Shown piece after piece: positions 1 through 64,000 of a DNA stretch of 64,000 nt; within the stretch, counting starts at the first letter, position 1, and each line of letters starts with the position of its first letter. The position numbers and the translations under genes are program-made. The notes under the pieces are model-generated. The model made no database searches and was not told the DNA's origin. It worked only from the letters and a program-made list of their open reading frames with translations. The stretch is from Bowmanella sp. JS7-9 (GTDB taxonomy: Bacteria; Pseudomonadota; Gammaproteobacteria; Enterobacterales; Alteromonadaceae), in assembly GCF_004329715.1 (NCBI RefSeq), contig NZ_JXSY01000018.1, positions 186,001 through 250,000 on the forward strand, read 5' to 3'.

Positions 1-305
1 GCGATCGGGTCAGCGGACATAAACCTTCGGTAGATGTGATGTTCGACTCGTTGGTGGAGTCCGCCGGTCAGAATGTGGTGGCCACACTGTTGACCGGTAT
101 GGGGCGGGATGGCGCACAGGGTTTGCTGAATTTGCGTAAAGCCGGTGCGCATACTATCTGTCAGGACGAGAAAAGTTGCGTGGTGTTTGGTATGCCTAAA
201 GTTGCGATTAATCTGGGCGCAGCGGCGCAAATACTGCCACTGGGTGAGATTGCCGAAGCAATGATTCAGTACCTGCAGAAAGTTAAGGCTGGTAGCCGCC
301 TCTAG
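1..305 (+). CDS. cheB: CheB-type protein-glutamate methylesterase, C-terminal fragment
   Basis: C-terminal part of the CheB methylesterase domain, which removes methyl groups from chemoreceptors. The reading frame is open from base 3, so the gene begins before the window. Visible motifs are GHKPSVDV, then LTGMGRDGA, which carries the catalytic aspartate of the CheB Ser-His-Asp triad, and SCVVFGMP near the end. The receiver domain, if there is one, lies outside, so a lone methylesterase or a pilus-type ChpB cannot be excluded. The stop is at 303-305; no clear terminator follows in the 109 bases before the next gene. Confidence 0.85.
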   Translation, partial: DRVSGHKPSVDVMFDSLVESAGQNVVATLLTGMGRDGAQGLLNLRKAGAHTICQDEKSCVVFGMPKVAINLGAAAQILPLGEIAEAMIQYLQKVKAGSRL

Positions 306-414
306 GATAAAGCGACTATTTCACGGATTTCTCCCACTTGCTAGTTGCACAGCCTGACACGGCGATTTACTCTCGGGGTAGCTGTGTTTAACCCTTTAAA
401 ATCGAGGACTTCCC

Positions 415-1641
415 GTGCAAGTGAGTGTACCTAAGCATATTGTGCCATTGGACAATATTCTCCCCGAAGAACCGTTATTGATGATGGGCGCAGGCCCGGT
501 TCCGGTACCCGCGCGGGTGGCAGCCGCCAATGCCATTGTGATCAATCACCTTGGCGATACCATGTCGCAGGTTATCGAGCAGGTCAAAGCCATGTCCCGC
601 TACGTGTTTCAGACCGAAAAAGGCCAAATTTTAGGGGTCGCCGGCCCCGGATCGGCGGCCATGGAAATGGCCGTGGCTAATCTGGTCGTGCCGGGTAGTA
701 AGGTACTGAGTGTTATTAATGGCTTTTTCAGTGGTCGGTTAGCGGAAATGGCCCAGCGACTGGGTGCCGATGTAACGCGTCTTGAAGTTGCCGAAGGCCA
801 GGCGGCGCAAGCGGAAGAAGTTGAGCGTTATTTGCGTTTACATCGCCCTCAGGTACTGACCATAGTACAGGGGGAGACATCCAACACCATCTGCAATAAG
901 CACCTGCAGGCCATTGCCAGAATAGCGCGTGAGTATGACTGTCTGGTGATTGTTGATGCGGTCTGTACCCTTAGCACTATGCCACTGGAAATGGATGCCT
1001 GGGGAATCGATGCGGTGATCACCGGTGGCCAGAAAGGATTATCCTGCATTCCGGGTATATCACTGGTGGCGTTCTCTGAACGGGCGTGGCAACACATTAG
1101 CGCCCGCACCGATACGCTGCGTCACTGGTGCCTGGATGCCAAACTTGCCGATAAATTCTGGTATCAGAAGTCTTATCACTATACGGCGCCGGTTTCCGGG
1201 ATTCTGGCCATTCATGAAGCACTGCGCCTGATATGTATCGAGACGCTGGAAAGCCGGTTTGAACGCCATTTGCGCTGTTCTCTTGCGCTGCAGGCGGGGC
1301 TGGAGTCAATGGGCCTGAAATTATTTGTTGCGCCATCTTCGCGCCTGAATTCCGTAGTGGGCATCGAGGTCCCCAATGGAATTGAGGGCAAACAACTGCT
1401 CAGCTACATGTCCCAGCGCTATCGGGTAGAAATCTCTGGCTCGTTTGGTGCCAATATTGTGCGTATCGGGCAAATGGGCGAGCAGTGCCGCTCGCATAAC
1501 CTTTTCCGTACCTTGCACGCGCTGGGCAGCAGCCTGCGTGCTCTGGGAAGTGACGTGGATGTGCCAGCGGGTGTGGCCGCGCTGGAAGCGACGCTGGATA
1601 AATTCGAATTTCCACCGGCATCGCCCCGGCAAATTGCCTGA
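415..1641 (+). CDS. Class V PLP-dependent aminotransferase (alanine/serine-glyoxylate type)
   Basis: Fold-type I, class V aminotransferase of 408 residues, the usual length for alanine-glyoxylate or serine-pyruvate/glyoxylate aminotransferases, acting in the cytoplasm. The N-terminal MMGAGPVPVP corresponds to the usual G-P-x-P start of the family. Asp181 in IVDAV should contact the PLP ring nitrogen, and Lys207 in GGQKGL is the Schiff-base lysine. The start is GTG at 415, preceded by GAGG. Exact substrate specificity (alanine, serine or aspartate donor) cannot be read from the sequence. Confidence 0.85.
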   Translation: MQVSVPKHIVPLDNILPEEPLLMMGAGPVPVPARVAAANAIVINHLGDTMSQVIEQVKAMSRYVFQTEKGQILGVAGPGSAAMEMAVANLVVPGSKVLSVINGFFSGRLAEMAQRLGADVTRLEVAEGQAAQAEEVERYLRLHRPQVLTIVQGETSNTICNKHLQAIARIAREYDCLVIVDAVCTLSTMPLEMDAWGIDAVITGGQKGLSCIPGISLVAFSERAWQHISARTDTLRHWCLDAKLADKFWYQKSYHYTAPVSGILAIHEALRLICIETLESRFERHLRCSLALQAGLESMGLKLFVAPSSRLNSVVGIEVPNGIEGKQLLSYMSQRYRVEISGSFGANIVRIGQMGEQCRSHNLFRTLHALGSSLRALGSDVDVPAGVAALEATLDKFEFPPASPRQIA

Positions 1642-1648
1642 CCAGCTC

Positions 1649-2236
1649 ATGGACGAAGCGATTGTCAATTACCTGAATAAGCACGCCAACTGGCCGCAGT
1701 TGGCGCTGGCTCATAATCTATTATTGGCGCACGGATTCAGTGCCGCGATAAAATGGAATGCGCCTGTATATATGCTGGATGGTAAAAACCTGGTTGGCCT
1801 TGGCGGTTTTAAACAGCACTGCGCGGTTTGGTTCTTTAACGGCGTGTTACTCAACGATCCACAGAACAGACTGCTCAATGCCCAGGAAGGCAAGACCCAA
1901 ACCTTGCGCCAATGGCGCTTTAGCGCCGGCGATACACTCGATGAAGCGTATCTTGCCGGGTTGCTGGCACAGGTCAAACACGCCCATCAACAAGGTACCG
2001 GGACTCCTCAGCTGGCACCCAAGCAACTGACTATCACTGAACCCTTTTGTCAGGCACTGGCGGGCGATGCCGCGCTGCAATCGGCCTTTGATAGCCTGTC
2101 TCCGGGTAAGCAGCGGGACTATGCCGATTACATTACTGAGGCGAAACAGGAAGCCACCAAGCACAAACGTTTGGATAAGATTATCCCGATGATAAAAGCA
2201 GGGATGGGCCTGAACGATAAATATAAAAACTGTTAA
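1649..2236 (+). CDS. YdeI/OmdA-family protein with DUF1801-like N-terminus
   Basis: Protein of 195 residues. The N-terminal half (about 20-110) resembles the DUF1801 fold, with KWNAPVY and VGLGGFKQHCAVWFF. The C-terminal half (about 135-190) has the YdeI/OmdA pattern: paired helices with LSPGKQRDYADYI and KHKRLDKI. I chose the ATG at 1649, seven bases after the aminotransferase stop, because homology begins there; an upstream frame extension overlaps the aminotransferase and is not needed. The function of this family is poorly defined; it has been linked to envelope stress or bacteriocin protection in enterics. Probably co-transcribed with the preceding gene. Confidence 0.8.
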   Translation: MDEAIVNYLNKHANWPQLALAHNLLLAHGFSAAIKWNAPVYMLDGKNLVGLGGFKQHCAVWFFNGVLLNDPQNRLLNAQEGKTQTLRQWRFSAGDTLDEAYLAGLLAQVKHAHQQGTGTPQLAPKQLTITEPFCQALAGDAALQSAFDSLSPGKQRDYADYITEAKQEATKHKRLDKIIPMIKAGMGLNDKYKNC

Positions 2237-2272
2237 TCGCGCCAATAGCAAAGATTAAACAAAGCAGAGATT

Positions 2273-2303
2273 AAAAAAGCCGGTTAAGTTAACCGGCTTT
2301 TTT
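2273..2303. terminator. Bidirectional intrinsic terminator between the YdeI-like gene and valS
   Basis: Perfect 15-bp inverted repeat (2273-2287 and 2289-2303) with A-run and T-run flanks around a GCCGG core. It serves both the rightward YdeI-like gene and the leftward valS operon. Confidence 0.9.
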
Positions 2304-2321
2304 GTGTTTGGCTGAAACTAT

Positions 2322-5090
2322 TTACAGCGCTTCGATGGTGGCTTTTTGCTCATTCAGCTTATCGATTTGCAGCTGGAACTCGGCCAGTTTGGCGCGCTCC
2401 TTGGCGATAACTGCCTCCGGTGCTTTGCCCACAAACGCCTCATTAGACAGCTTGCCATTGGTGCGGTTGAAGTCACCCTGCAGCTTTTCCAGCGCCTTAT
2501 TGATACGCGCCAGTTCGGCATCTTTATCAATCAGGCCGGCCATCGGGATCAGCACTTCCATTTCACCGACGATAGCACTGGCAGACGCTGGGCCTTTTTC
2601 GCCAGCAGGCAAAATGTCCATACTTTCCAGACGTGCCATTTTGGTCAGCAGCAAACGGTTATCTTCACTGCGGCGCAGATCGTCGCTGGTAGCGTTTTTC
2701 AGTAATACATTCAGTGGCTTACTCGGTGCGATATCCATTTCACCACGGATGTTACGCACGCCCACGATGACCTGTTTCACCCACTCGATATCCGCCAGTG
2801 CTGCTTCGTCCAGTTTGCTGGCATCGAACTGCGGGAATGGCTGCATCATAATGCTGTTTTCACCGCTGACGGAGGTCAGTGGTGCCACACGCTGCCAAAT
2901 TTCTTCGGTGATAAATGGCATAATCGGGTGCATCAGACGTAGCAGGCTTTCTAACACGTTAACCAGCGTATGACGGGTACCGCGCTTCTGCGCCTCAGTG
3001 CTGCTATCTGCATTAAGAACAGGTTTAGCCAGCTCCAGATACCAGTCACAGAATTGGTTCCAGGTAAATTCATACACTGCCTGTGCGGCTAAGTCGAAAC
3101 GATAGGTGCCAAGCGCCTGTTCGAATGTTTGCAGGGTCTGTTGGAATTTGGCCCAGATCCACTTATCGGCTAATGACAGCACCATTTCGCCACCGTCTTT
3201 ACCCGTGTCTTGCTCCTCGGTGTTCATCAGCACAAAGCGCGAAGCATTCCACAGCTTGTTGCAGAAGTTACGGTAACCTTCCACGCGGCCCATATCGAAG
3301 TTGATATCGCGGCTGGTCGACGCCATGGCGGCGAAAGTAAAGCGCAGCGCATCGGTCCCGTAGGCAGCAATGCCATCCGGGAACTGTTCACGGGTGCGCT
3401 TAGCGATTTTTTCCGCCAGTTGCGGCTGCATCATGCCCGCGGTACGTTTTTCTACCAGCGTGTCCAGTTCGATACCGTCGATCAGATCGATAGGATCCAG
3501 CACATTACCCTTGGACTTGGACATTTTGTTGCCCTGTTCGTCACGGATAAGACCGGTGATATAGATTTCCTTGAACGGGATTTTGCCGGTGAATTTTTTG
3601 GTCATCATGATCATGCGGGCAACCCAGAAGAAAATGATGTCAAAACCGGTTACCAGCACGGAAGACGGCACAAAGGTTTCCAGTTCTGGTGTTTTTTCCG
3701 GCCAGCCCATGGTCGCAAATGGCCACAGGGCAGAGGAGAACCAGGTATCCAGCACGTCTTCATCCTGACGCAGTGCAATATCGGCACTCAGATTATGTTT
3801 GTTGCGTACTTCTGCTTCGTCGCGGCCAACATAGACATTGCCATTGTCGTCATACCAGGCTGGGATACGGTGGCCCCACCACAACTGACGGCTGATACAC
3901 CAGTCCTGAATGTTGTACATCCACTGGTAGTAGGTTTTGCTCCAGTTCTCCGGTACAAACTTGATTTCGCCGCTTTCCACCGCTTCAATCGCCGGCTTGG
4001 CCAGTGACTCCACCGCCACATACCATTGATCGGTCAGGTAAGGTTCAATCACCGCTCCGGTGCGATCACCGCGTGGTACTTTCAGTTTATGCGGTTCAAC
4101 TTTTACCAGTACCCCGGCAGCTTCTAAATCGGCGACGATTTGCTTACGCGCATCGAAACGATCCAAACCACGGTAGGCCTCTGGGGCGTTGTTGTTCACT
4201 TTGGCATCGGCAGTAAAGATGTTGATCATTTCCAGATCGTGGCGTTTACCGATGTCATAGTCGTTGAAGTCATGGGCCGGGGTGATTTTCACGCAGCCGG
4301 TGCCGAATTCCATATCTACGTAATCGTCCGCAACGATAGGAATTAAGCGGCCGGTAATTGGCAGTTTGATCTGTTTGCCAATAAATGCCTGATAGCGTTC
4401 ATCATCCGGGTGTACCGCTACCGCGGTATCGCCGAGCATGGTTTCCGGGCGGGTAGTGGCTACCACTAACTCACCGCTGCCATCGGCCAACGGGTAACGC
4501 ATGTGCCACATGAAGCCGTCTTCTTCTTCATTCAACACTTCTAAATCGGATACCGCGGTGTGCAGCACCGGATCCCAGTTCACCAGACGCTGGCCACGGT
4601 AAATCAGGCCTTCTTCGAATAATTGAACGAACACTTCTTTGACGGCCTCAGACAGGTCGTCATCCATAGTAAAGGCTTCACGGGTCCAGTCACAGGAGGT
4701 GCCCATACGGCGCATTTGCGAGGTAATGGTGCCGCCGGAGTGTTCTTTCCATTCCCAGATCTTTTTCACAAAGTCTTCGCGACCTAAGTCGTGACGGGTT
4801 TTACCCTGCGCGTTCAGTTGACGCTCAACCACCATCTGGGTGGCAATACCGGCGTGGTCGGTACCACATTGCCACAGGGTGTTATCGCCTTTCATACGAT
4901 GGTAACGGGTCAGCGCATCCATAATGGTGTGCTGGAATGCATGGCCCATGTGCAAGCTACCGGTCACATTGGGTGGTGGCAGCAGAATACAGTACGGATC
5001 GCCTTTTCCACTGGCGGCAAAATAGCCTTGCTGTTCCCACTGCTGGTAACAGGCCTGCTCAATATTATTGGGATTAAAGGTTTTATCCAT
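2322..5090 (-). CDS. valS: Valyl-tRNA synthetase
   Basis: Charges tRNA-Val in the cytoplasm; 922 residues, close to the usual ~950. Class I signatures are present: [13 protein letters not shown] with the HIGH-type HMGH at residues 47-50, and KMSKSKGN near residue 522. The editing (CP1) domain lies between, with [15 protein letters not shown]. The C-terminus has the family's coiled-coil tRNA arm ([15 protein letters not shown]). I take the ATG at 5088-5090; a longer frame upstream lies inside holC. It overlaps the holC stop by 8 bases, indicating one leftward operon pepA-holC-valS that ends at the terminator at 2273-2303. Confidence 0.97.
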
Positions 5091-5535
5091 GGTTCGTCTC
5101 AAAAAGTTCATGTGCCGGGCGGGTATCCAGTTGATGGCCAGCGGCCCGGTATTGTTTATAACGTTCTCTTGCTGCCTGCTTACCTGCTTCATCCGCAGGT
5201 ACCAGGTCATAAATAAAGCGATAGCCAGATAAACTGGCTGGCATGCTGTGGCTGACGTTGATTAGCACCTGGCATTGATTGGCCTGACGCCATTGCCAGC
5301 CGATTTGCACTGGTGCGCCATTGGCCGGGCCTTCCCCCGGCAGGTTGTGTGGTACGAATCCCTCGGCGGGGCGTTGCCACATCAGTTCGTCCACAGCTTC
5401 TGCGCCAGTTTGATCGGCACAACATACAAAGCTGCGCTGACGCTGGCGGAAATGCCGGGCGGCAAGTAAACAGGCCAGTTCACTGGCCTGTTTGGGATCA
5501 TCCTGCTCCAGCAGGTAAAAAGTGACGTTAGCCAT
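5083..5535 (-). CDS. holC: DNA polymerase III chi subunit
   Basis: Chi subunit of the clamp-loader complex, which links the loader to SSB. 150 residues, normal length. Family features: N-terminal [32 protein letters not shown], and the central [17 protein letters not shown], where the W and FVPH are characteristic. The start ATG overlaps the pepA stop (TAATG) and the end overlaps valS by 8 bases, the conserved gammaproteobacterial order pepA-holC-valS. Translational coupling is likely. Confidence 0.93.
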
Positions 5536-7040
5536 TAATCTTCAGTTTGAATGCCTGCACGATTAATCAGGAACTGGGTCAGCATAGGCACCGGACGACC
5601 GGTCGCCCCTTTGTTTTTACCACTGTTCCATGCGGTACCGGCAATATCCAGATGCGCCCAGTTATATTTGCGGGTAAAGCGCGACAGAAAGCACGCGGCA
5701 GTAATGGTACCAGCCGGGCGACCACCTAAGTTGCTCATATCCGCAAACGGGCTTTCGATTTGTTCCTGATACTCATCCCATAAAGGTAAACGCCACGCGC
5801 GGTCACCACTTTGCTCAGAGGCATTCAGTAGCTCATGAGCCAGCGGATTATGGCTGCTTAGCAGGCCGGTGGCATATTTGCCCAGCGCGATGACACAGGC
5901 ACCGGTCAGGGTTGCCACGTCGATTACCAACTCCGGCTCGAAACGCTCCACATAGGTGAGGGTATCGCACAGCACCAGGCGGCCTTCCGCATCGGTATTC
6001 AGCACTTCGACGGTTTGACCTGACATTGTGGTGAGAATATCGCCCGGGCGATAGCTCTTACCGTCTGGCATATTTTCACAGCCAGCCAGTACACCGATAA
6101 CATTCAGTGGCAAGTTCAGGGCGGCGATCGCATGCATGGTACCCAGTACCCCGGCTGCACCACCCATATCGTATTTCATCTCGTCCATGCCTTCGCCGGG
6201 CTTGATTGAAATACCACCTGAGTCAAAGGTCAGGCCTTTACCGACTAAGACAATCGGTGCCTGATTCTGAGAGCCGCCTTCATAGCGCATGATTGTCATC
6301 ACTGACTCATTCTCAGAGCCACGGCCAACGGCCAGATAAGCGTTCATGCCTAATTCCTGCATTTGCGCTTCGCCGACGCGCTCAATACTCAACGGCGAAT
6401 ACTGTTCAGCCAGCTTAGCGGCCTGATCGTGCAGGTATTGAGGGTTGCAGATATTCGGCGGCATATTCGCCACATCACGGGTGGTTTTCATGCCCTCTGC
6501 TACAGCCAAACCGTGAGTAATGGCGCGCTCACCGATAGACAGTTCGCGGCGGGTAGGGACATTAAAAACCAGTTTACGCAGCGGACGACGTTGATCCGAC
6601 TTTTTACTCTTGAGCTGGTCAAAGGTGTACAGCGAGGCCTGGGTGGTTTCTACAGCCTGACGGACCTTCCAGTAGGTATCGCGCCCTTTCACGTGCAGTT
6701 CAGTCAGGAAACACACAGATTCCATCGAGCCCGTTTCATTCAGGGTGCTGATGGTCTTGGCGACGATTTGCTTGTACTGACGTTCGTCCAGTTCACGCTC
6801 TTTACCACAACCAACCAGCAAGACGCGCTCGCTCAGTACATTGGGAATATGGTGCAGTAACAGCATCTGGCCGGCTTTGCCTTCCAGATCGCCACGACGG
6901 ATCAGGTTACTGATGTAGCCGCCGCTGATTTCATCCAGTTGCTCAGCAACCGGTGTTAAACGACGTGGTTCGAAGACACCGACAACAATGCAGGCACTGC
7001 GTTGTTTTTCCGGACTGCCACTTTTTACACTGAATTCCAT
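5535..7040 (-). CDS. pepA: Leucyl aminopeptidase PepA
   Basis: M17 dizinc leucyl aminopeptidase, 501 residues, normal length. The catalytic half shows [20 protein letters not shown] and the M17 signature NTDAEGRL near residue 350; these supply metal ligands and the catalytic lysine. The N-terminal domain (1-165) is the DNA-binding part known from E. coli PepA, which also acts in Xer recombination and carAB control. First gene of the leftward operon; a divergent 237-base region separates it from lptF. Confidence 0.96.
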
Positions 7041-7277
7041 GGCTGATTAGCCCCCTCAAAAGCTCTGTGTTTATCAGACTTTACTTGCTGATTCGCGAAA
7101 AAAAGCCCTTCTGCGGGCGCGGATTAGCAAATTAAACTTGTGAAAATGGTAAGTTTACTTAAAATTTTGCAGTATGCCACCAAAAATGGCAGTTTTCATT
7201 GTTTGAACCGCGCGCTGTAACGCGGTTTAATAGGCCGTAATTTATTTGCGCCGGGCCGCAACAAAACAGGGTTAATT
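7041..7277. promoter_or_regulatory. Divergent intergenic region pepA / lptF
   Basis: 237 bases that must hold the divergent promoters of pepA (left) and lptF (right). A 7-bp hairpin (7206-7212 with 7221-7227) lies in the lptF leader side. On the leftward strand a short 4-bp GC stem followed by seven T (7098-7118) sits 58 bases before pepA and looks like a weak attenuator. No convincing promoter hexamers were fixed by eye. Confidence 0.4.
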
Positions 7278-8381
7278 GTGCTGATTTTCCGCTATCTGTT
7301 GTCCGAGACATTAAAGTCTCAGGTGGCAGTTTTTCTGGTCTTAATGGCCATATTTATTACGCAAAAGTTTGTGCGTGTACTGGCTGAAGCCACCAACGGC
7401 GATATTCCGGCCAATACCGTATTAAGTTTTCTTTCCTTGCAATTACCTGTGCTGGCGGCACTGGTGTTACCGCTGAGTTTATTTTTAGGCATTATGCTGG
7501 CCCATGGCCGTTTTTACGCGGACAGTGAGATGGCTGTGATGCGCGCCTGTGGCATCAGTGAATGGTATGTCACCCGCGTAACACTGGCGCTGGGTGGGCT
7601 AATGGCGCTGATTACTGCCTTTTTAACCCTGTGGCTGGCACCACTGGCGGTAGAGCAGGAATATCAGCTGGAAGACAAATTAGGTGCCGAAACCGGATTG
7701 ACGACCCTGATTCCGGGGCGTTTTCAGGAAACCGCTAATAAACAAGCCGTGATGTTTGTGCACGACATCGGTGATGAAGACAACCAGCTGGAAGGGGTTT
7801 TTTTGGTGCGCCAAAAGGCGCCAGGCAGTGAAGACTTACATTTGATTTATTCTCAGACCGGCAAAGTGGAAACCGAGTCTAATGGTGCGCAAAAACTCGT
7901 TCTGGCCGAGGGCGCTCAGTATGAAGGTAGCCTAGGCCAGCGTGACTTTCAGGTGGTGGAATTTGCCGAGTATCAGGTGCAGATTGCCGAGCAGCAAACT
8001 GAACAACAACGGCGTAAGTTAACCGCCTATCCAACCCAGGAACTGATTGGTGACGATAGCCTGGATGCACTGGCCGAATTACAGTGGCGGATTGCGATTC
8101 CGCTGTCTATTCCGTTTCTGATTCTGATCGCCGTGCCGCTTAGCGCGGTCGAGCCTCGCCAGGGGCGTTTCGGCAAAATGTTCCCTGCACTGATGCTGTA
8201 TCTGGGGTATTTCATGCTATTGATGGCCGGGCGCAAATTACTCGAAGATGGCAAGATCCCCGCCAATCTGGGCCTGTGGTGGGTACATGCTGTGATGTTA
8301 TTGATTGGCACCTTCCTGCTGGTACGTGGCCGCACCTTCGGCGTGAGAATCCGCGCCCAGCTCAAGGGGAGAAAGGCATGA
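7278..8381 (+). CDS. lptF: LPS export ABC permease LptF
   Basis: Inner-membrane permease subunit of LptB2FG, which extracts lipopolysaccharide from the inner membrane. 367 residues with the standard layout: two N-terminal membrane spans plus one after a short loop (to about residue 120), a periplasmic beta-jellyroll (about 130-265), and three C-terminal spans. The family motif near the first coupling helix, GRFYADSEMAVMRACGIS, is clear. The start is GTG at 7278. The stop overlaps the lptG start (ATGA), so the pair is translationally coupled. Confidence 0.95.
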   Translation: MLIFRYLLSETLKSQVAVFLVLMAIFITQKFVRVLAEATNGDIPANTVLSFLSLQLPVLAALVLPLSLFLGIMLAHGRFYADSEMAVMRACGISEWYVTRVTLALGGLMALITAFLTLWLAPLAVEQEYQLEDKLGAETGLTTLIPGRFQETANKQAVMFVHDIGDEDNQLEGVFLVRQKAPGSEDLHLIYSQTGKVETESNGAQKLVLAEGAQYEGSLGQRDFQVVEFAEYQVQIAEQQTEQQRRKLTAYPTQELIGDDSLDALAELQWRIAIPLSIPFLILIAVPLSAVEPRQGRFGKMFPALMLYLGYFMLLMAGRKLLEDGKIPANLGLWWVHAVMLLIGTFLLVRGRTFGVRIRAQLKGRKA

Positions 8382-9439
8382 TCAAGATATTAGATCTGTA
8401 TCTGGCGCGCACCCTTATCGGCACCACCTTTATGTCATTGATGGTGTTGGTGGGGCTGAGCAGTTTGCTGAAGTTTGTCGAGCAGCTTAAGTTTGTCGGT
8501 CGCGGCACCTACGATATGTTAATCGCCAGCGTGTATATCCTGCTGAGTATGCCCCGTGAAATCGAGATGTTCTTCCCCATGGCGACCCTGATTGGTGGCC
8601 TGATTGGCATGGGCATATTGGCCAGCAATAGCGAGTTGGTGGTGATGCAGGCGGCAGGCATGAGCCGCGCCAACATTATCGGCTCGGCGATGAAAACTGC
8701 GCTGCTGATGGTGTTATTTGTGATGTCGCTGGGCGAATGGGTTGCGCCGGTGACTGAAGCGCAGGCCAAAGAATTACGCACCCAGGCAATTACTGGCGGT
8801 AGCCTGTTTACCGGCGGTAATGCCGTGTGGGCTAAGGATGGCGACGATTTTGTCAGTATCGGCGAGGTACGAAGTAAAACTGAACTGGCCAATGTCAGGA
8901 TTTTACATTTCGGTGCTGAGATGGCATTGCAGAGCATTACCACCGCCGATTCTGCCATTTTTAGCGGTAGCAGCTGGCGTTTGAAAAACGTAGAAGTCAC
9001 CGAGTTCAGTGAGGGCTATATTGATGTCGCGCCTAGTAAAGAAACCCGCTGGGAGTCGCAATTAACTCCGGATAAACTGGGCGTGGTGGCGGTTAAGCCG
9101 GAAGCCCTGTCCATTCGTGGCCTGCTGGATTATGTAGCGTATCTGCACAACAACGGTCAGGATGCCGGGCGTTATGAACTGGCGTTTTGGCGTAAAGTGC
9201 TGCAACCCGTATCCGTAGGGATTATGTTGTTGCTGGCGCTGTCATTTGTATTTGGCCCGCTGCGCAGCGTGACCATGGGCGCCCGGGTGATCATGGGAGT
9301 GCTAACCGGCTTTGGCTTCTTTATAGCTAACGAAGTATTCGGTCCCATGAGCCTGGTATATCAATTGCCGCCACTGGTTGGCGCGCTGTTACCCAGTGCG
9401 CTGTTTGCCGGACTGGCCGCGTATCTGGTCCGCAAATAG
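8378..9439 (+). CDS. lptG: LPS export ABC permease LptG
   Basis: Partner permease of LptF. 353 residues starting MIKILDLYLARTL, preceded by AGGGGAG; upstream in-frame extension lies inside lptF and is rejected. Coupling-helix region NSELVVMQAAGMSRANI is typical. A periplasmic jellyroll (about 130-265) separates N- and C-terminal membrane spans; the C-terminus has QPVSVGIMLLLALSFVFGPLR. Convergent with the RDD gene, only three bases apart. Confidence 0.95.
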   Translation: MIKILDLYLARTLIGTTFMSLMVLVGLSSLLKFVEQLKFVGRGTYDMLIASVYILLSMPREIEMFFPMATLIGGLIGMGILASNSELVVMQAAGMSRANIIGSAMKTALLMVLFVMSLGEWVAPVTEAQAKELRTQAITGGSLFTGGNAVWAKDGDDFVSIGEVRSKTELANVRILHFGAEMALQSITTADSAIFSGSSWRLKNVEVTEFSEGYIDVAPSKETRWESQLTPDKLGVVAVKPEALSIRGLLDYVAYLHNNGQDAGRYELAFWRKVLQPVSVGIMLLLALSFVFGPLRSVTMGARVIMGVLTGFGFFIANEVFGPMSLVYQLPPLVGALLPSALFAGLAAYLVRK

Positions 9440-9442
9440 GCG

Positions 9443-9946
9443 TTAGCCGTTTAAACCACGCCAACTGCGATGGTGGTTGGCCTGCTCGCTGAGAAAGACC
9501 ACCTCTGTGTTGGCGATGCGATCTTGCAGACTGAGGCGGTTTTTCCAGTCTATGAGCAATAACAGATTACCCAGTCCACCCAGCGCGCAGAGCATACGCA
9601 ATGCCACGCGAGGGTAGGTGATGGGCTGCTCTGTGGTACTCAGAATCCGTAAACGCCAGGCACGCATGCCGATGGTCTGTCCGCCATTACGCCAAAACCA
9701 CATAAAAAATACACACACCCAGAACAGCACCCAGCACTGCACCAGATGGGTATATAAAGGGCTGGATTTAAGCCAGTCACTCAAATGGGTGTGACCTTGT
9801 GTGTCTAGCTGACCATTTTGAAATAGCACCATAAACACCAGCAAAATGGCCAGAGCGGCGACCATGCCGATAGCAATGGCGACCAGGGTGTCATATAGCA
9901 TTGCGGCAAGGCGGCGAATTAGCGTCGCGCGAGGAAAATTGGTCAT
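9443..9946 (-). CDS. RDD-family membrane protein
   Basis: Inner-membrane protein of 167 residues with three hydrophobic segments (about 12-42, 65-90, 110-130). Named for the conserved Arg and two Asp: RRLAAMLYD near the start and the LQDRIANTEVV type ending, with GGQTIGMRAWRLRI between, all typical of RDD proteins. I start at ATG 9944-9946 (MTNFPRATL) because family similarity begins there. Role unknown, perhaps ion transport. Such a gene often follows lptG in marine gammaproteobacteria, though here it is on the other strand. Confidence 0.85.
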   Translation of the reverse strand: MTNFPRATLIRRLAAMLYDTLVAIAIGMVAALAILLVFMVLFQNGQLDTQGHTHLSDWLKSSPLYTHLVQCWVLFWVCVFFMWFWRNGGQTIGMRAWRLRILSTTEQPITYPRVALRMLCALGGLGNLLLLIDWKNRLSLQDRIANTEVVFLSEQANHHRSWRGLNG

Positions 9947-10119
9947 AAAAACAACAACTTTGACTTGTGATTGGAGGCAGTTTACCAGCAAGCATGGGCA
10001 TGAGTAAGAGAATGTGGAAAATCCATAATAAAACGCTTGCAAGGGTAAAGCACATCGCTATAATGGCGACCCTCGATAGCCGCTGGAAACAGTGGTAAAA
10101 CGACAAAAATAAAATCTAT

Positions 10120-10206
10120 GCCAGAGTGGCGAAATTGGTAGACGCAGCGGATTCAAAATCCGCCATCCTAACCGATGTGTCGGTTCGAGTCCGACCTCTG
10201 GCACCA
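10120..10206 (+). tRNA. tRNA-Leu (anticodon CAA)
   Basis: 87-base tRNA gene. Acceptor stem GCCAGAG (10120-10126) pairs with CTCTGGC (10196-10202), discriminator A, encoded CCA 10204-10206. Anticodon stem 10147-10151 with 10159-10163; seven-base loop TTCAAAA gives anticodon CAA (10154-10156), reading UUG. Long variable arm and GGTTCGAGTCC T-arm fit a class II leucine tRNA. In E. coli the same isoacceptor gene (leuX) is a known integration site of islands; here phage-like genes begin directly downstream. Confidence 0.97.
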
Positions 10207-10626
10207 CCTTAAAGCCTTTAAAAATGCGGCCTACAGCCATTCAGTAGGTCGGCTTTCTTCAAAGTACCAAATACCCCGAAATACCCAAAAAACACCCCAA
10301 ATACCCCTAAATGGTAGACAAAAATGGTAGACAAAAGGACGCGCGTTCGGTTGGGTCTTTTTTTATCATTATTTATCACTATTTTAAAACCCAAATTCGG
10401 CAAAAGGGCCGGAAAATAAGACTGATACCCTTGCCTTGTAAACAAAAGAATTGTCGCGTTTTGTACGCTTTTTGATTTGAGAGATTATTCCCAAAAAGCG
10501 TTTAAAAATTAGTCGTTTGCGCATTATTTCTACCGGTTTTTATTGCCTGATTATGACGGTTCCGTTAAATTCATTCCGTTCTAATTTAGACCTAAATGAA
10601 ATAAGAAAGGGTGTAGGTGAGTTGTC
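10207..10626. other. Prophage left-end non-coding region (attL side)
   Basis: 420 bases without a credible gene. It holds the arm-type repeats (10269-10336) and a perfect 10-bp inverted repeat (10465-10474 with 10492-10501, core CGCTTTTTG). The rest is AT-rich and probably carries the promoter of the 10627 gene. A leftward reading frame across the tRNA (10058-10240) is a known type of artefact and is not called. Confidence 0.6.
10269..10336. repeat. Phased AAATACCC repeats and 13-bp tandem repeat; probable integrase arm sites (attL)
   Basis: AAATACCC occurs at 10269, 10279 and 10299, with a one-base variant at 10290, so copies recur about every 10 bases, one helical turn. Immediately after, ATGGTAGACAAAA is perfectly duplicated in tandem (10311-10323, 10324-10336). 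Short phased repeats just inside a tRNA attachment site are what arm-type integrase sites look like. The crossover itself should lie in the tRNA 3' half. Confidence 0.6.
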
Positions 10627-10908
10627 ATGCCTAATGGGAAAGTCAGTCAGGTCGTAAATACAGTAGCAATGATGGACGATATTGTGACCAGTCACATTGA
10701 TGCCATGATTAGTGGTGAAGTTGTACCGGAAGCGTGCATTGCGCTAATAAAGATGCAGCAAGATATTATGCACACTATTGCTGATTTATTGGTTCAGCAT
10801 GTAAGCGCTACCAATATATTTGAAACTGGCAGAAACTTCGCAGAAGCCTATGCTGGACAATTTATTAAATCGCAAGAAAACACGGCATCTGATGATGAAA
10901 AAGGATAA
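10627..10908 (+). CDS. Small hypothetical phage protein
   Basis: 93 residues, no family recognised. Mostly helical and slightly acidic, ending DDEKG; no membrane segment or signal peptide. A plausible Shine-Dalgarno (GGTGTAGGTGAG) precedes the ATG. It is the first gene inside the prophage and overlaps the next by 17 bases, so the two are probably co-translated. Function unknown. Confidence 0.6.
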   Translation: MPNGKVSQVVNTVAMMDDIVTSHIDAMISGEVVPEACIALIKMQQDIMHTIADLLVQHVSATNIFETGRNFAEAYAGQFIKSQENTASDDEKG

Positions 10909-11437
10909 GGACTGGGATTTTTCCTGCGTTGGTCAATCTGGCTATCGTTTTATCAGTGTTCACCCGCAAGGTTACTGGGTGCGAATAAATGCCGTGCGCG
11001 ATGGTAAGGGCCGCCATACCAAATTCTTTGGTATATCTTCCATGCGAACAGACAAACAAGCGCTTAAAGAAGCTGTTTCTTGGCGAAACCAAAAGATTGC
11101 AGAAATTGGATTGGTGCCTAAAACGAGAGCGAAACGTATTCGAGCGTGTCACCAGGATTTAATCACTGGTTTGCACCAAACAAAATCGTCAAAAATGCTT
11201 CAGGGTGGCAAAAAATACTATGACGTAATCGTCGTGTCGCATCCTTTTTTCCCTAATAAAAAGCGTTCATTTAGATTTGAAGAAAATCCGCGATATTGGC
11301 AACGGACGCGAAGCGAAGCGATTGCCTTAGCTGAAATGCAACGCATTGCATGGGAAATTGAATGCAATATGCAACCGCAAGAACCCAAGTATGCAGCACT
11401 GAAACCAAAACGGGGGCGTCGTAAAAATGCGCAGTGA
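10892..11437 (+). CDS. Basic protein with two AP2-like DNA-binding segments
   Basis: 181 residues if started at ATG 10892 (or 10895). The sequence GYRFISVHPQGYWVRI followed by a KFFGIS strand and the helix DKQALKEAVSWRNQKIAEI resembles the AP2 beta-sheet-plus-helix fold found in phage and homing-endonuclease DNA-binding proteins. A second, weaker copy follows (about 110-165: KKYYDVIVVS, then EAIALAEMQRIAWEIE). The C-terminus is strongly basic (KPKRGRRK). Likely a DNA-binding protein; an accessory role in recombination or transcription is only inference. Confidence 0.5.
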   Translation: MMKKDKDWDFSCVGQSGYRFISVHPQGYWVRINAVRDGKGRHTKFFGISSMRTDKQALKEAVSWRNQKIAEIGLVPKTRAKRIRACHQDLITGLHQTKSSKMLQGGKKYYDVIVVSHPFFPNKKRSFRFEENPRYWQRTRSEAIALAEMQRIAWEIECNMQPQEPKYAALKPKRGRRKNAQ

Positions 11438-11696
11438 ATTTGTCAGGCAGTTTATTGAATCGGCACCGTATGTTGGCACGACAATCCTGTTTATCTTGCT
11501 GACTGAATATTCGCTCGACGATTGGCAGGCATGGGTGTTTGTGGCGTTTCACTTAACGGCGCTATTTCATTCTCACCGGTTGGTGTACTTGCGCGCTGCC
11601 AAGGAAGCGGCAATGATGGTGACGCAAGATTTAGGTCGTTTGCTGGACAATATGCGCGCAGAATTTGAAGCACGGGCCAGCCAAAAACGCGACTGA
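11427..11696 (+). CDS. Small two-span membrane protein
   Basis: 89 residues. A hydrophobic segment TTILFILLTEY (about 18-30) and a second, WQAWVFVAFHLTALF (about 33-48), are followed by a charged helical tail (50-89) that should be cytoplasmic. Overlaps the AP2-like gene by 11 bases. The small size and early position suggest a host-takeover or superinfection role, but nothing identifies it. Confidence 0.5.
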   Translation: MRSEFVRQFIESAPYVGTTILFILLTEYSLDDWQAWVFVAFHLTALFHSHRLVYLRAAKEAAMMVTQDLGRLLDNMRAEFEARASQKRD

Positions 11697-11720
11697 TCCG
11701 GCGCGCACCGTAGTCTTTTA

Positions 11721-11745
11721 AGAGCCAGCTTCGCTGGCTTTTTTC
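11721..11745 (+). terminator. Intrinsic terminator after the left-end gene cluster
   Basis: Stem AGCCAGC (11723-11729) with GCTGGCT (11733-11739), three-base loop, followed by a T-run to 11744. It ends the 10627-11696 transcription unit. Confidence 0.9.
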
Positions 11746-11790
11746 TTACCTAAAATCTGTGGATAAGTGTGTTGATAATATGTGTGTATG

Positions 11791-11997
11791 CTCTGATCCG
11801 CTGATGATGTCTCTGACGTGTCACAGAGAAAATTTTTTGTGTGAATTGTGTCTCTGATCCGTTTTGGGACAAAAATCAGATGGATCAGAGAAAATGCAGC
11901 AGAATGCGGGTTGTAGTGGTATTCTTTGGTACTTGTTGAATCTCTGTGACACGTCTGATCCGTTAATTTCTCTGATCCGCAAAATCATGTCACAGAG
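11791..11997. repeat. Cluster of CTCTGATCCG and TGTCACAGAG repeats
   Basis: In a 405-base gene-free stretch (11697-12101), CTCTGATCCG occurs at 11791-11800, 11852-11861 and 11970-11979, a 9-base copy TCTGATCCG at 11954-11962, and an inverted 9/10 copy at 11881-11890. A second word, TGTCACAGAG, occurs at 11988-11997 and inside a perfect 14-bp inverted pair (11816-11829 GACGTGTCACAGAG with 11941-11954). This density suggests protein-binding sites: a replication origin or an operator cluster in front of rusA. Confidence 0.65.
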
Positions 11998-12101
11998 GGG
12001 TAGAAACTACTTAAAAGTTTCTCCCCCCGATGAATTGACAGGCGGTGTGAATAAATGCGCTGAACAGGTATAATGGGCCGTGTTTTTAGCGGGGTTGATG
12101 T

Positions 12102-12482
12102 ATGAAATTCAACTTGCCTTATCCTGTAAGTGTCAATGCGTTGTATCGGATGAATAAGCAAACCGGTCGGCTGTATAAAACAACTGCGGGAAAAGAGTAC
12201 ACCAAAGCTGTTAGGCTGATTTTATCGGCAGCGGGTATTGCCGATATAATGTTGTCCGGTGATTTAGTGATTAGTGTCACGTTGATGCTGCCAGATACAA
12301 GGCGGCGTGATATTGATAACTTGAATAAGGTGCTGTTTGATGCGTTGGTCGATGCGCGTGTAATTGAAGATGATGAACAATTTATCGGGGCCAATTTGTT
12401 GAAGTTGCGCAAAGGCAGTTATGAGGGTGATCCGCGTGTTGAAGTGGAAATAGAAAAAGCGGATTTGTTTGCTACTATTTAG
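12102..12482 (+). CDS. rusA: RusA-family Holliday junction resolvase
   Basis: 126-residue RusA-type endonuclease that resolves Holliday junctions or branched DNA before packaging. Catalytic residues line up strikingly with E. coli RusA numbering: Asp70 and Asp72 in RRRDIDNLNK, Lys76, and Asp91 in RVIEDDEQF. The N-terminal PYPVSVNALYR is also typical (P-x-S-x-N). The ATG at 12102 is preceded by GGGG. It follows the repeat cluster and is the first recognisable replication or recombination gene of the left arm. Confidence 0.93.
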   Translation: MKFNLPYPVSVNALYRMNKQTGRLYKTTAGKEYTKAVRLILSAAGIADIMLSGDLVISVTLMLPDTRRRDIDNLNKVLFDALVDARVIEDDEQFIGANLLKLRKGSYEGDPRVEVEIEKADLFATI

Positions 12483-12505
12483 GCAGATGATTAAGGGGGT
12501 GTTGT

Positions 12506-12772
12506 GTGGGAAAACAAACTCAATTACCAGGATTTTTCAGTGCAGTAAAAGCGACGTTTGAAATCGCCAGTTTTTTACTGGGCGTGTGGTGGTTTTATGC
12601 GTTTGCAGCGCTGACGTTATTACTGCTTGTCTACGGTACAGTTGTCATTGCATACAGCGTGATTGCGATTACTATTGTGTGGTTTTGCTGGTGGTTTTAC
12701 GGTCACTTGTTTGTGTATATGGGCCAGAGTATCTGGCGAATGTTAACCGGACAAAAAACAAAGGCGCATTAA
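12506..12772 (+). CDS. Small hydrophobic membrane protein
   Basis: 88 residues from a GTG start preceded by AAGGGGG. Two strong membrane spans (about 17-45 and 46-68; WWFYAFAALTLLLLVYG and VIAITIVWFCWWFYG), rich in Trp and Tyr, with short charged ends. It lies between rusA and a bidirectional terminator. Size would suit a holin-like or superinfection-exclusion protein, but the lysis holin is found elsewhere (18336), so function stays open. Confidence 0.55.
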   Translation: MGKQTQLPGFFSAVKATFEIASFLLGVWWFYAFAALTLLLLVYGTVVIAYSVIAITIVWFCWWFYGHLFVYMGQSIWRMLTGQKTKAH

Positions 12773-12784
12773 GCGCCTTTTTTG
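12760..12784. terminator. Bidirectional terminator separating rusA unit from leftward accessory operon
   Basis: AAAGGCGC (12760-12767) pairs with GCGCCTTT (12773-12780), T-run on the + side and, on the other strand, CCTTTGTTTTTT. It lies between the rightward 12506 gene, whose last codons it overlaps, and the leftward operon ending at 12813. Confidence 0.85.
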
Positions 12785-12812
12785 TTTATCGCAAGGTGCA
12801 TTTTGGGTGTAC

Positions 12813-13154
12813 CTAAGATGCACCACTCAAACGCTGATTTGTTGTGTGTAAAATCGGCTTCATCCAGAGCGATAAGTCGTCGCGGCCACTGTTACGATTT
12901 TTAAATGCTTTTTGTTCGGCTTCGCGCCAAGCGGCAATGACTTCGGGTGTTACGTTGTCGTTGTTATATACGACTGTTTTAAATGGGCCGTTATTGATAG
13001 AAACAAAAATATCTATCTTGGGTGTCCAACTGCATAGGCGGCGTGCAAACTTCACACGCGCACCATTGACTGAGCATAACAGTTCATCGGATTCAGGTTG
13101 TTCCCAGTCTGTGCCTTGTGCAAACAGGGTTAGTTCAAATTGTCCGTTAGCCAT
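12813..13154 (-). CDS. Hypothetical protein, last gene of leftward accessory operon
   Basis: 113 residues, not recognised. A beta-rich N-terminal half (GQFELTLFAQG, VKFARRL, IDIFVSINNGPFKTVVY) is followed by a helix VTPEVIAAWREAEQKAFKN and a short tail. Overlaps the upstream 13147 gene by 8 bases, so it belongs to the same message. No catalytic motif seen. Confidence 0.6.
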   Translation of the reverse strand: MANGQFELTLFAQGTDWEQPESDELLCSVNGARVKFARRLCSWTPKIDIFVSINNGPFKTVVYNNDNVTPEVIAAWREAEQKAFKNRNSGRDDLSLWMKPILHTTNQRLSGAS

Positions 13155-13437
13155 TGTTTGACTCCTTTTTAGGTGACGGTGTAACCGGTGTCAGTTTGTT
13201 AAGCAGATCGTGTGCGCTGATTGTTGCGCTGTCGATGAACTGGTAATGGGTGTTCGACGGGATATGCTTTGCGCCCCAGTGATACAGGGTGTCTGTGATG
13301 GGTTCCATCATGTAAAAGACTTCCCACACGCCAAGACGGCACCAACGGCGCGGGGGCAAGACTTCTAACAGATCCCAATATTCTTCTTCGCTGCACGGAG
13401 TAGGGTTTGTTGCTTTGTACTGTGTTGCTGTGTTCAT
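13147..13437 (-). CDS. DUF1419-like protein
   Basis: 96 residues. The pattern EEEYWDLLEVLPPRRWCRLG near residues 18-37 matches the Y-W-x-M/L-L-x-V-L-P-P-x-x-W core that I associate with DUF1419 proteins, common on plasmids and integrative elements; a short beta-rich segment follows. The C-terminus is Ser/Pro/Lys-rich. Start ATG at 13435-13437 has AAGGTGAG upstream. Function unknown. Confidence 0.55.
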   Translation of the reverse strand: MNTATQYKATNPTPCSEEEYWDLLEVLPPRRWCRLGVWEVFYMMEPITDTLYHWGAKHIPSNTHYQFIDSATISAHDLLNKLTPVTPSPKKESNNG

Positions 13438-13448
13438 TTTGGCTCACC

Positions 13449-13874
13449 TTATGCGACTGAATGTAATTTCGTGGACGTAGCAGCGCGATCCAGTAACTGA
13501 TCGGTATGATAATCGGCGCAAATTCGCTCATATTGCGGCCAAGTCAACAAACGATACTTAGATCCTGGGGGGCGTTGTTTGAGCCATTCGTCCAAGTGAA
13601 CACCGCCGGTATACTCGACAATGAAGTCCAGATTGCGCGGTTTGAAAGTGGCAGTTAACCGGCCACGAAACGGCAATTGAATGATGGGTAATCCGCGTCG
13701 GGTAGTTTTGGATAGCAGCAGTTCATAACCAAGCTGACAAAGTGACGGCTTGGGTTCATCGGCCAAGGCGCGATAGGCTACGTCGCGGTTTGCCATTGTG
13801 ATTTCTATTTGTGCAGCATCTAAAAAGGAATGCACGTCGCACATTAGCTTATAAAGCATGTTTGAGTATTTCAT
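13449..13874 (-). CDS. Hypothetical accessory-operon protein
   Basis: 141 residues from ATG 13872-13874, chosen for its AAAGG ribosome site; the longer frame upstream crosses the hairpin unit at 13919-13954. N-terminal helices (MLYKLMCDVHSFLDAAQIEITMANRDVAYRAL) then a beta-rich basic stretch (PFRGRLTATFKPRNLDFIVEY). No family recognised. Preceded by one of the three repeated intergenic units. Confidence 0.55.
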   Translation of the reverse strand: MKYSNMLYKLMCDVHSFLDAAQIEITMANRDVAYRALADEPKPSLCQLGYELLLSKTTRRGLPIIQLPFRGRLTATFKPRNLDFIVEYTGGVHLDEWLKQRPPGSKYRLLTWPQYERICADYHTDQLLDRAATSTKLHSVA

Positions 13875-13918
13875 ATAGTTACCTTTGGTCATTGGTCTAT
13901 GGTGTCGGTTTATATCAA

Positions 13919-13954
13919 CCGTCAAAGCGCACCATTTAAGATGCGCTTTAGCTG
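13919..13954 (-). repeat. Repeated intergenic hairpin unit, copy C
   Basis: Stem AAAGCGCA (13924-13931) with TGCGCTTT (13942-13949), flanked by CCGTC on one side and AGCTG on the other. On the transcribed strand it reads CAGCTAAAGCGC ... GCGCTTTGACGG, then a leader with CACCATAGA and CCAAAGG before the 13874 start. Compared with copies A and B the third stem pair is switched (T-A to A-T), keeping pairing. Confidence 0.65.
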
Positions 13955-14245
13955 TTAATATCCGGTTTTGAACCAAGTGATTTCTTGGATAGCTACACGA
14001 ACTGAACTGTGTGAAATACCCAAATCAATCAATTCGCTTTCGACGTGTTCCAGCATCGCTTTTAAAACGTCCAGCTTATCTGGGTTTTCACGGTCGAAAA
14101 CACGCATAGCGCTTGCAGCGTCAAACGCGGCTTGTCGTGCGTCGTGTAAGTAACCTTTGTCGTAAGCTACGTTGGGATCGGCTAAACAACATTCCGCCGA
14201 TTCAGCGTTAGCTTTAAGCAGGGTTAACAGTTGAGTGAATGTCAT
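13955..14245 (-). CDS. Small helical hypothetical protein
   Basis: 96 residues from ATG 14243-14245, preceded by GAGGG. Nearly all helical and acidic: MTFTQLLTLLKANAESAE, RQAAFDAASAMRVF, LDVLKAMLEHVESELIDLG. No domain recognised. Sits mid-operon between the 14256 gene and the repeated hairpin unit C. Confidence 0.6.
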   Translation of the reverse strand: MTFTQLLTLLKANAESAECCLADPNVAYDKGYLHDARQAAFDAASAMRVFDRENPDKLDVLKAMLEHVESELIDLGISHSSVRVAIQEITWFKTGY

Positions 14246-14255
14246 TTGTTTACCC

Positions 14256-14531
14256 TCAATACTTACGTTCAACGGTTGGACAGATGCGCTTTAACGCGGT
14301 GTAGACGTGCGACGAGTCCAGATACTGAAACAGGGTGTCACAGATAAACCGCGTCAGACCGGCACCATACGCCAAGTCAAAGCAGAATCGCATTTGCAGG
14401 TCTTTGACTTTATCAGCGCGCGCAAATTGGCCGTGTTCGTATTCACGTATAAGCGCTTGCCGTCCATGACGATCCAACGTGGCGTTGATCTCTTTTTCTA
14501 AGACGGCATAGTGTTCGGGTTTCATTTTCAT
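14256..14531 (-). CDS. Conserved small phage/mobile-element protein
   Basis: 91 residues. The ending HVYTALKRICPTVERKY, with ADKVKDLQMRFCFDL in the middle, matches a small protein family I recall as widespread in phages and plasmids but without known function. The start at ATG 14529-14531 is supported by an ATGA overlap with the upstream DUF2958 gene and an AGAGG site. Confidence 0.65.
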   Translation of the reverse strand: MKMKPEHYAVLEKEINATLDRHGRQALIREYEHGQFARADKVKDLQMRFCFDLAYGAGLTRFICDTLFQYLDSSHVYTALKRICPTVERKY

Positions 14532-14854
14532 GCGCTTTTTTCCTCTGAGCGAAACACATCGCAAACATCGGATAACATGCCGGTGTATCTAAGATCGCGC
14601 TCTATGCGCAGGCCAAACGGGCCTTTAATTGCGGCCAGTTCGTTAAGCGACACTAAGCCAAACTCTTTTTCGTGGCCCTCGACAAAGCAGTACAGGTGCC
14701 AGTCACCATCGGGCTGTTGTTCGCCCTCTAGTACATACCACGTCCAGTTAGTCCATGGGGTGAAAAACTTGCAGATAATAGGTCTGTCACCGCTGCCGTC
14801 AGTTGAGCGCAGTGCGGGTAATTGCTTAATGATTGCTTGAGTTAATAATTTCAT
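14528..14854 (-). CDS. DUF2958 protein
   Basis: 108 residues with the full DUF2958 pattern: N-terminal MKLLTQAIIKQLPAL, then CKFFTPWTNWTWYVLEGE, FGLVSLNELAAIKGPFG and IERDLRY. The family is common on plasmids and conjugative elements beside RadC-like and antirestriction genes; its biochemical role is not established. Start preceded by AAAGGACA. Copy B of the repeated hairpin unit lies upstream. Confidence 0.88.
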   Translation of the reverse strand: MKLLTQAIIKQLPALRSTDGSGDRPIICKFFTPWTNWTWYVLEGEQQPDGDWHLYCFVEGHEKEFGLVSLNELAAIKGPFGLRIERDLRYTGMLSDVCDVFRSEEKSA

Positions 14855-14908
14855 TGTCTTGTCCTTTGGTGTGTGTCTATTGGCAGATAGACGTTTAATC
14901 GGGTTGAA

Positions 14909-14952
14909 ATTGGCCCGTCAATGCGCCGCCCTGGGGGGGACGCATTAGCTGG
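14909..14952 (-). repeat. Repeated intergenic hairpin unit, copy B
   Basis: Stem AATGCG (14920-14925) with CGCATT (14941-14946), flanked by CCGTC and AGCTG as in the other copies; on the transcribed strand AGCTAATGCG ... GCGCATTGACGG. The loop is G/C-rich with a run of seven G. The leader downstream contains CCAATAGA and CCAAAGG before the DUF2958 start. Confidence 0.65.
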
Positions 14953-14956
14953 ACAA

Positions 14957-15418
14957 CTAGGCACCCGTGTAAGACACGACTTCGCGCAGGTATTTATCAG
15001 CCTGCACTTTGAGTTGATAACCGGCGATTATTGTGTCGATATGCACGTCATTTACATCGCAATTGAATGTCTCGCTAATGACTTCAACGGCAGCATCTTC
15101 AGCGTTTCCATCGTCCACGGCATCGCACCAAATATGGTGGGTACTATCGCCCTCTAAATGGAAAGTGACGTAGTAAGGCTGTAAGTCATGTGCGAAAAAA
15201 TAAAGGTTTCTTGATGGGCTGTACCACACGGTAACGTCGAGCAGGTGAAAAACCTCGTACAATTCGAGATCGCCGGTTTCTTCCATGCGTACAAGTGGAA
15301 ATTTTGGGGCCAACTTTGCTGCATCGACAATCGCGTTATGATGCGCATCGCTATCGGGATCACCCAGCGCAATAGCGCTGAGTGTCATAGTGTAAAAAAT
15401 ATCGGTATTCAGTTGCAT
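14957..15418 (-). CDS. Acidic hypothetical protein
   Basis: 153 residues from ATG 15416-15418, preceded by GGGAG. Strongly acidic throughout (GDPDSDAHHNAIVDAAK, CDAVDDGNAEDAAVEVISE, CDVNDVHIDTI), with beta-strand stretches between (LYFFAHDLQPYYVTFHLEG). Not recognised. The charge pattern in an operon with a methyltransferase would suit a DNA-mimic antirestriction protein, but that is inference only. Overlaps the 15409 gene by 10 bases. Confidence 0.55.
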   Translation of the reverse strand: MQLNTDIFYTMTLSAIALGDPDSDAHHNAIVDAAKLAPKFPLVRMEETGDLELYEVFHLLDVTVWYSPSRNLYFFAHDLQPYYVTFHLEGDSTHHIWCDAVDDGNAEDAAVEVISETFNCDVNDVHIDTIIAGYQLKVQADKYLREVVSYTGA

Positions 15419-15666
15419 GATACTTGCTCCCATTGGTGGTAGTGGACTAGAGCGCAATCGGATAATTTGCCGGTGATATGACAACGTTTAAAATCATCAT
15501 GGCTTTCATCAGTCGGGTATTCCCATGAGCCATTGGCCCATGGGAGATTCGATTCAAAAATAAGCAGGCCCAGTTCTTCATATTCAGTCAGGCCCGATGT
15601 ATCGCCATAGGCAAGCGCTGTAATAAAGTGCTTGGCGATGTAATAGCTAACAGATTGACGGCTCAT
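15409..15666 (-). CDS. Small acidic hypothetical protein
   Basis: 85 residues. Layout [22 protein letters not shown], then [13 protein letters not shown], resembles short plasmid and ICE proteins (DUF6926-like from memory), with an N-terminal helix, a Y-G-D turn and an acidic second helix. Start overlaps the RadC-like stop (ATGA). No catalytic motif. Confidence 0.5.
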
Positions 15667-16139
15667 ATCAGACCCCGTTCAGCGAATGACACTACCGATC
15701 CATTACTACAACCGACTACCAGATGATCGATAATGCGAATATCAAAAAGGGCCAAAGCATCCTGTAACCGTTTTGTGATTGCCTTGTCTGCTTGGCTTGG
15801 TTCTGCTATGCCAGATGGGTGATTGTGCATCAGGATTAGTGCAGCCGCGTTTTGTTCCAGCGCTTTACGTGCGACAACGCGCGGATAGACAGCAGCAGAA
15901 TCTATCGTCCCCTCAAAGACAATTTCAACGTCAATCAATCTATGCTGGCTATCCAGATAGACAACTGCAAAGCATTCATGGGCGCGATTAGATAGGGTGT
16001 TGAATGCGTAGTCTTTAGCGTGATTGCAACACGTAAAAAATTCAGGGTGTTTGCGTGCATACTTGTTCAAAATTTGATTAGCACGATAAACGGCGCGCTG
16101 TTCGGCAGCAGTCAGCGCAAATTGGGTAATTGTGGTCAT
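15663..16139 (-). CDS. RadC-like JAB/MPN domain protein
   Basis: 158 residues, essentially a single JAB domain without the N-terminal helix-hairpin-helix of chromosomal RadC. The metal motif is intact: His105 and His107 in HNHPSG, Ser115 and Asp118 (H-x-H-x7-S-x2-D), with Glu76 in VFEG. Plasmid and island versions of this kind often sit beside antirestriction genes; the reaction is unproven. Start ATG 16137-16139 has AGGACA upstream; the hairpin unit A lies between it and the methyltransferase gene. Confidence 0.88.
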
Positions 16140-16212
16140 AAATACTTGTCCTATGGTGGTATCGGGTAAAAGCCCCGTCAATGCGCCCAGTGACTAGGCG
16201 CATTAGCTGAGC
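16140..16212 (-). repeat. Repeated intergenic hairpin unit, copy A
   Basis: Perfect 8-bp stem AATGCGCC (16180-16187) with GGCGCATT (16197-16204), flanked by CCGTC and AGCTG. On the transcribed strand it continues as TTGACGGGGC and ACCACCATAGGACAAG to the 16139 start, clearly related to the leader of copy C. TTGACG resembles a -35 box, but no convincing -10 box follows. Confidence 0.65.
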
Positions 16213-17097
16213 CTATGCCGTCGCGCAATAGCGCTTTAACTCGCCACCAAGCCACCGGCCCAGTGGTACAGGTACGCCATTGCCGATCTGCTTATATGCG
16301 TGACTTTCAGCGACCGGAAAGCTAAACGAATCCGGTAAACCTTGCAGCCTTGCATACTCGCGCACACTGTATGGACGCACGCCACCTTTGAAACGTGGAT
16401 CGGCAAGTAATCGCGTGGTCTTGTCTTTGCCATAGTGAGCCACTGCGCACGGCGCAATATCGCCCCGTGCAGGGTCAGAAATAATCGGCTTATCACGGTA
16501 ATTGGCACCACCGTTTAACCGCGTGAACATCGACGGCGGTATAGATACCTGTGGATCCTTTTCGACTATCTCTGCCAGCGAAACGGGCCGAGTATTTACA
16601 GGTGGACGCGGCGCAAAGGGTGTCCGAGTCCCAAAGATGATTAAGCGGTCGCGCTTTTGTGGTAGCCACCATTGGGCCTTAACCGGCGCAAAGCACCAAA
16701 TATAGTAATCAGGCAACTTCGTCAGGCATTCCATGACTACAGGGAATTTGCGCATACCCATAACGTTTTCGACTACATACGCTTTGGGCCGTTTAAGTGC
16801 CAAGTGGCGTAGAGCGTGCAAGAACAAGTCGTCACCGGTTCGCGTGCCGTGTATGTCTGCACTTGTCGCGTATTTATCACACGGATAAGTGAACACCATA
16901 GCATCGCAATCCGGTTGTTCAGTCACTAGCAACTGGCTTATATCTACTTGGGTAATGTGATCGCCCAGATTGGCCCGATACGTCGCGCACGCATTCTTAT
17001 CAATCTCAAAAGCGGTTTGAATCTGGCAACCGGCTTGCATTAAGCCAACGTCCATCAGACCGGCCCCCGAAAAGTAGCTATTGATTTTAATGCTCAT
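16213..17097 (-). CDS. DNA cytosine-5 methyltransferase
   Basis: 294-residue C5-cytosine methyltransferase. Motifs in order: I, YFSGAGLMDVGL (8-19); IV, YPCD with catalytic Cys73; VI, ENV with Glu110; VIII, QKRDR (147-151); IX-X, YSVREYARLQGLPDSF and QIGNGVP near the C-terminus. The residue after the catalytic Cys is Asp rather than the usual Gln. The short gap between VIII and IX implies a compact target-recognition domain. No partner endonuclease is visible, so it is a solitary phage methyltransferase, probably protective or regulatory. Start overlaps the 17094 gene (ATGA). Confidence 0.95.
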   Translation of the reverse strand: MSIKINSYFSGAGLMDVGLMQAGCQIQTAFEIDKNACATYRANLGDHITQVDISQLLVTEQPDCDAMVFTYPCDKYATSADIHGTRTGDDLFLHALRHLALKRPKAYVVENVMGMRKFPVVMECLTKLPDYYIWCFAPVKAQWWLPQKRDRLIIFGTRTPFAPRPPVNTRPVSLAEIVEKDPQVSIPPSMFTRLNGGANYRDKPIISDPARGDIAPCAVAHYGKDKTTRLLADPRFKGGVRPYSVREYARLQGLPDSFSFPVAESHAYKQIGNGVPVPLGRWLGGELKRYCATA

Positions 17098-17285
17098 TCG
17101 GCTTCTCCGGTTTTCGACCCGGATAAGCGATCTTGGTACGCGAAAAAACGTCCCAGAAGCCAGTAGAGCGCACTTGCTATAGCAGGCATAAATGCTAGGT
17201 GAGGTTGAGAAAACAGCGCTAAGGCCGTTACAGCCCCAAATATGGCGGAAAGTACATAGCAGGTAGAGTCTGCATTATTGTCCAT
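17094..17285 (-). CDS. Small membrane protein, first gene of accessory operon
   Basis: 63 residues with two hydrophobic stretches (about 9-27 and 30-46: VLSAIFGAVTALALF, MPAIASALYWLLGRFF) and a charged tail. Overlaps the methyltransferase start by ATGA, so it is co-translated with it. The ribosome site is in the repeated leader word CCAAAGG. Function unknown. Confidence 0.55.
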   Translation of the reverse strand: MDNNADSTCYVLSAIFGAVTALALFSQPHLAFMPAIASALYWLLGRFFAYQDRLSGSKTGEAE

Positions 17286-17501
17286 TGTTGATCCTTTGGT
17301 CTTTTGGTCATTTCTATGGTGTATGGATAGTTGCTGTTTGATACTATCCCGTTATCAATATAGTGCGTCCCTGTACACTAAATCAACAATAAATGTACAT
17401 AAATGTACAAATAAGCGCACTAAACATACATATACCCACCATGGCCTACTGACCAAAGCTGACAAGAACACACACGTTTAACCCAGTAAAAGGCCCATAC
17501 A
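17286..17501. promoter_or_regulatory. Divergent control region with TGTACA operator-like sites
   Basis: Leftward promoter for the accessory operon: -35 TTGATT (complement of 17381-17386), 18-base spacer, -10 TATATT (complement of 17357-17362). A TGTACA palindrome sits in the spacer (17372-17377) and two more lie in a tandem pair of AAATGTACAW words (17391-17400, 17401-17410) just upstream. These look like binding sites for a dimeric repressor. The rightward promoter of the 17502 gene should also lie here but was not fixed. Confidence 0.6.
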
Positions 17502-18047
17502 ATGAAGATACTCACCCAATTAACCGCTAAAGGAATGTCATTAGAACCCAGTGCCTTTGGTGGCCCGTCTAATGAGCGCTTAACCCGTACAGAACATGCC
17601 GACTTACTATCTGGCTTGGACGAAACAGAGCTACTGGCCGTCTACGCCATTGAACTATTGGATCGTTCTAGCCAACTCAAGCTGAAAATCTACGCGGATA
17701 TGTGGTTTAGGGCAGAATTCTATGCAATCCATGGCAAGGAAATACCACCAAACGACGATTCATCGTTCTACAGGGTCGCATCTGGCGTGGTCGAGATGAT
17801 TGTCCGGCACCCCCATGGCGTCCTGTGCCGATGCGGGGGGGATGCCGACTGTACTAGGTGTCTGGGTAGCAATTTACGTCCTTTTTCAATTACCAGTCTC
17901 GCCAAGGCCGCAGGAATGGCGCGCCAGAGCCTGTATAACGGGAAATTTCGGGAATGCTACGAAAAAATTTACGAGCATGTTTTCGGCATTTATAACAGCG
18001 CGATGCAAAAAATTTCGGCGCGCTATCGTCAAATGAAGAACGAATAA
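17502..18047 (+). CDS. Q-like late regulator (candidate antiterminator)
   Basis: 181 residues. A cysteine cluster LCRCGGDADCTRCLG (about 107-121) suggests a zinc site, followed by a helix-turn-helix-like stretch SITSLAKAAGMARQSLYNG (about 129-147). Size, a zinc cluster plus DNA-binding segment, and position immediately before a strong promoter, two terminators and the lysis/packaging genes match lambdoid Q proteins. Sequence alone does not prove it; an ordinary late transcription activator is the alternative. Ribosome site AAAGG precedes the ATG. Confidence 0.6.
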   Translation: MKILTQLTAKGMSLEPSAFGGPSNERLTRTEHADLLSGLDETELLAVYAIELLDRSSQLKLKIYADMWFRAEFYAIHGKEIPPNDDSSFYRVASGVVEMIVRHPHGVLCRCGGDADCTRCLGSNLRPFSITSLAKAAGMARQSLYNGKFRECYEKIYEHVFGIYNSAMQKISARYRQMKNE

Positions 18048-18068
18048 ACAAAATAAATATTTTTCGGA

Positions 18069-18097
18069 TTGACGCTGCGACACAAAACGGTTATCTT
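18069..18097 (+). promoter_or_regulatory. Candidate late promoter
   Basis: -35 TTGACG (18069-18074), 17-base spacer, -10 TATCTT (18092-18097), start of transcription near 18104. It lies just after the Q-like gene and about 70 bases before the first of two terminators, as the lambda late promoter does. Confidence 0.6.
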
Positions 18098-18173
18098 TTA
18101 ACCATGCTAGGGGTGTTGATTCTTGGTTTGCTTTGGTCGGCTTCCTTTGATGAACCCTTAGCATCTATGGTGG

Positions 18174-18212
18174 AAAAAGCCCCTTGTATGTCCTTGCTTG
18201 GGGCTTTTTTTT
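18174..18212 (+). terminator. Leader terminator 1 before the late operon
   Basis: AAAAAGCCCC (18174-18183) pairs with GGGGCTTTTT (18200-18209), 16-base loop, T-run to 18212. It would end transcripts from the promoter at 18069 after roughly 110 bases unless antiterminated. Confidence 0.85.
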
Positions 18213-18272
18213 GCCCCGCCATTGACCAAAAAAAACCGAACTATCTTCATTGTGAGTACCTCGCTCCCTTAT

Positions 18273-18301
18273 GGGGTGGAGTCGTGTCCACCCCTTTTTT
18301 C
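18273..18301 (+). terminator. Leader terminator 2 before the late operon
   Basis: Perfect 8-bp stem GGGGTGGA (18273-18280) with TCCACCCC (18287-18294), six-base loop, six T. A second barrier only 60 bases after the first and 35 before the holin start. The 18048-18335 stretch holds no gene. Confidence 0.88.
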
Positions 18302-18335
18302 CCAAAAAAAATTTTTTCAATTTCTGGAAAACACT

Positions 18336-18821
18336 ATGGTTCCTTGGCTTACGTCCCTGCTGAAAGGCGGGTTGGGTTCGCTTGTGTCCGATGTGGCAAA
18401 CGTGGCGGATCGGTTTATCACCACCGACGAAGATAAACAGCGCTTTGCTGTGGAAATGGAAACCCTTATCCAGAAACGCGAAAGCGAAATGGAACAAACC
18501 CTGCGCGCGAATCTGCAAGCTAAGGAAAGAATCCTGGTAGCGGAATTGTCCCAAGGGGACACCTACACAAAGCGCGCGCGTCCAACTGTGGTCTATTTCG
18601 GACTATTCATCATATTTATCAATTATGTCGTTGTACCCCTCGTAAACTTATGGGCAACCGGCGCTGCCACGCCGTTTGATCTTCCGTCCGACTTCTGGGC
18701 GGCGTGGGGTGGCATTGTGGCAACGTGGTCGCTTGGTCGCTCGTATGAACGGGCCAGCGGCAACACCAATAAACTTAGCCGTCTAGCAACCGGTAGCAGT
18801 GAATCCCAATGGCTGAAATAA
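18336..18821 (+). CDS. Three-TM holin (gene-transfer-agent release type)
   Basis: 161 residues. The C-terminal half matches the 3TM holin family (PF11351 type): RPTVVYFGLFIIFINYVVVP, then LPSDFWAAWGGIVATWSLGRSYE. The N-terminal part has an amphipathic segment and a long charged helix (EMETLIQKRESEMEQTLR). It would form the inner-membrane lesion for lysis; the matching amidase is encoded downstream at 35666 among tail genes. The start at 18336 is chosen because homology begins MVPWL; upstream frame crosses the terminator. Confidence 0.85.
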   Translation: MVPWLTSLLKGGLGSLVSDVANVADRFITTDEDKQRFAVEMETLIQKRESEMEQTLRANLQAKERILVAELSQGDTYTKRARPTVVYFGLFIIFINYVVVPLVNLWATGAATPFDLPSDFWAAWGGIVATWSLGRSYERASGNTNKLSRLATGSSESQWLK

Positions 18822-19075
18822 AGTTCATCACGCCATGGGTGCATTGCGAAAACTGCGACGACTATATGTGTTCCTTGCATGACGTTCACGCGGCAGATTG
18901 TCCCTGCCCAGGCATAGAAGATTGGTATATCTACGACCGTTCACCTTACGACCAGTTTAGCGTCGAAGAATTGACCGAAATCATTTTGGATATGGCCCAG
19001 ACAGACGTTATCGACAACGAATTCTTTATGGAAATCTCGCCTTTGCTGGTGGGAACGTTTGGGGATGCTTTTTAG
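18809..19075 (+). CDS. Small acidic protein with Cys/His cluster
   Basis: 88 residues. The cluster HCENCDDYMCSLHDVH and CPCP (about 12-34) is a likely zinc-binding site; the rest is strongly acidic helix (FSVEELTEIILDMAQTDVIDNEFF). Starts 12 bases before the holin stop. Not recognised; a late regulatory or lysis-timing role is possible from position only. Confidence 0.55.
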   Translation: MAEIKFITPWVHCENCDDYMCSLHDVHAADCPCPGIEDWYIYDRSPYDQFSVEELTEIILDMAQTDVIDNEFFMEISPLLVGTFGDAF

Positions 19076-19097
19076 CGTTGTCGGTTAAGGGGTCATT

Positions 19098-19355
19098 GTG
19101 GAAATAAGTTTTTATCACGTCATTGTCATGGTGATCGCACTACTTAACCTAGTGGCGGTGCCGTTTTTTCACTCACTTTTCGGACGGATCAACAAGGCTA
19201 CGGAGTTAGCGGCGGAAAACAAATCAAACCTATCTGATTACAAATTGCATGTGGCGGAAACGTTTGTGACACAACACCAATTACTTCAACACCTTGCCCG
19301 TATCGAAAAAACCCTCGATGAACTGAAACAACTCATCTTGGAACAAAAGCGATAA
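19098..19355 (+). CDS. Membrane-anchored coiled-coil protein (spanin-like candidate)
   Basis: 85 residues from GTG with AAGGGG upstream. One N-terminal membrane span (FYHVIVMVIALLNLVAVPFF, 5-24) then a continuous heptad-like helix to the end (ATELAAENKSNL, HLARIEKTLDELKQLILEQ). Topology matches an inner-membrane spanin or a DUF2730-like protein. It follows the holin cluster and precedes terminase. No separate outer spanin was identified. Confidence 0.5.
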   Translation: MEISFYHVIVMVIALLNLVAVPFFHSLFGRINKATELAAENKSNLSDYKLHVAETFVTQHQLLQHLARIEKTLDELKQLILEQKR

Positions 19356-19367
19356 CAGGAATTCCCC

Positions 19368-20063
19368 ATGGCCGGTCAAATCATTGCTAAGTCTGTCGAA
19401 CAGTCCATGACAGTGCTTGAAGAACTGGCAGAGGATCTGAATAAGCGGCAGCTAGAATTTGCGCAACAGTACCTTGCCGACCCGAAGCGTGACCACGCAA
19501 AAGCGTACATGGCGGCGTATGAAAACTGCGGTTCGCTTGCCACGGCTGATGCCTGCGGCAAACGACTGTTACGTCATGGCACCCCGACGCGCGAATATAT
19601 TGATGCGTGTCTACTGGAAGCGCGCACACACGGCTTTATGAAGCTGCGCATCAATGAAGAATTTGTGTTGAATGAGCTGTTTAAGCTGGCAGCGGTCAAC
19701 ATCAAAGATTTCTACGACCACAACGGCAACATGCTGCCGATTCACCAGATTGCCGATGAAGCGGCGGCTGGTGTGTCGAAAATCCGTGAACGGGTCATTA
19801 AACGCACCCGCGACGACGAGGAAGGCGTAGAAGAAGAATTGGTGCAGCGTGATCTTGAAATCGCTGACAAGAAAGGCGCGCTCAATCTATTGGGCCAGCA
19901 CCTTGCCATGTTTACCCAAAAACACCAGCACGACATTAGCGGTGAAATGAAAGTGGCGCAGTTCTTTGATGCCATTTCCCAAGAAGTCACCGACTCGCTG
20001 GTATCGCCGCTGCCTGCGGATAATCTGAGACTGGACACCACAATTGACAGCGGAAACGGCTAA
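19368..20063 (+). CDS. Terminase small subunit
   Basis: 231 residues; DNA-recognition subunit of the packaging motor. The N-terminal NKRQLEFAQQYLADPKRDHA followed by AKAYMAAYENCG is the Terminase_2-type helix-turn-helix start (x-x-F-x-x-x-Y-L ... A-A-x-x-A-G-Y in the family). The middle part (ELFKLAAVNIKDFYDHNGN) is typical of subunits that bind pac-type sites. Overlaps the large subunit gene by 20 bases. Confidence 0.85.
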   Translation: MAGQIIAKSVEQSMTVLEELAEDLNKRQLEFAQQYLADPKRDHAKAYMAAYENCGSLATADACGKRLLRHGTPTREYIDACLLEARTHGFMKLRINEEFVLNELFKLAAVNIKDFYDHNGNMLPIHQIADEAAAGVSKIRERVIKRTRDDEEGVEEELVQRDLEIADKKGALNLLGQHLAMFTQKHQHDISGEMKVAQFFDAISQEVTDSLVSPLPADNLRLDTTIDSGNG

Positions 20064-21594
20064 TTCCACCAGCGTTGAATTCGACTGGGGGTTAATGCGC
20101 GAAAAGCTGTCCGATTGGGAATGGCGCGTTAATAACCTTTACTGGATCACTGACAAGAACGGTAAGCGGGTCAAATTCCACATGAATGAAGCGCAATTGG
20201 CGCTGTTTCGGGGAATGCACTACCGCAATATCATCTTAAAGGCCCGTCAGCTTGGGTTCACTACCTTTGTCATGATCTTTATGCTCGATGCGGCGCTGTT
20301 CACCAAGAACACCAAATGCGCGGTAATCGCTCACAGTAAAGACGACGCGACCCGTCTGTTTCGGGAAAAAATCAAATACGCTTACGACGAGTTGCCTGCG
20401 GCAATCCGCGATAACGTCAGGGCCACCAACGACCGAGCCGGTGAACTGGTATTCAGTAACGGGTCGTCTATCACAGTCGGTACGTCCTTTCGTGGTGGTA
20501 CGCTTAAATACCTGCACATTTCTGAATTCGGGAAAATCTGTGCCAAGTACCCCGACAAGGCCCGTGAAATCGTCACGGGTGCCTTTGAAGCGGTATCGAA
20601 AGATTGTGTGATCTTTATCGAGTCCACCGCCGAGGGTAAGGCCGGTTACTTCTACGAATACAGCCAGCAGGCCGAGCGTAACGCGAAACGCGAAATTAAC
20701 CTGTCACGGCTGGACTGGAAGTTCTTTTTCTTCCCCTGGTACAAAGACCCGTCTTATAAGCTGGACAACGACGCGATCCCTATCCCTGAACGGCTTAGGG
20801 ACTACGCGAACACCTTGGCGTCTAAGCATGGCGTCCACCTGTCGGATGAGCAATTAGCGTGGTATGCCGCCAAGGAACGTACCCTTGGCAACGATATGAA
20901 ACGGGAATACCCGTCCATACCGGAAGAAGCCTTTGCCCAGTCTATCGAGGGGGCTTACTACCAGCGCCAGATAGAAGATATTTACGAACAGCAGCGTTTA
21001 ACCAAAGTCCCGCACGAAACGTCTGCCCTTGTGCATACATTCTGGGACTTGGGGGTGTCGGACGAAACCTGTATCTGGTTTATCCAGCAGATAGGCCGCG
21101 AATACCGCGTCATTGATTACTACCAGAATTCAGGCGAGGGCTTACCGTTTTATAAACGGATGCTGGACGATATAGCGTCCGAAAAGAAGTATATGTATGG
21201 CTTCCACGTTGCCCCGCACGACATCAACCACCGCGAATTCGGCACGGGTCTGTCCCGTATCGAACAGGCCGCGTCCTTGGGGATCAACTTTGAAGTAGCC
21301 CCAAAACTGGCGGTCGTAGACGGTATCGAAGCGGTGAGGGCGGTATTGCCCCTGTGCTGGTTCGATGAAGCCAGTACCGAACAGGGTTTCGCCGGTCTGC
21401 AAGCCTACCGTAAAGAGTGGGACGACAAGCGCGGCGTCTGGAAAGACCGCCCATGCCATGACTGGGCTTCACACCCTGCCGATGCGTTCAGAACGTTTGC
21501 GGTAGCCCTGAATTACCTACAAGACCAAATGAGTGACTTCCACGGCGGGTACTTCTCCGGCGTGCGCGTCATTAGTTCCGGTGGATGGACATAA
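20044..21594 (+). CDS. Terminase large subunit (ATPase and nuclease)
   Basis: 516 residues. ATPase domain: Walker A variant KARQLGFTT (about 67-75) and Walker B with FIESTAEG (about 189-196). Nuclease domain: HTFWDLGVSDE (about 331-341) supplies the first acidic residue, and HDWASHPADAFRTFA (about 473-487) the last. The order TerS-TerL-small ORF-portal is compact with TAATG joints. Headful packaging is suggested by likeness to circularly permuted podophages, but this is inference. Confidence 0.95.
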   Translation: MTAETANSTSVEFDWGLMREKLSDWEWRVNNLYWITDKNGKRVKFHMNEAQLALFRGMHYRNIILKARQLGFTTFVMIFMLDAALFTKNTKCAVIAHSKDDATRLFREKIKYAYDELPAAIRDNVRATNDRAGELVFSNGSSITVGTSFRGGTLKYLHISEFGKICAKYPDKAREIVTGAFEAVSKDCVIFIESTAEGKAGYFYEYSQQAERNAKREINLSRLDWKFFFFPWYKDPSYKLDNDAIPIPERLRDYANTLASKHGVHLSDEQLAWYAAKERTLGNDMKREYPSIPEEAFAQSIEGAYYQRQIEDIYEQQRLTKVPHETSALVHTFWDLGVSDETCIWFIQQIGREYRVIDYYQNSGEGLPFYKRMLDDIASEKKYMYGFHVAPHDINHREFGTGLSRIEQAASLGINFEVAPKLAVVDGIEAVRAVLPLCWFDEASTEQGFAGLQAYRKEWDDKRGVWKDRPCHDWASHPADAFRTFAVALNYLQDQMSDFHGGYFSGVRVISSGGWT

Positions 21595-21761
21595 TGAACC
21601 TGGATCAACGTTATGCGGTAGGCGCGAAATTCCACACCATGCCTTACCTGTGGAAACTCACTATTGGCGATATGTGCTTTTATTCCCGTCACCAGTACCA
21701 CTGGTGGCAACGTTTTTGTTTGCGCCTGTTAGGCTGGCGTGTTGAAAGGGTTGATGAATAA
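21594..21761 (+). CDS. 55-residue protein between terminase and portal
   Basis: Short gene fitted exactly between its neighbours: its ATG overlaps the terminase stop (TAATG at 21592-21596) and its own TAA overlaps the portal ATG (TAATG at 21759-21763). Product is basic and aromatic (YHWWQRFCLRLLGWRVERV at the end). The perfect double overlap argues that it is translated, at least to couple portal synthesis; function unknown. Confidence 0.6.
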   Translation: MNLDQRYAVGAKFHTMPYLWKLTIGDMCFYSRHQYHWWQRFCLRLLGWRVERVDE

Positions 21762-23695
21762 TGATTGAGCCAACAGGCTTGTCCGGTGGCGTGTCCGACG
21801 AGGACGAAAACGCCCCGATGCAACCGGTCATTATCGACCGGCTGGCGCATCATGTTGCCCAGTGTTGGGATATTGCCAAACGTCACAAATTCTCGCTGTC
21901 CACCCGTCTGACCAATTGCTTGCGCCGCCGTAAAGGCGAATACGATCCACAAAAGTTGGAAGAAATTAAGAAAACGGGCGGCTCACAGATTTACATGAAC
22001 CTGACCGGCGCGAAATCGCGTGCGGCCAAAGCCCTGTTAACGGATCTGTTTTCTACGTCCGGTGATCGGCCTTTTTCTCTGGCCCCGACCCCGATTCAGG
22101 AATTACCCCCTGAAATTCAGGAAGAAATGATCACCACGGCCTTGCAGGCGGTTATGCAGTATGGCGTCCCGCCAGAAGTGGCCGAACAGCTACTGATGCA
22201 GCATGAAGCACGCATAAAAGACGAAATGCAGCGTGAGGGTGAACGCCGCATGGAAAAAATGGCTGAATACGTCGAGGACGTATTGATCGAGGGTGGCTAT
22301 CGTCAGGAATTTGAAGAATTTTTGGAAGATTTAGTCACTTACCCTTTTGCCATTTTGAAAGGCGTTGTTTACAAGAAAAAGCATAAGGTTAAGTGGGTGC
22401 CTGACCCGCAAACCGGCAAGCATGTTCCCAAGGTGGAAGAAAAGATCCTGCGCACCTTTAAACGGGTATCGCCGTTCAACTTCTACCCGTCACCGTCTAC
22501 CGTGCGGATTGGCGATAACTGGGACATAGAGAAAATCAGCATGACCCCGCACGAACTGGAAAAGATGCGCGGCATGATGGGCTACAACGCCAAGAATATT
22601 GCGCTGGTCTTAAACCAGTACCGCATGAACGGTCTGCGTGAATGGGTGTTTGAAGATGGGGAACGGGAACGCCTAGAGGGCCGCAACGACCAGCTTCATA
22701 CCAACTATGACCTGATCGACGGTCTTATCTGGACGGGCTGGATTCAGGGCAAGATGCTGCAAGACTGGGGTGTTCAACAGATGATTGAAGATCCCTATAA
22801 AGAATACAGCGTATCGCTGACCGTGATTGGCAGCTACACCATACGCGCCGTGATTAACCCCGATCCGACCGGCAACCCGCCTTATACCAAAACCTGTTTC
22901 CGCAATGTGCCTAACTCGTTTGCCGGTGAAGCGCTGCCGGAAATTCTGGCGGATATTCAGGATGCGGCCAACGCCACGGCACGGGCGCTTATCAACAACA
23001 TGGCGATAGGCTCAAGCCCTCAAGTGGCGGTCGATATTTCGATGGTGCCAAAAGGGCAGGACATTACCAACGTCTACCCGATGAAAGTGTGGCCCTATTC
23101 ATCCAAGGCGAACCCGCAGGGTGGGGGCCGCCCAGGCGTGGTTTTCTTCTCGCCTGAAATCAAAGCCAATGAACTATTGGCGGTATATGAGCGCTTTGAA
23201 CGTTACGCCGACGAAAAATCCGGTATTCCTGCCTATTCCTACGGCTCCGACAATGCCGCAGGGGCAGGTAAAACGGCGTCCGGCTTGTCCATGCTGATGA
23301 ACGCGGCAAGTAAAACCATGAAAGACGTGGTGCGCTCTATCGACATCAATGTGATTGAGCCGCTAATCGAAGCGGTGTACCACTCGCTGATGCTCGACCC
23401 TACCGTGCCGGAAGATATTAAAGGGGATGCGTCCGTCCATGCGCGCGGCTCCGATGCCCTGATGCACAAAGAAGCCATGACGATCCGAATGCAGGAACTG
23501 TTGGCAATCACCAATAACCCAGTGGATCTTCAAATCCTCGGTCTTGAGGGCCGACGCGAACAACTACGCGAAGTGTTTAAAAACACCAGCATTCCGGTGG
23601 ATCGCGTCGTTCCGACCCTAGAACAGATGCAGGCCCGTCAGCAAGAACAGGCCATGGCCCAACAGGCGCAGGGACAAAATGAACCAGTACAGTGA
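21761..23695 (+). CDS. Portal protein
   Basis: 644 residues, the dodecameric vertex ring through which DNA passes. Podovirus-type portal: N-terminal KRHKFSLSTRLTNCLRRRKGEYD, QIYMNLTGAKSRAAKALLTDLF, then a long acidic helical crown/stem region, and C-terminal AGKTASGLSMLMNAASKTMKDVVRSIDINVIEP, a typical portal clip/stem signature. Very C-terminal Gln-rich tail. Position after terminase confirms the call. Confidence 0.92.
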   Translation: MIEPTGLSGGVSDEDENAPMQPVIIDRLAHHVAQCWDIAKRHKFSLSTRLTNCLRRRKGEYDPQKLEEIKKTGGSQIYMNLTGAKSRAAKALLTDLFSTSGDRPFSLAPTPIQELPPEIQEEMITTALQAVMQYGVPPEVAEQLLMQHEARIKDEMQREGERRMEKMAEYVEDVLIEGGYRQEFEEFLEDLVTYPFAILKGVVYKKKHKVKWVPDPQTGKHVPKVEEKILRTFKRVSPFNFYPSPSTVRIGDNWDIEKISMTPHELEKMRGMMGYNAKNIALVLNQYRMNGLREWVFEDGERERLEGRNDQLHTNYDLIDGLIWTGWIQGKMLQDWGVQQMIEDPYKEYSVSLTVIGSYTIRAVINPDPTGNPPYTKTCFRNVPNSFAGEALPEILADIQDAANATARALINNMAIGSSPQVAVDISMVPKGQDITNVYPMKVWPYSSKANPQGGGRPGVVFFSPEIKANELLAVYERFERYADEKSGIPAYSYGSDNAAGAGKTASGLSMLMNAASKTMKDVVRSIDINVIEPLIEAVYHSLMLDPTVPEDIKGDASVHARGSDALMHKEAMTIRMQELLAITNNPVDLQILGLEGRREQLREVFKNTSIPVDRVVPTLEQMQARQQEQAMAQQAQGQNEPVQ

Positions 23696-23924
23696 AGAAC
23701 AGACCCGCCAGCTTCGGGCGATTAACCGGATGCGCGCGGCCTGTCACGATGAATACGACGCTTTACTGCAATTTATCCGTCAGTTGGAAATCGACCACAC
23801 CGAAAGTCTGATTTATGCCAACGACAAAACCACCAGCGATTTTCAGTCGCGCATTCTCGAACTGCGCGACTTATTGGACGTGTTAAGCGATCCAGAAAGC
23901 GCCGCCAATGACGGCGAAAACTAA
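23679..23924 (+). CDS. Small helical protein after portal
   Basis: 81 residues, nearly all helix with coiled-coil character (QTRQLRAINRMRAACHDEY, FQSRILELRDLLDVLSD), acidic C-terminus. The start lies 17 bases inside the portal gene. Unrecognised; small helical proteins at this place are often head accessory factors. A terminator follows. Confidence 0.6.
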   Translation: MNQYSEEQTRQLRAINRMRAACHDEYDALLQFIRQLEIDHTESLIYANDKTTSDFQSRILELRDLLDVLSDPESAANDGEN

Positions 23925-23943
23925 CCCTTACGATTAACCGAAG

Positions 23944-23968
23944 AAACCCGCCTTGTGCGGGTTTTTTC
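23944..23968 (+). terminator. Terminator between portal unit and scaffold gene
   Basis: AAACCCGC (23944-23951) with GCGGGTTT (23957-23964), five-base loop, T-run to 23967. It lies inside the late operon, so it probably tunes expression of the upstream genes rather than ending the operon. Confidence 0.85.
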
Positions 23969-24047
23969 ATTTTAACCACCCCAAACGTGAATACCGGCTG
24001 GAACACCGCACTGGCTCCGCTACGACCGGCTCACCCATGGAGTACCA

Positions 24048-25013
24048 ATGGCCTTACCAAGCGCTTTACGAAAAGCCGAAGAAGAAGCCAATGCGCTGAT
24101 TCAATCCGGCAACCAGCCACCAACTGCCGCTAATGACGACAACACTGGTGATCCGACCCAAACCCTGACCCCTGAACCGCTGAAACAGCAAGGAACACCG
24201 GCCCCTGCCGACTCCGACGACTGGAAAGCGAAATATCAGGTCTTGCAAGGCAAGTACAACGCCGAAGTACCGCGCATGAAAGACGAACTGGACGCATTGC
24301 GCCAGAAAGTCGAAGCCGGTGCCAAACCCGATCCAGAAACCACTCGGATGCTGATGGATCTGAAAGCGGCCAATGACGAGTTGAAAAACCAGTTAGCGGA
24401 AGCCCAGAAACAACCAGCACAACTGAACCAGTATCTGACGGACGAATACGGCGAAGAATTTGCCCAGGCAGTAGCAGAACAAGCCGAACAACTGGCAGAG
24501 CAGAAAACGTCAGCACTTCGCAAAGAACTGGATGCGATTCGTAACGAAATCGGCAGTGTGCAGAAAACCAACAAGGAAGCGTCGAGCAATATGTTGCTCA
24601 CCACGATTGCGACCAAGTTGAAAGCGCACAACATTGATTTCGACCAAGTAGATCGTGATCCCATGTTCCGCGAATGGCTAGGCGAACCCGATCCCTTTTC
24701 AGGGATGCCGCGCGGCTCACTGTTACACCAAGCATTTAATCAGGGTGATGTGGACAGGACTGTTGGTTTCTACACCGCTTACAAGGCCCACGAACGTTCC
24801 CGCTTGGGAAAACCCAATTCGCCTTTTGAACAACACGTAGACCCAGTAGGGCGCAACAATCCACCCGATATGGGTACGGACGGTGACTTTTGGAGTACCG
24901 CCCAGATTGACGCGCTTTATAACGCCTACAGCAAAGGTCAGATCAGCGAAGCGGAGTTTGCCAAACAGGAACAAAGTCTTTTCAGGGCTTTGAATGCAGG
25001 CAACGTGCAGTAA
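24048..25013 (+). CDS. Scaffolding protein
   Basis: 321 residues directly before the coat gene. Low-complexity Pro/Gln/Asp-rich N-terminus (about 20-60), a central coiled coil (about 75-180: VPRMKDELDALRQKVEAGA, AANDELKNQLAEAQKQ, AEQAEQLAEQKTSALRKELD), and a C-terminal helical segment ending AKQEQSLFRALN, expected to bind coat. Overall acidic, high Ala/Glu/Gln content as in P22- and T7-type scaffolds. GGAG ribosome site. Confidence 0.88.
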   Translation: MALPSALRKAEEEANALIQSGNQPPTAANDDNTGDPTQTLTPEPLKQQGTPAPADSDDWKAKYQVLQGKYNAEVPRMKDELDALRQKVEAGAKPDPETTRMLMDLKAANDELKNQLAEAQKQPAQLNQYLTDEYGEEFAQAVAEQAEQLAEQKTSALRKELDAIRNEIGSVQKTNKEASSNMLLTTIATKLKAHNIDFDQVDRDPMFREWLGEPDPFSGMPRGSLLHQAFNQGDVDRTVGFYTAYKAHERSRLGKPNSPFEQHVDPVGRNNPPDMGTDGDFWSTAQIDALYNAYSKGQISEAEFAKQEQSLFRALNAGNVQ

Positions 25014-25047
25014 GCACACCTGTTAAGCCCCATGTGGAGTATCTAAA

Positions 25048-25977
25048 ATGGGCTTTCCTATTGATGCCAGTGCAAAGAACTATTCCAGCACTGGTGCAAA
25101 CAACACCAGCAAATTCATTCCTCAAATCTGGTCGAAAAAACTCTTAGTTAAGTTTTACGATCAAACCGTGTTTGGCGCTATCGCTAACACCGATTACGAG
25201 GGCGAAATCAAAAACTACGGTGACGAAGTAATCATTCGTACCCGTGCCGATATTACCGTCAATGATTATGTCAAAGGCGCTGGTATCACCTACGAACAAC
25301 CTGAATCACCAACGACCAACTTGGTGATCAATCAGGGCAAATACTTCGCGTTTAAATTGTACGATGTAGATCGCGTCCAATCAGACTTAGCGCTGATGGA
25401 TGAATGGTCGCAAGACGGCGCGGAGCAAATGAAGATCAAGGTGGACACCGATATTCTGTCGGCTATCCCTGCTATGGCCGGTCACGCTGGTCTGACGGCG
25501 GGTGCTGACTCGAATATTAGCCTGGGGACAACGGCCACGCCGCTGTCTATCACCAACCAGAACATCGTTGAAACCATCGTTGAGAAATACGGCGTCATTA
25601 TGGACGAACAGAACATGCCGGAAAGTAACCGCTTTGTGGTACTTCCACCAGCATTGTGCGCGCGTCTGAAAACGTCTGATCTGAAAGATGCGTCTATTAC
25701 CGGTGATGGTAAGTCCACTCTGCGTAGCGGTCGAATCGGTATGCTGGATCGTTTCACGATCTACTCAAGCAACAACCTGAACCGTCCTGCGGCTGGTCAA
25801 TACGATGTGGTGTTCGGACACCAGTGCGCGTTGACCTTTGCAGCGCAGATTTCCTTTATGGAAAAACTGAAAAACCCTGATGACTTTGGCGATTTAGCCC
25901 GTTCCCTGATGGTGTACGGCTACAACGTCATTAAGCCAGAGGGCTTAGGTCACTCAGTCTTAACCCTTGGTGCCTAA
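25048..25977 (+). CDS. Major capsid protein
   Basis: 309 residues, coat subunit presumably of HK97 fold. Recognisable elements: N-terminal FIPQIWSKKLLVKFYDQTVFG, GDEVIIRTRADITV, a long spine helix region AEQMKIKVDTDILSAIPAM, and the C-terminal VVFGHQCALTFAAQISFMEKLKNP. Strong GGAG ribosome site and a dedicated downstream terminator fit a protein needed in high amount. Confidence 0.92.
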   Translation: MGFPIDASAKNYSSTGANNTSKFIPQIWSKKLLVKFYDQTVFGAIANTDYEGEIKNYGDEVIIRTRADITVNDYVKGAGITYEQPESPTTNLVINQGKYFAFKLYDVDRVQSDLALMDEWSQDGAEQMKIKVDTDILSAIPAMAGHAGLTAGADSNISLGTTATPLSITNQNIVETIVEKYGVIMDEQNMPESNRFVVLPPALCARLKTSDLKDASITGDGKSTLRSGRIGMLDRFTIYSSNNLNRPAAGQYDVVFGHQCALTFAAQISFMEKLKNPDDFGDLARSLMVYGYNVIKPEGLGHSVLTLGA

Positions 25978-25996
25978 TCGTACTGGGTTATCCCTT

Positions 25997-26025
25997 AAAG
26001 GGACGCTTTATGCGTCCCTTTTTTT
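25997..26025 (+). terminator. Terminator after major capsid gene
   Basis: AAAGGGACGC (25997-26006) with GCGTCCCTTT (26012-26021), five-base loop, T-run to 26025. It should cap the coat message; the next gene's ribosome site begins 2-3 bases after it. Confidence 0.9.
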
Positions 26026-26040
26026 ATGGAGTGTTTACGC

Positions 26041-26259
26041 ATGTCTAATCAACGTCCTGTGGGATTCAAAAACAAGTTTGGCCGCACGGTGCCGTACAAT
26101 CCTGGGCTTGCCAAAGTAGCCGCTACGTTTGGTTTATTGCCGGTATTCGATGAAGAAGAACTGGAAGCCAATATGAGTGGGCCGGTCAAAGTGACCAAAG
26201 CAAAAGCCAAAGCCCCTGCCAAAGTCACCAAAGCTGCCGCTGAACCTAAAGCGGAGTAA
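26041..26259 (+). CDS. Small head protein with Lys/Ala-rich tail
   Basis: 72 residues from ATG 26041 with GGAG upstream. N-terminal RPVGFKNKFGRTVPYNPGLAKVAA is basic; the last 25 residues are a Lys-Ala-Pro repeat (KVTKAKAKAPAKVTKAAAEP). This composition suggests DNA or capsid-interior binding. Unrecognised family; head decoration or completion is a guess from position. Confidence 0.6.
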   Translation: MSNQRPVGFKNKFGRTVPYNPGLAKVAATFGLLPVFDEEELEANMSGPVKVTKAKAKAPAKVTKAAAEPKAE

Positions 26260-26264
26260 GTTAA

Positions 26265-26921
26265 ATGGCAACCACCAAAATCATTGATCTGATCTCGCGC
26301 GCTGAAACCATTGTGCAGGATAAAACGTCTGTGCGCTGGCCGAAGCAAGAATGGTTGAACTGGTTTAACGATGCCGTGTTGGCGGTCATTATTGCCCGTC
26401 CTGATGCGTCGGTCGTTAACGAAGATTTTACGCTGGATGAAACGGACAGCAAACAATCTCTGCCCAATGATGCGCTTCGGTTAATGACTGTGGTGCGCAA
26501 TAAGGCCAGCGGTGTGCCGGTTCGCCAGATTGCCCGTCACCAGTTGGACGATCAGTTACCGGACTGGCATACCAAAACCGCGTCAACCGTTGACCATTAT
26601 GTGTACGACGAGCGCGACCCCAAGCACTTCTATGTGTTCCCGCGTCCAAGTGCAGCAAGCCATGTGGTCGAGTTGATTTATTCGACGGCCCCTGCGGCGG
26701 TCACTATTGCTGACTTTACGACCGACACCCAAACCCTGTCGCTCGACGATAGCTACTTAAATCCGTTGCTGGATTTCATGCTGTACCGCGCGTATTCCAA
26801 AGATGCGGAATATGCCGAAAACGCGCAACGCGCTGCCGGTCACTTAAACGCTTTCAATTCCCTGCTAGGTATCAAAACGCAATCTGACACGGCTATGGCG
26901 GGTCAGGCCAAAAATCCTTAA
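26265..26921 (+). CDS. Head-tail adaptor (DUF6682-like)
   Basis: 218 residues. Pattern WPKQEWLNWFNDAVLAVIIARPDAS, LPNDALRLMTVVRN, FYVFPRPSAASHVVELIYSTAP and LDDSYLNPLLDFMLYRAYSKDAEYAENAQRA matches phage adaptor proteins (DUF6682 type) that sit under the portal in podoviruses, as P22 gp4 or T7 gp11 do. Position immediately after the head genes agrees. Confidence 0.8.
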   Translation: MATTKIIDLISRAETIVQDKTSVRWPKQEWLNWFNDAVLAVIIARPDASVVNEDFTLDETDSKQSLPNDALRLMTVVRNKASGVPVRQIARHQLDDQLPDWHTKTASTVDHYVYDERDPKHFYVFPRPSAASHVVELIYSTAPAAVTIADFTTDTQTLSLDDSYLNPLLDFMLYRAYSKDAEYAENAQRAAGHLNAFNSLLGIKTQSDTAMAGQAKNP

Positions 26922-26937
26922 CCGATAGGAATGCACC

Positions 26938-27546
26938 ATGGCGGAAATCACCAGCTACGCGCATCTGGTTGCGCATTATTGCCCCAATTTGCCCAAGCTG
27001 ATCTTTCGTCGCGCGTTTATCAGTGCGGCACGGCATTACTTCACCCAAACCCAAGCATGGGAAGAAGTGATCAAAGTCTCGTTAGTGGCAGCCAAGCAAC
27101 GCTATGCGCTCGATACACTGGCCGATGATGCTGAAATCGACACCATTATCGACGTGTACTCTGACACCGGTAATTTGACCGGGCTAACCGGACGGCCTTT
27201 TGCCATGGGGCAGGATGCGCCACGAAGTTACTACGCCAATGCCAAGCGCACCGTCGGGTTCTATCCGATCCCCAAAGAAGCGGGGGTGGTGTACGTGCAA
27301 AGTTGCGTAAAGCCGGTACTGGAAGCAGACACCATCGACGACGATGTGTTCAGCGACAATGCCGAGGGCATTCTTGCTGGCGCCGTCTACGAACTGAAAA
27401 TGATGCCCAATACCGATTGGTACGACCCCCAAGGGGCGTTGTACTACAAGGCAGAACGCGACCGGTGCATTGATGAAAAGCGCATCGAAATCGCCACCCA
27501 CTACGCCAATCACTCTCTGATCATGACCTACCCCAACATTCTATAA
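26938..27546 (+). CDS. Adaptor or tail-tube-like protein
   Basis: 202 residues. Helical N-terminus (LPKLIFRRAFISAARHYFTQTQAWEE), a beta-rich centre (TVGFYPIPKEAGVVYVQSCVKPVLEAD) and a C-terminal helix (YYKAERDRCIDEKRIEIATHYANH), the general outline of phage tail-tube A/adaptor proteins. No confident family name. Follows the DUF6682-like gene by 16 bases. Confidence 0.7.
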   Translation: MAEITSYAHLVAHYCPNLPKLIFRRAFISAARHYFTQTQAWEEVIKVSLVAAKQRYALDTLADDAEIDTIIDVYSDTGNLTGLTGRPFAMGQDAPRSYYANAKRTVGFYPIPKEAGVVYVQSCVKPVLEADTIDDDVFSDNAEGILAGAVYELKMMPNTDWYDPQGALYYKAERDRCIDEKRIEIATHYANHSLIMTYPNIL

Positions 27547-27555
27547 GGCGCTTTT

Positions 27556-30500
27556 ATGAGTTGGTTCCGTGGCAATGTCACACTGACACAAGACAGTCAG
27601 AGTGTGACGTACAACAGCGGTGATCCGATTGATAAGCTGAAAGTCGGCTTTTTGTTGGTGGTTGATGGTGATTTCTATGAAATCATCGGCGTGGACAACA
27701 CCCCAGGATCTGAAACTGTTACCCTGTTCAGTGCCTTTTCTAAGACGGGTCTGAACAGCGGTGATCCCCTCACCGTTGATGTGATAGGCATTCCTACCGC
27801 CTATGACTTTGCCGACGCCACGCTGTCTATGCGTGAATTAGCCGTACTTGGCACTAATACCCTGTCAGCCCTCAATGCGTGGGCCACCTCTACCAACGAT
27901 ACCGTTTCCATTACCGATGCGTCCGGCACCGTGCATGTGATTAACACGCTCTACAAAATGCAGAGCGATTATGCCTTGCCGGTGTATGGCGGTGTCAGTT
28001 CAAACAATGGTTTAGCATGGGTCAAAGCCCCCAATGGTGGAAGCTGGACACCGGCTACCACCACCACCGATCTGACGTTCACGTTTTCACGCGGGGCGTC
28101 GGTGGTATCTACTCACGTTATCCGCGCCACACTCGACCCCGCGACCGGCTATATCACAACCGCCACCGAGGGCGCACCAAGCGGTGAAGCGACGACCTTT
28201 AGCCGGATTGGTAATGGCACGTCCAATGTCACCGTTACGATCACCCACAACAACACCGGCATTGCTGTGCCTGTTACCGTGCAAACGACCCAAGGCGGGA
28301 CAGCGATTGCGCCGGAAGTGGTGGAAGTCAGCCCAGGCGTTTACAAAATTATCGGCGCTAACGGTGAAATTACCGTTAAAGACGGCCTGAACGGGGATGT
28401 GCCTACGCTGACAGATAACGGCGATGGCACCTACACCATTGATAACGGGCAGGGTCAAACGCTGGTGGTATCAGACGGCGAGGACGGCTACAGCCCGATC
28501 CACGGCGTTGATTATTTCGACGGTGCGAATGGCGATTTTCATAGCATCATCTTTAAGGTGTCGGTTGACGGTACACCCCCCGCAACTCCGACCGGTGGTA
28601 GCTTTAATGGCACCCTTGAAATCGTGCCTGACGGGTGGACTGATACCAGCCAGTATCAGGGAATTGGTATCGAATACTGCGCCAAGGCGGTGTATCGCCA
28701 CAACCGGCAAACCGACACATGGGCGCGCACCTCTGCCAATTGGTCGGCTCCGGCTATCTTCTCAAAAGCCGGTATCGACGGTGCCAGTGCCTATCAAACA
28801 TGGATAGCCAATGGCGGCGTAGGGACAGAAGAAGATTTTTTACTGTACCTCAACGGCAATGACGGCACCCCTGGTAATCAGTGGTTCACCTCTGCCGGTG
28901 GCCCCCCTGCGTCGGGTACGGGTATTGCCGGTGACTTTGCGTTGGTGGATGGGCGCTACGTCTATAAAAAGACGGACGAAACAACGTGGACGTACCAATC
29001 TGATCTGCTAGGCCCACAAGGCCCACAAGGGCCGCAAGGCGAGCAGGGGCCGCAAGGTGTGGCAGGTGCGAAAGGGGCAGACGGCCAAACGACCTATACG
29101 TGGATCAAATATGCCGATGATGCTACTGGCACCGGCCTGTCCGACGACCCGACTGGTAAAGCCTATATCGGTTTTGCTTACAACAAAACGACCGCTACTG
29201 AGTCCACCACGGCAGGGGATTATACGTGGTCGCTGATCGTCGGGCCGCAGGGTAATACCGGTGTGCAAGGGCCAAAAGGGGATGATGGGCAAACGACCTA
29301 CACATGGGTTAAATACTCTGCCAACAGTGACGGCACCGGTTTAACCGATACCCCGCAGGCGAACACGGCGTACATCGGGATCGCGGTAAACAAAACCACG
29401 GCAACCGAATCAACTAACAAAGCTGATTATGTGTGGAGCCTGTTCAAAGGCCCACAAGGCGATCAAGGCCCACAAGGGCAAACTGGTGCCACTGGTTCAC
29501 GCGGCGCAGCAAACTATGAAATCGTGGTTACGGCAGCGTCATGGAGCGATACCGCTGCCAATAACGTGACCACGGGCGCAAATGTGACCTATGACACGGT
29601 GACGCAATCCAATGTGACCGCAGGGCAGGAATGGTCGGTTACAAAATACTGGAACGGTAGCGCATGGGTGGCAATCAGCCGCGTGATTGATGCGTCGTGG
29701 ATGTTCAATAAAACCACGTTCTTTGCTGATCTGGTGGCCGGTAGTGTGACCGCCGATTTTCTGGATGTGTCGTCAATAGACATTGAGCAGGCGAACTGGG
29801 GCGATAACGTCACAATCAATGCCAATGGCGTGAATTATGACGGCTCGTACCTTGGCAAAGCGTCCATGGCTGTGAACGTGGACAACTATGTACCCTGCGG
29901 GTCGTACTACGATGTGATCTATGGTGCGGGGATCTCTATGAGCATCGACCGTACTTTAGGTGGTGTAGGGGGAAACCCTAATGCGGTGGGCCTGTTCATA
30001 GAACAGAACAACGGCAAAGGCATTCAGATTTTTGCCCAAGATACCACCAGTGCAGGGGATTACGGCATTTATGTGACTGCCTATCCTGGGTGTGCCGGTG
30101 GCGGGATTTATAGTTACCGGTCAGACGGCACGGCAGGCTATTTTCAGTCGGACAATTACATCGCACTTTATTGTGCGTCGTCGCACACGTCTTTGCCTGC
30201 ACTGCGCGTCAGCGGCAACCTAGAAGTGATTGCCGGTGGCACCCCTGGTAATGTGATTATCAGCGGTGAATACTCCGGTGATGATTTTGTCATTTCGTCA
30301 GATCGCAACCTAAAAACCAATCTCAAGCGCATCGACAACCCGCTGCAAAAACTCGACGCGATCCATGGTTACACCTTTGATTGGGTCGATACCACCAAAG
30401 GCAGCGCGTCACACACGGTTGCACAGGAAGTACAGGCCGTATTTCCAGAAGCGGTCAGCACCAAGGCCAATGGCTATTTGCAGGTGTCGCAGGCAGCGGA

Positions 30501-30570
30501 AATCGCCTTGTTAGTGGAAGTGTGCAAAGCCTTGCGTGAGGAAATTGAATTACTCAAGGCGGCGCGCTAG
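27556..30570 (+). CDS. Tail fibre with collagen-like repeats and S74 chaperone domain
   Basis: 1004 residues, likely receptor-binding fibre. The first ~480 residues are beta-rich with a virion-binding N-terminus. Collagen-like Gly-Pro-Gln runs occur near 486-510 (GPQGPQGPQGEQGPQG), 565-580 and 632-650, separated by two similar ~60-residue segments (QTTYTWIKYADDATGTGLSD and QTTYTWVKYSANSDGTGLTD). The C-terminus (about 915-1004) is an intramolecular chaperone: SSDRNLKTNLKRI with the cleavage-site Ser-Asp, IHGYTFDW, AQEVQAVFPEAV, ending in a helix. The chaperone normally self-cleaves after trimerisation. Confidence 0.9.
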   Translation: MSWFRGNVTLTQDSQSVTYNSGDPIDKLKVGFLLVVDGDFYEIIGVDNTPGSETVTLFSAFSKTGLNSGDPLTVDVIGIPTAYDFADATLSMRELAVLGTNTLSALNAWATSTNDTVSITDASGTVHVINTLYKMQSDYALPVYGGVSSNNGLAWVKAPNGGSWTPATTTTDLTFTFSRGASVVSTHVIRATLDPATGYITTATEGAPSGEATTFSRIGNGTSNVTVTITHNNTGIAVPVTVQTTQGGTAIAPEVVEVSPGVYKIIGANGEITVKDGLNGDVPTLTDNGDGTYTIDNGQGQTLVVSDGEDGYSPIHGVDYFDGANGDFHSIIFKVSVDGTPPATPTGGSFNGTLEIVPDGWTDTSQYQGIGIEYCAKAVYRHNRQTDTWARTSANWSAPAIFSKAGIDGASAYQTWIANGGVGTEEDFLLYLNGNDGTPGNQWFTSAGGPPASGTGIAGDFALVDGRYVYKKTDETTWTYQSDLLGPQGPQGPQGEQGPQGVAGAKGADGQTTYTWIKYADDATGTGLSDDPTGKAYIGFAYNKTTATESTTAGDYTWSLIVGPQGNTGVQGPKGDDGQTTYTWVKYSANSDGTGLTDTPQANTAYIGIAVNKTTATESTNKADYVWSLFKGPQGDQGPQGQTGATGSRGAANYEIVVTAASWSDTAANNVTTGANVTYDTVTQSNVTAGQEWSVTKYWNGSAWVAISRVIDASWMFNKTTFFADLVAGSVTADFLDVSSIDIEQANWGDNVTINANGVNYDGSYLGKASMAVNVDNYVPCGSYYDVIYGAGISMSIDRTLGGVGGNPNAVGLFIEQNNGKGIQIFAQDTTSAGDYGIYVTAYPGCAGGGIYSYRSDGTAGYFQSDNYIALYCASSHTSLPALRVSGNLEVIAGGTPGNVIISGEYSGDDFVISSDRNLKTNLKRIDNPLQKLDAIHGYTFDWVDTTKGSASHTVAQEVQAVFPEAVSTKANGYLQVSQAAEIALLVEVCKALREEIELLKAAR

Positions 30571-32531
30571 TGGCTTCCTACTATATCGACGCGCTTTATA
30601 TTGGCGGAAACATATCGCTCTATGACAATCTGCCTGCCAGTTTGGCGGTCGGTGATACTGTCAACATTACCAACGGTGACATTGACGAATTTCTTGAAAT
30701 CACGTCGATTAGCACAACCTTTTGGGATATTGGCCCCAGTTATTTCTTAGAGCCTGATGCGTCCGTTATGCTCACCGTCACAGGCACGGGGTCTGGGTCT
30801 GACACCATTAACTTTGCTTTTGGTGTATCAAGTACCGGCAAGGTATTCAATTTTACCGGATCTGCCGTTCCGCCGGTTGCGCCCAATGCGCCGGTAGCGT
30901 CCATTGTCAGCGGGTCGTCTACGTCCGTAGCATGGACGGCTCTATCTGATCCGTCTGTCACAAAATACGAAATGCAGGTCAGTGTTGGCGGCGGGGCTTA
31001 TGGCACTACCACCAATGTTGGACTGACTTCGCCAAAGGTTTGGACGGGCCTTGTTGACGGTAGCTACAAGTACCGTATTCGTGCGGTTAACAGCTACGGT
31101 AACGGGGCATGGAGTAGCGACAGTAATACCGTTGTACTGGACGATACGCCCAATTCGTTTGGCTTTACCAATAAATCCAGCGCCAATTTAAGTACCTACT
31201 ACGAAGCCACGACAACTATCAGCGGCTATGTGCAGCCGGTAACGGTCAGCGCGACCAATGGTGCGCAGGTCAGAATTGGTACGTCCGGTAACTGGTATTC
31301 CAGCGTCACGGCAAACCCGACAACGCAAACGATTGGCGTGCGAATGCAATCGTCTGCCAGTTATTCCACCGCCAAGACAACCACCGTAACAGCCGGTGGC
31401 ACCAGTGCGAACTGGACAATCACAACGGCGGTGATGGATGAAACCCCAAGCGGGTTTAATGATCCGACCGATATAACCGGCGCAGAACTGGACACGTACT
31501 ATTACTCTGTTCCCTATACGGTAACGGGGATCAACACGTCCGTCGCAGTGACAGCCACGGCAGGCGCAGCGGCCAAGATCAACAATGGCAGCTATATAAG
31601 CGGCTATGCCGGTACGGTAGTAGCCGGTGATCAGGTTACGTTCCGAATTGCCTCGTCGTCCAGTTACCAGACCGCCGTAAATGCGTCGATTGGGATTGGT
31701 ACGGTCAGCCACACATGGACGGCTACTACCCGCGCGAAAGACACTACCCCGTCTGGGTTTACTGCGCCGTCTGCTGTAACCGGTGCGCAACTGTCTGAAT
31801 ACCGCTACACCGAACCCTATACGATCACCGGTATCGATCCTGCGGTGACAGTCAGCGGTAGTAGTGGGGTCGCGTTTAAAATCAATTCAGGCTCGTATGT
31901 TACCAGCGGCACGGTCAACAGTGGCGATACGGTCATATTCAGGCAACAGGCGTCGGGTAGTTACTCTACGCTTGTCAGCCGCACGATCACGGTCGGCAGC
32001 ACCAGCTACACATGGAACGTTACGACCCGCGCCAAAGACACCACGCCTAGCGGTTTTTATCAGCCTTTGGCGGTGGGTTCACTGGTGCCGAATGCGTGGG
32101 CCTATACCGACACCTATACCATTACCGGTATCGATCCCGCAGTACCTGTAACCGGTGGGCCGAATGTGGAATTTTCAATTGCTGGCGGCAGCTATGTTAC
32201 CAGCGGCACCATCAATAGCGGTCAGACCGTGCGCTTTCGTGGCAAGGCCGCAAGTACCTATAACACAACCGTACAACGTATGGTGGCAGTGGGTAGCACT
32301 ACCTATACGTGGTATCTGGACACACTGGCTAATCCACCGACTTCTACGATTGGGATTTCTGAGCCGCCCATTGCGCTAAGTGATGTGATTACGTTCTTTG
32401 GGGGCGGGACAAAGTTAAGCCAGTTTGTCAGGGCAGGTGCCTATGTACCTAACCTGGTTGAAAACGCTGACATATCTACAACGGCCACCGGCCTAAAGCT
32501 CTCGCAATTCTTCGATTGCGCCAAAAACTAA
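30570..32531 (+). CDS. Virion protein with FN3 and four ~100-residue repeats
   Basis: 653 residues from a GTG overlapping the fibre stop. After an N-terminal beta domain (1-105) comes one fibronectin type III domain (about 108-190: PNAPVASIVSGSSTSVAW ... YKYRIRAVNSYG). Four tandem repeats of about 100 residues start near 191, 290, 390 and 489, each opening with D-x-T-P-S-G-F and ending with a T-W strand. The C-terminal ~60 residues differ (KLSQFVRAGAYVPNLVE). Likely a surface fibre or decoration protein for carbohydrate contact. Confidence 0.75.
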   Translation: MASYYIDALYIGGNISLYDNLPASLAVGDTVNITNGDIDEFLEITSISTTFWDIGPSYFLEPDASVMLTVTGTGSGSDTINFAFGVSSTGKVFNFTGSAVPPVAPNAPVASIVSGSSTSVAWTALSDPSVTKYEMQVSVGGGAYGTTTNVGLTSPKVWTGLVDGSYKYRIRAVNSYGNGAWSSDSNTVVLDDTPNSFGFTNKSSANLSTYYEATTTISGYVQPVTVSATNGAQVRIGTSGNWYSSVTANPTTQTIGVRMQSSASYSTAKTTTVTAGGTSANWTITTAVMDETPSGFNDPTDITGAELDTYYYSVPYTVTGINTSVAVTATAGAAAKINNGSYISGYAGTVVAGDQVTFRIASSSSYQTAVNASIGIGTVSHTWTATTRAKDTTPSGFTAPSAVTGAQLSEYRYTEPYTITGIDPAVTVSGSSGVAFKINSGSYVTSGTVNSGDTVIFRQQASGSYSTLVSRTITVGSTSYTWNVTTRAKDTTPSGFYQPLAVGSLVPNAWAYTDTYTITGIDPAVPVTGGPNVEFSIAGGSYVTSGTINSGQTVRFRGKAASTYNTTVQRMVAVGSTTYTWYLDTLANPPTSTIGISEPPIALSDVITFFGGGTKLSQFVRAGAYVPNLVENADISTTATGLKLSQFFDCAKN

Positions 32532-32548
32532 CCTTTCAGGAATCCCGT

Positions 32549-32935
32549 ATGAAATACGTCGCTATGGCAAAGGCGGTCTGCCTTTATGTCTTTATCGTTG
32601 TGTATTGGGCGCTGCTTATCGTCCTTTATTCACCCGTTCAATTGCCCGTAACCCTGATCGCAATTTGGGTTGAGAAAACCGGCGAAGTCCACTGGCGCAA
32701 GTGGCGCTACAACCTCTGGATCGGGCAAGACCAGTCCCTTAACGCCCTGCTAGGGGGGGACAGAGACATTACCCTTTCGTCCCGAATTGGCTGGAACGCC
32801 GAGCGCGGCAGCCAAACCGCATTGTATATGGAAGCGTGGCTAAACCCCGTCTGGGAACTGTTTACCGGCATCGACAACCATTGCCGCCGTGCGATTGAGC
32901 GCGACGAACAACATAACAAACACTGGGGAGCCTAA
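32549..32935 (+). CDS. Small membrane-anchored protein among tail genes
   Basis: 128 residues from ATG 32549 (GGAATCCC before it). One or two N-terminal membrane spans (AVCLYVFIVVYWALLIVLYS, 8-27, and VQLPVTLIAIWV) followed by a basic-aromatic segment and a charged helix. Not recognised. A membrane protein inside the structural block might assist lysis or superinfection exclusion. Confidence 0.6.
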   Translation: MKYVAMAKAVCLYVFIVVYWALLIVLYSPVQLPVTLIAIWVEKTGEVHWRKWRYNLWIGQDQSLNALLGGDRDITLSSRIGWNAERGSQTALYMEAWLNPVWELFTGIDNHCRRAIERDEQHNKHWGA

Positions 32936-32938
32936 CGC

Positions 32939-33715
32939 ATGAATCTGACTGAATTTCTGACACAAGCTGTCTATGACGCTATCGATCCGCAAGACAACCC
33001 CGTTACGTTGAATTTCACCCTGCCAGATATAGACGGAAATTTTGTTACTGATGCTGAGTCCCTTTGGTACGCGCACCGGTATGCAGTGACGGAAACCAAC
33101 TATATCGACTCCAATTTAATGAATGCGCTACTGGCGCAACACTCGCTGGCCGCGTTCTTCGAATGGGAAAAGGGGAATTTAACCAGCCCTTTTGCTGATG
33201 CCTGTATCGCATTCACCAATGCGGTGAAGCAGCCCAGTAATTTCAATTTTAATAGTGCCACCATTAACGGCGCGGCAAATGTGAATATTTTGCAAGCGAT
33301 GATTGATTACTACGGCACCCTGGGCAGTGGTGCAGTAACTGAACTGAATACCACCTATGACGTGATCACAACCCGCTTGACGGCGTTTCGCAATTTAGTC
33401 ACCGTGATTGGGGTTAAGACCTCTTATCCCTTGGCAAATTCGACGCTGGTTCAGGTCATGCACGCCAGAAACCGCATGACGTACAGCACGCCCACCATTT
33501 CAGGGCGCTTCGCTGTGATTGAACAAAATGCAACAACCGATAGCTACGACCCGATTTTATGGGGTTACAACCCCCGTACACTGCAATGGCAATCCATCAA
33601 CGTGTTCAGAAACGTGGATGCAATAGGCATGTATGAAGCAATCATTCCGTCTGAATGCAGCGGGTGGTCGCTGCGGGTAGACAATCCGTTCAATTCGCAC
33701 ACTGAGAATGCCTAA
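32939..33715 (+). CDS. Hypothetical virion-region protein
   Basis: 258 residues. Helical N-terminal half, including LWYAHRYAVTETNYIDSNLM and HSLAAFFEWEKGN; beta-rich C-terminal half (ISGRFAVIEQNATTDSYDP, LRVDNPFNS). The stop overlaps the next start (TAATG). No family recognised; co-translation with the LamG-like protein suggests a joint fibre role. Confidence 0.6.
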   Translation: MNLTEFLTQAVYDAIDPQDNPVTLNFTLPDIDGNFVTDAESLWYAHRYAVTETNYIDSNLMNALLAQHSLAAFFEWEKGNLTSPFADACIAFTNAVKQPSNFNFNSATINGAANVNILQAMIDYYGTLGSGAVTELNTTYDVITTRLTAFRNLVTVIGVKTSYPLANSTLVQVMHARNRMTYSTPTISGRFAVIEQNATTDSYDPILWGYNPRTLQWQSINVFRNVDAIGMYEAIIPSECSGWSLRVDNPFNSHTENA

Positions 33716-34983
33716 TGTCAATTTATGGTCTGAACTGTAACGGCTCTACGCAATATGCCGCACTGGACACGTCCGTTGCGTCACTTGCGGGGGATTTTGC
33801 GTGGCTGTTCTGGGCAAAGCTGGAAAGTAAGGCCACCGACTTTCATTACATGCTGTCAACAGGGCCAATAGCGGTAGGGCAAATCAACGTAGCCTTTCAG
33901 GAGTCTACCGGCAAACTGGGCTTAAATATGTTGGGTGGCGGCTTGGCATTCCACCCAACGGCAGTTCCCAGTTTGATTGGCACCTACCACCTGATCGTAG
34001 CGGGTCGAAGAACTAGCGGGGGCCGACTGGCGTTTTGCGTTAAGGACGGGACAGTTGATTTATCAACTGAACTGTTTGGCTCTACGACCACGTTTACCAA
34101 TAAAGATTTCGAGTTTATGCGCCGCGCTGACGCTAACGTGGATCGTTACGCCAAAGGGGTGTTCAGTCAGCCTGTCTTGCTTGACCGCTGGCCGTCAGAC
34201 GCGGAGATCGAAAGCATTGCAGCGGGAAGCGACCCGTTGACCGTGTTCAGCGGGAACATTGTTCATTACTTCCCCATGCCGAATAACACGGACACTTCGA
34301 CCACCGACACGCAAACGTCAGTCTCACTGTTGCAGGTAAACATGCCGGTGGACAATACCCAATGGGTATTGGTTGAGGGGCCAGCAAATCTGCTTTCCGG
34401 CACCTTTGCCAGTGTGACCACTTCTGTTACCACGATCACGCCTGCTGGCGGGGTTTATGTGCTGGCATCCTTTGACAGCAATAACACCAGTGCTGATGTC
34501 ATTAACGGCTTTGTGCGCTTATCTACACAGATGGACAGCCAAACGTCAACGAGTGACAACATGGCTGGTCTGGGCGTGTTGTTTGGTCAATTCACGACCT
34601 CTGCTGCCAGTAGCAGTGCCTTTAGCGCTGATGGTTATACCACGTCTGGAATTACCAGTATCACGGTGTCCGACTCAAATATGGATGCCAAGATCCGGTT
34701 ACTGGGACAGGCGATTAGCCAAACGACCAGCGCAGATGCACTGACCGGTCGGCCCCGATACTCCGGCACAGTAACCAGTTACGTTCAAAGTCAGGCCAGC
34801 ATTGCTGGCCTGATTCGTTATGGCTGCTCAATTACCTCTAGCACCGGCTCTTTGGCGCAGTTCAACGCGCTGCTGACCGGTGAGCGCAACACACGCAACA
34901 GCATCTTTCTGACCACTGATATTAACGGCATTTCACTAAGCAGTGACATTCAGCCCGTCAGGCTGACCGCAGACATTAGCTAA
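33715..34983 (+). CDS. Virion protein with LamG/concanavalin-like domain
   Basis: 422 residues. Residues about 1-185 follow the laminin-G/concanavalin A-like pattern: LNCNGSTQYAALDTS, FAWLFWAKLES, YHLIVAGRRTSGGRLAFCVKDGT and a final VLLDRWPSDAEIESIAAG. The rest is Ser/Thr-rich beta structure (repeated TSVSLLQ, SVTTSVTTIT). A glycan-binding surface protein is likely. Member of the TAATG-linked chain. Confidence 0.7.
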   Translation: MSIYGLNCNGSTQYAALDTSVASLAGDFAWLFWAKLESKATDFHYMLSTGPIAVGQINVAFQESTGKLGLNMLGGGLAFHPTAVPSLIGTYHLIVAGRRTSGGRLAFCVKDGTVDLSTELFGSTTTFTNKDFEFMRRADANVDRYAKGVFSQPVLLDRWPSDAEIESIAAGSDPLTVFSGNIVHYFPMPNNTDTSTTDTQTSVSLLQVNMPVDNTQWVLVEGPANLLSGTFASVTTSVTTITPAGGVYVLASFDSNNTSADVINGFVRLSTQMDSQTSTSDNMAGLGVLFGQFTTSAASSSAFSADGYTTSGITSITVSDSNMDAKIRLLGQAISQTTSADALTGRPRYSGTVTSYVQSQASIAGLIRYGCSITSSTGSLAQFNALLTGERNTRNSIFLTTDINGISLSSDIQPVRLTADIS

Positions 34984-34998
34984 TCACAAGGCTTGTTT

Positions 34999-35328
34999 AT
35001 GAAAAAAGTAACGATCAGCGATTTATTTCAGGCTGAAGATAAGCAGATCGTGGTGAATGCCACGATTGACAGCAATCCAATCATAGATGTTGCCAGCGCT
35101 TTACTTGTCGTCCAAGACGCTGACGGGAATGAAGCACTGCGACTTACGTTAGGCAGCGGTATTACGTTCAGTAATAGCGCATTCACTCTGCAATTAACCG
35201 ACACCAACACCGCCGATCTGGTGGGCAAATACCAGTTTGAACTTTGGTTCACCGACTCTGCCGGTGTGGACACCCTTGCTATTTACGGCTCCATGAAATT
35301 TGCACCTACCTTTGGGAGATACAACTAA
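34999..35328 (+). CDS. Small beta-sandwich virion protein
   Basis: 109 residues from ATG 34999. Alternating beta strands: QIVVNATIDSNPIIDVASALLVVQD, ALRLTLGSGITF, FTLQLTDTNTADLVGKYQFELWF. This resembles the Ig-like N-terminal domains of baseplate upper proteins. Its stop overlaps the next start (TAATG). Family not certain. Confidence 0.6.
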   Translation: MKKVTISDLFQAEDKQIVVNATIDSNPIIDVASALLVVQDADGNEALRLTLGSGITFSNSAFTLQLTDTNTADLVGKYQFELWFTDSAGVDTLAIYGSMKFAPTFGRYN

Positions 35329-35666
35329 TGCCATTAACTACTGCTGGCAAAAATACTGCGCTTGACGCGCTAACCATTACACACATGAGTCTGCACACAG
35401 GCGATCCATCCGATACCGGTGCAGCTAACGAAGCAACCGGTGGCAGCCCTGCCTACGCACGCCAAGTCCCGACCTTTGGTGCAGCCAGCGCGGGTACACG
35501 CACACTAAGCGCCAGTGTCACCTTTGACGTACCTGCGGGTACATTTGGCTGGTATGCCCTATGGAATAACACTACCTGCTTGGATAAGGGACAGCTAAAC
35601 AGCGATAAGGTTTTAGGCGAACAGGGCCAGATTGAAATTACATCCGGTACGGTCAGCCTGACTTAA
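35328..35666 (+). CDS. Putative tail fibre protein (HTGDPG-type)
   Basis: 112 residues from ATG 35328, GGGAG upstream. Features MPLTTAGKNTALDALTITH, MSLHTGDPSDTGAANEATGG and AYARQVPTFGAASAG match a small tail-fibre-annotated family I recall from many phages (S-L-H-T-G-D-P-G core). TAATG overlaps at both ends with neighbours. Confidence 0.75.
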   Translation: MPLTTAGKNTALDALTITHMSLHTGDPSDTGAANEATGGSPAYARQVPTFGAASAGTRTLSASVTFDVPAGTFGWYALWNNTTCLDKGQLNSDKVLGEQGQIEITSGTVSLT

Positions 35667-36091
35667 TGACACCGCTTAAACACGTTGGGCTAATCGTGGT
35701 GCATTGTGCCGCGTCTAGCCCTAACCGGCGCGTCAGTATTGATGAAGTAAGGCGCTGGCATGTTGAGGGGAACGGGTGGGATGAGATCGGTTATCACTAT
35801 TACATTGATAAAGACGGTGTTGTTCATCCTGGTCGTTCCACTACCTTTCAGGGCGCGCACGAACCCAAGATAAATACCTGCTCGTTGGCAATCTGCCTAG
35901 AGGGGGGATTTCAGGGGGACGTGGACTTTACCCCCGCCCAGTTTTCCGCATTACGCACGCAACTTATGTCACTACGGCTTCTTTACCCGACAGCGGTAAT
36001 CGCCGGTCACAACAATTTTCGGGACGATAAAACCTGCCCGAATTTTGATGTGGCTACGTGGTGGGAACAAGACGCGATTATCAAGGTGTAA
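35666..36091 (+). CDS. T7-lysozyme-like N-acetylmuramoyl-L-alanine amidase (endolysin)
   Basis: 141 residues, Amidase_2 fold. Zinc ligands as in T7 lysozyme: His13 in VVHCA, His115 in AGHNNF and Cys124 in DKTCPNF; Lys122 and a Tyr in GYHYYIDKDG complete the active site. No signal peptide, so export to the cell wall would need the holin at 18336. It sits among tail genes, so a virion-associated role in entry is also possible. Confidence 0.93.
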   Translation: MTPLKHVGLIVVHCAASSPNRRVSIDEVRRWHVEGNGWDEIGYHYYIDKDGVVHPGRSTTFQGAHEPKINTCSLAICLEGGFQGDVDFTPAQFSALRTQLMSLRLLYPTAVIAGHNNFRDDKTCPNFDVATWWEQDAIIKV

Positions 36092-36092
36092 T

Positions 36093-37712
36093 ATGAAGAT
36101 TGTCATTCACCCGATTAAGGGCATGTTGCCGATCATTGAGTCGGCTAAGTTGCCACTGGAAAACGCAACACTGGCGATCAATTGCCGCTTTGATAGTGGC
36201 AGCTTGGAACCCTATGCTGACTTGGTGGCGAAAGCAGCAACGTTGGCTACCAATACCTCATCCATCTATTTGTATGGTGACACGCACTGGTTTTCTTGGT
36301 CGGACGATGTTGACCTAGTTGAATCCCCGATTAACAACGACCAGTATAGCCGCGCCTATTTTACCGGCAGTGGCAGTTACCCCAAGATAACAGCGGCGGC
36401 GATTGCAACCGGTGGCGGGGTGATGCCTACCGCGTCATATAAAATGGGGGTGCAACAACCGACCGCACCCATTTTAAAGGGCTATCTCAACAACACTGAT
36501 GATGCCGACGCTGAAAACGACATTACCCGCTTTTATGTGCAGACCTATGTAAACGCCTATGGCGAAGAAAGTATGCCAAGTGACATTTCGGAAGAAATCA
36601 CTTTGCTTAATCCTGACGCCAGCGTGGAACTGTATTTTGATGCTATCGGCGTCAATGATCAGAACATAACCAAGCGCCGCTTGTACCGGACTAACGGGGA
36701 CGCCTACCAGCTTGTTGCTGAATTGGATGTGGGCTTGCATACCAGCAGTGCGACCGCGTTTGAAGATAACGTGGCAGACGCCGGTTTAGGCATTGTGCTG
36801 GAATCGTGGGGCTACAGTGAACCGAATAGCGCAATGAAAGGCTTAACCGCCATGGCTAACGGTATCTTGGCGGGGTTTTGGGGTAACACCGTTGCATTCT
36901 CGGAACAGTACCAGCCCCACGCATGGCCCACCGACTACCAACAAACCACCGAATTTGATGTGGTGGCGATTAAGGGAATTGGCAACTCGATTGTGGTTGG
37001 CACCACCGGCAACCCGTATCTGTTTGCCGGTGTCTCACCTGATGCGGTCAGCGGTCAGAAGCTGGAAATCGCGCAATCGTGCGTGTCTAAGCGCTCAATG
37101 GTGGATATGGGTAACTACGTTATCTACGCCAGTCCTGACGGCTTAGTGGGGATCGGCCCAGGCATGGCCCGATTGTTGACTGAGGGCATGTTTAATAAGA
37201 AAGCGTGGGCCAATTACAACCCTGAAACCATTGTGGCTACCTACTACGAAGATAAGTATGTCGCGTTTTTTGATGGGGGCGGTTTCATCTTCGACCCGCG
37301 CACACAGGATTTTATTGAACTGGATTTCAGCGCTGATGCAGTTTACACCGACCTCAAACGTGACACCTTGTATATCGTACAAAGTGACAACCTGTTTGCC
37401 ATGGATGAAGCGTTAGCATCCATGCCGTTTACATGGGAAAAGGTTGTCAGGCTCGATTACCGGCCCATGCCAAGTTGCGTTTATATCGACTGTGAACGAC
37501 CGCAGGATCTGTCCTTTAGTCTTTGGCTTGATGGTGCCTTAGTGGCGGATTACGCGGATTTATCCGCTGCACCTGACGATGTGGTGTTAGACCACCCGTG
37601 CTTCCGGCTTCCACAGGGACGCGGCAAGGAACTGCGCTTGCAGCTTGCGGGGACGGGACAGGTGCATCGACTTATGTTTGCTTCCAATTTGCGGGAGCTG
37701 ATGAATGGCTAA
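36093..37712 (+). CDS. Tail protein (beta-propeller-like)
   Basis: 539 residues from ATG 36093. Repeated strand patterns with D/N turns (GNSIVVGTTGNPYLFAGVSP, MVDMGNYVIYASPDGLVGIG, TIVATYYEDKYVAFFDGGGF) suggest a propeller, as in podoviral tail nozzle or stabiliser proteins (T7 gp12, P22 gp10). No exact family assigned. Overlaps the J-like gene by 8 bases. Confidence 0.65.
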   Translation: MKIVIHPIKGMLPIIESAKLPLENATLAINCRFDSGSLEPYADLVAKAATLATNTSSIYLYGDTHWFSWSDDVDLVESPINNDQYSRAYFTGSGSYPKITAAAIATGGGVMPTASYKMGVQQPTAPILKGYLNNTDDADAENDITRFYVQTYVNAYGEESMPSDISEEITLLNPDASVELYFDAIGVNDQNITKRRLYRTNGDAYQLVAELDVGLHTSSATAFEDNVADAGLGIVLESWGYSEPNSAMKGLTAMANGILAGFWGNTVAFSEQYQPHAWPTDYQQTTEFDVVAIKGIGNSIVVGTTGNPYLFAGVSPDAVSGQKLEIAQSCVSKRSMVDMGNYVIYASPDGLVGIGPGMARLLTEGMFNKKAWANYNPETIVATYYEDKYVAFFDGGGFIFDPRTQDFIELDFSADAVYTDLKRDTLYIVQSDNLFAMDEALASMPFTWEKVVRLDYRPMPSCVYIDCERPQDLSFSLWLDGALVADYADLSAAPDDVVLDHPCFRLPQGRGKELRLQLAGTGQVHRLMFASNLRELMNG

Positions 37713-39639
37713 GAAGCGCTTATATCCAGCTATCCCGCGAGGGAACGATCAGCGCCAGATTGAAAGCCTAACCCAGATTGCCGAAATCCTGATTGGAGCC
37801 AGTGGCAATAAACTGGAAAAGGCGGTCACATACCGCGAACTGGAAACGTTGGGGATCACCTCGTTGCTGGTGGCAGCGGGGGGTAAAAAGGTAACAGGGG
37901 GCGGGGGTGGCGATCCGGCGATTGACTTGCCTGATGTACCAACTAACTTGCAGGCATTTGGCACGTTTAGCCATGTGATCTTGAGTTGGGACACCCCGCA
38001 ATACAATGGACACCAGTACACCCGCATTTACCGGAGCGATACGGATAATCTGGCAGGCGCGGTCGCTATTGCGACCAGTATTGCGTCAGTGTACGCCGAT
38101 GATACCGGCCCGTTGGGTGACGGGGCCGGTTACTATTACTGGATTACCCACGTTAACCTTAATGACGTGGAATCCGCGCATCATCCGGCGATTAACGGGG
38201 TGTACGCGGAAACGTCCCTTGACCCAGATATTGCCCTGTCAAAATTAACCCAGATGGTAAACAGTGGGCAGTTAAGTGAATACCTGCGCGGCGATATTGA
38301 ATGGGTAATAAATAAATATGCCACGCTTGAAGCCCTGTTTAATGACGGCACCGGCATAATTGAACGGGTCGGCAATGCAGAGGGAACAATCTCAAACCAT
38401 AACGGGATGATCTTCGCTAATGAAGAAAACCTTGCCGCTATGGGCATTGCAACCTTTGGGCTGGAAGATTCGATCACGTTAGCCAGAACAGATGCCGCTT
38501 CTTGGGATGGGGTATTAGTCGCAGAGATTAATAGCCTAAAAGCCGTGGTATATGAAATTGACGGGATCACGCCTAAGTGGCAAGCCGGTGTAAATGATAT
38601 TAAAGCCGCGTTTGCGTATGACAATGGGGCGATTGCGATTTCCGCCCAGGATGTGTATGTCGATCAGGGTAATGGCCCAGAGGGCATCCAGACCTATGTA
38701 GAAGCACGGGCCGGTGAAGCGGATAGTACCGTCGCGCAGTGGGCGGTTAAATCGTCTGTTGCCAGTGTGCTTGACCCTACGGATAAGTTGGTCGGCGGTA
38801 TTGGCCTTTGGAACGATGGTCAGCAGGTCTACTTTACGGTGTCTGCGAACCGCTTTGCCGTGATTAACCCGCTGGATAACACCGCCGAACCATTGCTAAC
38901 GGTCGTACAGAACAGTGGCGATCCTGACGTACCCGATGGGGTGTATATCCCTGATGCGTACATTCGCACCGCGCATATTAAAAACCTGATCGCTCAAACG
39001 GTTGTGGCTGATTTTATTCATGCGCTGGAACTGACCGCCGTAGACATTACTGGCGGCACAATCGGGATTGGCGGGGATGCCTTTACTGTTGATGAAAACG
39101 GGCAGGTTGAAGCACGTAACATTACGATTAAAAACGATCTCGGTGAAATCGTCTTACAGGTCAATGATGTGGGCGCATATATCAGCGGGGCGTTTATTGA
39201 AAACCTGACCGTTGGCACGTTGGATATAGTGAACGGTGCGGTCACAGCTACACGGTTTTTTGAATCCCCGACCTATGGCCCGACAACCTCTGCCGTCACA
39301 CTCTACGACGATACCATTTCAATTGGCTCTGATGCGTTTTTGACGGTGTGCGCCACCGTGGAAGTAAAACGCTCCGGTGACACCACAACTGCCTATGACT
39401 CGGTGAAATTTATAATTTGGCTGTACGACGATACCGCCCTTGTGAAAACCATTTCGCATACTGAACTGTACGCTGATGCCAAAGGCACCGAACAGCCAAA
39501 GTTTTTAATGCCCGTATCAGTGGCGGCCCCGATCACGTCAGGCAGTGCGCGCTTAAAAATTTCCGCACAGACAGACGGTTCGCCCGTGCAACCGTTCTTT
39601 TTCAAAGTGACAGGATTCTCAATCAGTGCAAAACGTTAA
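37705..39639 (+). CDS. Lambda J-like central fibre protein with FN3 and DUF1983-like region
   Basis: 644 residues. One FN3-like domain (about 72-170: DVPTNLQAFGTFSHVILSWD ... GYYYWITHVN), a helical linker, then a DUF1983-like region (about 300-440): QTYVEARAGEADSTVAQWAV, GGIGLWNDGQQVYFTVSANRFAVI and HIKNLIAQTVVADFI. This corresponds to the distal part of lambda J, which touches the receptor. The C-terminal 150 residues are a beta-rich domain. J-type fibres are more usual in siphoviruses. Confidence 0.78.
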   Translation: MAKKRLYPAIPRGNDQRQIESLTQIAEILIGASGNKLEKAVTYRELETLGITSLLVAAGGKKVTGGGGGDPAIDLPDVPTNLQAFGTFSHVILSWDTPQYNGHQYTRIYRSDTDNLAGAVAIATSIASVYADDTGPLGDGAGYYYWITHVNLNDVESAHHPAINGVYAETSLDPDIALSKLTQMVNSGQLSEYLRGDIEWVINKYATLEALFNDGTGIIERVGNAEGTISNHNGMIFANEENLAAMGIATFGLEDSITLARTDAASWDGVLVAEINSLKAVVYEIDGITPKWQAGVNDIKAAFAYDNGAIAISAQDVYVDQGNGPEGIQTYVEARAGEADSTVAQWAVKSSVASVLDPTDKLVGGIGLWNDGQQVYFTVSANRFAVINPLDNTAEPLLTVVQNSGDPDVPDGVYIPDAYIRTAHIKNLIAQTVVADFIHALELTAVDITGGTIGIGGDAFTVDENGQVEARNITIKNDLGEIVLQVNDVGAYISGAFIENLTVGTLDIVNGAVTATRFFESPTYGPTTSAVTLYDDTISIGSDAFLTVCATVEVKRSGDTTTAYDSVKFIIWLYDDTALVKTISHTELYADAKGTEQPKFLMPVSVAAPITSGSARLKISAQTDGSPVQPFFFKVTGFSISAKR

Positions 39640-40000
39640 TAGCTTTGTGGTTTATGAAGTGGCAACCGGTATCATCCGGCGCAAAATCCAGTGCCGACCC
39701 GACGAGATTGTATTGAACGTAGGCGAGGGCATGATCGAGGGGGACGTAGACCTAGATCAGTATTACGTTGACCCTACTCAACCTGCGCTGGTGCCACGTA
39801 TGCAATTTGCAGAGGGGGTACTGGCAGACGGTTACTTTACTATCGCGCTGCCCGTTGGCACCACTGTACTTTGGCAATCTGAAATCTATACGGTGGATGA
39901 TGGGGAATTAGACGTGCTGGTGGATCAACCTGGGGTGTTTTCGCTGCACCTGTCCCACCCCCATTACGTGCATAAGGTGGTGAACATTGAAAATCCATAA
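39626..40000 (+). CDS. Hypothetical small tail-region protein
   Basis: 124 residues from GTG overlapping the J-like gene by 14 bases. Beta-rich with VYEVATGIIRRKIQCRPDEI at the start and VFSLHLSHPHYVHKVVNIE at the end. Resembles accessory proteins encoded next to J-type fibres; no named family. Overlaps the next gene. Confidence 0.6.
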   Translation: MQNVNSFVVYEVATGIIRRKIQCRPDEIVLNVGEGMIEGDVDLDQYYVDPTQPALVPRMQFAEGVLADGYFTIALPVGTTVLWQSEIYTVDDGELDVLVDQPGVFSLHLSHPHYVHKVVNIENP

Positions 40001-40220
40001 GAACATTGACCCGCGTAAATTGCGGGAACGGGCGTACAAGTCAACCGGTGATCAACTGGATTTAATCATTAAGACGTTTGATCACTTGCGCAAGCAAGGC
40101 ATTGACGTTGGGCCTGCCGCGATTGAACTGATTGACCATGCCGCAGACGTAAAAGGCAAGTACAAAAAACAACCAGTATCACAACTAAGCGCTACCACAG
40201 GCAGACAGAAAAAGGTATAG
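39987..40220 (+). CDS. Small basic helical protein
   Basis: 77 residues from a TTG start; the choice is decided by AAGGTGG five bases upstream and the 14-base overlap with the previous gene. Two helices (DPRKLRERAYKSTGDQLDLIIKTFDHLRKQG, which I give only by its ends, and AAIELIDHAADVKGKYK). Pattern fits a tail-fibre assembly-type chaperone, but that is inference. Confidence 0.55.
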   Translation: MKIHKNIDPRKLRERAYKSTGDQLDLIIKTFDHLRKQGIDVGPAAIELIDHAADVKGKYKKQPVSQLSATTGRQKKV

Positions 40221-40241
40221 TAATTTCTAGTCTGACCTAGT

Positions 40242-40269
40242 AGCCCCTGTTAACCACAGGGGCTTTTTT
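40242..40269 (+). terminator. Terminator after fibre block, overlapping next ribosome site
   Basis: AGCCCCTGT (40242-40250) with ACAGGGGCT (40256-40264), five-base loop, T-run to 40269. The only Shine-Dalgarno-like word for the 40272 gene (AGGGG) lies inside the 3' arm, so the folded hairpin would also hide it. Confidence 0.85.
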
Positions 40270-40271
40270 GT

Positions 40272-40658
40272 ATGCGCGATCCTATCCTTGATTTCACTCC
40301 CGAACTGGCGCAATTGGCCCTTGATAGCGGCGAATTGAATCTGGTCGAACAGCTACAGCAGGCATTGGCTGACGGTACGGCAAACGTGGGTATCTGCGTT
40401 GGCGGGACATTAGCCATTATCCAACCACAAAAAGACAACACACTATTTATTTGGGCTGGCGTCAGCCGCGAATCTGGTGTGATTGTCCGTTATCAGGAAA
40501 CGTTTGAAATGGTGGCACGCAAAACCGGCTTCCATCGCATTCGATTTAAAACAAAGCGCAAGGGGCTTAGGAAGCTGGCCCCGAAACTAGGTTACACAGA
40601 AACCCGTCTTGATTCAGACGGGTTTTTTGTTTTTGAAAAGGTGATTTCTCATGGGTAA
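40272..40658 (+). CDS. GNAT-like internal virion protein (T7 gp13-like position)
   Basis: 128 residues. Sequence GGTLAIIQPQKDNTLFIWAG, then a helix ETFEMVARKTGFHRIRF and RKLAPKLGY, resembles an acetyltransferase-like fold as in T7 gp13-type proteins, without a clear acetyl-CoA loop. It is the first of a set whose sizes and order parallel T7 gp13-14-15-16. Its last codons contain a perfect terminator hairpin (40600-40629). Confidence 0.6.
   Translation: MRDPILDFTPELAQLALDSGELNLVEQLQQALADGTANVGICVGGTLAIIQPQKDNTLFIWAGVSRESGVIVRYQETFEMVARKTGFHRIRFKTKRKGLRKLAPKLGYTETRLDSDGFFVFEKVISHG
40600..40629 (+). terminator. Terminator hairpin inside a coding sequence
   Basis: Perfect 10-bp stem AAACCCGTCT (40600-40609) with AGACGGGTTT (40616-40625), six-base loop, T-run to 40628. 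It encodes part of the ending of the 40272 protein and lies 22 bases before the next start. Confidence 0.8.
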
Positions 40659-41259
40659 AGGCAGCACAGACATCCCAGAAACCAAGGCCGAGCAAATGCA
40701 GGCCCAGGTCGCTATGCGGCGTTGGAATGATTACCAGACGTTGTTCAAGCCGTATGAAAACAAATTTATGCGCCGTGTTGATGCCATGAACGGTGAAGCG
40801 GAAATGAATGTGGCGTCTGATTTATCAATGCGACCGTTGGCAAACGCATTCGCTAAAGAGGGCTTGAAGATCCGTAACAGCATGATGCAAAACGGCGTAA
40901 ACCCCAATTCAGGCCGGTTTCAATCCGGCATACGTGAGGGGGAAACCGGTTTGGCTGGCTCCAAAGTTGATACGGCCAGCCGTGGCACCTCAAGCCAGCA
41001 AGATCGGTATGTCAGCGGTATTCAGAATATTGTTGCCATGGGGCAAGGGCAAGCCGGTAATGCCATGCAAGGGCTGACGGATATTGCGTCTATGGCACAA
41101 CAGGACGCGCAAAATAGCGTGCTGAACAGTATGCAAAATAGCGCGCTTCGACAAGAAGTAGCCGGTACAGCAATCGGCGCAGGGTTGCGGTGGGGTATCG
41201 AATCACCAACACCCCCACCGAAAGATACACCGACCCCGCCAGTTTCACCCCCACGATAA
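40651..41259 (+). CDS. Internal virion protein, first of a paralogous pair
   Basis: 202 residues, helical, Met/Gln/Ala-rich. Segment RWNDYQTLFKPYENKFMRRVD (about 24-44, given here by ends RWNDYQ and FMRRVD) corresponds to KDYWERFQPYEQRLMQLSD in the 41269 product; a VxSGIQNIVAMGQGQAG-type ending aligns as well. Place and size match T7 gp14. Proline-rich tail (PTPPPKDTPTPPVSPPR). Likely ejected with the DNA. Confidence 0.65.
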   Translation: MGKGSTDIPETKAEQMQAQVAMRRWNDYQTLFKPYENKFMRRVDAMNGEAEMNVASDLSMRPLANAFAKEGLKIRNSMMQNGVNPNSGRFQSGIREGETGLAGSKVDTASRGTSSQQDRYVSGIQNIVAMGQGQAGNAMQGLTDIASMAQQDAQNSVLNSMQNSALRQEVAGTAIGAGLRWGIESPTPPPKDTPTPPVSPPR

Positions 41260-41268
41260 GGCTCTCGT

Positions 41269-41907
41269 ATGGAACAGATATACAGATCACAAGTCAACAT
41301 TGACGACATAAATTCCATGCAATCTTATTCAGATTACCAATCCTATCTTGACGTTCACCGCAACAGTGGCGGGGGCGGCTCGTATGGTGGCAATAGCCGC
41401 AGGGGTGACTACGGCGGTGGGTATGGTGGCGGCGGTGCAGGCGCAAACACAGCGTCAGGATCGTATCTAGGGGGCAATGACCCGCGCTATTTCCTGCCGT
41501 TGCGACAAACCTTTGGTAAGCATTACGCATCCGATACCTATGCAGCGTTGATCGGCAATGAATACAAGGATTATTGGGAGCGTTTTCAGCCTTACGAACA
41601 GCGCTTAATGCAGTTGTCCGACTCGACCGAACTACTGGATGCGCAATTGTCCCGGATTACTGCTAATTCTGCCCGTCAGTTTAATCAGGCCCGTGCCAAT
41701 AGCGCCCTGATGAATCAGAAATACGGCATTCAAATGACCGACCGAATGCAGCAAACCAATGATACCCGCATGGCGGGTCAATACGGCTTAACCGTTGCCA
41801 ACTCTAAAAACATGAGCCGACTGGCAGCGAAAGACAGAAATATGGGCATCCTGACCGGTTCAAATGGGCGTCAGGCAGTGGCTAATTACGTGAATACTGG
41901 GGGTTAA
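41269..41907 (+). CDS. Internal virion protein, second of a paralogous pair
   Basis: 212 residues. A Gly/Ser/Tyr-rich linker (about 35-63, GGGGSYGGNSRRGDYGGGYG) joins a short N-terminus to a helical domain that shares the F-x-P-Y-E core and downstream helices with the 40651 product. Probably arose by duplication; the linker may let it pass through a narrow channel unfolded. Likely part of the ejection core. Confidence 0.65.
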   Translation: MEQIYRSQVNIDDINSMQSYSDYQSYLDVHRNSGGGGSYGGNSRRGDYGGGYGGGGAGANTASGSYLGGNDPRYFLPLRQTFGKHYASDTYAALIGNEYKDYWERFQPYEQRLMQLSDSTELLDAQLSRITANSARQFNQARANSALMNQKYGIQMTDRMQQTNDTRMAGQYGLTVANSKNMSRLAAKDRNMGILTGSNGRQAVANYVNTGG

Positions 41908-41909
41908 CC

Positions 41910-42170
41910 ATGGGTTACGGATTATTACAAACCGGTCAGGCAGTGAAAGGTCAGGCGATGCAAGGCATCCGTGACGCCGCCAAGTTAGAACAGCAACGCG
42001 AGCTGCAAGAAGATCAGAATAAACGCATGAAGAAACAGCAAAACGCCACCGCCGCAGGAACCGGCGCAATCGCTGGTGCCTATGCAGGGGCCGAAGCCGG
42101 TTCAGTGGGTGGCCCGTGGGGGGCGGTAATTGGTGCCGTTGCAGGTTATATCCTTTCGGAGATCATCTAA
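41910..42170 (+). CDS. Small glycine-zipper protein
   Basis: 86 residues. Charged helical first half (GIRDAAKLEQQRELQEDQ), then a Gly/Ala-rich hydrophobic C-terminus GTGAIAGAYAGAEAGS and GAVIGAVAGYILSEII (about 50-86) with GxxxG/A spacing. This glycine zipper would suit a membrane pore component of the ejection machinery. TAATG overlap with the next gene. Confidence 0.65.
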   Translation: MGYGLLQTGQAVKGQAMQGIRDAAKLEQQRELQEDQNKRMKKQQNATAAGTGAIAGAYAGAEAGSVGGPWGAVIGAVAGYILSEII

Positions 42171-43561
42171 TGAGTGGGTTAGTCAGCGGCTTTCAGGCCG
42201 GTTTCAATATGATGGATCGCTACTACCGCAACAAGGAAGATGATCGGCGCTGGAACATCCAAAACGAGCGTGCAGAAACGTTGCATGGATTACAAGTGGA
42301 GAACCTTACCCGTGATGGGCAGATTAAGCAGCACACGATTGACCGCCTACCTGAATTGGATCGGCAAGCCGACGCAAGTTTTAACGCCAAACTAACGTTA
42401 ACTGGCTTGCAATCTGAAAATGCGGAAATGGAAGGCGAACTGAAAGGAAAGCAACTTAAAAACTATGACGCTGACCATGCGCGCAAGGTAAGGGCAGACA
42501 ACGCGCAAATAGCGTCAAGTGAAGCGGCAACCGCAGCGTCTAAGGCATCGACTGAATCGTCAACTGTTGCCACGCGCGCCAACAACCTGCGGGTGCAAGA
42601 AGCAGAGCGCAAGGCCAAACTGGACGAAGCGAGAAATGCCTTTTCCGGCTTAGAAAATATCATGGCCGCGTATGAAGCGGGTATGGGAGTCAATTTTCAG
42701 GATGTGTACGAACACGCCAAAAAGCTAGAAGGTACGCAATATGACGTGTTGTTTAACCCCGTTTTACAGGAAACCGCACGCCTGATTCGCCGCGATATGA
42801 GCAATGGCGGGAAGTTATCACAGGAACTGTTGGTCAAGCTGAACAATGGCGGCCTGCCAGAACTGAAAAAATCGGTCGGCAAACCTGGGCGCTTTGGCGC
42901 ACCGATCACGGACGTTGCCATTGTGAATATGGAGCCGGTGGGCGGCAACAAATTTAAGCTGCAAGTGATGGTGCGGGATGCTGACGGCAACGTGTACCCC
43001 TCAGAAGTCAACGAGGGACGGGACGCCAGCGGGGGGAATCCTATCATTTTGGATATGGACACCCTGATGCAGCACTATCAGGCCCAGAACATGATCCTTG
43101 ATAAAGCTGAAGCCAGCGGGTTTATGAGTAAGTTTGGTACAGCAATTCAGGGTATTCGTACCCGTGAACAGGCCGCACTTAGCCGCAGCAGCGCCGTACC
43201 AAGTCAGGTGCGCTCGATGCAGATGCTATCGACCTTATCAAACATCCCGATTGAAGATTTGGTAAGGGCTAAATATCTGGTCGGCAAAGCACCTAACCCG
43301 CAAACCATACATACACAGGCTGTCAAAATGGCGCAAACCGATATGCGATGGATGCGCGCCGATGAAGCGCAACAGCAAGCCTTAATTGATGGTTATAAAT
43401 CGTTCCTGATGCAAGGCGATAGCACAGGCTATGGCCTGACGGGTGGCGAAAACCCGAATGGGGCAAGCCCAGATCAGCGTGAACTTATCGAAGCGTGGCT
43501 TAAAGGCATTCAAGACGCCAATAAAAGCAAACCTACCAGCGCCACTCAACAACCAGAATAA
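42170..43561 (+). CDS. Internal virion protein (T7 gp15-like position)
   Basis: 463 residues from ATG 42170. N-terminal MSGLVSGFQAGFNMMDRYYR, then a long helical coiled-coil region (about 30-180, Ala/Glu/Ser-rich), a small beta domain (about 235-300: FGAPITDVAIVNMEPVGGNK), and a helical end. It directly precedes the giant gene with 16 bases between. Layout matches internal-core proteins such as T7 gp15. Confidence 0.7.
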   Translation: MSGLVSGFQAGFNMMDRYYRNKEDDRRWNIQNERAETLHGLQVENLTRDGQIKQHTIDRLPELDRQADASFNAKLTLTGLQSENAEMEGELKGKQLKNYDADHARKVRADNAQIASSEAATAASKASTESSTVATRANNLRVQEAERKAKLDEARNAFSGLENIMAAYEAGMGVNFQDVYEHAKKLEGTQYDVLFNPVLQETARLIRRDMSNGGKLSQELLVKLNNGGLPELKKSVGKPGRFGAPITDVAIVNMEPVGGNKFKLQVMVRDADGNVYPSEVNEGRDASGGNPIILDMDTLMQHYQAQNMILDKAEASGFMSKFGTAIQGIRTREQAALSRSSAVPSQVRSMQMLSTLSNIPIEDLVRAKYLVGKAPNPQTIHTQAVKMAQTDMRWMRADEAQQQALIDGYKSFLMQGDSTGYGLTGGENPNGASPDQRELIEAWLKGIQDANKSKPTSATQQPE

Positions 43562-43577
43562 ACAGGGTTAACCGCAC

Positions 43578-46500
43578 ATGCCGAACAAAGCCAATCCGTT
43601 TAAAGATTACGATTTGACTAACCCTTACGACATTATTGCGTCTGGGCGAAAACTGGGGTTAAGCGACGAGTTGATGCAACAGCTTGCGCCTGAAATCTGG
43701 GCCGCTGCAAACCCAGATAACGGGGGCTTTCTGGAAACGAAAGCACGCAACCTGGGGAATGCGGCAACTGACTTCGTAGGTAACTTATCCAAGATTACCG
43801 GTAATGCGTTGGGCGGGGCTATTCGAGCGTTGCCAGAATCGTTAGGCGGCGGCGATGAGCGTGCGGATCGGGTATCTGCCAGCCTGAACCGTTGGGGTGA
43901 TAAGGCCCGTGATTTGGTGGACTACCAGCCTGAATACTCTCCTGAATTGCTCGAATCAAAAGGTGGGGTAACGTTTGGCAACGTTTACGGCTTTATCAAT
44001 GAGCAGATGATTCAGTCACTGCCTGAAATGGCCGCTGCCGTCTATGCCCCTCATGCGTTTGCCGCGTCAACCGAACAGCGATTGGCAGAAGATCGGGCGA
44101 GAAATAACAACCGTGTCAATCCGACTGGGGAAGATTACTTGTCGGTTGCGCCGTTTACCGCTGGTGTCATGGCACTGGAACGCTTGGGCGCACATAAAGC
44201 CTTTGGATTGGACGATGGACTTCGCGCATCCGATATTGCCCGTGTCACAGACGACTTGGTTGACGGTGGTTCTAAGCTGGCAATTGCGAAAAACGCGAGT
44301 CATAAAGTTGGCGCGGCGGCGAGTGTCGAAGCGGGAACGGAATTCTTGCAAGAGGGCTTAGAATACACTGCCGGTACTTTGGGAACCGTAGAGGGCTTTG
44401 ACGGGTGGGACGCATTTAAGCAAGGCGGCTATGGTGCGTTAGGTGGTGCCGGTACGGGTGCGCAGCTACGCGGTGCAGCTAACGTGTGGCAAGGTGTTCA
44501 GCACAAGCGCACGTTGGACAAACTGGCTGACGAGGGTTTAGCGTTTGATTTGCTGACCTTGCAGAACGAAGAAAAGCGTCTTGCGAAGTTGCAGGATGAT
44601 GTGGCGAACATTAACCAGCCACAACACGATCCTGCCACCCAAGCCCTGCTACAGCGTTACGACCGACTGAATGCGGAAATTGAATCGCTGTTGAATCCTG
44701 TTCAAATGCGTGACCCGATGGGTGCGGCCAATGATCCAATGTGGGCAACAGAGGGGGAGCAGACCAGCACTTTGAATATCACGGTGCCAGCTTCGCAACC
44801 TAGTGCAGATATGGATCAGTTGGTTGAGCAGGCCACCTTACTTGATCCTGAATATACCGCGCAGGTAATGAAAGATGCAGAGTCCATGCGTGGCAATGTC
44901 ACTGACGATATGGTGGACGATTACCTGCTTGAAAAATTGACAGGTATTGTTGACCAGTCACCCGCCTATAAATATTCACGCGGCTTGCTGAATATTGAAT
45001 CCGATCCGGTATTGGACGAGTCCACGCAAGCAAACCAAGCACCACAGCCAGAAGCAAACGCCACTACCACACTACCGGAACAGAACTTTGCACCGTCAGA
45101 CAGTGACGTTGACACGACTATTACCGATCCGCTGGTTAAAGGGTTGGCAGAGTGGAATACACAAAATGACGTGGATTACATACAGAAAGATCCGGCACAT
45201 ACTGTCCTGCACGGCTTACGCTCTCATTCAAAACAGGGCAGGTCGTTTGATGAAGCGATCAATTTTGATGAAGAAACACAGGCATTTTTTGGTGGATTGA
45301 CGCCAGATGCGCAACAACAATTGCGTGAGCGCTACGAACAAGGCGCAGATGCAATCAACAGTCTGTATAAACTTTACAATCAGCAAGTGTCTAAACCTGG
45401 GCAGCAAAAAGCGCAACGTGCGCTGGATGAAAAACGCTACAGCAAAGATTATCTGGACTACAGCGAACATTACCAGAATCACCCAGAAGAAATCCCTGAA
45501 CAGGATTCAGCCGGTTGGCAGTTCTTGGCAACCAGCACACAGATGAGTAAACAAGAAGTCGCTCTGTTGCAAAAACAGTTGTACGGCGAAACACCGGCAC
45601 CGGCCAAAACCCCACCTAAAGCCAAAAAGCTGAAAGAAAACGACACGGAATTTCGCAGCCATACCGGCAATACGTTTAATTCAGTGTCCGAAGCGGAAAA
45701 AGCGCGCAAGGAAAACGGCTTAGAAAAAACAACGTTTGTAAGTAAATCGGGTCGTAAATCGTTTGTACTGAAAAAGGTCACGCCTTGGTCTGGTAAGCAG
45801 CAGGTTACGGTAGACGATTACACCGATTACAAAGGCACGTTGGGCGCTATCTTCATTCCTGAAAACCAAGCTGCAACGCAACAGCTTTGGGATATTGCGC
45901 GCACAGTTGACCCGCAGGCCCGTTTATTGAAAGTCAGCCCAAGCGATAATCGGCAAGGGGTGGTTTTCAGTAGCCAAGAGAAAGCCGAAGCGGCGATAAA
46001 GATGCACGGGATTAGTGTCAATGGCGGTGCCATGATAATGCCTAATCTCGATACGAAGTTACCGGCCACTACTGCGAAAACTGAAACCGAGCAAGAAAAG
46101 TCAGCGCCTGCCGAAGAAACAAAACCGTTTAACTTTGGCAGTAAGACACAAAATAAATTCGACAGTGAAGCCGACGCTGAAAAAGCCAGGTCAAAACATG
46201 ATCTGCAAAAGGTGTCGTTTGTCGAGAAGATAAAAGGGAAGCTGCACAAGTGGAAGTTGACCAAAGTGCGCGCATGGAATCCGAAACGTGTTGTGGTGAT
46301 GCGGGATTTGTTTGAAAAAGGGCATGGTCAGCAACAAGGTGATAAACCGCCCCGCGCTATCTTCTACGTTAAAGACGACAGCATTAAGCATCAAGATCAC
46401 TTGTGGGAAATTGCTAAAACAGTTGACCCTCAAGCAGAAAAAATCGTTAAAACAGATGCTAAAGATCAGCTTTCTACCGAAAAATATTATGGTGTTGGCT

Positions 46501-49500
46501 TTAGTTCTCAGGCGCTGGCCGAGAAAGCAATGAAGTTACATGGCATTACCATTGAGGGTGAATCAGATCACTACCCGAACTTTGATGCCAGCCCAGAACT
46601 AAGCAACGAACAGGCGGCAGCCAATACAGCCAGTGACTTACTGCACCCGTCAGACCCGCGCAATAAGTTGGTAATTAGTAACTTTTCAGGCAACAACGTT
46701 GTACTTTCAGCCAAGGGAAAACCGTTTCCATCCCGTGAAATCGCTTGGAAAGCGCTTGTTGATAATGGGCTGGTTGGTATTGCAGCGGTCATAAAATCAA
46801 AGGATGGGTCAAGCGGTAAGCCTATTTACCAATTGCGTTTAGTTAAACCCCTTGAACCACACGAAAATGTGACAGTCCATCGTTTTGATGATCAATACGG
46901 TGCAAGTGTTCATTACCTGAAAACGCGCCATCCCTCAGTATCTGATGCACTGGTGTTAGCTGCCCATACCGCAGGGTTAAAAGACGTGCGGATTGGCAAG
47001 GCACCTGATGGTAGCCGTACCGTCTTTATTTATACCGCTGATTTTTTAGAACGGTTGATTGCGGTGTCAGGCATTAACGTTCATGTTGGAAATGATGTTC
47101 ACCACTTAGCGGCTAAAGTTGCCAACGCTGCAACAAGGGAACAGGCCGATCAAAACTATGAACGCCTGTTAGCAAGATGGGAAGCAGTTAAAAACCATAA
47201 TGAAAACAGCAGAAAATCTGGTAAGAAATCTGTAGCTAAAAAAACCGATAAAGTCAGCACTTTTGGCAAGTTGCAGAAGCTGAAAAATTACTACTTTAGA
47301 AATCCTGACTTCAAATTACAGCCGGTTAAAGAATCTGACCAATTAACCCCTGCGGAAGAAGCGGAATTGGCAGAGTATGTTAAGGAACAAAACTACCATT
47401 TCCTACTTGAAACGACCCACCCAGATTCAACAACTAATAGCGTAGTAAATGACCTGTTTTCAACCGGTGAACTAAACGGTATTCATGCACTGATAAGTAA
47501 GTTGCGCGAGGCATTTAACGACCAAGTAACCGTGTTGGATGACATACTGCAAGACAGTGGCCCTCACCAGCAGGCATTTGAAAATCTTACCGAAGTATCA
47601 AAGGATTTTATTCGTGAAAAACTGCAAGAGGGGTCACTTAAAACCTTTTTGATTGCCGCTAAACAACGCCAAAAAGAAGATATTGACAATCAAACCCGTG
47701 CGGGACGCCCCCGCTTCGGTACGCGGCCTGAACCAAGAACGGAACTGTTTAACGGCGATAACAATAAAATCTTCACTAAAGATAAGGCGGAAGAAGCCAA
47801 GGCGAAGATCCGCGCGATTATGGCTGGTCGCGCCAATAGTGGTATTGACCCTGAACTGTTTACGGCGGGTATGACGCTAACCGGCTACTACGTGGAAGCG
47901 GGTATGCGTAACTTTAAAGATTACGCCGCGCAGATGGTGAAAGATTTTGGCGAAAACATTAAGCCTTATCTGTTGTCTTTCTGGGAAGGGACGCGCGCCT
48001 ATCCTGGGTTAGATACAGCGGATATGACGAAATCTGACGACGCTAAACAGATCCTGACTGATCTGGACTCGATGCTGGAAGATGAAGCTGATGTGGACGG
48101 GGAACCTGAAACCGTTGACGACAGTTCAGTGGATAAGCCAGCGATGGAACAGGCGCTGTTTATGAGCCTGTTTGATGATGCCGTCGATACTATGCACGAA
48201 TCTGCTAAAAGTTTCCTACCGCATGATGCGCTTAGTTTCAAAATGTATATCGCCAAGAAAATGGGTATTAAGTCGAAAGACGTTACCTATGAAATGGAAA
48301 AATACGCGCAGGAAATTTTAGAACGGGCCATGTATAAAGCGCTTCGCCTGCAAGTCGTTGGTTCAGGCTGGAACCGTGCAGCGTTTGATGAAGTGATGGA
48401 AAAGGCGAAGAACCTTTATAATGCACAACCAAAGTTGAATGTACGCACCGGCAAAAGTCAGCGCCTACAGGCATTCTCAACCCCTCTGCCGCTATCACTT
48501 TTGATTAACCGTGCGTTGGGCATGTGGACAGAAGAATTTGGCGGCAAGGTTGAATTTGGTGATGCTGTCAATGAAGAAAAGGTACTGGAGCCGACAGCGG
48601 GTAACGGGCTGTTGTTGCCGCTGGTGGAATTGGGTAACAACCTGACCATTAACGAGATCATGCCCGATAGAGTCAATCAGATTGGCAAGGCTGGTCTGAG
48701 TGCTGGACGACGCACAGGGGCCACTAACGTACTGTCCAAGGATGCGGTTACTGAGGACTTGGTAGAAGCAGAGTCGCAAGACGTTGTAATTATGAATCCG
48801 CCGTTTGGCCCGTCTGATACATCGTACACGGTGACTGGGGTTGATGGACTGGATTACACGTTAACTGATATGGATCACATTATCGCAGCGCGTCAGTTAC
48901 AGGCGATGGCAGATTCTGGTCGGGCAGCGTTAATCCTGGGCAGTTCGCGCGACGGGAAAATTAAGGGTAAAGGCCGCGTTTTCTTGAACTGGCTCTACAA
49001 TAATTATATTGTTGCCGACCACTTTGACGTTGACGGTAAAGTTTACGAGCGCCAAGGGGCCGCATGGCCGATTCAGGTCGTGATTATTTCTGGGCGTCGT
49101 ACTACTGACAACGATAATTATGCCCCCACCAAACTTGACCGCGTAAAGGGCGAAACTGCTAATGATATTTTCAACGCCGTTGAACAGCGACTGGACGATA
49201 ACGGATTTCTGGATTCCCACGAGTGGGATCACCGAGCCGTCGAAGCTGACTATGTTAGCGATGGAAATGCCAGTATCAGCCCCAATATCGCGCCAGATGA
49301 TAATGCAGGGACTATTCAGAAAGTTGGAAAAGGAAATAAAGGAAATAAATCCACAAAAGAATCTGGCGTACCTGATACCGGAAGAAATGGAAATGATGGG
49401 GCCAATGGAACTGGCGTGGTCGATAGCAGCGGAGATAGAACGGACACTGGTGCCGGAACTGGATCTGTTGCAGGAAACACAAAACTGGATAAACGGGATA

Positions 49501-52500
49501 ACCCCGATTCACAAAAACCTGATAAAGAACCAACTAAAGGCGGTTCCCACCTTGATTCTATTCTTAGAAACCTGCAATCCGTCGAGCGTCTAAACGACTA
49601 TCAGGCCGCATATAAAACCGGCTCACGCGGTAGCAATAATGGGGTACTCATCCCGTTCAATATGGCAAAACAGAATCAGGCTGCGTTAGCTTCTCTGATT
49701 TCCCGCGTAGGCGATCTGGACGAATATGTTGCCTACCACCTTGGCTACAAAGACGTGGACGATATGTTTGCCAAAGCTAATTTCATGGGCTTGCAGGTAG
49801 ACTCACTCGCACTGGCAATCGACAAATATTTTAACGGCGGCAAAGCCATTATCATTGCTGACCAGACGGGGGTAGGTAAGGGCCGTCAGGCTGCGGGTAT
49901 GATTCGCTTCGCCATGCAACAGGGATTGTTACCGGTATTTATCACCGCCAAGCCAAACCTGTTTACCGATATGTATTTTGACTTGCTGGAAATCGGCTTA
50001 GAACCGAATGAAATCAACGCATACATAATGAACAGCGGTCAACGTATCACCTCTGAAACAGACGGCGGCAAGACGGTTACACACCAAGAATCACCGAAAC
50101 AGAAAGAACATCAAACCTACCTGAAACGTATGAATGCAGGTCAGGCTGAAATTGGCAGCAGTGCTTTCCCATTCAATATGATCATGGCTACCTACTCCCA
50201 GTTTGCAATGCAGTCGGCACGTAAAGGGGCATTGCTTGGCGTGATGGAGAATGCCTTTTTAATTTTGGATGAAGCGCATGAAGCGTCAGGCGAATCGTCT
50301 GAAACCGGCAATTATTTCAGACAGGTAGTGCGGGATGCCAAAGGCATTACCTACTTGTCGGCTACGTTTGCCAAACGCCCCGATAACCTGGGCTTGTATT
50401 TCCGTACTTCGTTAGGGGATGCGGCTAACTCAATTCAGGAATTGCAAGATGCGTTGTCAGCAGGTGGCATCCAGATGCAAACCCTGTTGGCGGCCATGCT
50501 TACCGAATCCGGCGAATTATTGCGCCGTGAACGTTCTTTCGAGGGGATCACGATTGAAGATCGCTTTGATAAGAAAAACCGCGATACGCACGTCAAGCTG
50601 TACGACAGTTCAGCCAGAATCCTGCAAGAACTGATTGCCTTTTCTAATAAGTTTAAGGATTTTATCAAAGACGAAAATGACAAGATTAAGGCAGGCGCAC
50701 AACTCATCGGCACCAGCAACATTGAACAGCTAAACCCCTATAGTTTTGCGTCGGTGGTGCATAATTATATCCGCAACCTGACCATGGCAATTAAAGCGGA
50801 AACCGTGGCACAGCGCGCAATTGATATGGTTAACACAATTGACCCGAAAAGCGGTAAACCCTATTCACCGGTTATTGCGCTTGACTCCACGATGGAGTCA
50901 ATAATGAAAGCGTACATGGACGACAACATGATTTCATCGGGCGAAAGTATTGAGGGCTACAGCTTTTCAACGTTGTTTGAACACGCGCTGCGTTCAACTA
51001 TGTCAGTGACGGAAAGAAAACCTAACGGCGATACAGAAAAAATCTACTATCACGTTGACGACCTGCCTTATCACTTGCAGGTTCATGTTGAAAAGATCAG
51101 GGATATGGTGGCCGCAACAGACTTTGATGCACTGCCGGTTTCGCCTATTGATTATATCCGTAAACGCCTAACTGACGCCGGTATTTCCAGTGGTGAATTA
51201 ACTGGCCGGACTAATGTGTTGGATTTAGACAAAATGGTGTTTAACACCAAGGCCAACGTATATGGTGATAAGCCGCGCCGTGAAATCGTGGACGACTTTA
51301 ACAAAGGTAAGATTGGTGTACTCATTCTTAACCGTGCTGGCTCCACCGGTTTGTCGATTCATGCGTCAGAAAAAGAATCCGTTACCAACAAAAACCCCCG
51401 CCACATGATTGTGGCGCAACCGTCGCTTGATATTAACGTATTCATGCAGATGCTTGGACGGATCAACCGTACCGGACAGGTGGTGTTACCCAGTTACGAA
51501 TTATTGTGGCTGGACTTACCCAGTGAAAAGCGTCCCGCTGCGGTACTGCGCGGCAAAAGCCGTTCCCTGAATGCGAACACCAGTGCTAATACCGATTCTG
51601 CAACCTCTGTGGATGGGTTGGATATGCTCAACCATTACGGTGATGAAATCATGCGTATGTACCTATCCGAAAACCCAGATATTTTGATTAAGTTGGGGTT
51701 AAGTGCCACTGGACTGAATGAACGGGAAGAATTGGCCCGATACATTACGGGCAAGATGGCGGTATTGCCTACAGAAGAACAGGAAGAATTATTTGCCGCA
51801 GTGGAACCCATGTATGAAGAATATGTGGCGCAGTTAAAACAAACCGGCAACTTCCAGTTGGAAACAACTGAAATGGATCTGGATGCAACGATTGATGAGC
51901 AACAGATACTGGAAGAAGGGGATAACACCAATGCCTTTGACCGTGACATAAAGCTAAACAATGCCGATGTGAAAACACAGGGTAAGCCAATGTCCGGTGA
52001 AGAAATGCAGCAGCTTCGCTCGTCACTGGATAGGATAGCAGGGGCTGAACTGTTTGATAGTTTTGCCAACGCATTCCAAACCTATATCTACGAGCGCTAT
52101 GCACAGCGCATTGCTGATGCGACTAAGGCGATTGAACGCGCACACGGGCAGCCGGATAAGAAAATTAAGGAATTACAGGACGCCTTACGGGAAATCGAAG
52201 CGCGCAAGGCTAAAGAAATGAATGCCGCACAGGAACTAAAACACCTGTTACATAACCGTTTGCGCCTTGGCTCTGCGATTAAGCTGGAAATCGACGGTGA
52301 AATGGTACATGGGATGGTTACGGATATTAAGCATTCCAATGACGGCAAAGGCAATCCGTATGCCCCTGGTAAATTCAAAATCAAACTGGCACTGGCACAC
52401 CCTCTGCGCCATGTGAACATTAACGCAAGCCAAGTTATGACAGGCAGCGGCACGTTCAAAGTGGTGGATATGAACCACGTACCGCCAGAGGGCTTGCGAA

Positions 52501-55500
52501 ATATTTTTGATACTGAACACATGAAGCCGCAACGGGGTCAGCGTTACATTCTGACCGGCAACCTGATCAAAGCATTCTCTAAAATCGACGGTGGCAAGGT
52601 AATTAACTTCACCACCCAAAAGGGACAGAACGAGACTGGCATTTTGCTGCCAAAAGACTTTGACCCCGCTAATGGCATCAAAGATAAGTTGTACGTCACC
52701 GATGCGCCTAGCATGTTCCGTTATCTGAACGAAACTAAAGACGCGACCTTACGTTCCTTTGGTATTCGCAACGCTGATAACTTCGGCTTTGCACGGGTTG
52801 AAAAAAGCGGTAGCACACAGTTGGTCATGGTGGTGCCAGTTAGTAACGCGGCATTGCGTAAGCGCTATGCGTCGGAAGAAGTGAGCGCCATTCTCGGACG
52901 GGAAGTAGCGTGGCGTAACGGACAGAAAGCCGTATCAATTGAAGTGACCGAAGAACAGGCCACCAAAATCTTTGATTTGTTCCAAGAGCAAACCCCGTTT
53001 GCGTTGACTGGCAGTGCGCTCGAAGAATTTGCCCGTATTAACGGTATTGAAGCGCGCGGGGATGATTGGAATACCGAAAACCTATTCTGGGATAAGAATG
53101 AGGAAGTAGACCATCAACGCCGCGAAATACTGGGGATGATTGGTCGATTATCACTAATATCGACTGGCTTAATCGGGGCGGGGGTTGGTTCAAAAGCGTT
53201 AATACCGGCTGATAATACAAAAACAGGCGAAGTAACACCGCTATCTGTTGACGCGCTGCACGCCAAATTACCTAAAGAAGTGGAAGCGATTTTGCGTGGT
53301 GAAGGGAAATTAAAACCCGCCTTACAAGCGCTCATAAAATTAGCCCCACCAGAAATAAAAGCGTTAGTGCAAAAACTTAATTCATTAGTCACATCAAAAA
53401 GTAACGCAAACGTGATTATTGATGATGATGGTCACTGGAATGCGAATGGCGCAGTAGACATTAAAGATGGTGAAATTCGTATGCGCCTTTTTAATGCCAA
53501 GCTGAATGACGGGACACAGCTAAGAGGGTTGAGTTATGGCACGTTCTTGCATGAAGCGCTGCACACTGTTGTTCTTTCACGATATGCGAAACTTTCAGTT
53601 GCCGCGTACCCTGAAAATTTTGGCAAGTTAGGCCAGGGAGATCCTAAAGCGGCGGCAGCGCTGCAACAGTTTACGAATTTGTGGCGGGAATTTAGCCTAG
53701 CGTTTGGAACCGTCAAAGATAAGCCAATCTGGCTAAAAGAGGCTTTAAACACTCCAGACGAGTTATTTGTCAGGGCGCTGACCGACCCTAATCTGCAACA
53801 CCTTATGGCGCAAAAGAAATACAAAGGCCGGACGCTGTTGCAGCGGTTTAAAGACTGGGTGAAACGAATGTTGTTCAGCTTAGAGGGTACGCATCCATCA
53901 TGGCTGGACGCCGCGCTTGTTGGTGCGAATGACTTGCTGGATGCCATGGCTAACGACCCAGATAACTTGGCTATGATTGAAAACTATATCGCCTTAACGA
54001 GTAAGAGTAGTGGCGGCAGCGCGCATTATGATCTTAACGAAAACCCATCAGAGCAGTCCAAGGGTGGCCGCAAACGCTCTAATCATTTGTCCCGTCTAAG
54101 TAGCGAAGTGAAATCCTACTTTAAAAAGCTGATGGATAAATACGGGCGTGAAAAGGTACTCAAAGTATTACCGCTTTCTGAAATGGCGGATCTATACGAC
54201 CACATGACTAACGGTGCATTGCAACGTTATTACGACCTGACAGAAGCCTATGCGGCATACAAAGCCAAGGCATTGCAGTATGCCGAAAAGCACGTAGAAG
54301 AACGTTGGGCTGACCTGCAAAAAACCAATCCCGATGAAGAACGCCGTATGTCTCATATTATGCTAAACGCGACTATGAGCCAGTTGTCACCGGATGTTGC
54401 ATTTGTTGATCAGAAAATCGTTCAGTCGCTAAAGGCACGGATCGCACAAATTGAACTGGATATGCAGGCCCACCCGAAAGGGGGCAGCTTGGGTCAACGT
54501 GAATATAAGGGCGATCTTGAACAGAAACTGATTGACCTGAAACGGGTCTACAGGGATTTGCATAAAGAGTGGAAAACACTTGCCAAGAATTCACCGCAAG
54601 CGCAGCAGCTTTACCTTGATGTGCGTGAACACTACAAAGTGATGTGGAATAAGACGAAAGAATACCTGATTAAACGCATTACTGAATTAGAGGGTGACAA
54701 CAAACATAAAACCGCACTGATTGATAAGGTGAAACTTCAGTTTGAAAAAGCGGTGCAATACGGTGATTACTTCCCGCTTTTCCGTACCGGCAATTACATT
54801 GTGACTTCGACCAAGGATAAGGGCCGTGACTTTATGGTGACGCGCCACGAAACACTGGAAGAAGCCGAAGCCGAAGTAAAGGCCATGGAAAAAGAGGGGT
54901 GGAATTCATCATACAAAGTTGAAGCGAAAGTAAAATCCAGCGGCCAAACGTCAGTATGGCAAAGCGGTAAAGAAATCCTGGGGGCAGTGGAAAGCATAAA
55001 TTCCCGTGCGCGCTTGGGGCAGTTACCGGAGCATAGCGGTGGACTGGTGTATGAATTCAATGAAATGGAAACGCTGTTTGAAAAACTGTCAGATGGGGCC
55101 GCGAAGAATGCGCTTATCGACCAGATTTATCAGGTGATGTTGGATTCATTGCCGGAAGCGTCAGCGGCTAAACACTTTATACACCGTAACCGCGTCAAAG
55201 GTGCCAGCGCTGACCAGCGCCGTGCCTACGCGCACACGATTTACCATAGCGTACAACGTGCCGCCAAAATCCAGTACCAACACAAACTGGAAGCGGAGAT
55301 CATTAACATGCGCAAGTTGGCTGATGATGTGACTGGCCGCGATAATATTCTGTTGCAGCAAGTAGCTGACTCTGTGCAAGAACGTCATGATAAGACAATG
55401 AACCCTAATGGCTCTGCGATCTCTGCGTGGCTAAGTGGGTTTGGTTTCCACTACCTGCTAGGTGGCAGTGTGGCCGCTGCCACTGTGAACATGACCCAAG

Positions 55501-57083
55501 TGCCGTTGGTTTCCGTGCCGTATCTGGGTTCTATCTATGGCTACCGCAATACCAAAAATGCCATGTTTAAAGCCTACGCTGACGCACTGGGGTCTAGCCT
55601 GAATTTGGCACAAGGCAAAGGTGTGAAGCGGATATGGAAAACGGTGTCGCAGGTTGACTCGATTATTGATGTGACCAACAACAATAAGAACCTGTCAGAA
55701 ATGGAAGTGAAGATGATCAAGCTATTGCAGGATCGGGGCAAAATTGACGTAACCCAATCACTGACCATCGGGCAGACAGCCGACACAGACACCAAGGATT
55801 ACACATGGCACAACCGCCAGCGTGGGCAAGCCATTTTGCGTGCGTGGGGTTCGATGTTCCACAACGCCGAAGTGTTAAACCGCCAAGTAACCGCGTTAAT
55901 GACTATTCGATTAGAACTGGCGCGCAACCCCAGAGTGTCAGAAGAACGCTTGTATAAAATTGCTGCCAAAGCGATTGATAGCACACAGTTCAATTATGCG
56001 GCTCATAACCGTGGCATGTGGACGCGCGGGGATTACAGCAAACTTATCTTCATGTTTAAAACCTACTCGGTGAACATGATTAGTTTGATGGTGAAAAATA
56101 CCATGCGCGCGCGTAGAGGGGATGAGCAAGCTAAAAAATTCCTGATTGGATTTATTGGTATGCACGCGCTTGGCGCGGGGGTGTTTGGCATCCCGTTGGT
56201 CGGTATGTTCTTTGAACTATTATTCGGCCTGTACGATGCTCTGGATGATGATGATGATCCAGACAACTATGTGCGTTTTGTGGATGAATTGATCATGACA
56301 GTGGCTAAAGAACTGGGCATGAATGATTACTTTGCGGATAAAACCAGCGTGGCACTACGCAAAGGCATTATTAACGCGACACTCGGCATAGATATGGCAA
56401 GTCGCGTCGGGCTGGATTCGATGCTTTGGCGTGCAGAGACTGACCCAGAAGATACCGCATTTGAGCGAATCGCCAAGCAGCTTGCCAGCCTGACACCACT
56501 GACCAATATCTTTGGCAATATCGTTGAGGGTGGCTCTATGTTACACGAAGCCATTTGGTATAAAGGTGGCGATCCTGAATTGGCAATGAAAGGGGTAGAA
56601 AAATTCCTGCCAAACGGCGCTGGCGATTTGTTTAAGCCAATCCGCCATGGTGTGTATGGGCAGACGACTCGCGCTGGCAACATGGTTATTCCCGCAGACG
56701 AGTTTCAGGATTTCACCGGTATTCTTTCACTGATGGTCGAAGCTGGCGGCTTTAATACTGAACGTATGCGCGATGTGTATGAACGCCGGTCGATTCAGTT
56801 TAAAGAAAACAAATACCGTGAAAAGCGTCGGGCCTTGTTGATGGATTTAGCGAAGTTTGAAATGCGTCGTAATGATGTTGTGTCGGACGGCACCCTGACT
56901 CTGATTGACCGCTTTAACCGTGATAACCCAGATATGAAAATCATTACATCGTCTATTACTAACAGCCTAAAGGCACAGCAGGCTTATGAACAACAAACTG
57001 TTGATGGTATTCGCTTGCAGAAGAAACAGGAGTGGCGCAGAGATCGCCGTCAATACTTTGGTAAGGATGAAAAGCAGGACTAA
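43578..57083 (+). CDS. Giant polyvalent virion protein: adenine methyltransferase, Strawberry-notch helicase, zincin
   Basis: 4501 residues. Order seen: hydrophobic/Gly-rich N-terminal region (to ~315); three related domains (~685-840, 848-1010, 1025-1180); a conserved helical module (~1389-1490, AGYY-type VEAGMRNFKDYAAQMVKD); an N6-adenine methyltransferase (~1560-1850) with motif I EPTAGNGLLL (~1671) and motif IV NPPF (~1739); a Gly/Asp/Lys-rich linker (~1915-2000); an SF2 helicase of Strawberry-notch type (~2020-2800) with DQTGVGKGR (~2095), LDEAHE (~2231), SATF (~2263) and QMLGRINRTGQ (~2624); a zincin-like HEALH (~3325); coiled coils; and C-terminal hydrophobic segments (~3950-4000, ~4185-4215). 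Such proteins (DarB-like, large polyvalent proteins) are packaged and ejected to shield incoming DNA. Position at T7 gp16's place supports ejection. Confidence 0.9.
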   Translation: MPNKANPFKDYDLTNPYDIIASGRKLGLSDELMQQLAPEIWAAANPDNGGFLETKARNLGNAATDFVGNLSKITGNALGGAIRALPESLGGGDERADRVSASLNRWGDKARDLVDYQPEYSPELLESKGGVTFGNVYGFINEQMIQSLPEMAAAVYAPHAFAASTEQRLAEDRARNNNRVNPTGEDYLSVAPFTAGVMALERLGAHKAFGLDDGLRASDIARVTDDLVDGGSKLAIAKNASHKVGAAASVEAGTEFLQEGLEYTAGTLGTVEGFDGWDAFKQGGYGALGGAGTGAQLRGAANVWQGVQHKRTLDKLADEGLAFDLLTLQNEEKRLAKLQDDVANINQPQHDPATQALLQRYDRLNAEIESLLNPVQMRDPMGAANDPMWATEGEQTSTLNITVPASQPSADMDQLVEQATLLDPEYTAQVMKDAESMRGNVTDDMVDDYLLEKLTGIVDQSPAYKYSRGLLNIESDPVLDESTQANQAPQPEANATTTLPEQNFAPSDSDVDTTITDPLVKGLAEWNTQNDVDYIQKDPAHTVLHGLRSHSKQGRSFDEAINFDEETQAFFGGLTPDAQQQLRERYEQGADAINSLYKLYNQQVSKPGQQKAQRALDEKRYSKDYLDYSEHYQNHPEEIPEQDSAGWQFLATSTQMSKQEVALLQKQLYGETPAPAKTPPKAKKLKENDTEFRSHTGNTFNSVSEAEKARKENGLEKTTFVSKSGRKSFVLKKVTPWSGKQQVTVDDYTDYKGTLGAIFIPENQAATQQLWDIARTVDPQARLLKVSPSDNRQGVVFSSQEKAEAAIKMHGISVNGGAMIMPNLDTKLPATTAKTETEQEKSAPAEETKPFNFGSKTQNKFDSEADAEKARSKHDLQKVSFVEKIKGKLHKWKLTKVRAWNPKRVVVMRDLFEKGHGQQQGDKPPRAIFYVKDDSIKHQDHLWEIAKTVDPQAEKIVKTDAKDQLSTEKYYGVGFSSQALAEKAMKLHGITIEGESDHYPNFDASPELSNEQAAANTASDLLHPSDPRNKLVISNFSGNNVVLSAKGKPFPSREIAWKALVDNGLVGIAAVIKSKDGSSGKPIYQLRLVKPLEPHENVTVHRFDDQYGASVHYLKTRHPSVSDALVLAAHTAGLKDVRIGKAPDGSRTVFIYTADFLERLIAVSGINVHVGNDVHHLAAKVANAATREQADQNYERLLARWEAVKNHNENSRKSGKKSVAKKTDKVSTFGKLQKLKNYYFRNPDFKLQPVKESDQLTPAEEAELAEYVKEQNYHFLLETTHPDSTTNSVVNDLFSTGELNGIHALISKLREAFNDQVTVLDDILQDSGPHQQAFENLTEVSKDFIREKLQEGSLKTFLIAAKQRQKEDIDNQTRAGRPRFGTRPEPRTELFNGDNNKIFTKDKAEEAKAKIRAIMAGRANSGIDPELFTAGMTLTGYYVEAGMRNFKDYAAQMVKDFGENIKPYLLSFWEGTRAYPGLDTADMTKSDDAKQILTDLDSMLEDEADVDGEPETVDDSSVDKPAMEQALFMSLFDDAVDTMHESAKSFLPHDALSFKMYIAKKMGIKSKDVTYEMEKYAQEILERAMYKALRLQVVGSGWNRAAFDEVMEKAKNLYNAQPKLNVRTGKSQRLQAFSTPLPLSLLINRALGMWTEEFGGKVEFGDAVNEEKVLEPTAGNGLLLPLVELGNNLTINEIMPDRVNQIGKAGLSAGRRTGATNVLSKDAVTEDLVEAESQDVVIMNPPFGPSDTSYTVTGVDGLDYTLTDMDHIIAARQLQAMADSGRAALILGSSRDGKIKGKGRVFLNWLYNNYIVADHFDVDGKVYERQGAAWPIQVVIISGRRTTDNDNYAPTKLDRVKGETANDIFNAVEQRLDDNGFLDSHEWDHRAVEADYVSDGNASISPNIAPDDNAGTIQKVGKGNKGNKSTKESGVPDTGRNGNDGANGTGVVDSSGDRTDTGAGTGSVAGNTKLDKRDNPDSQKPDKEPTKGGSHLDSILRNLQSVERLNDYQAAYKTGSRGSNNGVLIPFNMAKQNQAALASLISRVGDLDEYVAYHLGYKDVDDMFAKANFMGLQVDSLALAIDKYFNGGKAIIIADQTGVGKGRQAAGMIRFAMQQGLLPVFITAKPNLFTDMYFDLLEIGLEPNEINAYIMNSGQRITSETDGGKTVTHQESPKQKEHQTYLKRMNAGQAEIGSSAFPFNMIMATYSQFAMQSARKGALLGVMENAFLILDEAHEASGESSETGNYFRQVVRDAKGITYLSATFAKRPDNLGLYFRTSLGDAANSIQELQDALSAGGIQMQTLLAAMLTESGELLRRERSFEGITIEDRFDKKNRDTHVKLYDSSARILQELIAFSNKFKDFIKDENDKIKAGAQLIGTSNIEQLNPYSFASVVHNYIRNLTMAIKAETVAQRAIDMVNTIDPKSGKPYSPVIALDSTMESIMKAYMDDNMISSGESIEGYSFSTLFEHALRSTMSVTERKPNGDTEKIYYHVDDLPYHLQVHVEKIRDMVAATDFDALPVSPIDYIRKRLTDAGISSGELTGRTNVLDLDKMVFNTKANVYGDKPRREIVDDFNKGKIGVLILNRAGSTGLSIHASEKESVTNKNPRHMIVAQPSLDINVFMQMLGRINRTGQVVLPSYELLWLDLPSEKRPAAVLRGKSRSLNANTSANTDSATSVDGLDMLNHYGDEIMRMYLSENPDILIKLGLSATGLNEREELARYITGKMAVLPTEEQEELFAAVEPMYEEYVAQLKQTGNFQLETTEMDLDATIDEQQILEEGDNTNAFDRDIKLNNADVKTQGKPMSGEEMQQLRSSLDRIAGAELFDSFANAFQTYIYERYAQRIADATKAIERAHGQPDKKIKELQDALREIEARKAKEMNAAQELKHLLHNRLRLGSAIKLEIDGEMVHGMVTDIKHSNDGKGNPYAPGKFKIKLALAHPLRHVNINASQVMTGSGTFKVVDMNHVPPEGLRNIFDTEHMKPQRGQRYILTGNLIKAFSKIDGGKVINFTTQKGQNETGILLPKDFDPANGIKDKLYVTDAPSMFRYLNETKDATLRSFGIRNADNFGFARVEKSGSTQLVMVVPVSNAALRKRYASEEVSAILGREVAWRNGQKAVSIEVTEEQATKIFDLFQEQTPFALTGSALEEFARINGIEARGDDWNTENLFWDKNEEVDHQRREILGMIGRLSLISTGLIGAGVGSKALIPADNTKTGEVTPLSVDALHAKLPKEVEAILRGEGKLKPALQALIKLAPPEIKALVQKLNSLVTSKSNANVIIDDDGHWNANGAVDIKDGEIRMRLFNAKLNDGTQLRGLSYGTFLHEALHTVVLSRYAKLSVAAYPENFGKLGQGDPKAAAALQQFTNLWREFSLAFGTVKDKPIWLKEALNTPDELFVRALTDPNLQHLMAQKKYKGRTLLQRFKDWVKRMLFSLEGTHPSWLDAALVGANDLLDAMANDPDNLAMIENYIALTSKSSGGSAHYDLNENPSEQSKGGRKRSNHLSRLSSEVKSYFKKLMDKYGREKVLKVLPLSEMADLYDHMTNGALQRYYDLTEAYAAYKAKALQYAEKHVEERWADLQKTNPDEERRMSHIMLNATMSQLSPDVAFVDQKIVQSLKARIAQIELDMQAHPKGGSLGQREYKGDLEQKLIDLKRVYRDLHKEWKTLAKNSPQAQQLYLDVREHYKVMWNKTKEYLIKRITELEGDNKHKTALIDKVKLQFEKAVQYGDYFPLFRTGNYIVTSTKDKGRDFMVTRHETLEEAEAEVKAMEKEGWNSSYKVEAKVKSSGQTSVWQSGKEILGAVESINSRARLGQLPEHSGGLVYEFNEMETLFEKLSDGAAKNALIDQIYQVMLDSLPEASAAKHFIHRNRVKGASADQRRAYAHTIYHSVQRAAKIQYQHKLEAEIINMRKLADDVTGRDNILLQQVADSVQERHDKTMNPNGSAISAWLSGFGFHYLLGGSVAAATVNMTQVPLVSVPYLGSIYGYRNTKNAMFKAYADALGSSLNLAQGKGVKRIWKTVSQVDSIIDVTNNNKNLSEMEVKMIKLLQDRGKIDVTQSLTIGQTADTDTKDYTWHNRQRGQAILRAWGSMFHNAEVLNRQVTALMTIRLELARNPRVSEERLYKIAAKAIDSTQFNYAAHNRGMWTRGDYSKLIFMFKTYSVNMISLMVKNTMRARRGDEQAKKFLIGFIGMHALGAGVFGIPLVGMFFELLFGLYDALDDDDDPDNYVRFVDELIMTVAKELGMNDYFADKTSVALRKGIINATLGIDMASRVGLDSMLWRAETDPEDTAFERIAKQLASLTPLTNIFGNIVEGGSMLHEAIWYKGGDPELAMKGVEKFLPNGAGDLFKPIRHGVYGQTTRAGNMVIPADEFQDFTGILSLMVEAGGFNTERMRDVYERRSIQFKENKYREKRRALLMDLAKFEMRRNDVVSDGTLTLIDRFNRDNPDMKIITSSITNSLKAQQAYEQQTVDGIRLQKKQEWRRDRRQYFGKDEKQD

Positions 57084-58432
57084 TCGAATAGTCCCGCGAC
57101 TTTACTAAGCAAACCGGTATCAAGTTGGGATTCGTTAGCTGGCACCAGTGCGCGCGGGTCGCGCTCTACGGCGGCTAACAGTTCCTGCCATTTCTCGATC
57201 CACTCTTTTTTCAGGTGGTAGAGCGTCCCAAACTGATAACTTTGGTTCACGCCTACCGCCAGTTTGTGATTCAAAATGGCGTCTGTCACCTCTTTGCTTG
57301 CCCCCTGGTTCTGCAAATGCGTGGCGATAGTTTTACGGAACATTTTAGCTGTGAAGTGCATCCACCCATGCGCCTTTTGAAACTCTTTTGCGGTCAAGCT
57401 GCCACGTAGCGGCAACGGCGTGTAAGGGTCTACATCGAAAAACAGATACATATCCGGTGTGAGTTTGCCGACCTGCTCTTTTATCCGCTGAATATGGATT
57501 AACAGCAGTTCGACCACATTCTGCGGTAAATGCGTCCAAGCCGGTTCTTTGTTTTTCATGCACGCGGCAGGATGTTCTATTCGCATCATTTGCCAATTGA
57601 TATGTTGCATTTGCACGCGCGTCCATTCGTCAGAGCGCACGCCAACCCGTAACATAACTTCGGCCAATACTTTCACCCATGGCTTGAGCCTGTCTTGCTG
57701 ATGAAGTTCGTTCAGAAAGGTATGCAGTTGCGTCGAGCCAAGATAGTGCTTGGTGGGGTGTAACCGCACTTCGTTTAATACTTTTTTGCGACCGAATGCC
57801 GGATTGGCGTTGATAATGTTTAGTTCCACTGCGTAACTGAACACCACGCGCCCCGCTTTATGGGCATTAAGCGCTGCGCCCTTTTTCTTCTGATTATTGG
57901 CAATATCCATGATCAGGTTATCCCACATGACCGGTGTAATCAGGTTGATAGGATGGGTGCCATAAACAGGGAATACATGGTTAGTCAGTGCTGCGCTGTA
58001 GTCTGCTAGTGTGTCAGGATTGCGACCGGCGTTTTGCCAATCATCCTTAAACCGTTCAAATACGCTGAATAGGCTGTTCTTACTGCTTTTCAGTAATGCC
58101 ATATTGGTGACGCGGCTTGCAATCAGGCGCTGTTCTAATTGCTCGACTTGTGGATCAACCCCGCTTTTAAGCTGGTTGATGAATGACTTGTAGCGTTGTT
58201 CGATTTCAGACAACGGCAGATCAGGGTATTGGCCTATGCGAATAACATTGCGCCCACTGGAAACGGGACGCTGATACCGCAGTTGAAAATGGCGGGACAC
58301 ATTGCCGTCAGCTTTTCGGCTCAATTGCAGTTGCAGACCTGCGAAATTATCAAAGGTATACACCACTTTTTTTGCCAGTTTGGGTAGTAACACCCGGCTA
58401 ACTTCACTCTCGCTAAATGCTATTTTGGGCAT
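57080..58432 (-). CDS. int: P4-like tyrosine integrase
   Basis: 450 residues. N-terminal arm-binding domain of DUF4102 type (RHFQLRYQRP ... VIRIGQYPDLPLSEI), then core-binding and catalytic domains. Catalytic set: Arg266 in GVRSDEW, Lys363-x-x-Arg366 in AKMFRKT (Lys replaces the common His of box II), His389 in ILNHK and nucleophile Tyr399 in QSYQ. P4-like integrases usually target tRNA 3' ends, agreeing with the tRNA-Leu junction. It is the last gene of the leftward operon and converges on the giant gene with stop codons overlapping by 4 bases, so it is not next to the attachment site as is usual. Confidence 0.92.
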   Translation of the reverse strand: MPKIAFSESEVSRVLLPKLAKKVVYTFDNFAGLQLQLSRKADGNVSRHFQLRYQRPVSSGRNVIRIGQYPDLPLSEIEQRYKSFINQLKSGVDPQVEQLEQRLIASRVTNMALLKSSKNSLFSVFERFKDDWQNAGRNPDTLADYSAALTNHVFPVYGTHPINLITPVMWDNLIMDIANNQKKKGAALNAHKAGRVVFSYAVELNIINANPAFGRKKVLNEVRLHPTKHYLGSTQLHTFLNELHQQDRLKPWVKVLAEVMLRVGVRSDEWTRVQMQHINWQMMRIEHPAACMKNKEPAWTHLPQNVVELLLIHIQRIKEQVGKLTPDMYLFFDVDPYTPLPLRGSLTAKEFQKAHGWMHFTAKMFRKTIATHLQNQGASKEVTDAILNHKLAVGVNQSYQFGTLYHLKKEWIEKWQELLAAVERDPRALVPANESQLDTGLLSKVAGLFD

Positions 58433-58447
58433 GTGTCCCCCCCTCGA

Positions 58448-59206
58448 TTACATAACGCGCAATGCCTCTAGGTCTTGTCCTGAGTCGCGTAGAAACTTCT
58501 TAAATGAAGCAGGCGCGTTACCCTCACCATCCCAATCTGTACCATTCAAACGATACAACGGACGGCTTTTGCTTTTCATGATTGCTTTGTTTTCTTCCTC
58601 GGCCTGAACCATCTTTACAAACTTTTCAATTTCAGCGCCCATGTGTGGAATACTAACACCTTGTTGGCGAGAAGTATAAATGTCACGGGCCGTTTTCATC
58701 AAGATTGCATTCTTGTTCGCTTCTTTCTCGCGTTCTTCTTTGGTGATCTCGTTGGCGTAGTCCAAACCACGTTGAAGATTCTCGATAACCTGTTCAAAAC
58801 CATGGAAAGCAATTGCTGATTTAATCGCTACACGTAGCTTTGCCATATCGTTGATGTAGTTAGCCGCCGCACTAGAGCCAACCCTTTCTTTGTTGGCAGC
58901 TTGTGAGCCAACATAAGTGGTGCGCTCACCGCCGATTAGATCCATGCGCCCACGCATTTTCAAAAAATCTTCCATTGTAGGCGGTAGCTGCGCTGGCTCC
59001 ACGTTAAAATCTTTGGCTAGTTCTGTGTTGAAACCATTTACTATGGCCCACGCTTTTTTCAGGTCGGGTACTTTATCCAGACTGATTTGACGTGACCGGT
59101 GCATCTTGGTGCCTTTTTTCAAAGACTCGACAGCTTGCACTTGAATGCAGCGACCGTTTGACGCTGAATTGACGATTGATAGTTTAATTTGAATCTTGTT
59201 GTTCAT
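58448..59206 (-). CDS. H-NS-like nucleoid protein
   Basis: 252 residues. The last 40 (about 213-252) match the H-NS DNA-binding domain: PLYRLNGTDWDGEGNAPASF followed by a K-K and G-x-x-L helix, compare the T-W-x-G-x-G-x-x-P core of H-NS. Before it runs a charged coiled coil (about 150-210). The N-terminal 120 residues are specific to this protein and longer than in H-NS (137 residues). Expected to bind AT-rich DNA and silence or compete with host H-NS. Lies between the integrase and small early genes. Confidence 0.7.
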   Translation of the reverse strand: MNNKIQIKLSIVNSASNGRCIQVQAVESLKKGTKMHRSRQISLDKVPDLKKAWAIVNGFNTELAKDFNVEPAQLPPTMEDFLKMRGRMDLIGGERTTYVGSQAANKERVGSSAAANYINDMAKLRVAIKSAIAFHGFEQVIENLQRGLDYANEITKEEREKEANKNAILMKTARDIYTSRQQGVSIPHMGAEIEKFVKMVQAEEENKAIMKSKSRPLYRLNGTDWDGEGNAPASFKKFLRDSGQDLEALRVM

Positions 59207-59220
59207 GGTGTTAAGTCCCT

Positions 59221-59628
59221 CTATTTATGGTTAGGTAGTGTTACTTTAATTGCCGTGCATCCATCTTCCCCAACAGCGGGTAAGGTCTTGCCGTCCCACT
59301 CTTTGAGAAATAACGAAGCAAAGGCTTTTGAAACAAAACAAATTCGACCGCGTTGGCCTGTATGGTCTAGATCGATAAAAACGCCGTGAGTAAATAGCAT
59401 TCGCATGGTGCCGCACCACATGCCATTAACTTTGCGCAAGTCCTCGTAGCCTTGTTCCATAAGATAGGCAGCAAGACGCAATTCCTTATCGCAATAACCC
59501 TCGGTGAACAGCTTTTTCGCTTCATCCAGATATTGTTCTGAGCGTTGCATAGACTTGTTTAATTGCTCGATTGCTCCGTCGATTAAAGTTAGCAATGGAT
59601 CTGGCATAAAGGTATGTTCGTTACTCAT
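59221..59628 (-). CDS. Hypothetical early protein
   Basis: 135 residues. N-terminal helices with coiled-coil character (LIDGAIEQLNKSMQRSEQY, LDEAKKLFTEGY) and a C-terminal part with strands (MLFTHGVFIDLD, GRICFVS, TAIKVTLP). AGGT ribosome site. No family recognised; within the leftward early operon. Confidence 0.6.
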   Translation of the reverse strand: MSNEHTFMPDPLLTLIDGAIEQLNKSMQRSEQYLDEAKKLFTEGYCDKELRLAAYLMEQGYEDLRKVNGMWCGTMRMLFTHGVFIDLDHTGQRGRICFVSKAFASLFLKEWDGKTLPAVGEDGCTAIKVTLPNHK

Positions 59629-59653
59629 GTTTTTACCTAGTTAACCCCTCAAT

Positions 59654-59896
59654 TTAATGGGCGCTATGATCCGGCAATTCAGCATTCAGCGGTATGGGGT
59701 CGTACAAATTGATACCTTTCCCATAAAGCCCGTTTTGAATGTCATCAAAGATGCCCTGGTCACAGTGTCTGAACGCATCAATCCACTGCAAAGCGCGTCG
59801 ATGCGTTTCGTAAAATTTCAGGTGGTAGTACATATTTGTAATATCGTGTGGTAGATAGTCAGCGTGCTTGCTGCCACACTCGATGCACCGTTCCAT
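59654..59896 (-). CDS. Small hypothetical protein with CxxC
   Basis: 80 residues beginning MERCIECGSKHADYLPHDI; the C-x-x-C and nearby His residues may bind zinc. The remainder is helical and aromatic (MYYHLKFYETHRRALQWIDAF). TAATG overlap with the upstream gene shows co-translation. Function unknown. Confidence 0.6.
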   Translation of the reverse strand: MERCIECGSKHADYLPHDITNMYYHLKFYETHRRALQWIDAFRHCDQGIFDDIQNGLYGKGINLYDPIPLNAELPDHSAH

Positions 59897-60207
59897 TAGT
59901 GCATACCACCTGTAAACGGAACCACGTTATCGTCGATTTCCACGTCTGATTCCTCATGCACCGATTCAAACGCACCCGCACCAGACATAGCAGCCACGCC
60001 AGCCATTAGCAGCATAAGCGTGTCACCGCGACCGCCAGCGTTAGACAGTGACAACAACGTGTCCTTTTGATCTGAACCTTCTTCCGTCGCAGCGCCAATA
60101 ACCAACGAAAAACTAGCGTCCGATAGGCCCAGTTCATGTGCCAATAAAGATTCAATTTCTTTAACCGCGCGGTGTAGATTGATTTTGTTTTCATACTTCA
60201 TTGTCAT
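59896..60207 (-). CDS. Hypothetical early protein
   Basis: 103 residues with an excellent ribosome site (AAGGAGT) nine bases before ATG 60205-60207. Helical N-terminus (INLHRAVKEIESLLAHELG), a Gly/Ala/Met-rich middle (LMLLMAGVAAMSGAGAF) and a strongly acidic end (ESVHEESDVEIDDN). No match recognised. Could be a replication accessory because it follows the primase-helicase gene. Confidence 0.6.
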   Translation of the reverse strand: MTMKYENKINLHRAVKEIESLLAHELGLSDASFSLVIGAATEEGSDQKDTLLSLSNAGGRGDTLMLLMAGVAAMSGAGAFESVHEESDVEIDDNVVPFTGGMH

Positions 60208-60212
60208 TGGCG

Positions 60213-62339
60213 TTACTCCTTGTTGTCTTTTTTAGTGTTATGCCGTCTTAACCAAACCACGACATCATTGTTAATAATCTGGTACTTGGTGTGCCGGTTG
60301 CGCCCCATTTTTTTAATCACGTTTTCAGCGGTTAACTTTCCAATCGACCGGTTAATGTTCTTGCGCAACGTGTTTTCGTTTGCTTCTGGGTTGAATCGGT
60401 ACAAGAGGTTGTTTAGTTCAGTCGATTCAACGATGGGTGGGCAGAATCTGGATGCAGCAAATTGCTGTGCTAACAGGTTATCGAATGCGATCAGAATCTG
60501 GGCTTCCATGGTTTTGCCCTTGTTAATTTCTGCAATCCAGTCTTTTGACTTCACCGGTTCAGACGGCACCAGCACAACAGACGTTTGCGGATCGCCGTCC
60601 TCATCTTCGCCCACGGTCACTACTTGACGATGGAATAACATCGGTTGCATAGGTTCGCCGTCTTTCATTTTGGTATTAACTACCTTGATCACCGGTTGCA
60701 GCGTCGGGTCACGCTCCATTTCCGCTTTGTTTTCGACGAACACTTTGAATTCAACATCAACGGCACCTTTGAGTGCTGACGAACCACGGGCGCGGTCTGA
60801 TTCGCTGTTGCCGCTGTGGTGTACCGGAATCACCATGCAATTGTATTTGCTGTAGACGTATTTCAGATTGTCAATGAAGCGGGTCATATCGCTGGTGGAG
60901 TTTTCATCACCGTCACCAAAGTTACGGTTGAGCGTATCTAGCACAATGACTTCTGGTGCTTCGTCCATGCTGGCAATTGCTTTGTCCATAAGGGCATTGA
61001 TAGCTTGCAGGTCGAGAAATGGCACCGGCTCATTGGTGGTATAGATCGTTGTGCCTTTGCGGCCATGGTGCTTACACCACGCGCGCAAACGCTTGTGTAC
61101 GCCTGATTGGCCCTCACCGCAGACGTACAGTGTGCGGATTGGTCTTGAAACGCGATGGCCGTGCCAGTCCATGCCGTTTGCCATGTGGCAAAGCATATCC
61201 AGCGTGACAAACGATTTGAAATCCCCAGGCGCACCGAAAATCAGACCAATTCGTTCAAACGGTAAGACACCTTTGATAAGCCAGCTTGGCTTGACCGGCG
61301 GTTTGTCATATTCAAACTGGGTAACTTCCAAGGATGGGTACGGATCAAAATGACCGTCAGTAAAATTCAATGCTTTACGAATGCGGTTGTGGTCGCGCAA
61401 GTCGTTGAAATCGGTTACGCCTGCTTCGACAGGTGGGGCAAAGTAAGGGACGTTAAAATCATCCAGAATACGTTTTGCCACTTCGATGCCAGCATTCTTT
61501 TTGCCTTGTGCTTCTTTTTCGTGATCATTGTCAGCGGCCACCACTAAAGCAATGCCTGTTGCGGTCAGCTTTGGCAACATACCTTTGACGATTTCATAAA
61601 GGTTATTGGCGTTTCGGCAAACCATGACAGGAACCCGCGTGGCTTCATGTACGCTGGCAGCAGTAGAGTAACCCTCGGCGGCATAGACAAGACGGGTAGT
61701 GTGGTCAATGCGGCCTATTAAGTGATATGCGCCTTTGACCTGCCCGTCAGTGTGAACCCACTTTTGCCCAGATGGTGCGATAAACTCTAGTGAACAAAGG
61801 TTGCCGTCAAAATCGTGCAGCGGCATAACAATATTGCCTTTGGCATCAACTCGGATGCCATACGCGCCAACCCCTTTTTTAACCAAATAGGGCAAGGCAT
61901 CAGTATTTATAGGTGAGGGCAGGGATTCAAACAGTTGCCGTGCACTATCGGCGGCGTCTTTTTGGGCTTTGGCTTGGGCCGCTTCACGGATTGCTTTTTG
62001 TGCATCCAGTTTAACTTTAATGTCAGCTTTTTCTTGCGCAGAGAGTGGTGAACCCCCCTCTTTTTGTGAAAAGGTATGGGTGACACCCTCGCGCCAATCC
62101 CCCCAGGCTCCGTAGCCAAATTCCCGATCTTCTTCATACGAATACCAAAGCGGCGTGTCTTTGCGGTGTTCTGTGCAATAGCAACGCTTTACGTCTGTAA
62201 GGCCGGTGATTTCAACATGGTCTATGTCAAAGCCATTGTCTTTTAACAGGCTAAGAAACGACTCGCGCGGCGATTCGACGGGGGTAGACTGCTTGCGATT
62301 GGCGTAGGCAATCGGATCGAAGAATGATGATGTGGTCAT
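60213..62339 (-). CDS. Toprim primase-helicase (replication protein)
   Basis: 708 residues. N-terminal DUF-like domain with a Cys/His pair (KRCYCTEH), a Toprim_3-type primase core with Glu222 in AAEGYSTAAS and Asp270/Asp272 in AADND, then a RepA/AAA_25-type helicase with Walker A GAPGDFKS (369-376) and Walker B VIVLD (Asp468). The last ~90 residues look like a winged helix (ELNNLLYRFNPEANENTLRK). It would start and unwind replication forks; no phage DNA polymerase is seen, so the host enzyme is presumably used. Confidence 0.9.
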   Translation of the reverse strand: MTTSSFFDPIAYANRKQSTPVESPRESFLSLLKDNGFDIDHVEITGLTDVKRCYCTEHRKDTPLWYSYEEDREFGYGAWGDWREGVTHTFSQKEGGSPLSAQEKADIKVKLDAQKAIREAAQAKAQKDAADSARQLFESLPSPINTDALPYLVKKGVGAYGIRVDAKGNIVMPLHDFDGNLCSLEFIAPSGQKWVHTDGQVKGAYHLIGRIDHTTRLVYAAEGYSTAASVHEATRVPVMVCRNANNLYEIVKGMLPKLTATGIALVVAADNDHEKEAQGKKNAGIEVAKRILDDFNVPYFAPPVEAGVTDFNDLRDHNRIRKALNFTDGHFDPYPSLEVTQFEYDKPPVKPSWLIKGVLPFERIGLIFGAPGDFKSFVTLDMLCHMANGMDWHGHRVSRPIRTLYVCGEGQSGVHKRLRAWCKHHGRKGTTIYTTNEPVPFLDLQAINALMDKAIASMDEAPEVIVLDTLNRNFGDGDENSTSDMTRFIDNLKYVYSKYNCMVIPVHHSGNSESDRARGSSALKGAVDVEFKVFVENKAEMERDPTLQPVIKVVNTKMKDGEPMQPMLFHRQVVTVGEDEDGDPQTSVVLVPSEPVKSKDWIAEINKGKTMEAQILIAFDNLLAQQFAASRFCPPIVESTELNNLLYRFNPEANENTLRKNINRSIGKLTAENVIKKMGRNRHTKYQIINNDVVVWLRRHNTKKDNKE

Positions 62340-62356
62340 AAGTCAGGGCTACATAA

Positions 62357-62599
62357 TCATTCTTTAATGAAAAAGTGATCAACAATGTCATTCAGGGAAA
62401 AGTTGCCACCCAGTTCATTAAGTGCGGCCTGCACTTCGGCTAATCGTGGGCGGCTGAGTGTCGGACGTTTTTCGATGCGTTTAGCGAAATATCCACCGGA
62501 CAGGCGCGTATAGCTAACTCCCAGACGTGCAGCCAGTTGCAGCTTTTTATCATGTTCCAGCGACCTGTAGAATTCGCGTGGCGTCACCGACACTTTCAT
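62357..62599 (-). CDS. Cro-like HTH protein, first gene of leftward operon
   Basis: 80 residues from ATG 62597-62599 with AAAGGGAA upstream. A helix-turn-helix stretch KKLQLAARLGVSYTRLSGGY (about 18-37) is followed by a basic segment and two short helices. Size, position and divergence from a larger repressor gene match a Cro or CII role. Which of the two is not decidable by sequence. Confidence 0.65.
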   Translation of the reverse strand: MKVSVTPREFYRSLEHDKKLQLAARLGVSYTRLSGGYFAKRIEKRPTLSRPRLAEVQAALNELGGNFSLNDIVDHFFIKE

Positions 62600-62859
62600 T
62601 AACTGTTCCCTTTGTCATTTGATTTACCCTGCAATAGATACTAAATACACACTATCAACAAAATCAATAACTTTTTTGTTGATATTGTGTACTACTGTTG
62701 AATAATGCGCGGGAAGATATGCAAATTTATTCATCTATGTGCATAAATTGTGTTTGCGTAACGACTAAATATCTTGCTAGGATTGACGATAAATAGTCAC
62801 CAACGCTATATAACTTGCTGATTTCAAAGGATTGAATCTTAAAAGGTGAACCAACGAGC
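62600..62859. promoter_or_regulatory. Lysogeny control region with palindromic operator
   Basis: Near-perfect inverted repeat: ACACACTATCAACAAAA (62647-62663) and its complement at 62674-62690, one mismatch in 17, 10-base spacer. It covers a leftward promoter: -35 TTGATT (complement of 62662-62667), 18-base spacer, -10 TAGTAT (complement of 62638-62643). A rightward promoter for the repressor gene: -35 TTGACG (62783-62788), 18-base spacer, -10 TATATA (62807-62812). The repressor's own start has AAAGGTGA upstream. Confidence 0.7.
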
Positions 62860-63615
62860 ATGGTTTTAGACATAAAAAATGTGCGTCACAAAAATGCCAG
62901 GTTATTGCTGGCAGAAAAATGCGACGGCGTTTACAAAAACTTCGCTGCCACGATTGACCGGTCGCTTTCGCAAACGTCTGCGTTTCTGAAAGAAGATGCC
63001 AAGGTCGGGATCGGCTCTGCGCTTGCGCGCAATATTGAGCGTGGTTTTAACTTGCCTGAACGCTGGCTGGATAAGCCGCAAGCATCGAGCAAAGCGGTTA
63101 GTGGTGGTGGCATTGAAGATTATTTGAAGTCAGTCCACGAAGCCTTAGCGGAGCAGAATGTCACCTTTATGGTGAAAAAGTTTTCCGCGTTGAGTAAGTA
63201 CACTGCGCAGTTTATGAACGCTAAGTCGTTGGTGTCGTTTTCGATTGATAGCACGCTAAAGCAGGCGCTAAGTAATTTCTACTTAATGGCCGAGGGAAAG
63301 CAGGAAGCCAAGATCATTACCTGTTTTCTGGACGGTACGATTAGCAGTGGCACTGTTGACGCAATTGTTGCTGACAACTTTGACGCGCTGTTTCGCAATA
63401 GCCGAAAGGTTAAGCCAAAAGACTTTTGGTATATGACTGAAAACGACCAACGCCAAATGGTGCTGGTGGCGTTATCTGACGAGTTTAAGACGGATTATCT
63501 GGCAACGCGGCCCCAGTCGGTCACGCTGAGTTACCTCAAAGGTAAGCCGGTAATGTGCATGAATGATAAACAATACAAGGTAGCGAATGACGTAGTAGTC
63601 GAATCAGCTATTTAA
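62860..63615 (+). CDS. CI-like phage repressor lacking an S24 peptidase domain
   Basis: 251 residues. The N-terminal ~75 residues have the phage-repressor HTH outline: NARLLLAEKCDGVYKNFAATIDRS (given by ends NARLLL and TIDRS), LSQTSAFLKEDAKVGIG and the closing ALARNIERGFNLPERWLDKP, typical of CI/C2-type proteins. The C-terminal domain (about 85-251) shows no Ser-Lys dyad or S-x-M-x-P-T/G-D pattern of LexA-type self-cleavage, so SOS induction would need another route. Divergent from the Cro-like gene across the operator region. Confidence 0.75.
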   Translation: MVLDIKNVRHKNARLLLAEKCDGVYKNFAATIDRSLSQTSAFLKEDAKVGIGSALARNIERGFNLPERWLDKPQASSKAVSGGGIEDYLKSVHEALAEQNVTFMVKKFSALSKYTAQFMNAKSLVSFSIDSTLKQALSNFYLMAEGKQEAKIITCFLDGTISSGTVDAIVADNFDALFRNSRKVKPKDFWYMTENDQRQMVLVALSDEFKTDYLATRPQSVTLSYLKGKPVMCMNDKQYKVANDVVVESAI

Positions 63616-63924
63616 AAAAAGCTGCACCCCGCAGCCTGTTTAGCGTTTCACCGTTCTGGTGAAGCGCCCGTTTTCTTCCCCCCAAAAAAAACTATTGCAA
63701 TCATATTTTTACGATCTTAATCTAATTCTTCACTGATGTTGATTTCTTGTTGATTTGATGTTTTTCAGCATGAACGTCGGTCGGCTGCACTGCCATGCGG
63801 CCAAAAGAAAAGGCCGATAGTTTTACCTATCGGCCCATCACACCAGCAAAGCTGGACAAGTATTAATCAGAATATCAACTACCGGTCTGCCAACCGTGGT
63901 TGTAATTGATAGGAGTTCCTGATC
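63616..63924. other. Intergenic region with leftward terminator hairpin
   Basis: 309 bases without a gene. A short hairpin GCTGC/GCAGC follows the repressor stop. A perfect 9-bp stem GGCCGATAG (63812-63820) with CTATCGGCC (63827-63835) has a T-rich run only on the leftward strand (complement of 63800-63811), so it would end transcripts entering from the right. The AGGAG site of the next gene is at 63911-63915. Promoter hexamers for that gene were not fixed. Confidence 0.55.
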
Positions 63925-64000
63925 GTGTCGATCTTAGATCAGGTTGTTGTTAACGCGCAAGTTAAAAACGTTGCCGTGAACCGCGACCATCCCGAAATGT
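63925..64000 (+). CDS. Start of a rightward phage gene (truncated by window)
   Basis: GTG at 63925 with AGGAG (63911-63915) nine bases upstream opens a frame to the window edge; 25 residues visible, beginning MSILDQVVVNAQVKNVAVN. Too short to assign. Its direction and place after the repressor suggest the first gene of a rightward early operon, which implies that the prophage continues. Confidence 0.6.
   Translation, partial: MSILDQVVVNAQVKNVAVNRDHPEM

Follow-up and report, generated by a model that had tools for sequence, protein, structure and literature searches.

A giant predicted polyvalent protein with a methylase, a Strawberry-notch helicase and a probable zincin in a Bowmanella prophage

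A single gene of 13.5 kb stands at the end of the virion genes of a prophage. The window analysed here, a stretch of 64,000 nucleotides from Bowmanella sp. JS7-9, contains an uninterrupted frame on the + strand that runs from an ATG at 43578 to a stop at 57083 and encodes 4,501 residues, as the initial annotation had stated. A search of the source contig returned an open frame of 4503 aa without internal stops that contains the middle part of the giant protein. Features of the protein, all on the + strand, are given below by residue and by window position. Passages of PMC5512222 (Iyer et al. 2017) define polyvalent proteins as single phage or mobile-element polypeptides with at least two domains of unrelated activity, and name delivery with the DNA at infection as a trait of such proteins. 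The archetype of the methylase-helicase dyad given in the same passages is P1 DarB; the dyad joins an EcoKI/TaqI-like methyltransferase (MTase) to an SF2 ATPase, with LPD36 and its GXGU motif on the N-terminal side. A Strawberry-notch variant of the dyad is mentioned there as occurring "in a few instances", a share that refers to all polyvalent proteins. These passages also rank the zincin, which probably processes the chains and in some cases has a HEXXXH form, first in frequency among the domains of the class, and list LPD39 as a potentially enzymatic domain.

The initial annotation had read the gene as a large polyvalent protein of the DarB/Bcep22 type encoded among virion genes, and the modules and the late-gene context agree with that reading. 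The prophage covers about 60.4 kb between likely attachment sites, which are formed by an exact 20-bp repeat from the anticodon region of a tRNA-Leu(CAA). The attL core lies inside the tRNA-Leu at 10145..10164 (+ strand) and the identical 20 bp start at 70512, past the window end; the IMG/VR record of the same provirus has 59,810 bases. The giant gene closes a series of phage genes for head and tail, being preceded by genes for the terminase large subunit, a head-tail adaptor, the major head protein, structural proteins, and tail proteins and fibres, with an internal virion protein (phrog_511) also among these late genes. An integrase-like gene (57080-58432) follows on the opposite strand; it lies well inside the prophage and adjoins neither of its ends.

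A DarB-like protein in a comparable position is known from the Bcep22-like podovirus JC1, where gp69 (4515 aa) was detected in purified virions by mass spectrometry with 51 unique peptides, as reported in part of PMC9144972. The comparison with a Bcep22-like giant that the initial annotation had proposed was borne out in size, in the position as last gene of the virion run and in the region 1384-1504, which at 50% identity is the sole blastp match between the two proteins, but not in the enzymes or the C-terminal module, since the window slices gave no methylase, Strawberry-notch or C-terminal match in gp69. A 481-aa gene just upstream of the giant gene (42116..43561, + strand) takes the place of the JC1 virion protein gp68, a likeness of position only: the gene matched no PHROG at E<=0.001, its phmmer match to JC1_gp68 (E 0.29) was below the inclusion threshold and lends homology no support from sequence, and its match to Skul27 (E 0.013) was also below that threshold. 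Gene 40651-41259 matches phrog_611, a family that also comes second among the matches of both JC1 gp64 and a similarly placed Skulduggery gene; for the phrog_610 and phrog_596 genes of the window there was no counterpart among the 10 JC1 and Skulduggery proteins scanned.

Two enzymes could be recognised in the middle part of the protein. The predicted adenine-type DNA methyltransferase occupies residues ~1573-1900 (48294..49277) and carries the motifs STP (1634-1636), EPTAGNG and NPPF (1740-1743, in the form NPPFG). All three align with those of Bacteroides phage BS-TP4 and Acinetobacter phage MD-2021a in our methylase-helicase alignment (A1), with the A of EPTAGNG replaced by I in the latter. 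Pfam gave no match to the methylase at E<=1, and the three-row A1 profile matched one solved putative methyltransferase at 0.00049. The Strawberry-notch ATPase follows with an N-terminal lobe at residues 2089-2343 (49842..50606; AAA_34, PF13872, 1.5e-13) and a C-terminal lobe at residues 2554-2761 (51237..51860; Helicase_C_4, PF13871, 5.2e-15), both above the Pfam cut-off; it contains GVGKG at 2098 and DEAH at 2231, and the Walker A, DE-H and GRxxRxGQV residues are conserved in A1. The initial annotation had proposed both enzymes, from NPPF and from GVGKGR/DEAH, and had named degenerate active sites as a possible refutation; the alignment shows the motifs of both enzymes intact. Judged from these domains and motifs, the identity of the predicted methyltransferase and Strawberry-notch helicase is clear.

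The order of these elements is that of the dyad, with a TP motif in the N-terminal part of the MTase, NPP(Y/F), and then a C-terminal SF2 ATPase (Walker A at 2098). LPD36, with its GXGU motif N-terminal to the MTase, gave no match in the whole-protein Pfam scan at E<=1, although the library may lack an LPD36 model. Together with the LPD39 domain, the MTase motifs and the Strawberry-notch helicase in one open frame within a prophage make this a polyvalent protein as judged from its predicted domains. Two further conserved segments flank the enzymes. The domain at residues 1396-1500 (47763..48077), which precedes the methylase, was found by tblastn, blastp and slice scan to be common to many DarB-like giants, with 31-55% identity by tblastn in Bcep22-like and other phages. 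The segment past the helicase, residues ~2880-3050 (52215..52727), is possibly a barrel, the match to the HAS-barrel PF09378 (E 0.0088) being below its cut-off.

Relatives were collected by profile searches with A1, in which the best 80 of 399 relatives were kept from genome contigs and 62 were obtained from viral contigs, one of the latter being the window's own provirus. Open frames of at least 150 aa were cut from 147 loci (152 minus five window copies) and scanned with eleven window slices. The methylase slice was matched by 143 ORFs, the post-helicase slice 2850-3080 by 105 and slice 1330-1560, which covers the preceding domain, by 41. Methylase and helicase slices were both matched by 138 ORFs, one in each of 138 loci out of 147, a proportion that is no measure of fusion frequency because all but six loci had been chosen by methylase-helicase fusion. 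A plain length cut divides these ORFs into 81 giants (>=2,600 aa) and 57 shorter ORFs, of which 19 and 13, respectively, were cut by the locus end. Motif patterns were sought no more than 60 residues from the matched span, and the results are therefore presence counts and not alignments: NPP[FYW] and Walker A were present in 138/138, [ST]TP in 136/138, DE[ASC]H in 135/138, GRxxRxGQ in 134/138 and motif I in 132/138.

The HEALH metallopeptidase of the initial annotation was upheld in its motif. HEALH is located at 3325-3329 within a probable zincin-like segment at residues 3310-3434 (53505..53879), and E3395, which aligns with a glutamate in two relatives, is the candidate third ligand. A lone HExxH was not accepted as proof of a zincin, as it arises in shuffles of the window tail at a frequency of 0.0525, and a second HExxH at residue 1881 was rejected as a zincin because it sits between methylase and helicase. 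Comparison of the segment by hhalign with a profile of the HExxH segments of two other giants (L148 and L050) gave 82.9% and E 9.1e-6 for this single comparison over 112 columns, a match that takes in both the HExxH and the glutamate region behind it. An iterated search with the three-row zincin profile found L148 and L050 as the only sequences below 1e-3. The larger zincin groups gave 30.9% at most (in the largest group, with HExxH uncovered) and otherwise less than 4%; Pfam gave nothing on the segment at E<=0.1, PDB sequence searches with alignments A2 and A3 reached best E-values of 0.61 and 0.4, and tblastn of the zincin alone found nothing in phages up to E 1. AlphaFold2 with a 14-row alignment did not recover the zincin fold (pLDDT 46.5).

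After the helicase, HExxH occurs in 39/81 fetched giants (2.2 expected from 50 shuffles per tail) and HExxxH in 42/81 (2.3 expected by the same procedure), and one or the other in 73/81 (4.4 expected in shuffles). Many of the 81 giants are near relatives and were thinned by helicase identity; at 90, 70 and 50%, either motif was still present in 54/61, 35/42 and 22/27 groups, with 3.1, 2.2 and 1.5 in shuffles. Eight giants have neither form: four are truncated at their far end, two measure less than 2,900 aa, and two (L111 and L121) are long and complete. Only 2/57 shorter methylase-helicase ORFs have either motif after the helicase. Because of the L148 and L050 profile match and this recurrence in giants as opposed to shorter ORFs, a zincin in the giant protein is considered probable.

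These results also decide whether the arrangement is new. The initial annotation had supposed that the exact set and order of modules might be new, a view that we abandon: methylase, Strawberry-notch helicase and zincin motif form a recurrent set and order, because it is found in 73 of the 81 fetched giants (22 of 27 groups at 50%) and because the 11 of 138 fetched ORFs that contain the window's C-terminal module have the window's module order without exception (11/11). Nine of these 11 carry HExxH between helicase and C-terminal module, L014 and L020 carry HExxxH there, and two, L058 (Paracoccus onchidii) and L019 (Sediminimonas), also have the 1396 domain. Nor is this an undescribed counter-defence system, for which the initial annotation had put it forward as the strongest candidate in the window, for the class, the dyad and its Strawberry-notch variant are already described in passages of PMC5512222, and the window protein is a distant new branch of that class. 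A separate observation concerns the longest of the scanned ORFs, a 7,177-aa frame from a viral contig (L137, 335-21865), which has two matches to the 1396-type domain and one HExxH before the methylase and contains the same methylase-helicase block.

The distance of this branch was apparent in a FastTree helicase tree built from the window and 118 of the 138 ORFs, the others having been removed as duplicates, for a short helicase span or as cut frames below 2,600 aa. The window row groups with two Vibrio giants, L013 and L014 (support 99), these being part of a seven-giant group (98), and it has a long branch, for which the program gave a warning; its highest helicase identity among the tree rows is 43% over 755 columns. 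Given the starred branches of this tree, the label must have switched between giant and shorter six times or more. Since the labels depend on the plain 2,600-aa cut and some cyanobacterial ORFs are just above it, these switches do no more than suggest that exchange or trimming happened repeatedly. A search of phage records found no DNA nearly identical to the window, single-protein scans of viral contigs for close relatives returned only the window's own provirus, and a survey of the host family matched 1/196 genomes, the window's own.

Comparison with named systems places the window protein among mosaics. By the description in passages of PMC5512222, the Strawberry-notch polyvalent proteins, with Methylomonas WP_020485828.1 as an example, share with the window the MTase with TP and NPPF; a Strawberry-notch SWI2/SNF2 ATPase on the C-terminal side, a zincin-like motif, LPD39 and a late-gene context are likewise common to that class and the window. 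BS-TP4 gp3 (5391 aa) and giants of Bacteroidales have the 1396 domain, MTase and Strawberry-notch helicase arranged as in the window, gp3 at 29% identity over window residues 1396-3057, and the C-terminal module was not detected in gp3 by blastp or slices. L058 (4738 aa) and L019 (4608 aa) follow the order of the window through 1396 domain, methylase, helicase, following segment, HExxH and C-terminal module; unlike the window, they have no repeat A or B (see below) and their zincin segment has no confident match, and identity in the enzyme block is ~30-31%. L014 (3568 aa, on a Vibrio ruber contig) has methylase, helicase, HEILVH, LPD39 and C-terminal module in the window's order, at 35% identity over 1568-3158 and 25% over 3662-4482, but differs in a shorter N-terminal part and in the HExxxH form (HEILVH) instead of HExxH. 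Such a mosaic would be expected of the class as a result of domain shuffling.

The C-terminal part was recognised from other phages as well. LPD39, which the initial annotation had not named, lies at residues 3524-3720 (54147..54737; PF18858, 2.2e-11), and a C-terminal module common to DarB-like giants by PHROG, tblastn and blastp covers residues ~3662-4483 (54561..57026). The match of residues 3525-4485 to phrog_10089, "DarB-like antirestriction", at 2.3e-90 is no test of function because it concerns the C-terminal part, outside the enzymes. The last 1501 residues gave tblastn matches in 71 phage records, and blastp matched the module to L014, L058 and L019. Hydropathy in 19-residue windows exceeds 1.4 only at 3184-3202 (53127..53183; 1.48) and at 4198-4216, within the C-terminal module; of the hydrophobic ends described in the initial annotation, the C-terminal one may stand at most, but there is no peak near the N-terminus.

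The same module raises the question whether the giant might be mainly structural and aid DNA entry as a large internal virion protein or ejection protein, with enzymes as passengers useful only against some hosts. The module is common to Skulduggery, douglas 12A4 and Microcystis phage Mwe-JY07, where no Strawberry-notch match was detected (by blastp, Skulduggery has a 24% match to part of the methylase, and douglas 12A4 and Mwe-JY07 have no enzyme match), and the position of the gene, last among the virion genes, would suit such a role. A passenger would not, however, need the catalytic motifs that are kept in nearly all of the 138 relatives, and the enzyme block is also found in 57/138 ORFs below 2,600 aa (13/57 being cut by the locus end). 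We consider a mainly structural role unlikely.

The reading that we prefer, and think probable, is that the giant is an injected, DNA-protecting polyvalent protein of the DarB-like class. It is favoured by the modules, the motifs kept family-wide, the late-gene context, the zincin-type motif behind the helicase in 73 of 81 giants, the presence of JC1 gp69 in virions and the precedent of P1 DarB; the unrecovered zincin fold, the distance of the relatives and the failure of the larger groups to match the zincin profile count against it. According to passages of PMC5512222, P1 DarB is located in the virion head and gives protection to DNA in cis, and part of PMC9024508 reports that its first 30 residues suffice as a signal that targets a reporter to the capsid. 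The restriction countered by P1 DarB is of type I. By analogy with these relatives, the window protein would be made late, would most likely be packaged in the virion and would enter the cell with the phage DNA. The Strawberry-notch ATPase would then move the methyltransferase along the incoming DNA, in keeping with the proposal, in passages of PMC5512222, of an ATPase that tracks on the DNA as it enters and a methylase that marks this DNA, and adenine methylation would cause host restriction enzymes to ignore that DNA. The zincin would probably cleave the giant polypeptide into functional parts or act on host proteins, and the C-terminal module and LPD39 may serve packaging, ejection or a further activity.

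Another use of the methylase, namely marking host or phage DNA for regulation or replication, for example to start replication of the injected genome, would fit the jump-starting of transcription or replication listed among polyvalent themes in passages of PMC5512222 and the shorter Bacteroidota and cyanobacterial methylase-helicase proteins that are not obviously antirestriction, but we hold it to be quite improbable, as P1 DarB, studied better than any other member, acts against restriction (passages of PMC5512222 and PMC9024508) and the Pfam scan recognised no replication domain in the giant. Examples of shorter methylase-Strawberry-notch proteins are a 1567-aa protein of Cyclobacteriaceae (L078, 9740-14440) and a 2289-aa protein of Adonisia turfae (L025, 9839-16705). 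A PADLOC comparison of three proteins gave MTase_I at 1.4e-4 and mad2 at 0.0029 for the window methylase-helicase block, nothing at E<=0.01 for the Bacteroidota protein L078, and, for the cyanobacterial L025, mad2 at 1.9e-11 in the methylase portion together with, near the C-terminus, a DRT-type RTasDnaG-like model at 1.5e-6.

The protein thus forms a remote branch of an already known class of injected giant phage proteins, and its odd feature is the tandem alpha/beta repeats at 688-1215. These are what the window protein adds to the Strawberry-notch polyvalent proteins (Iyer et al. 2017), and our searches found no relative of them. The region before them, residues 1-320 (43578..44537), has no recognised enzyme and no Pfam match at E<=1; within it, residues 107-207 and 246-296 match a 4362-aa ORF (L037) at 2.9e-7 and 0.0017. 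Repeat A (residues 688-850, 45639..46127) and repeat B (residues 862-1045, 46161..46712) share 38.5% identity at 1e-22 in a three-sequence comparison, in which a possible, weak repeat C (residues 1075-1215, 46800..47222) matched A at 22% identity (E 0.002) and had no significant match to B; a third copy is thus doubtful. Tblastn of phages and plasmids up to E 1 gave no relative, 1/369 examined genomes of the class matched (the window's own), the viral contigs gave only the window's own provirus, and the best E among 3,511 ORFs was 0.47.

AlphaFold2, given the repeats alone as a three-row alignment, predicted an alpha/beta plait-like model for repeat A with a mean pLDDT of 70.0, a block pLDDT of 78-89 over segment residues 51-130 and the topology E-E-H-E-E-H-E. 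Foldseek against the PDB gave no match at E<=0.001. Structural ties at Z 5-6 connect the model to translation initiation factor domains of eIF2D, aIF1 and eIF1, the fold of which we take to be SUI1, and may reflect merely a common arrangement. An RRM is not claimed for the repeats because RRM_1 (0.0071) was below its cut-off, as was DUF4469 (0.00075) on the same slice, and because of this possibly common arrangement. As a tentative idea, which we think unlikely, the repeats might constitute a new nucleic-acid-binding or DNA-threading module that, as part of an injected multi-enzyme protein, loads the methylase-helicase onto the entering genome. If they do bind nucleic acid, they would offer a handle on how giant injected proteins engage entering DNA. 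Among the late genes upstream, short 9-base repeats were observed at 29010-29479 within the gene of a 1004-aa tail protein. In frame these look collagen-like (Gly-Pro-Gln) on our own interpretation.
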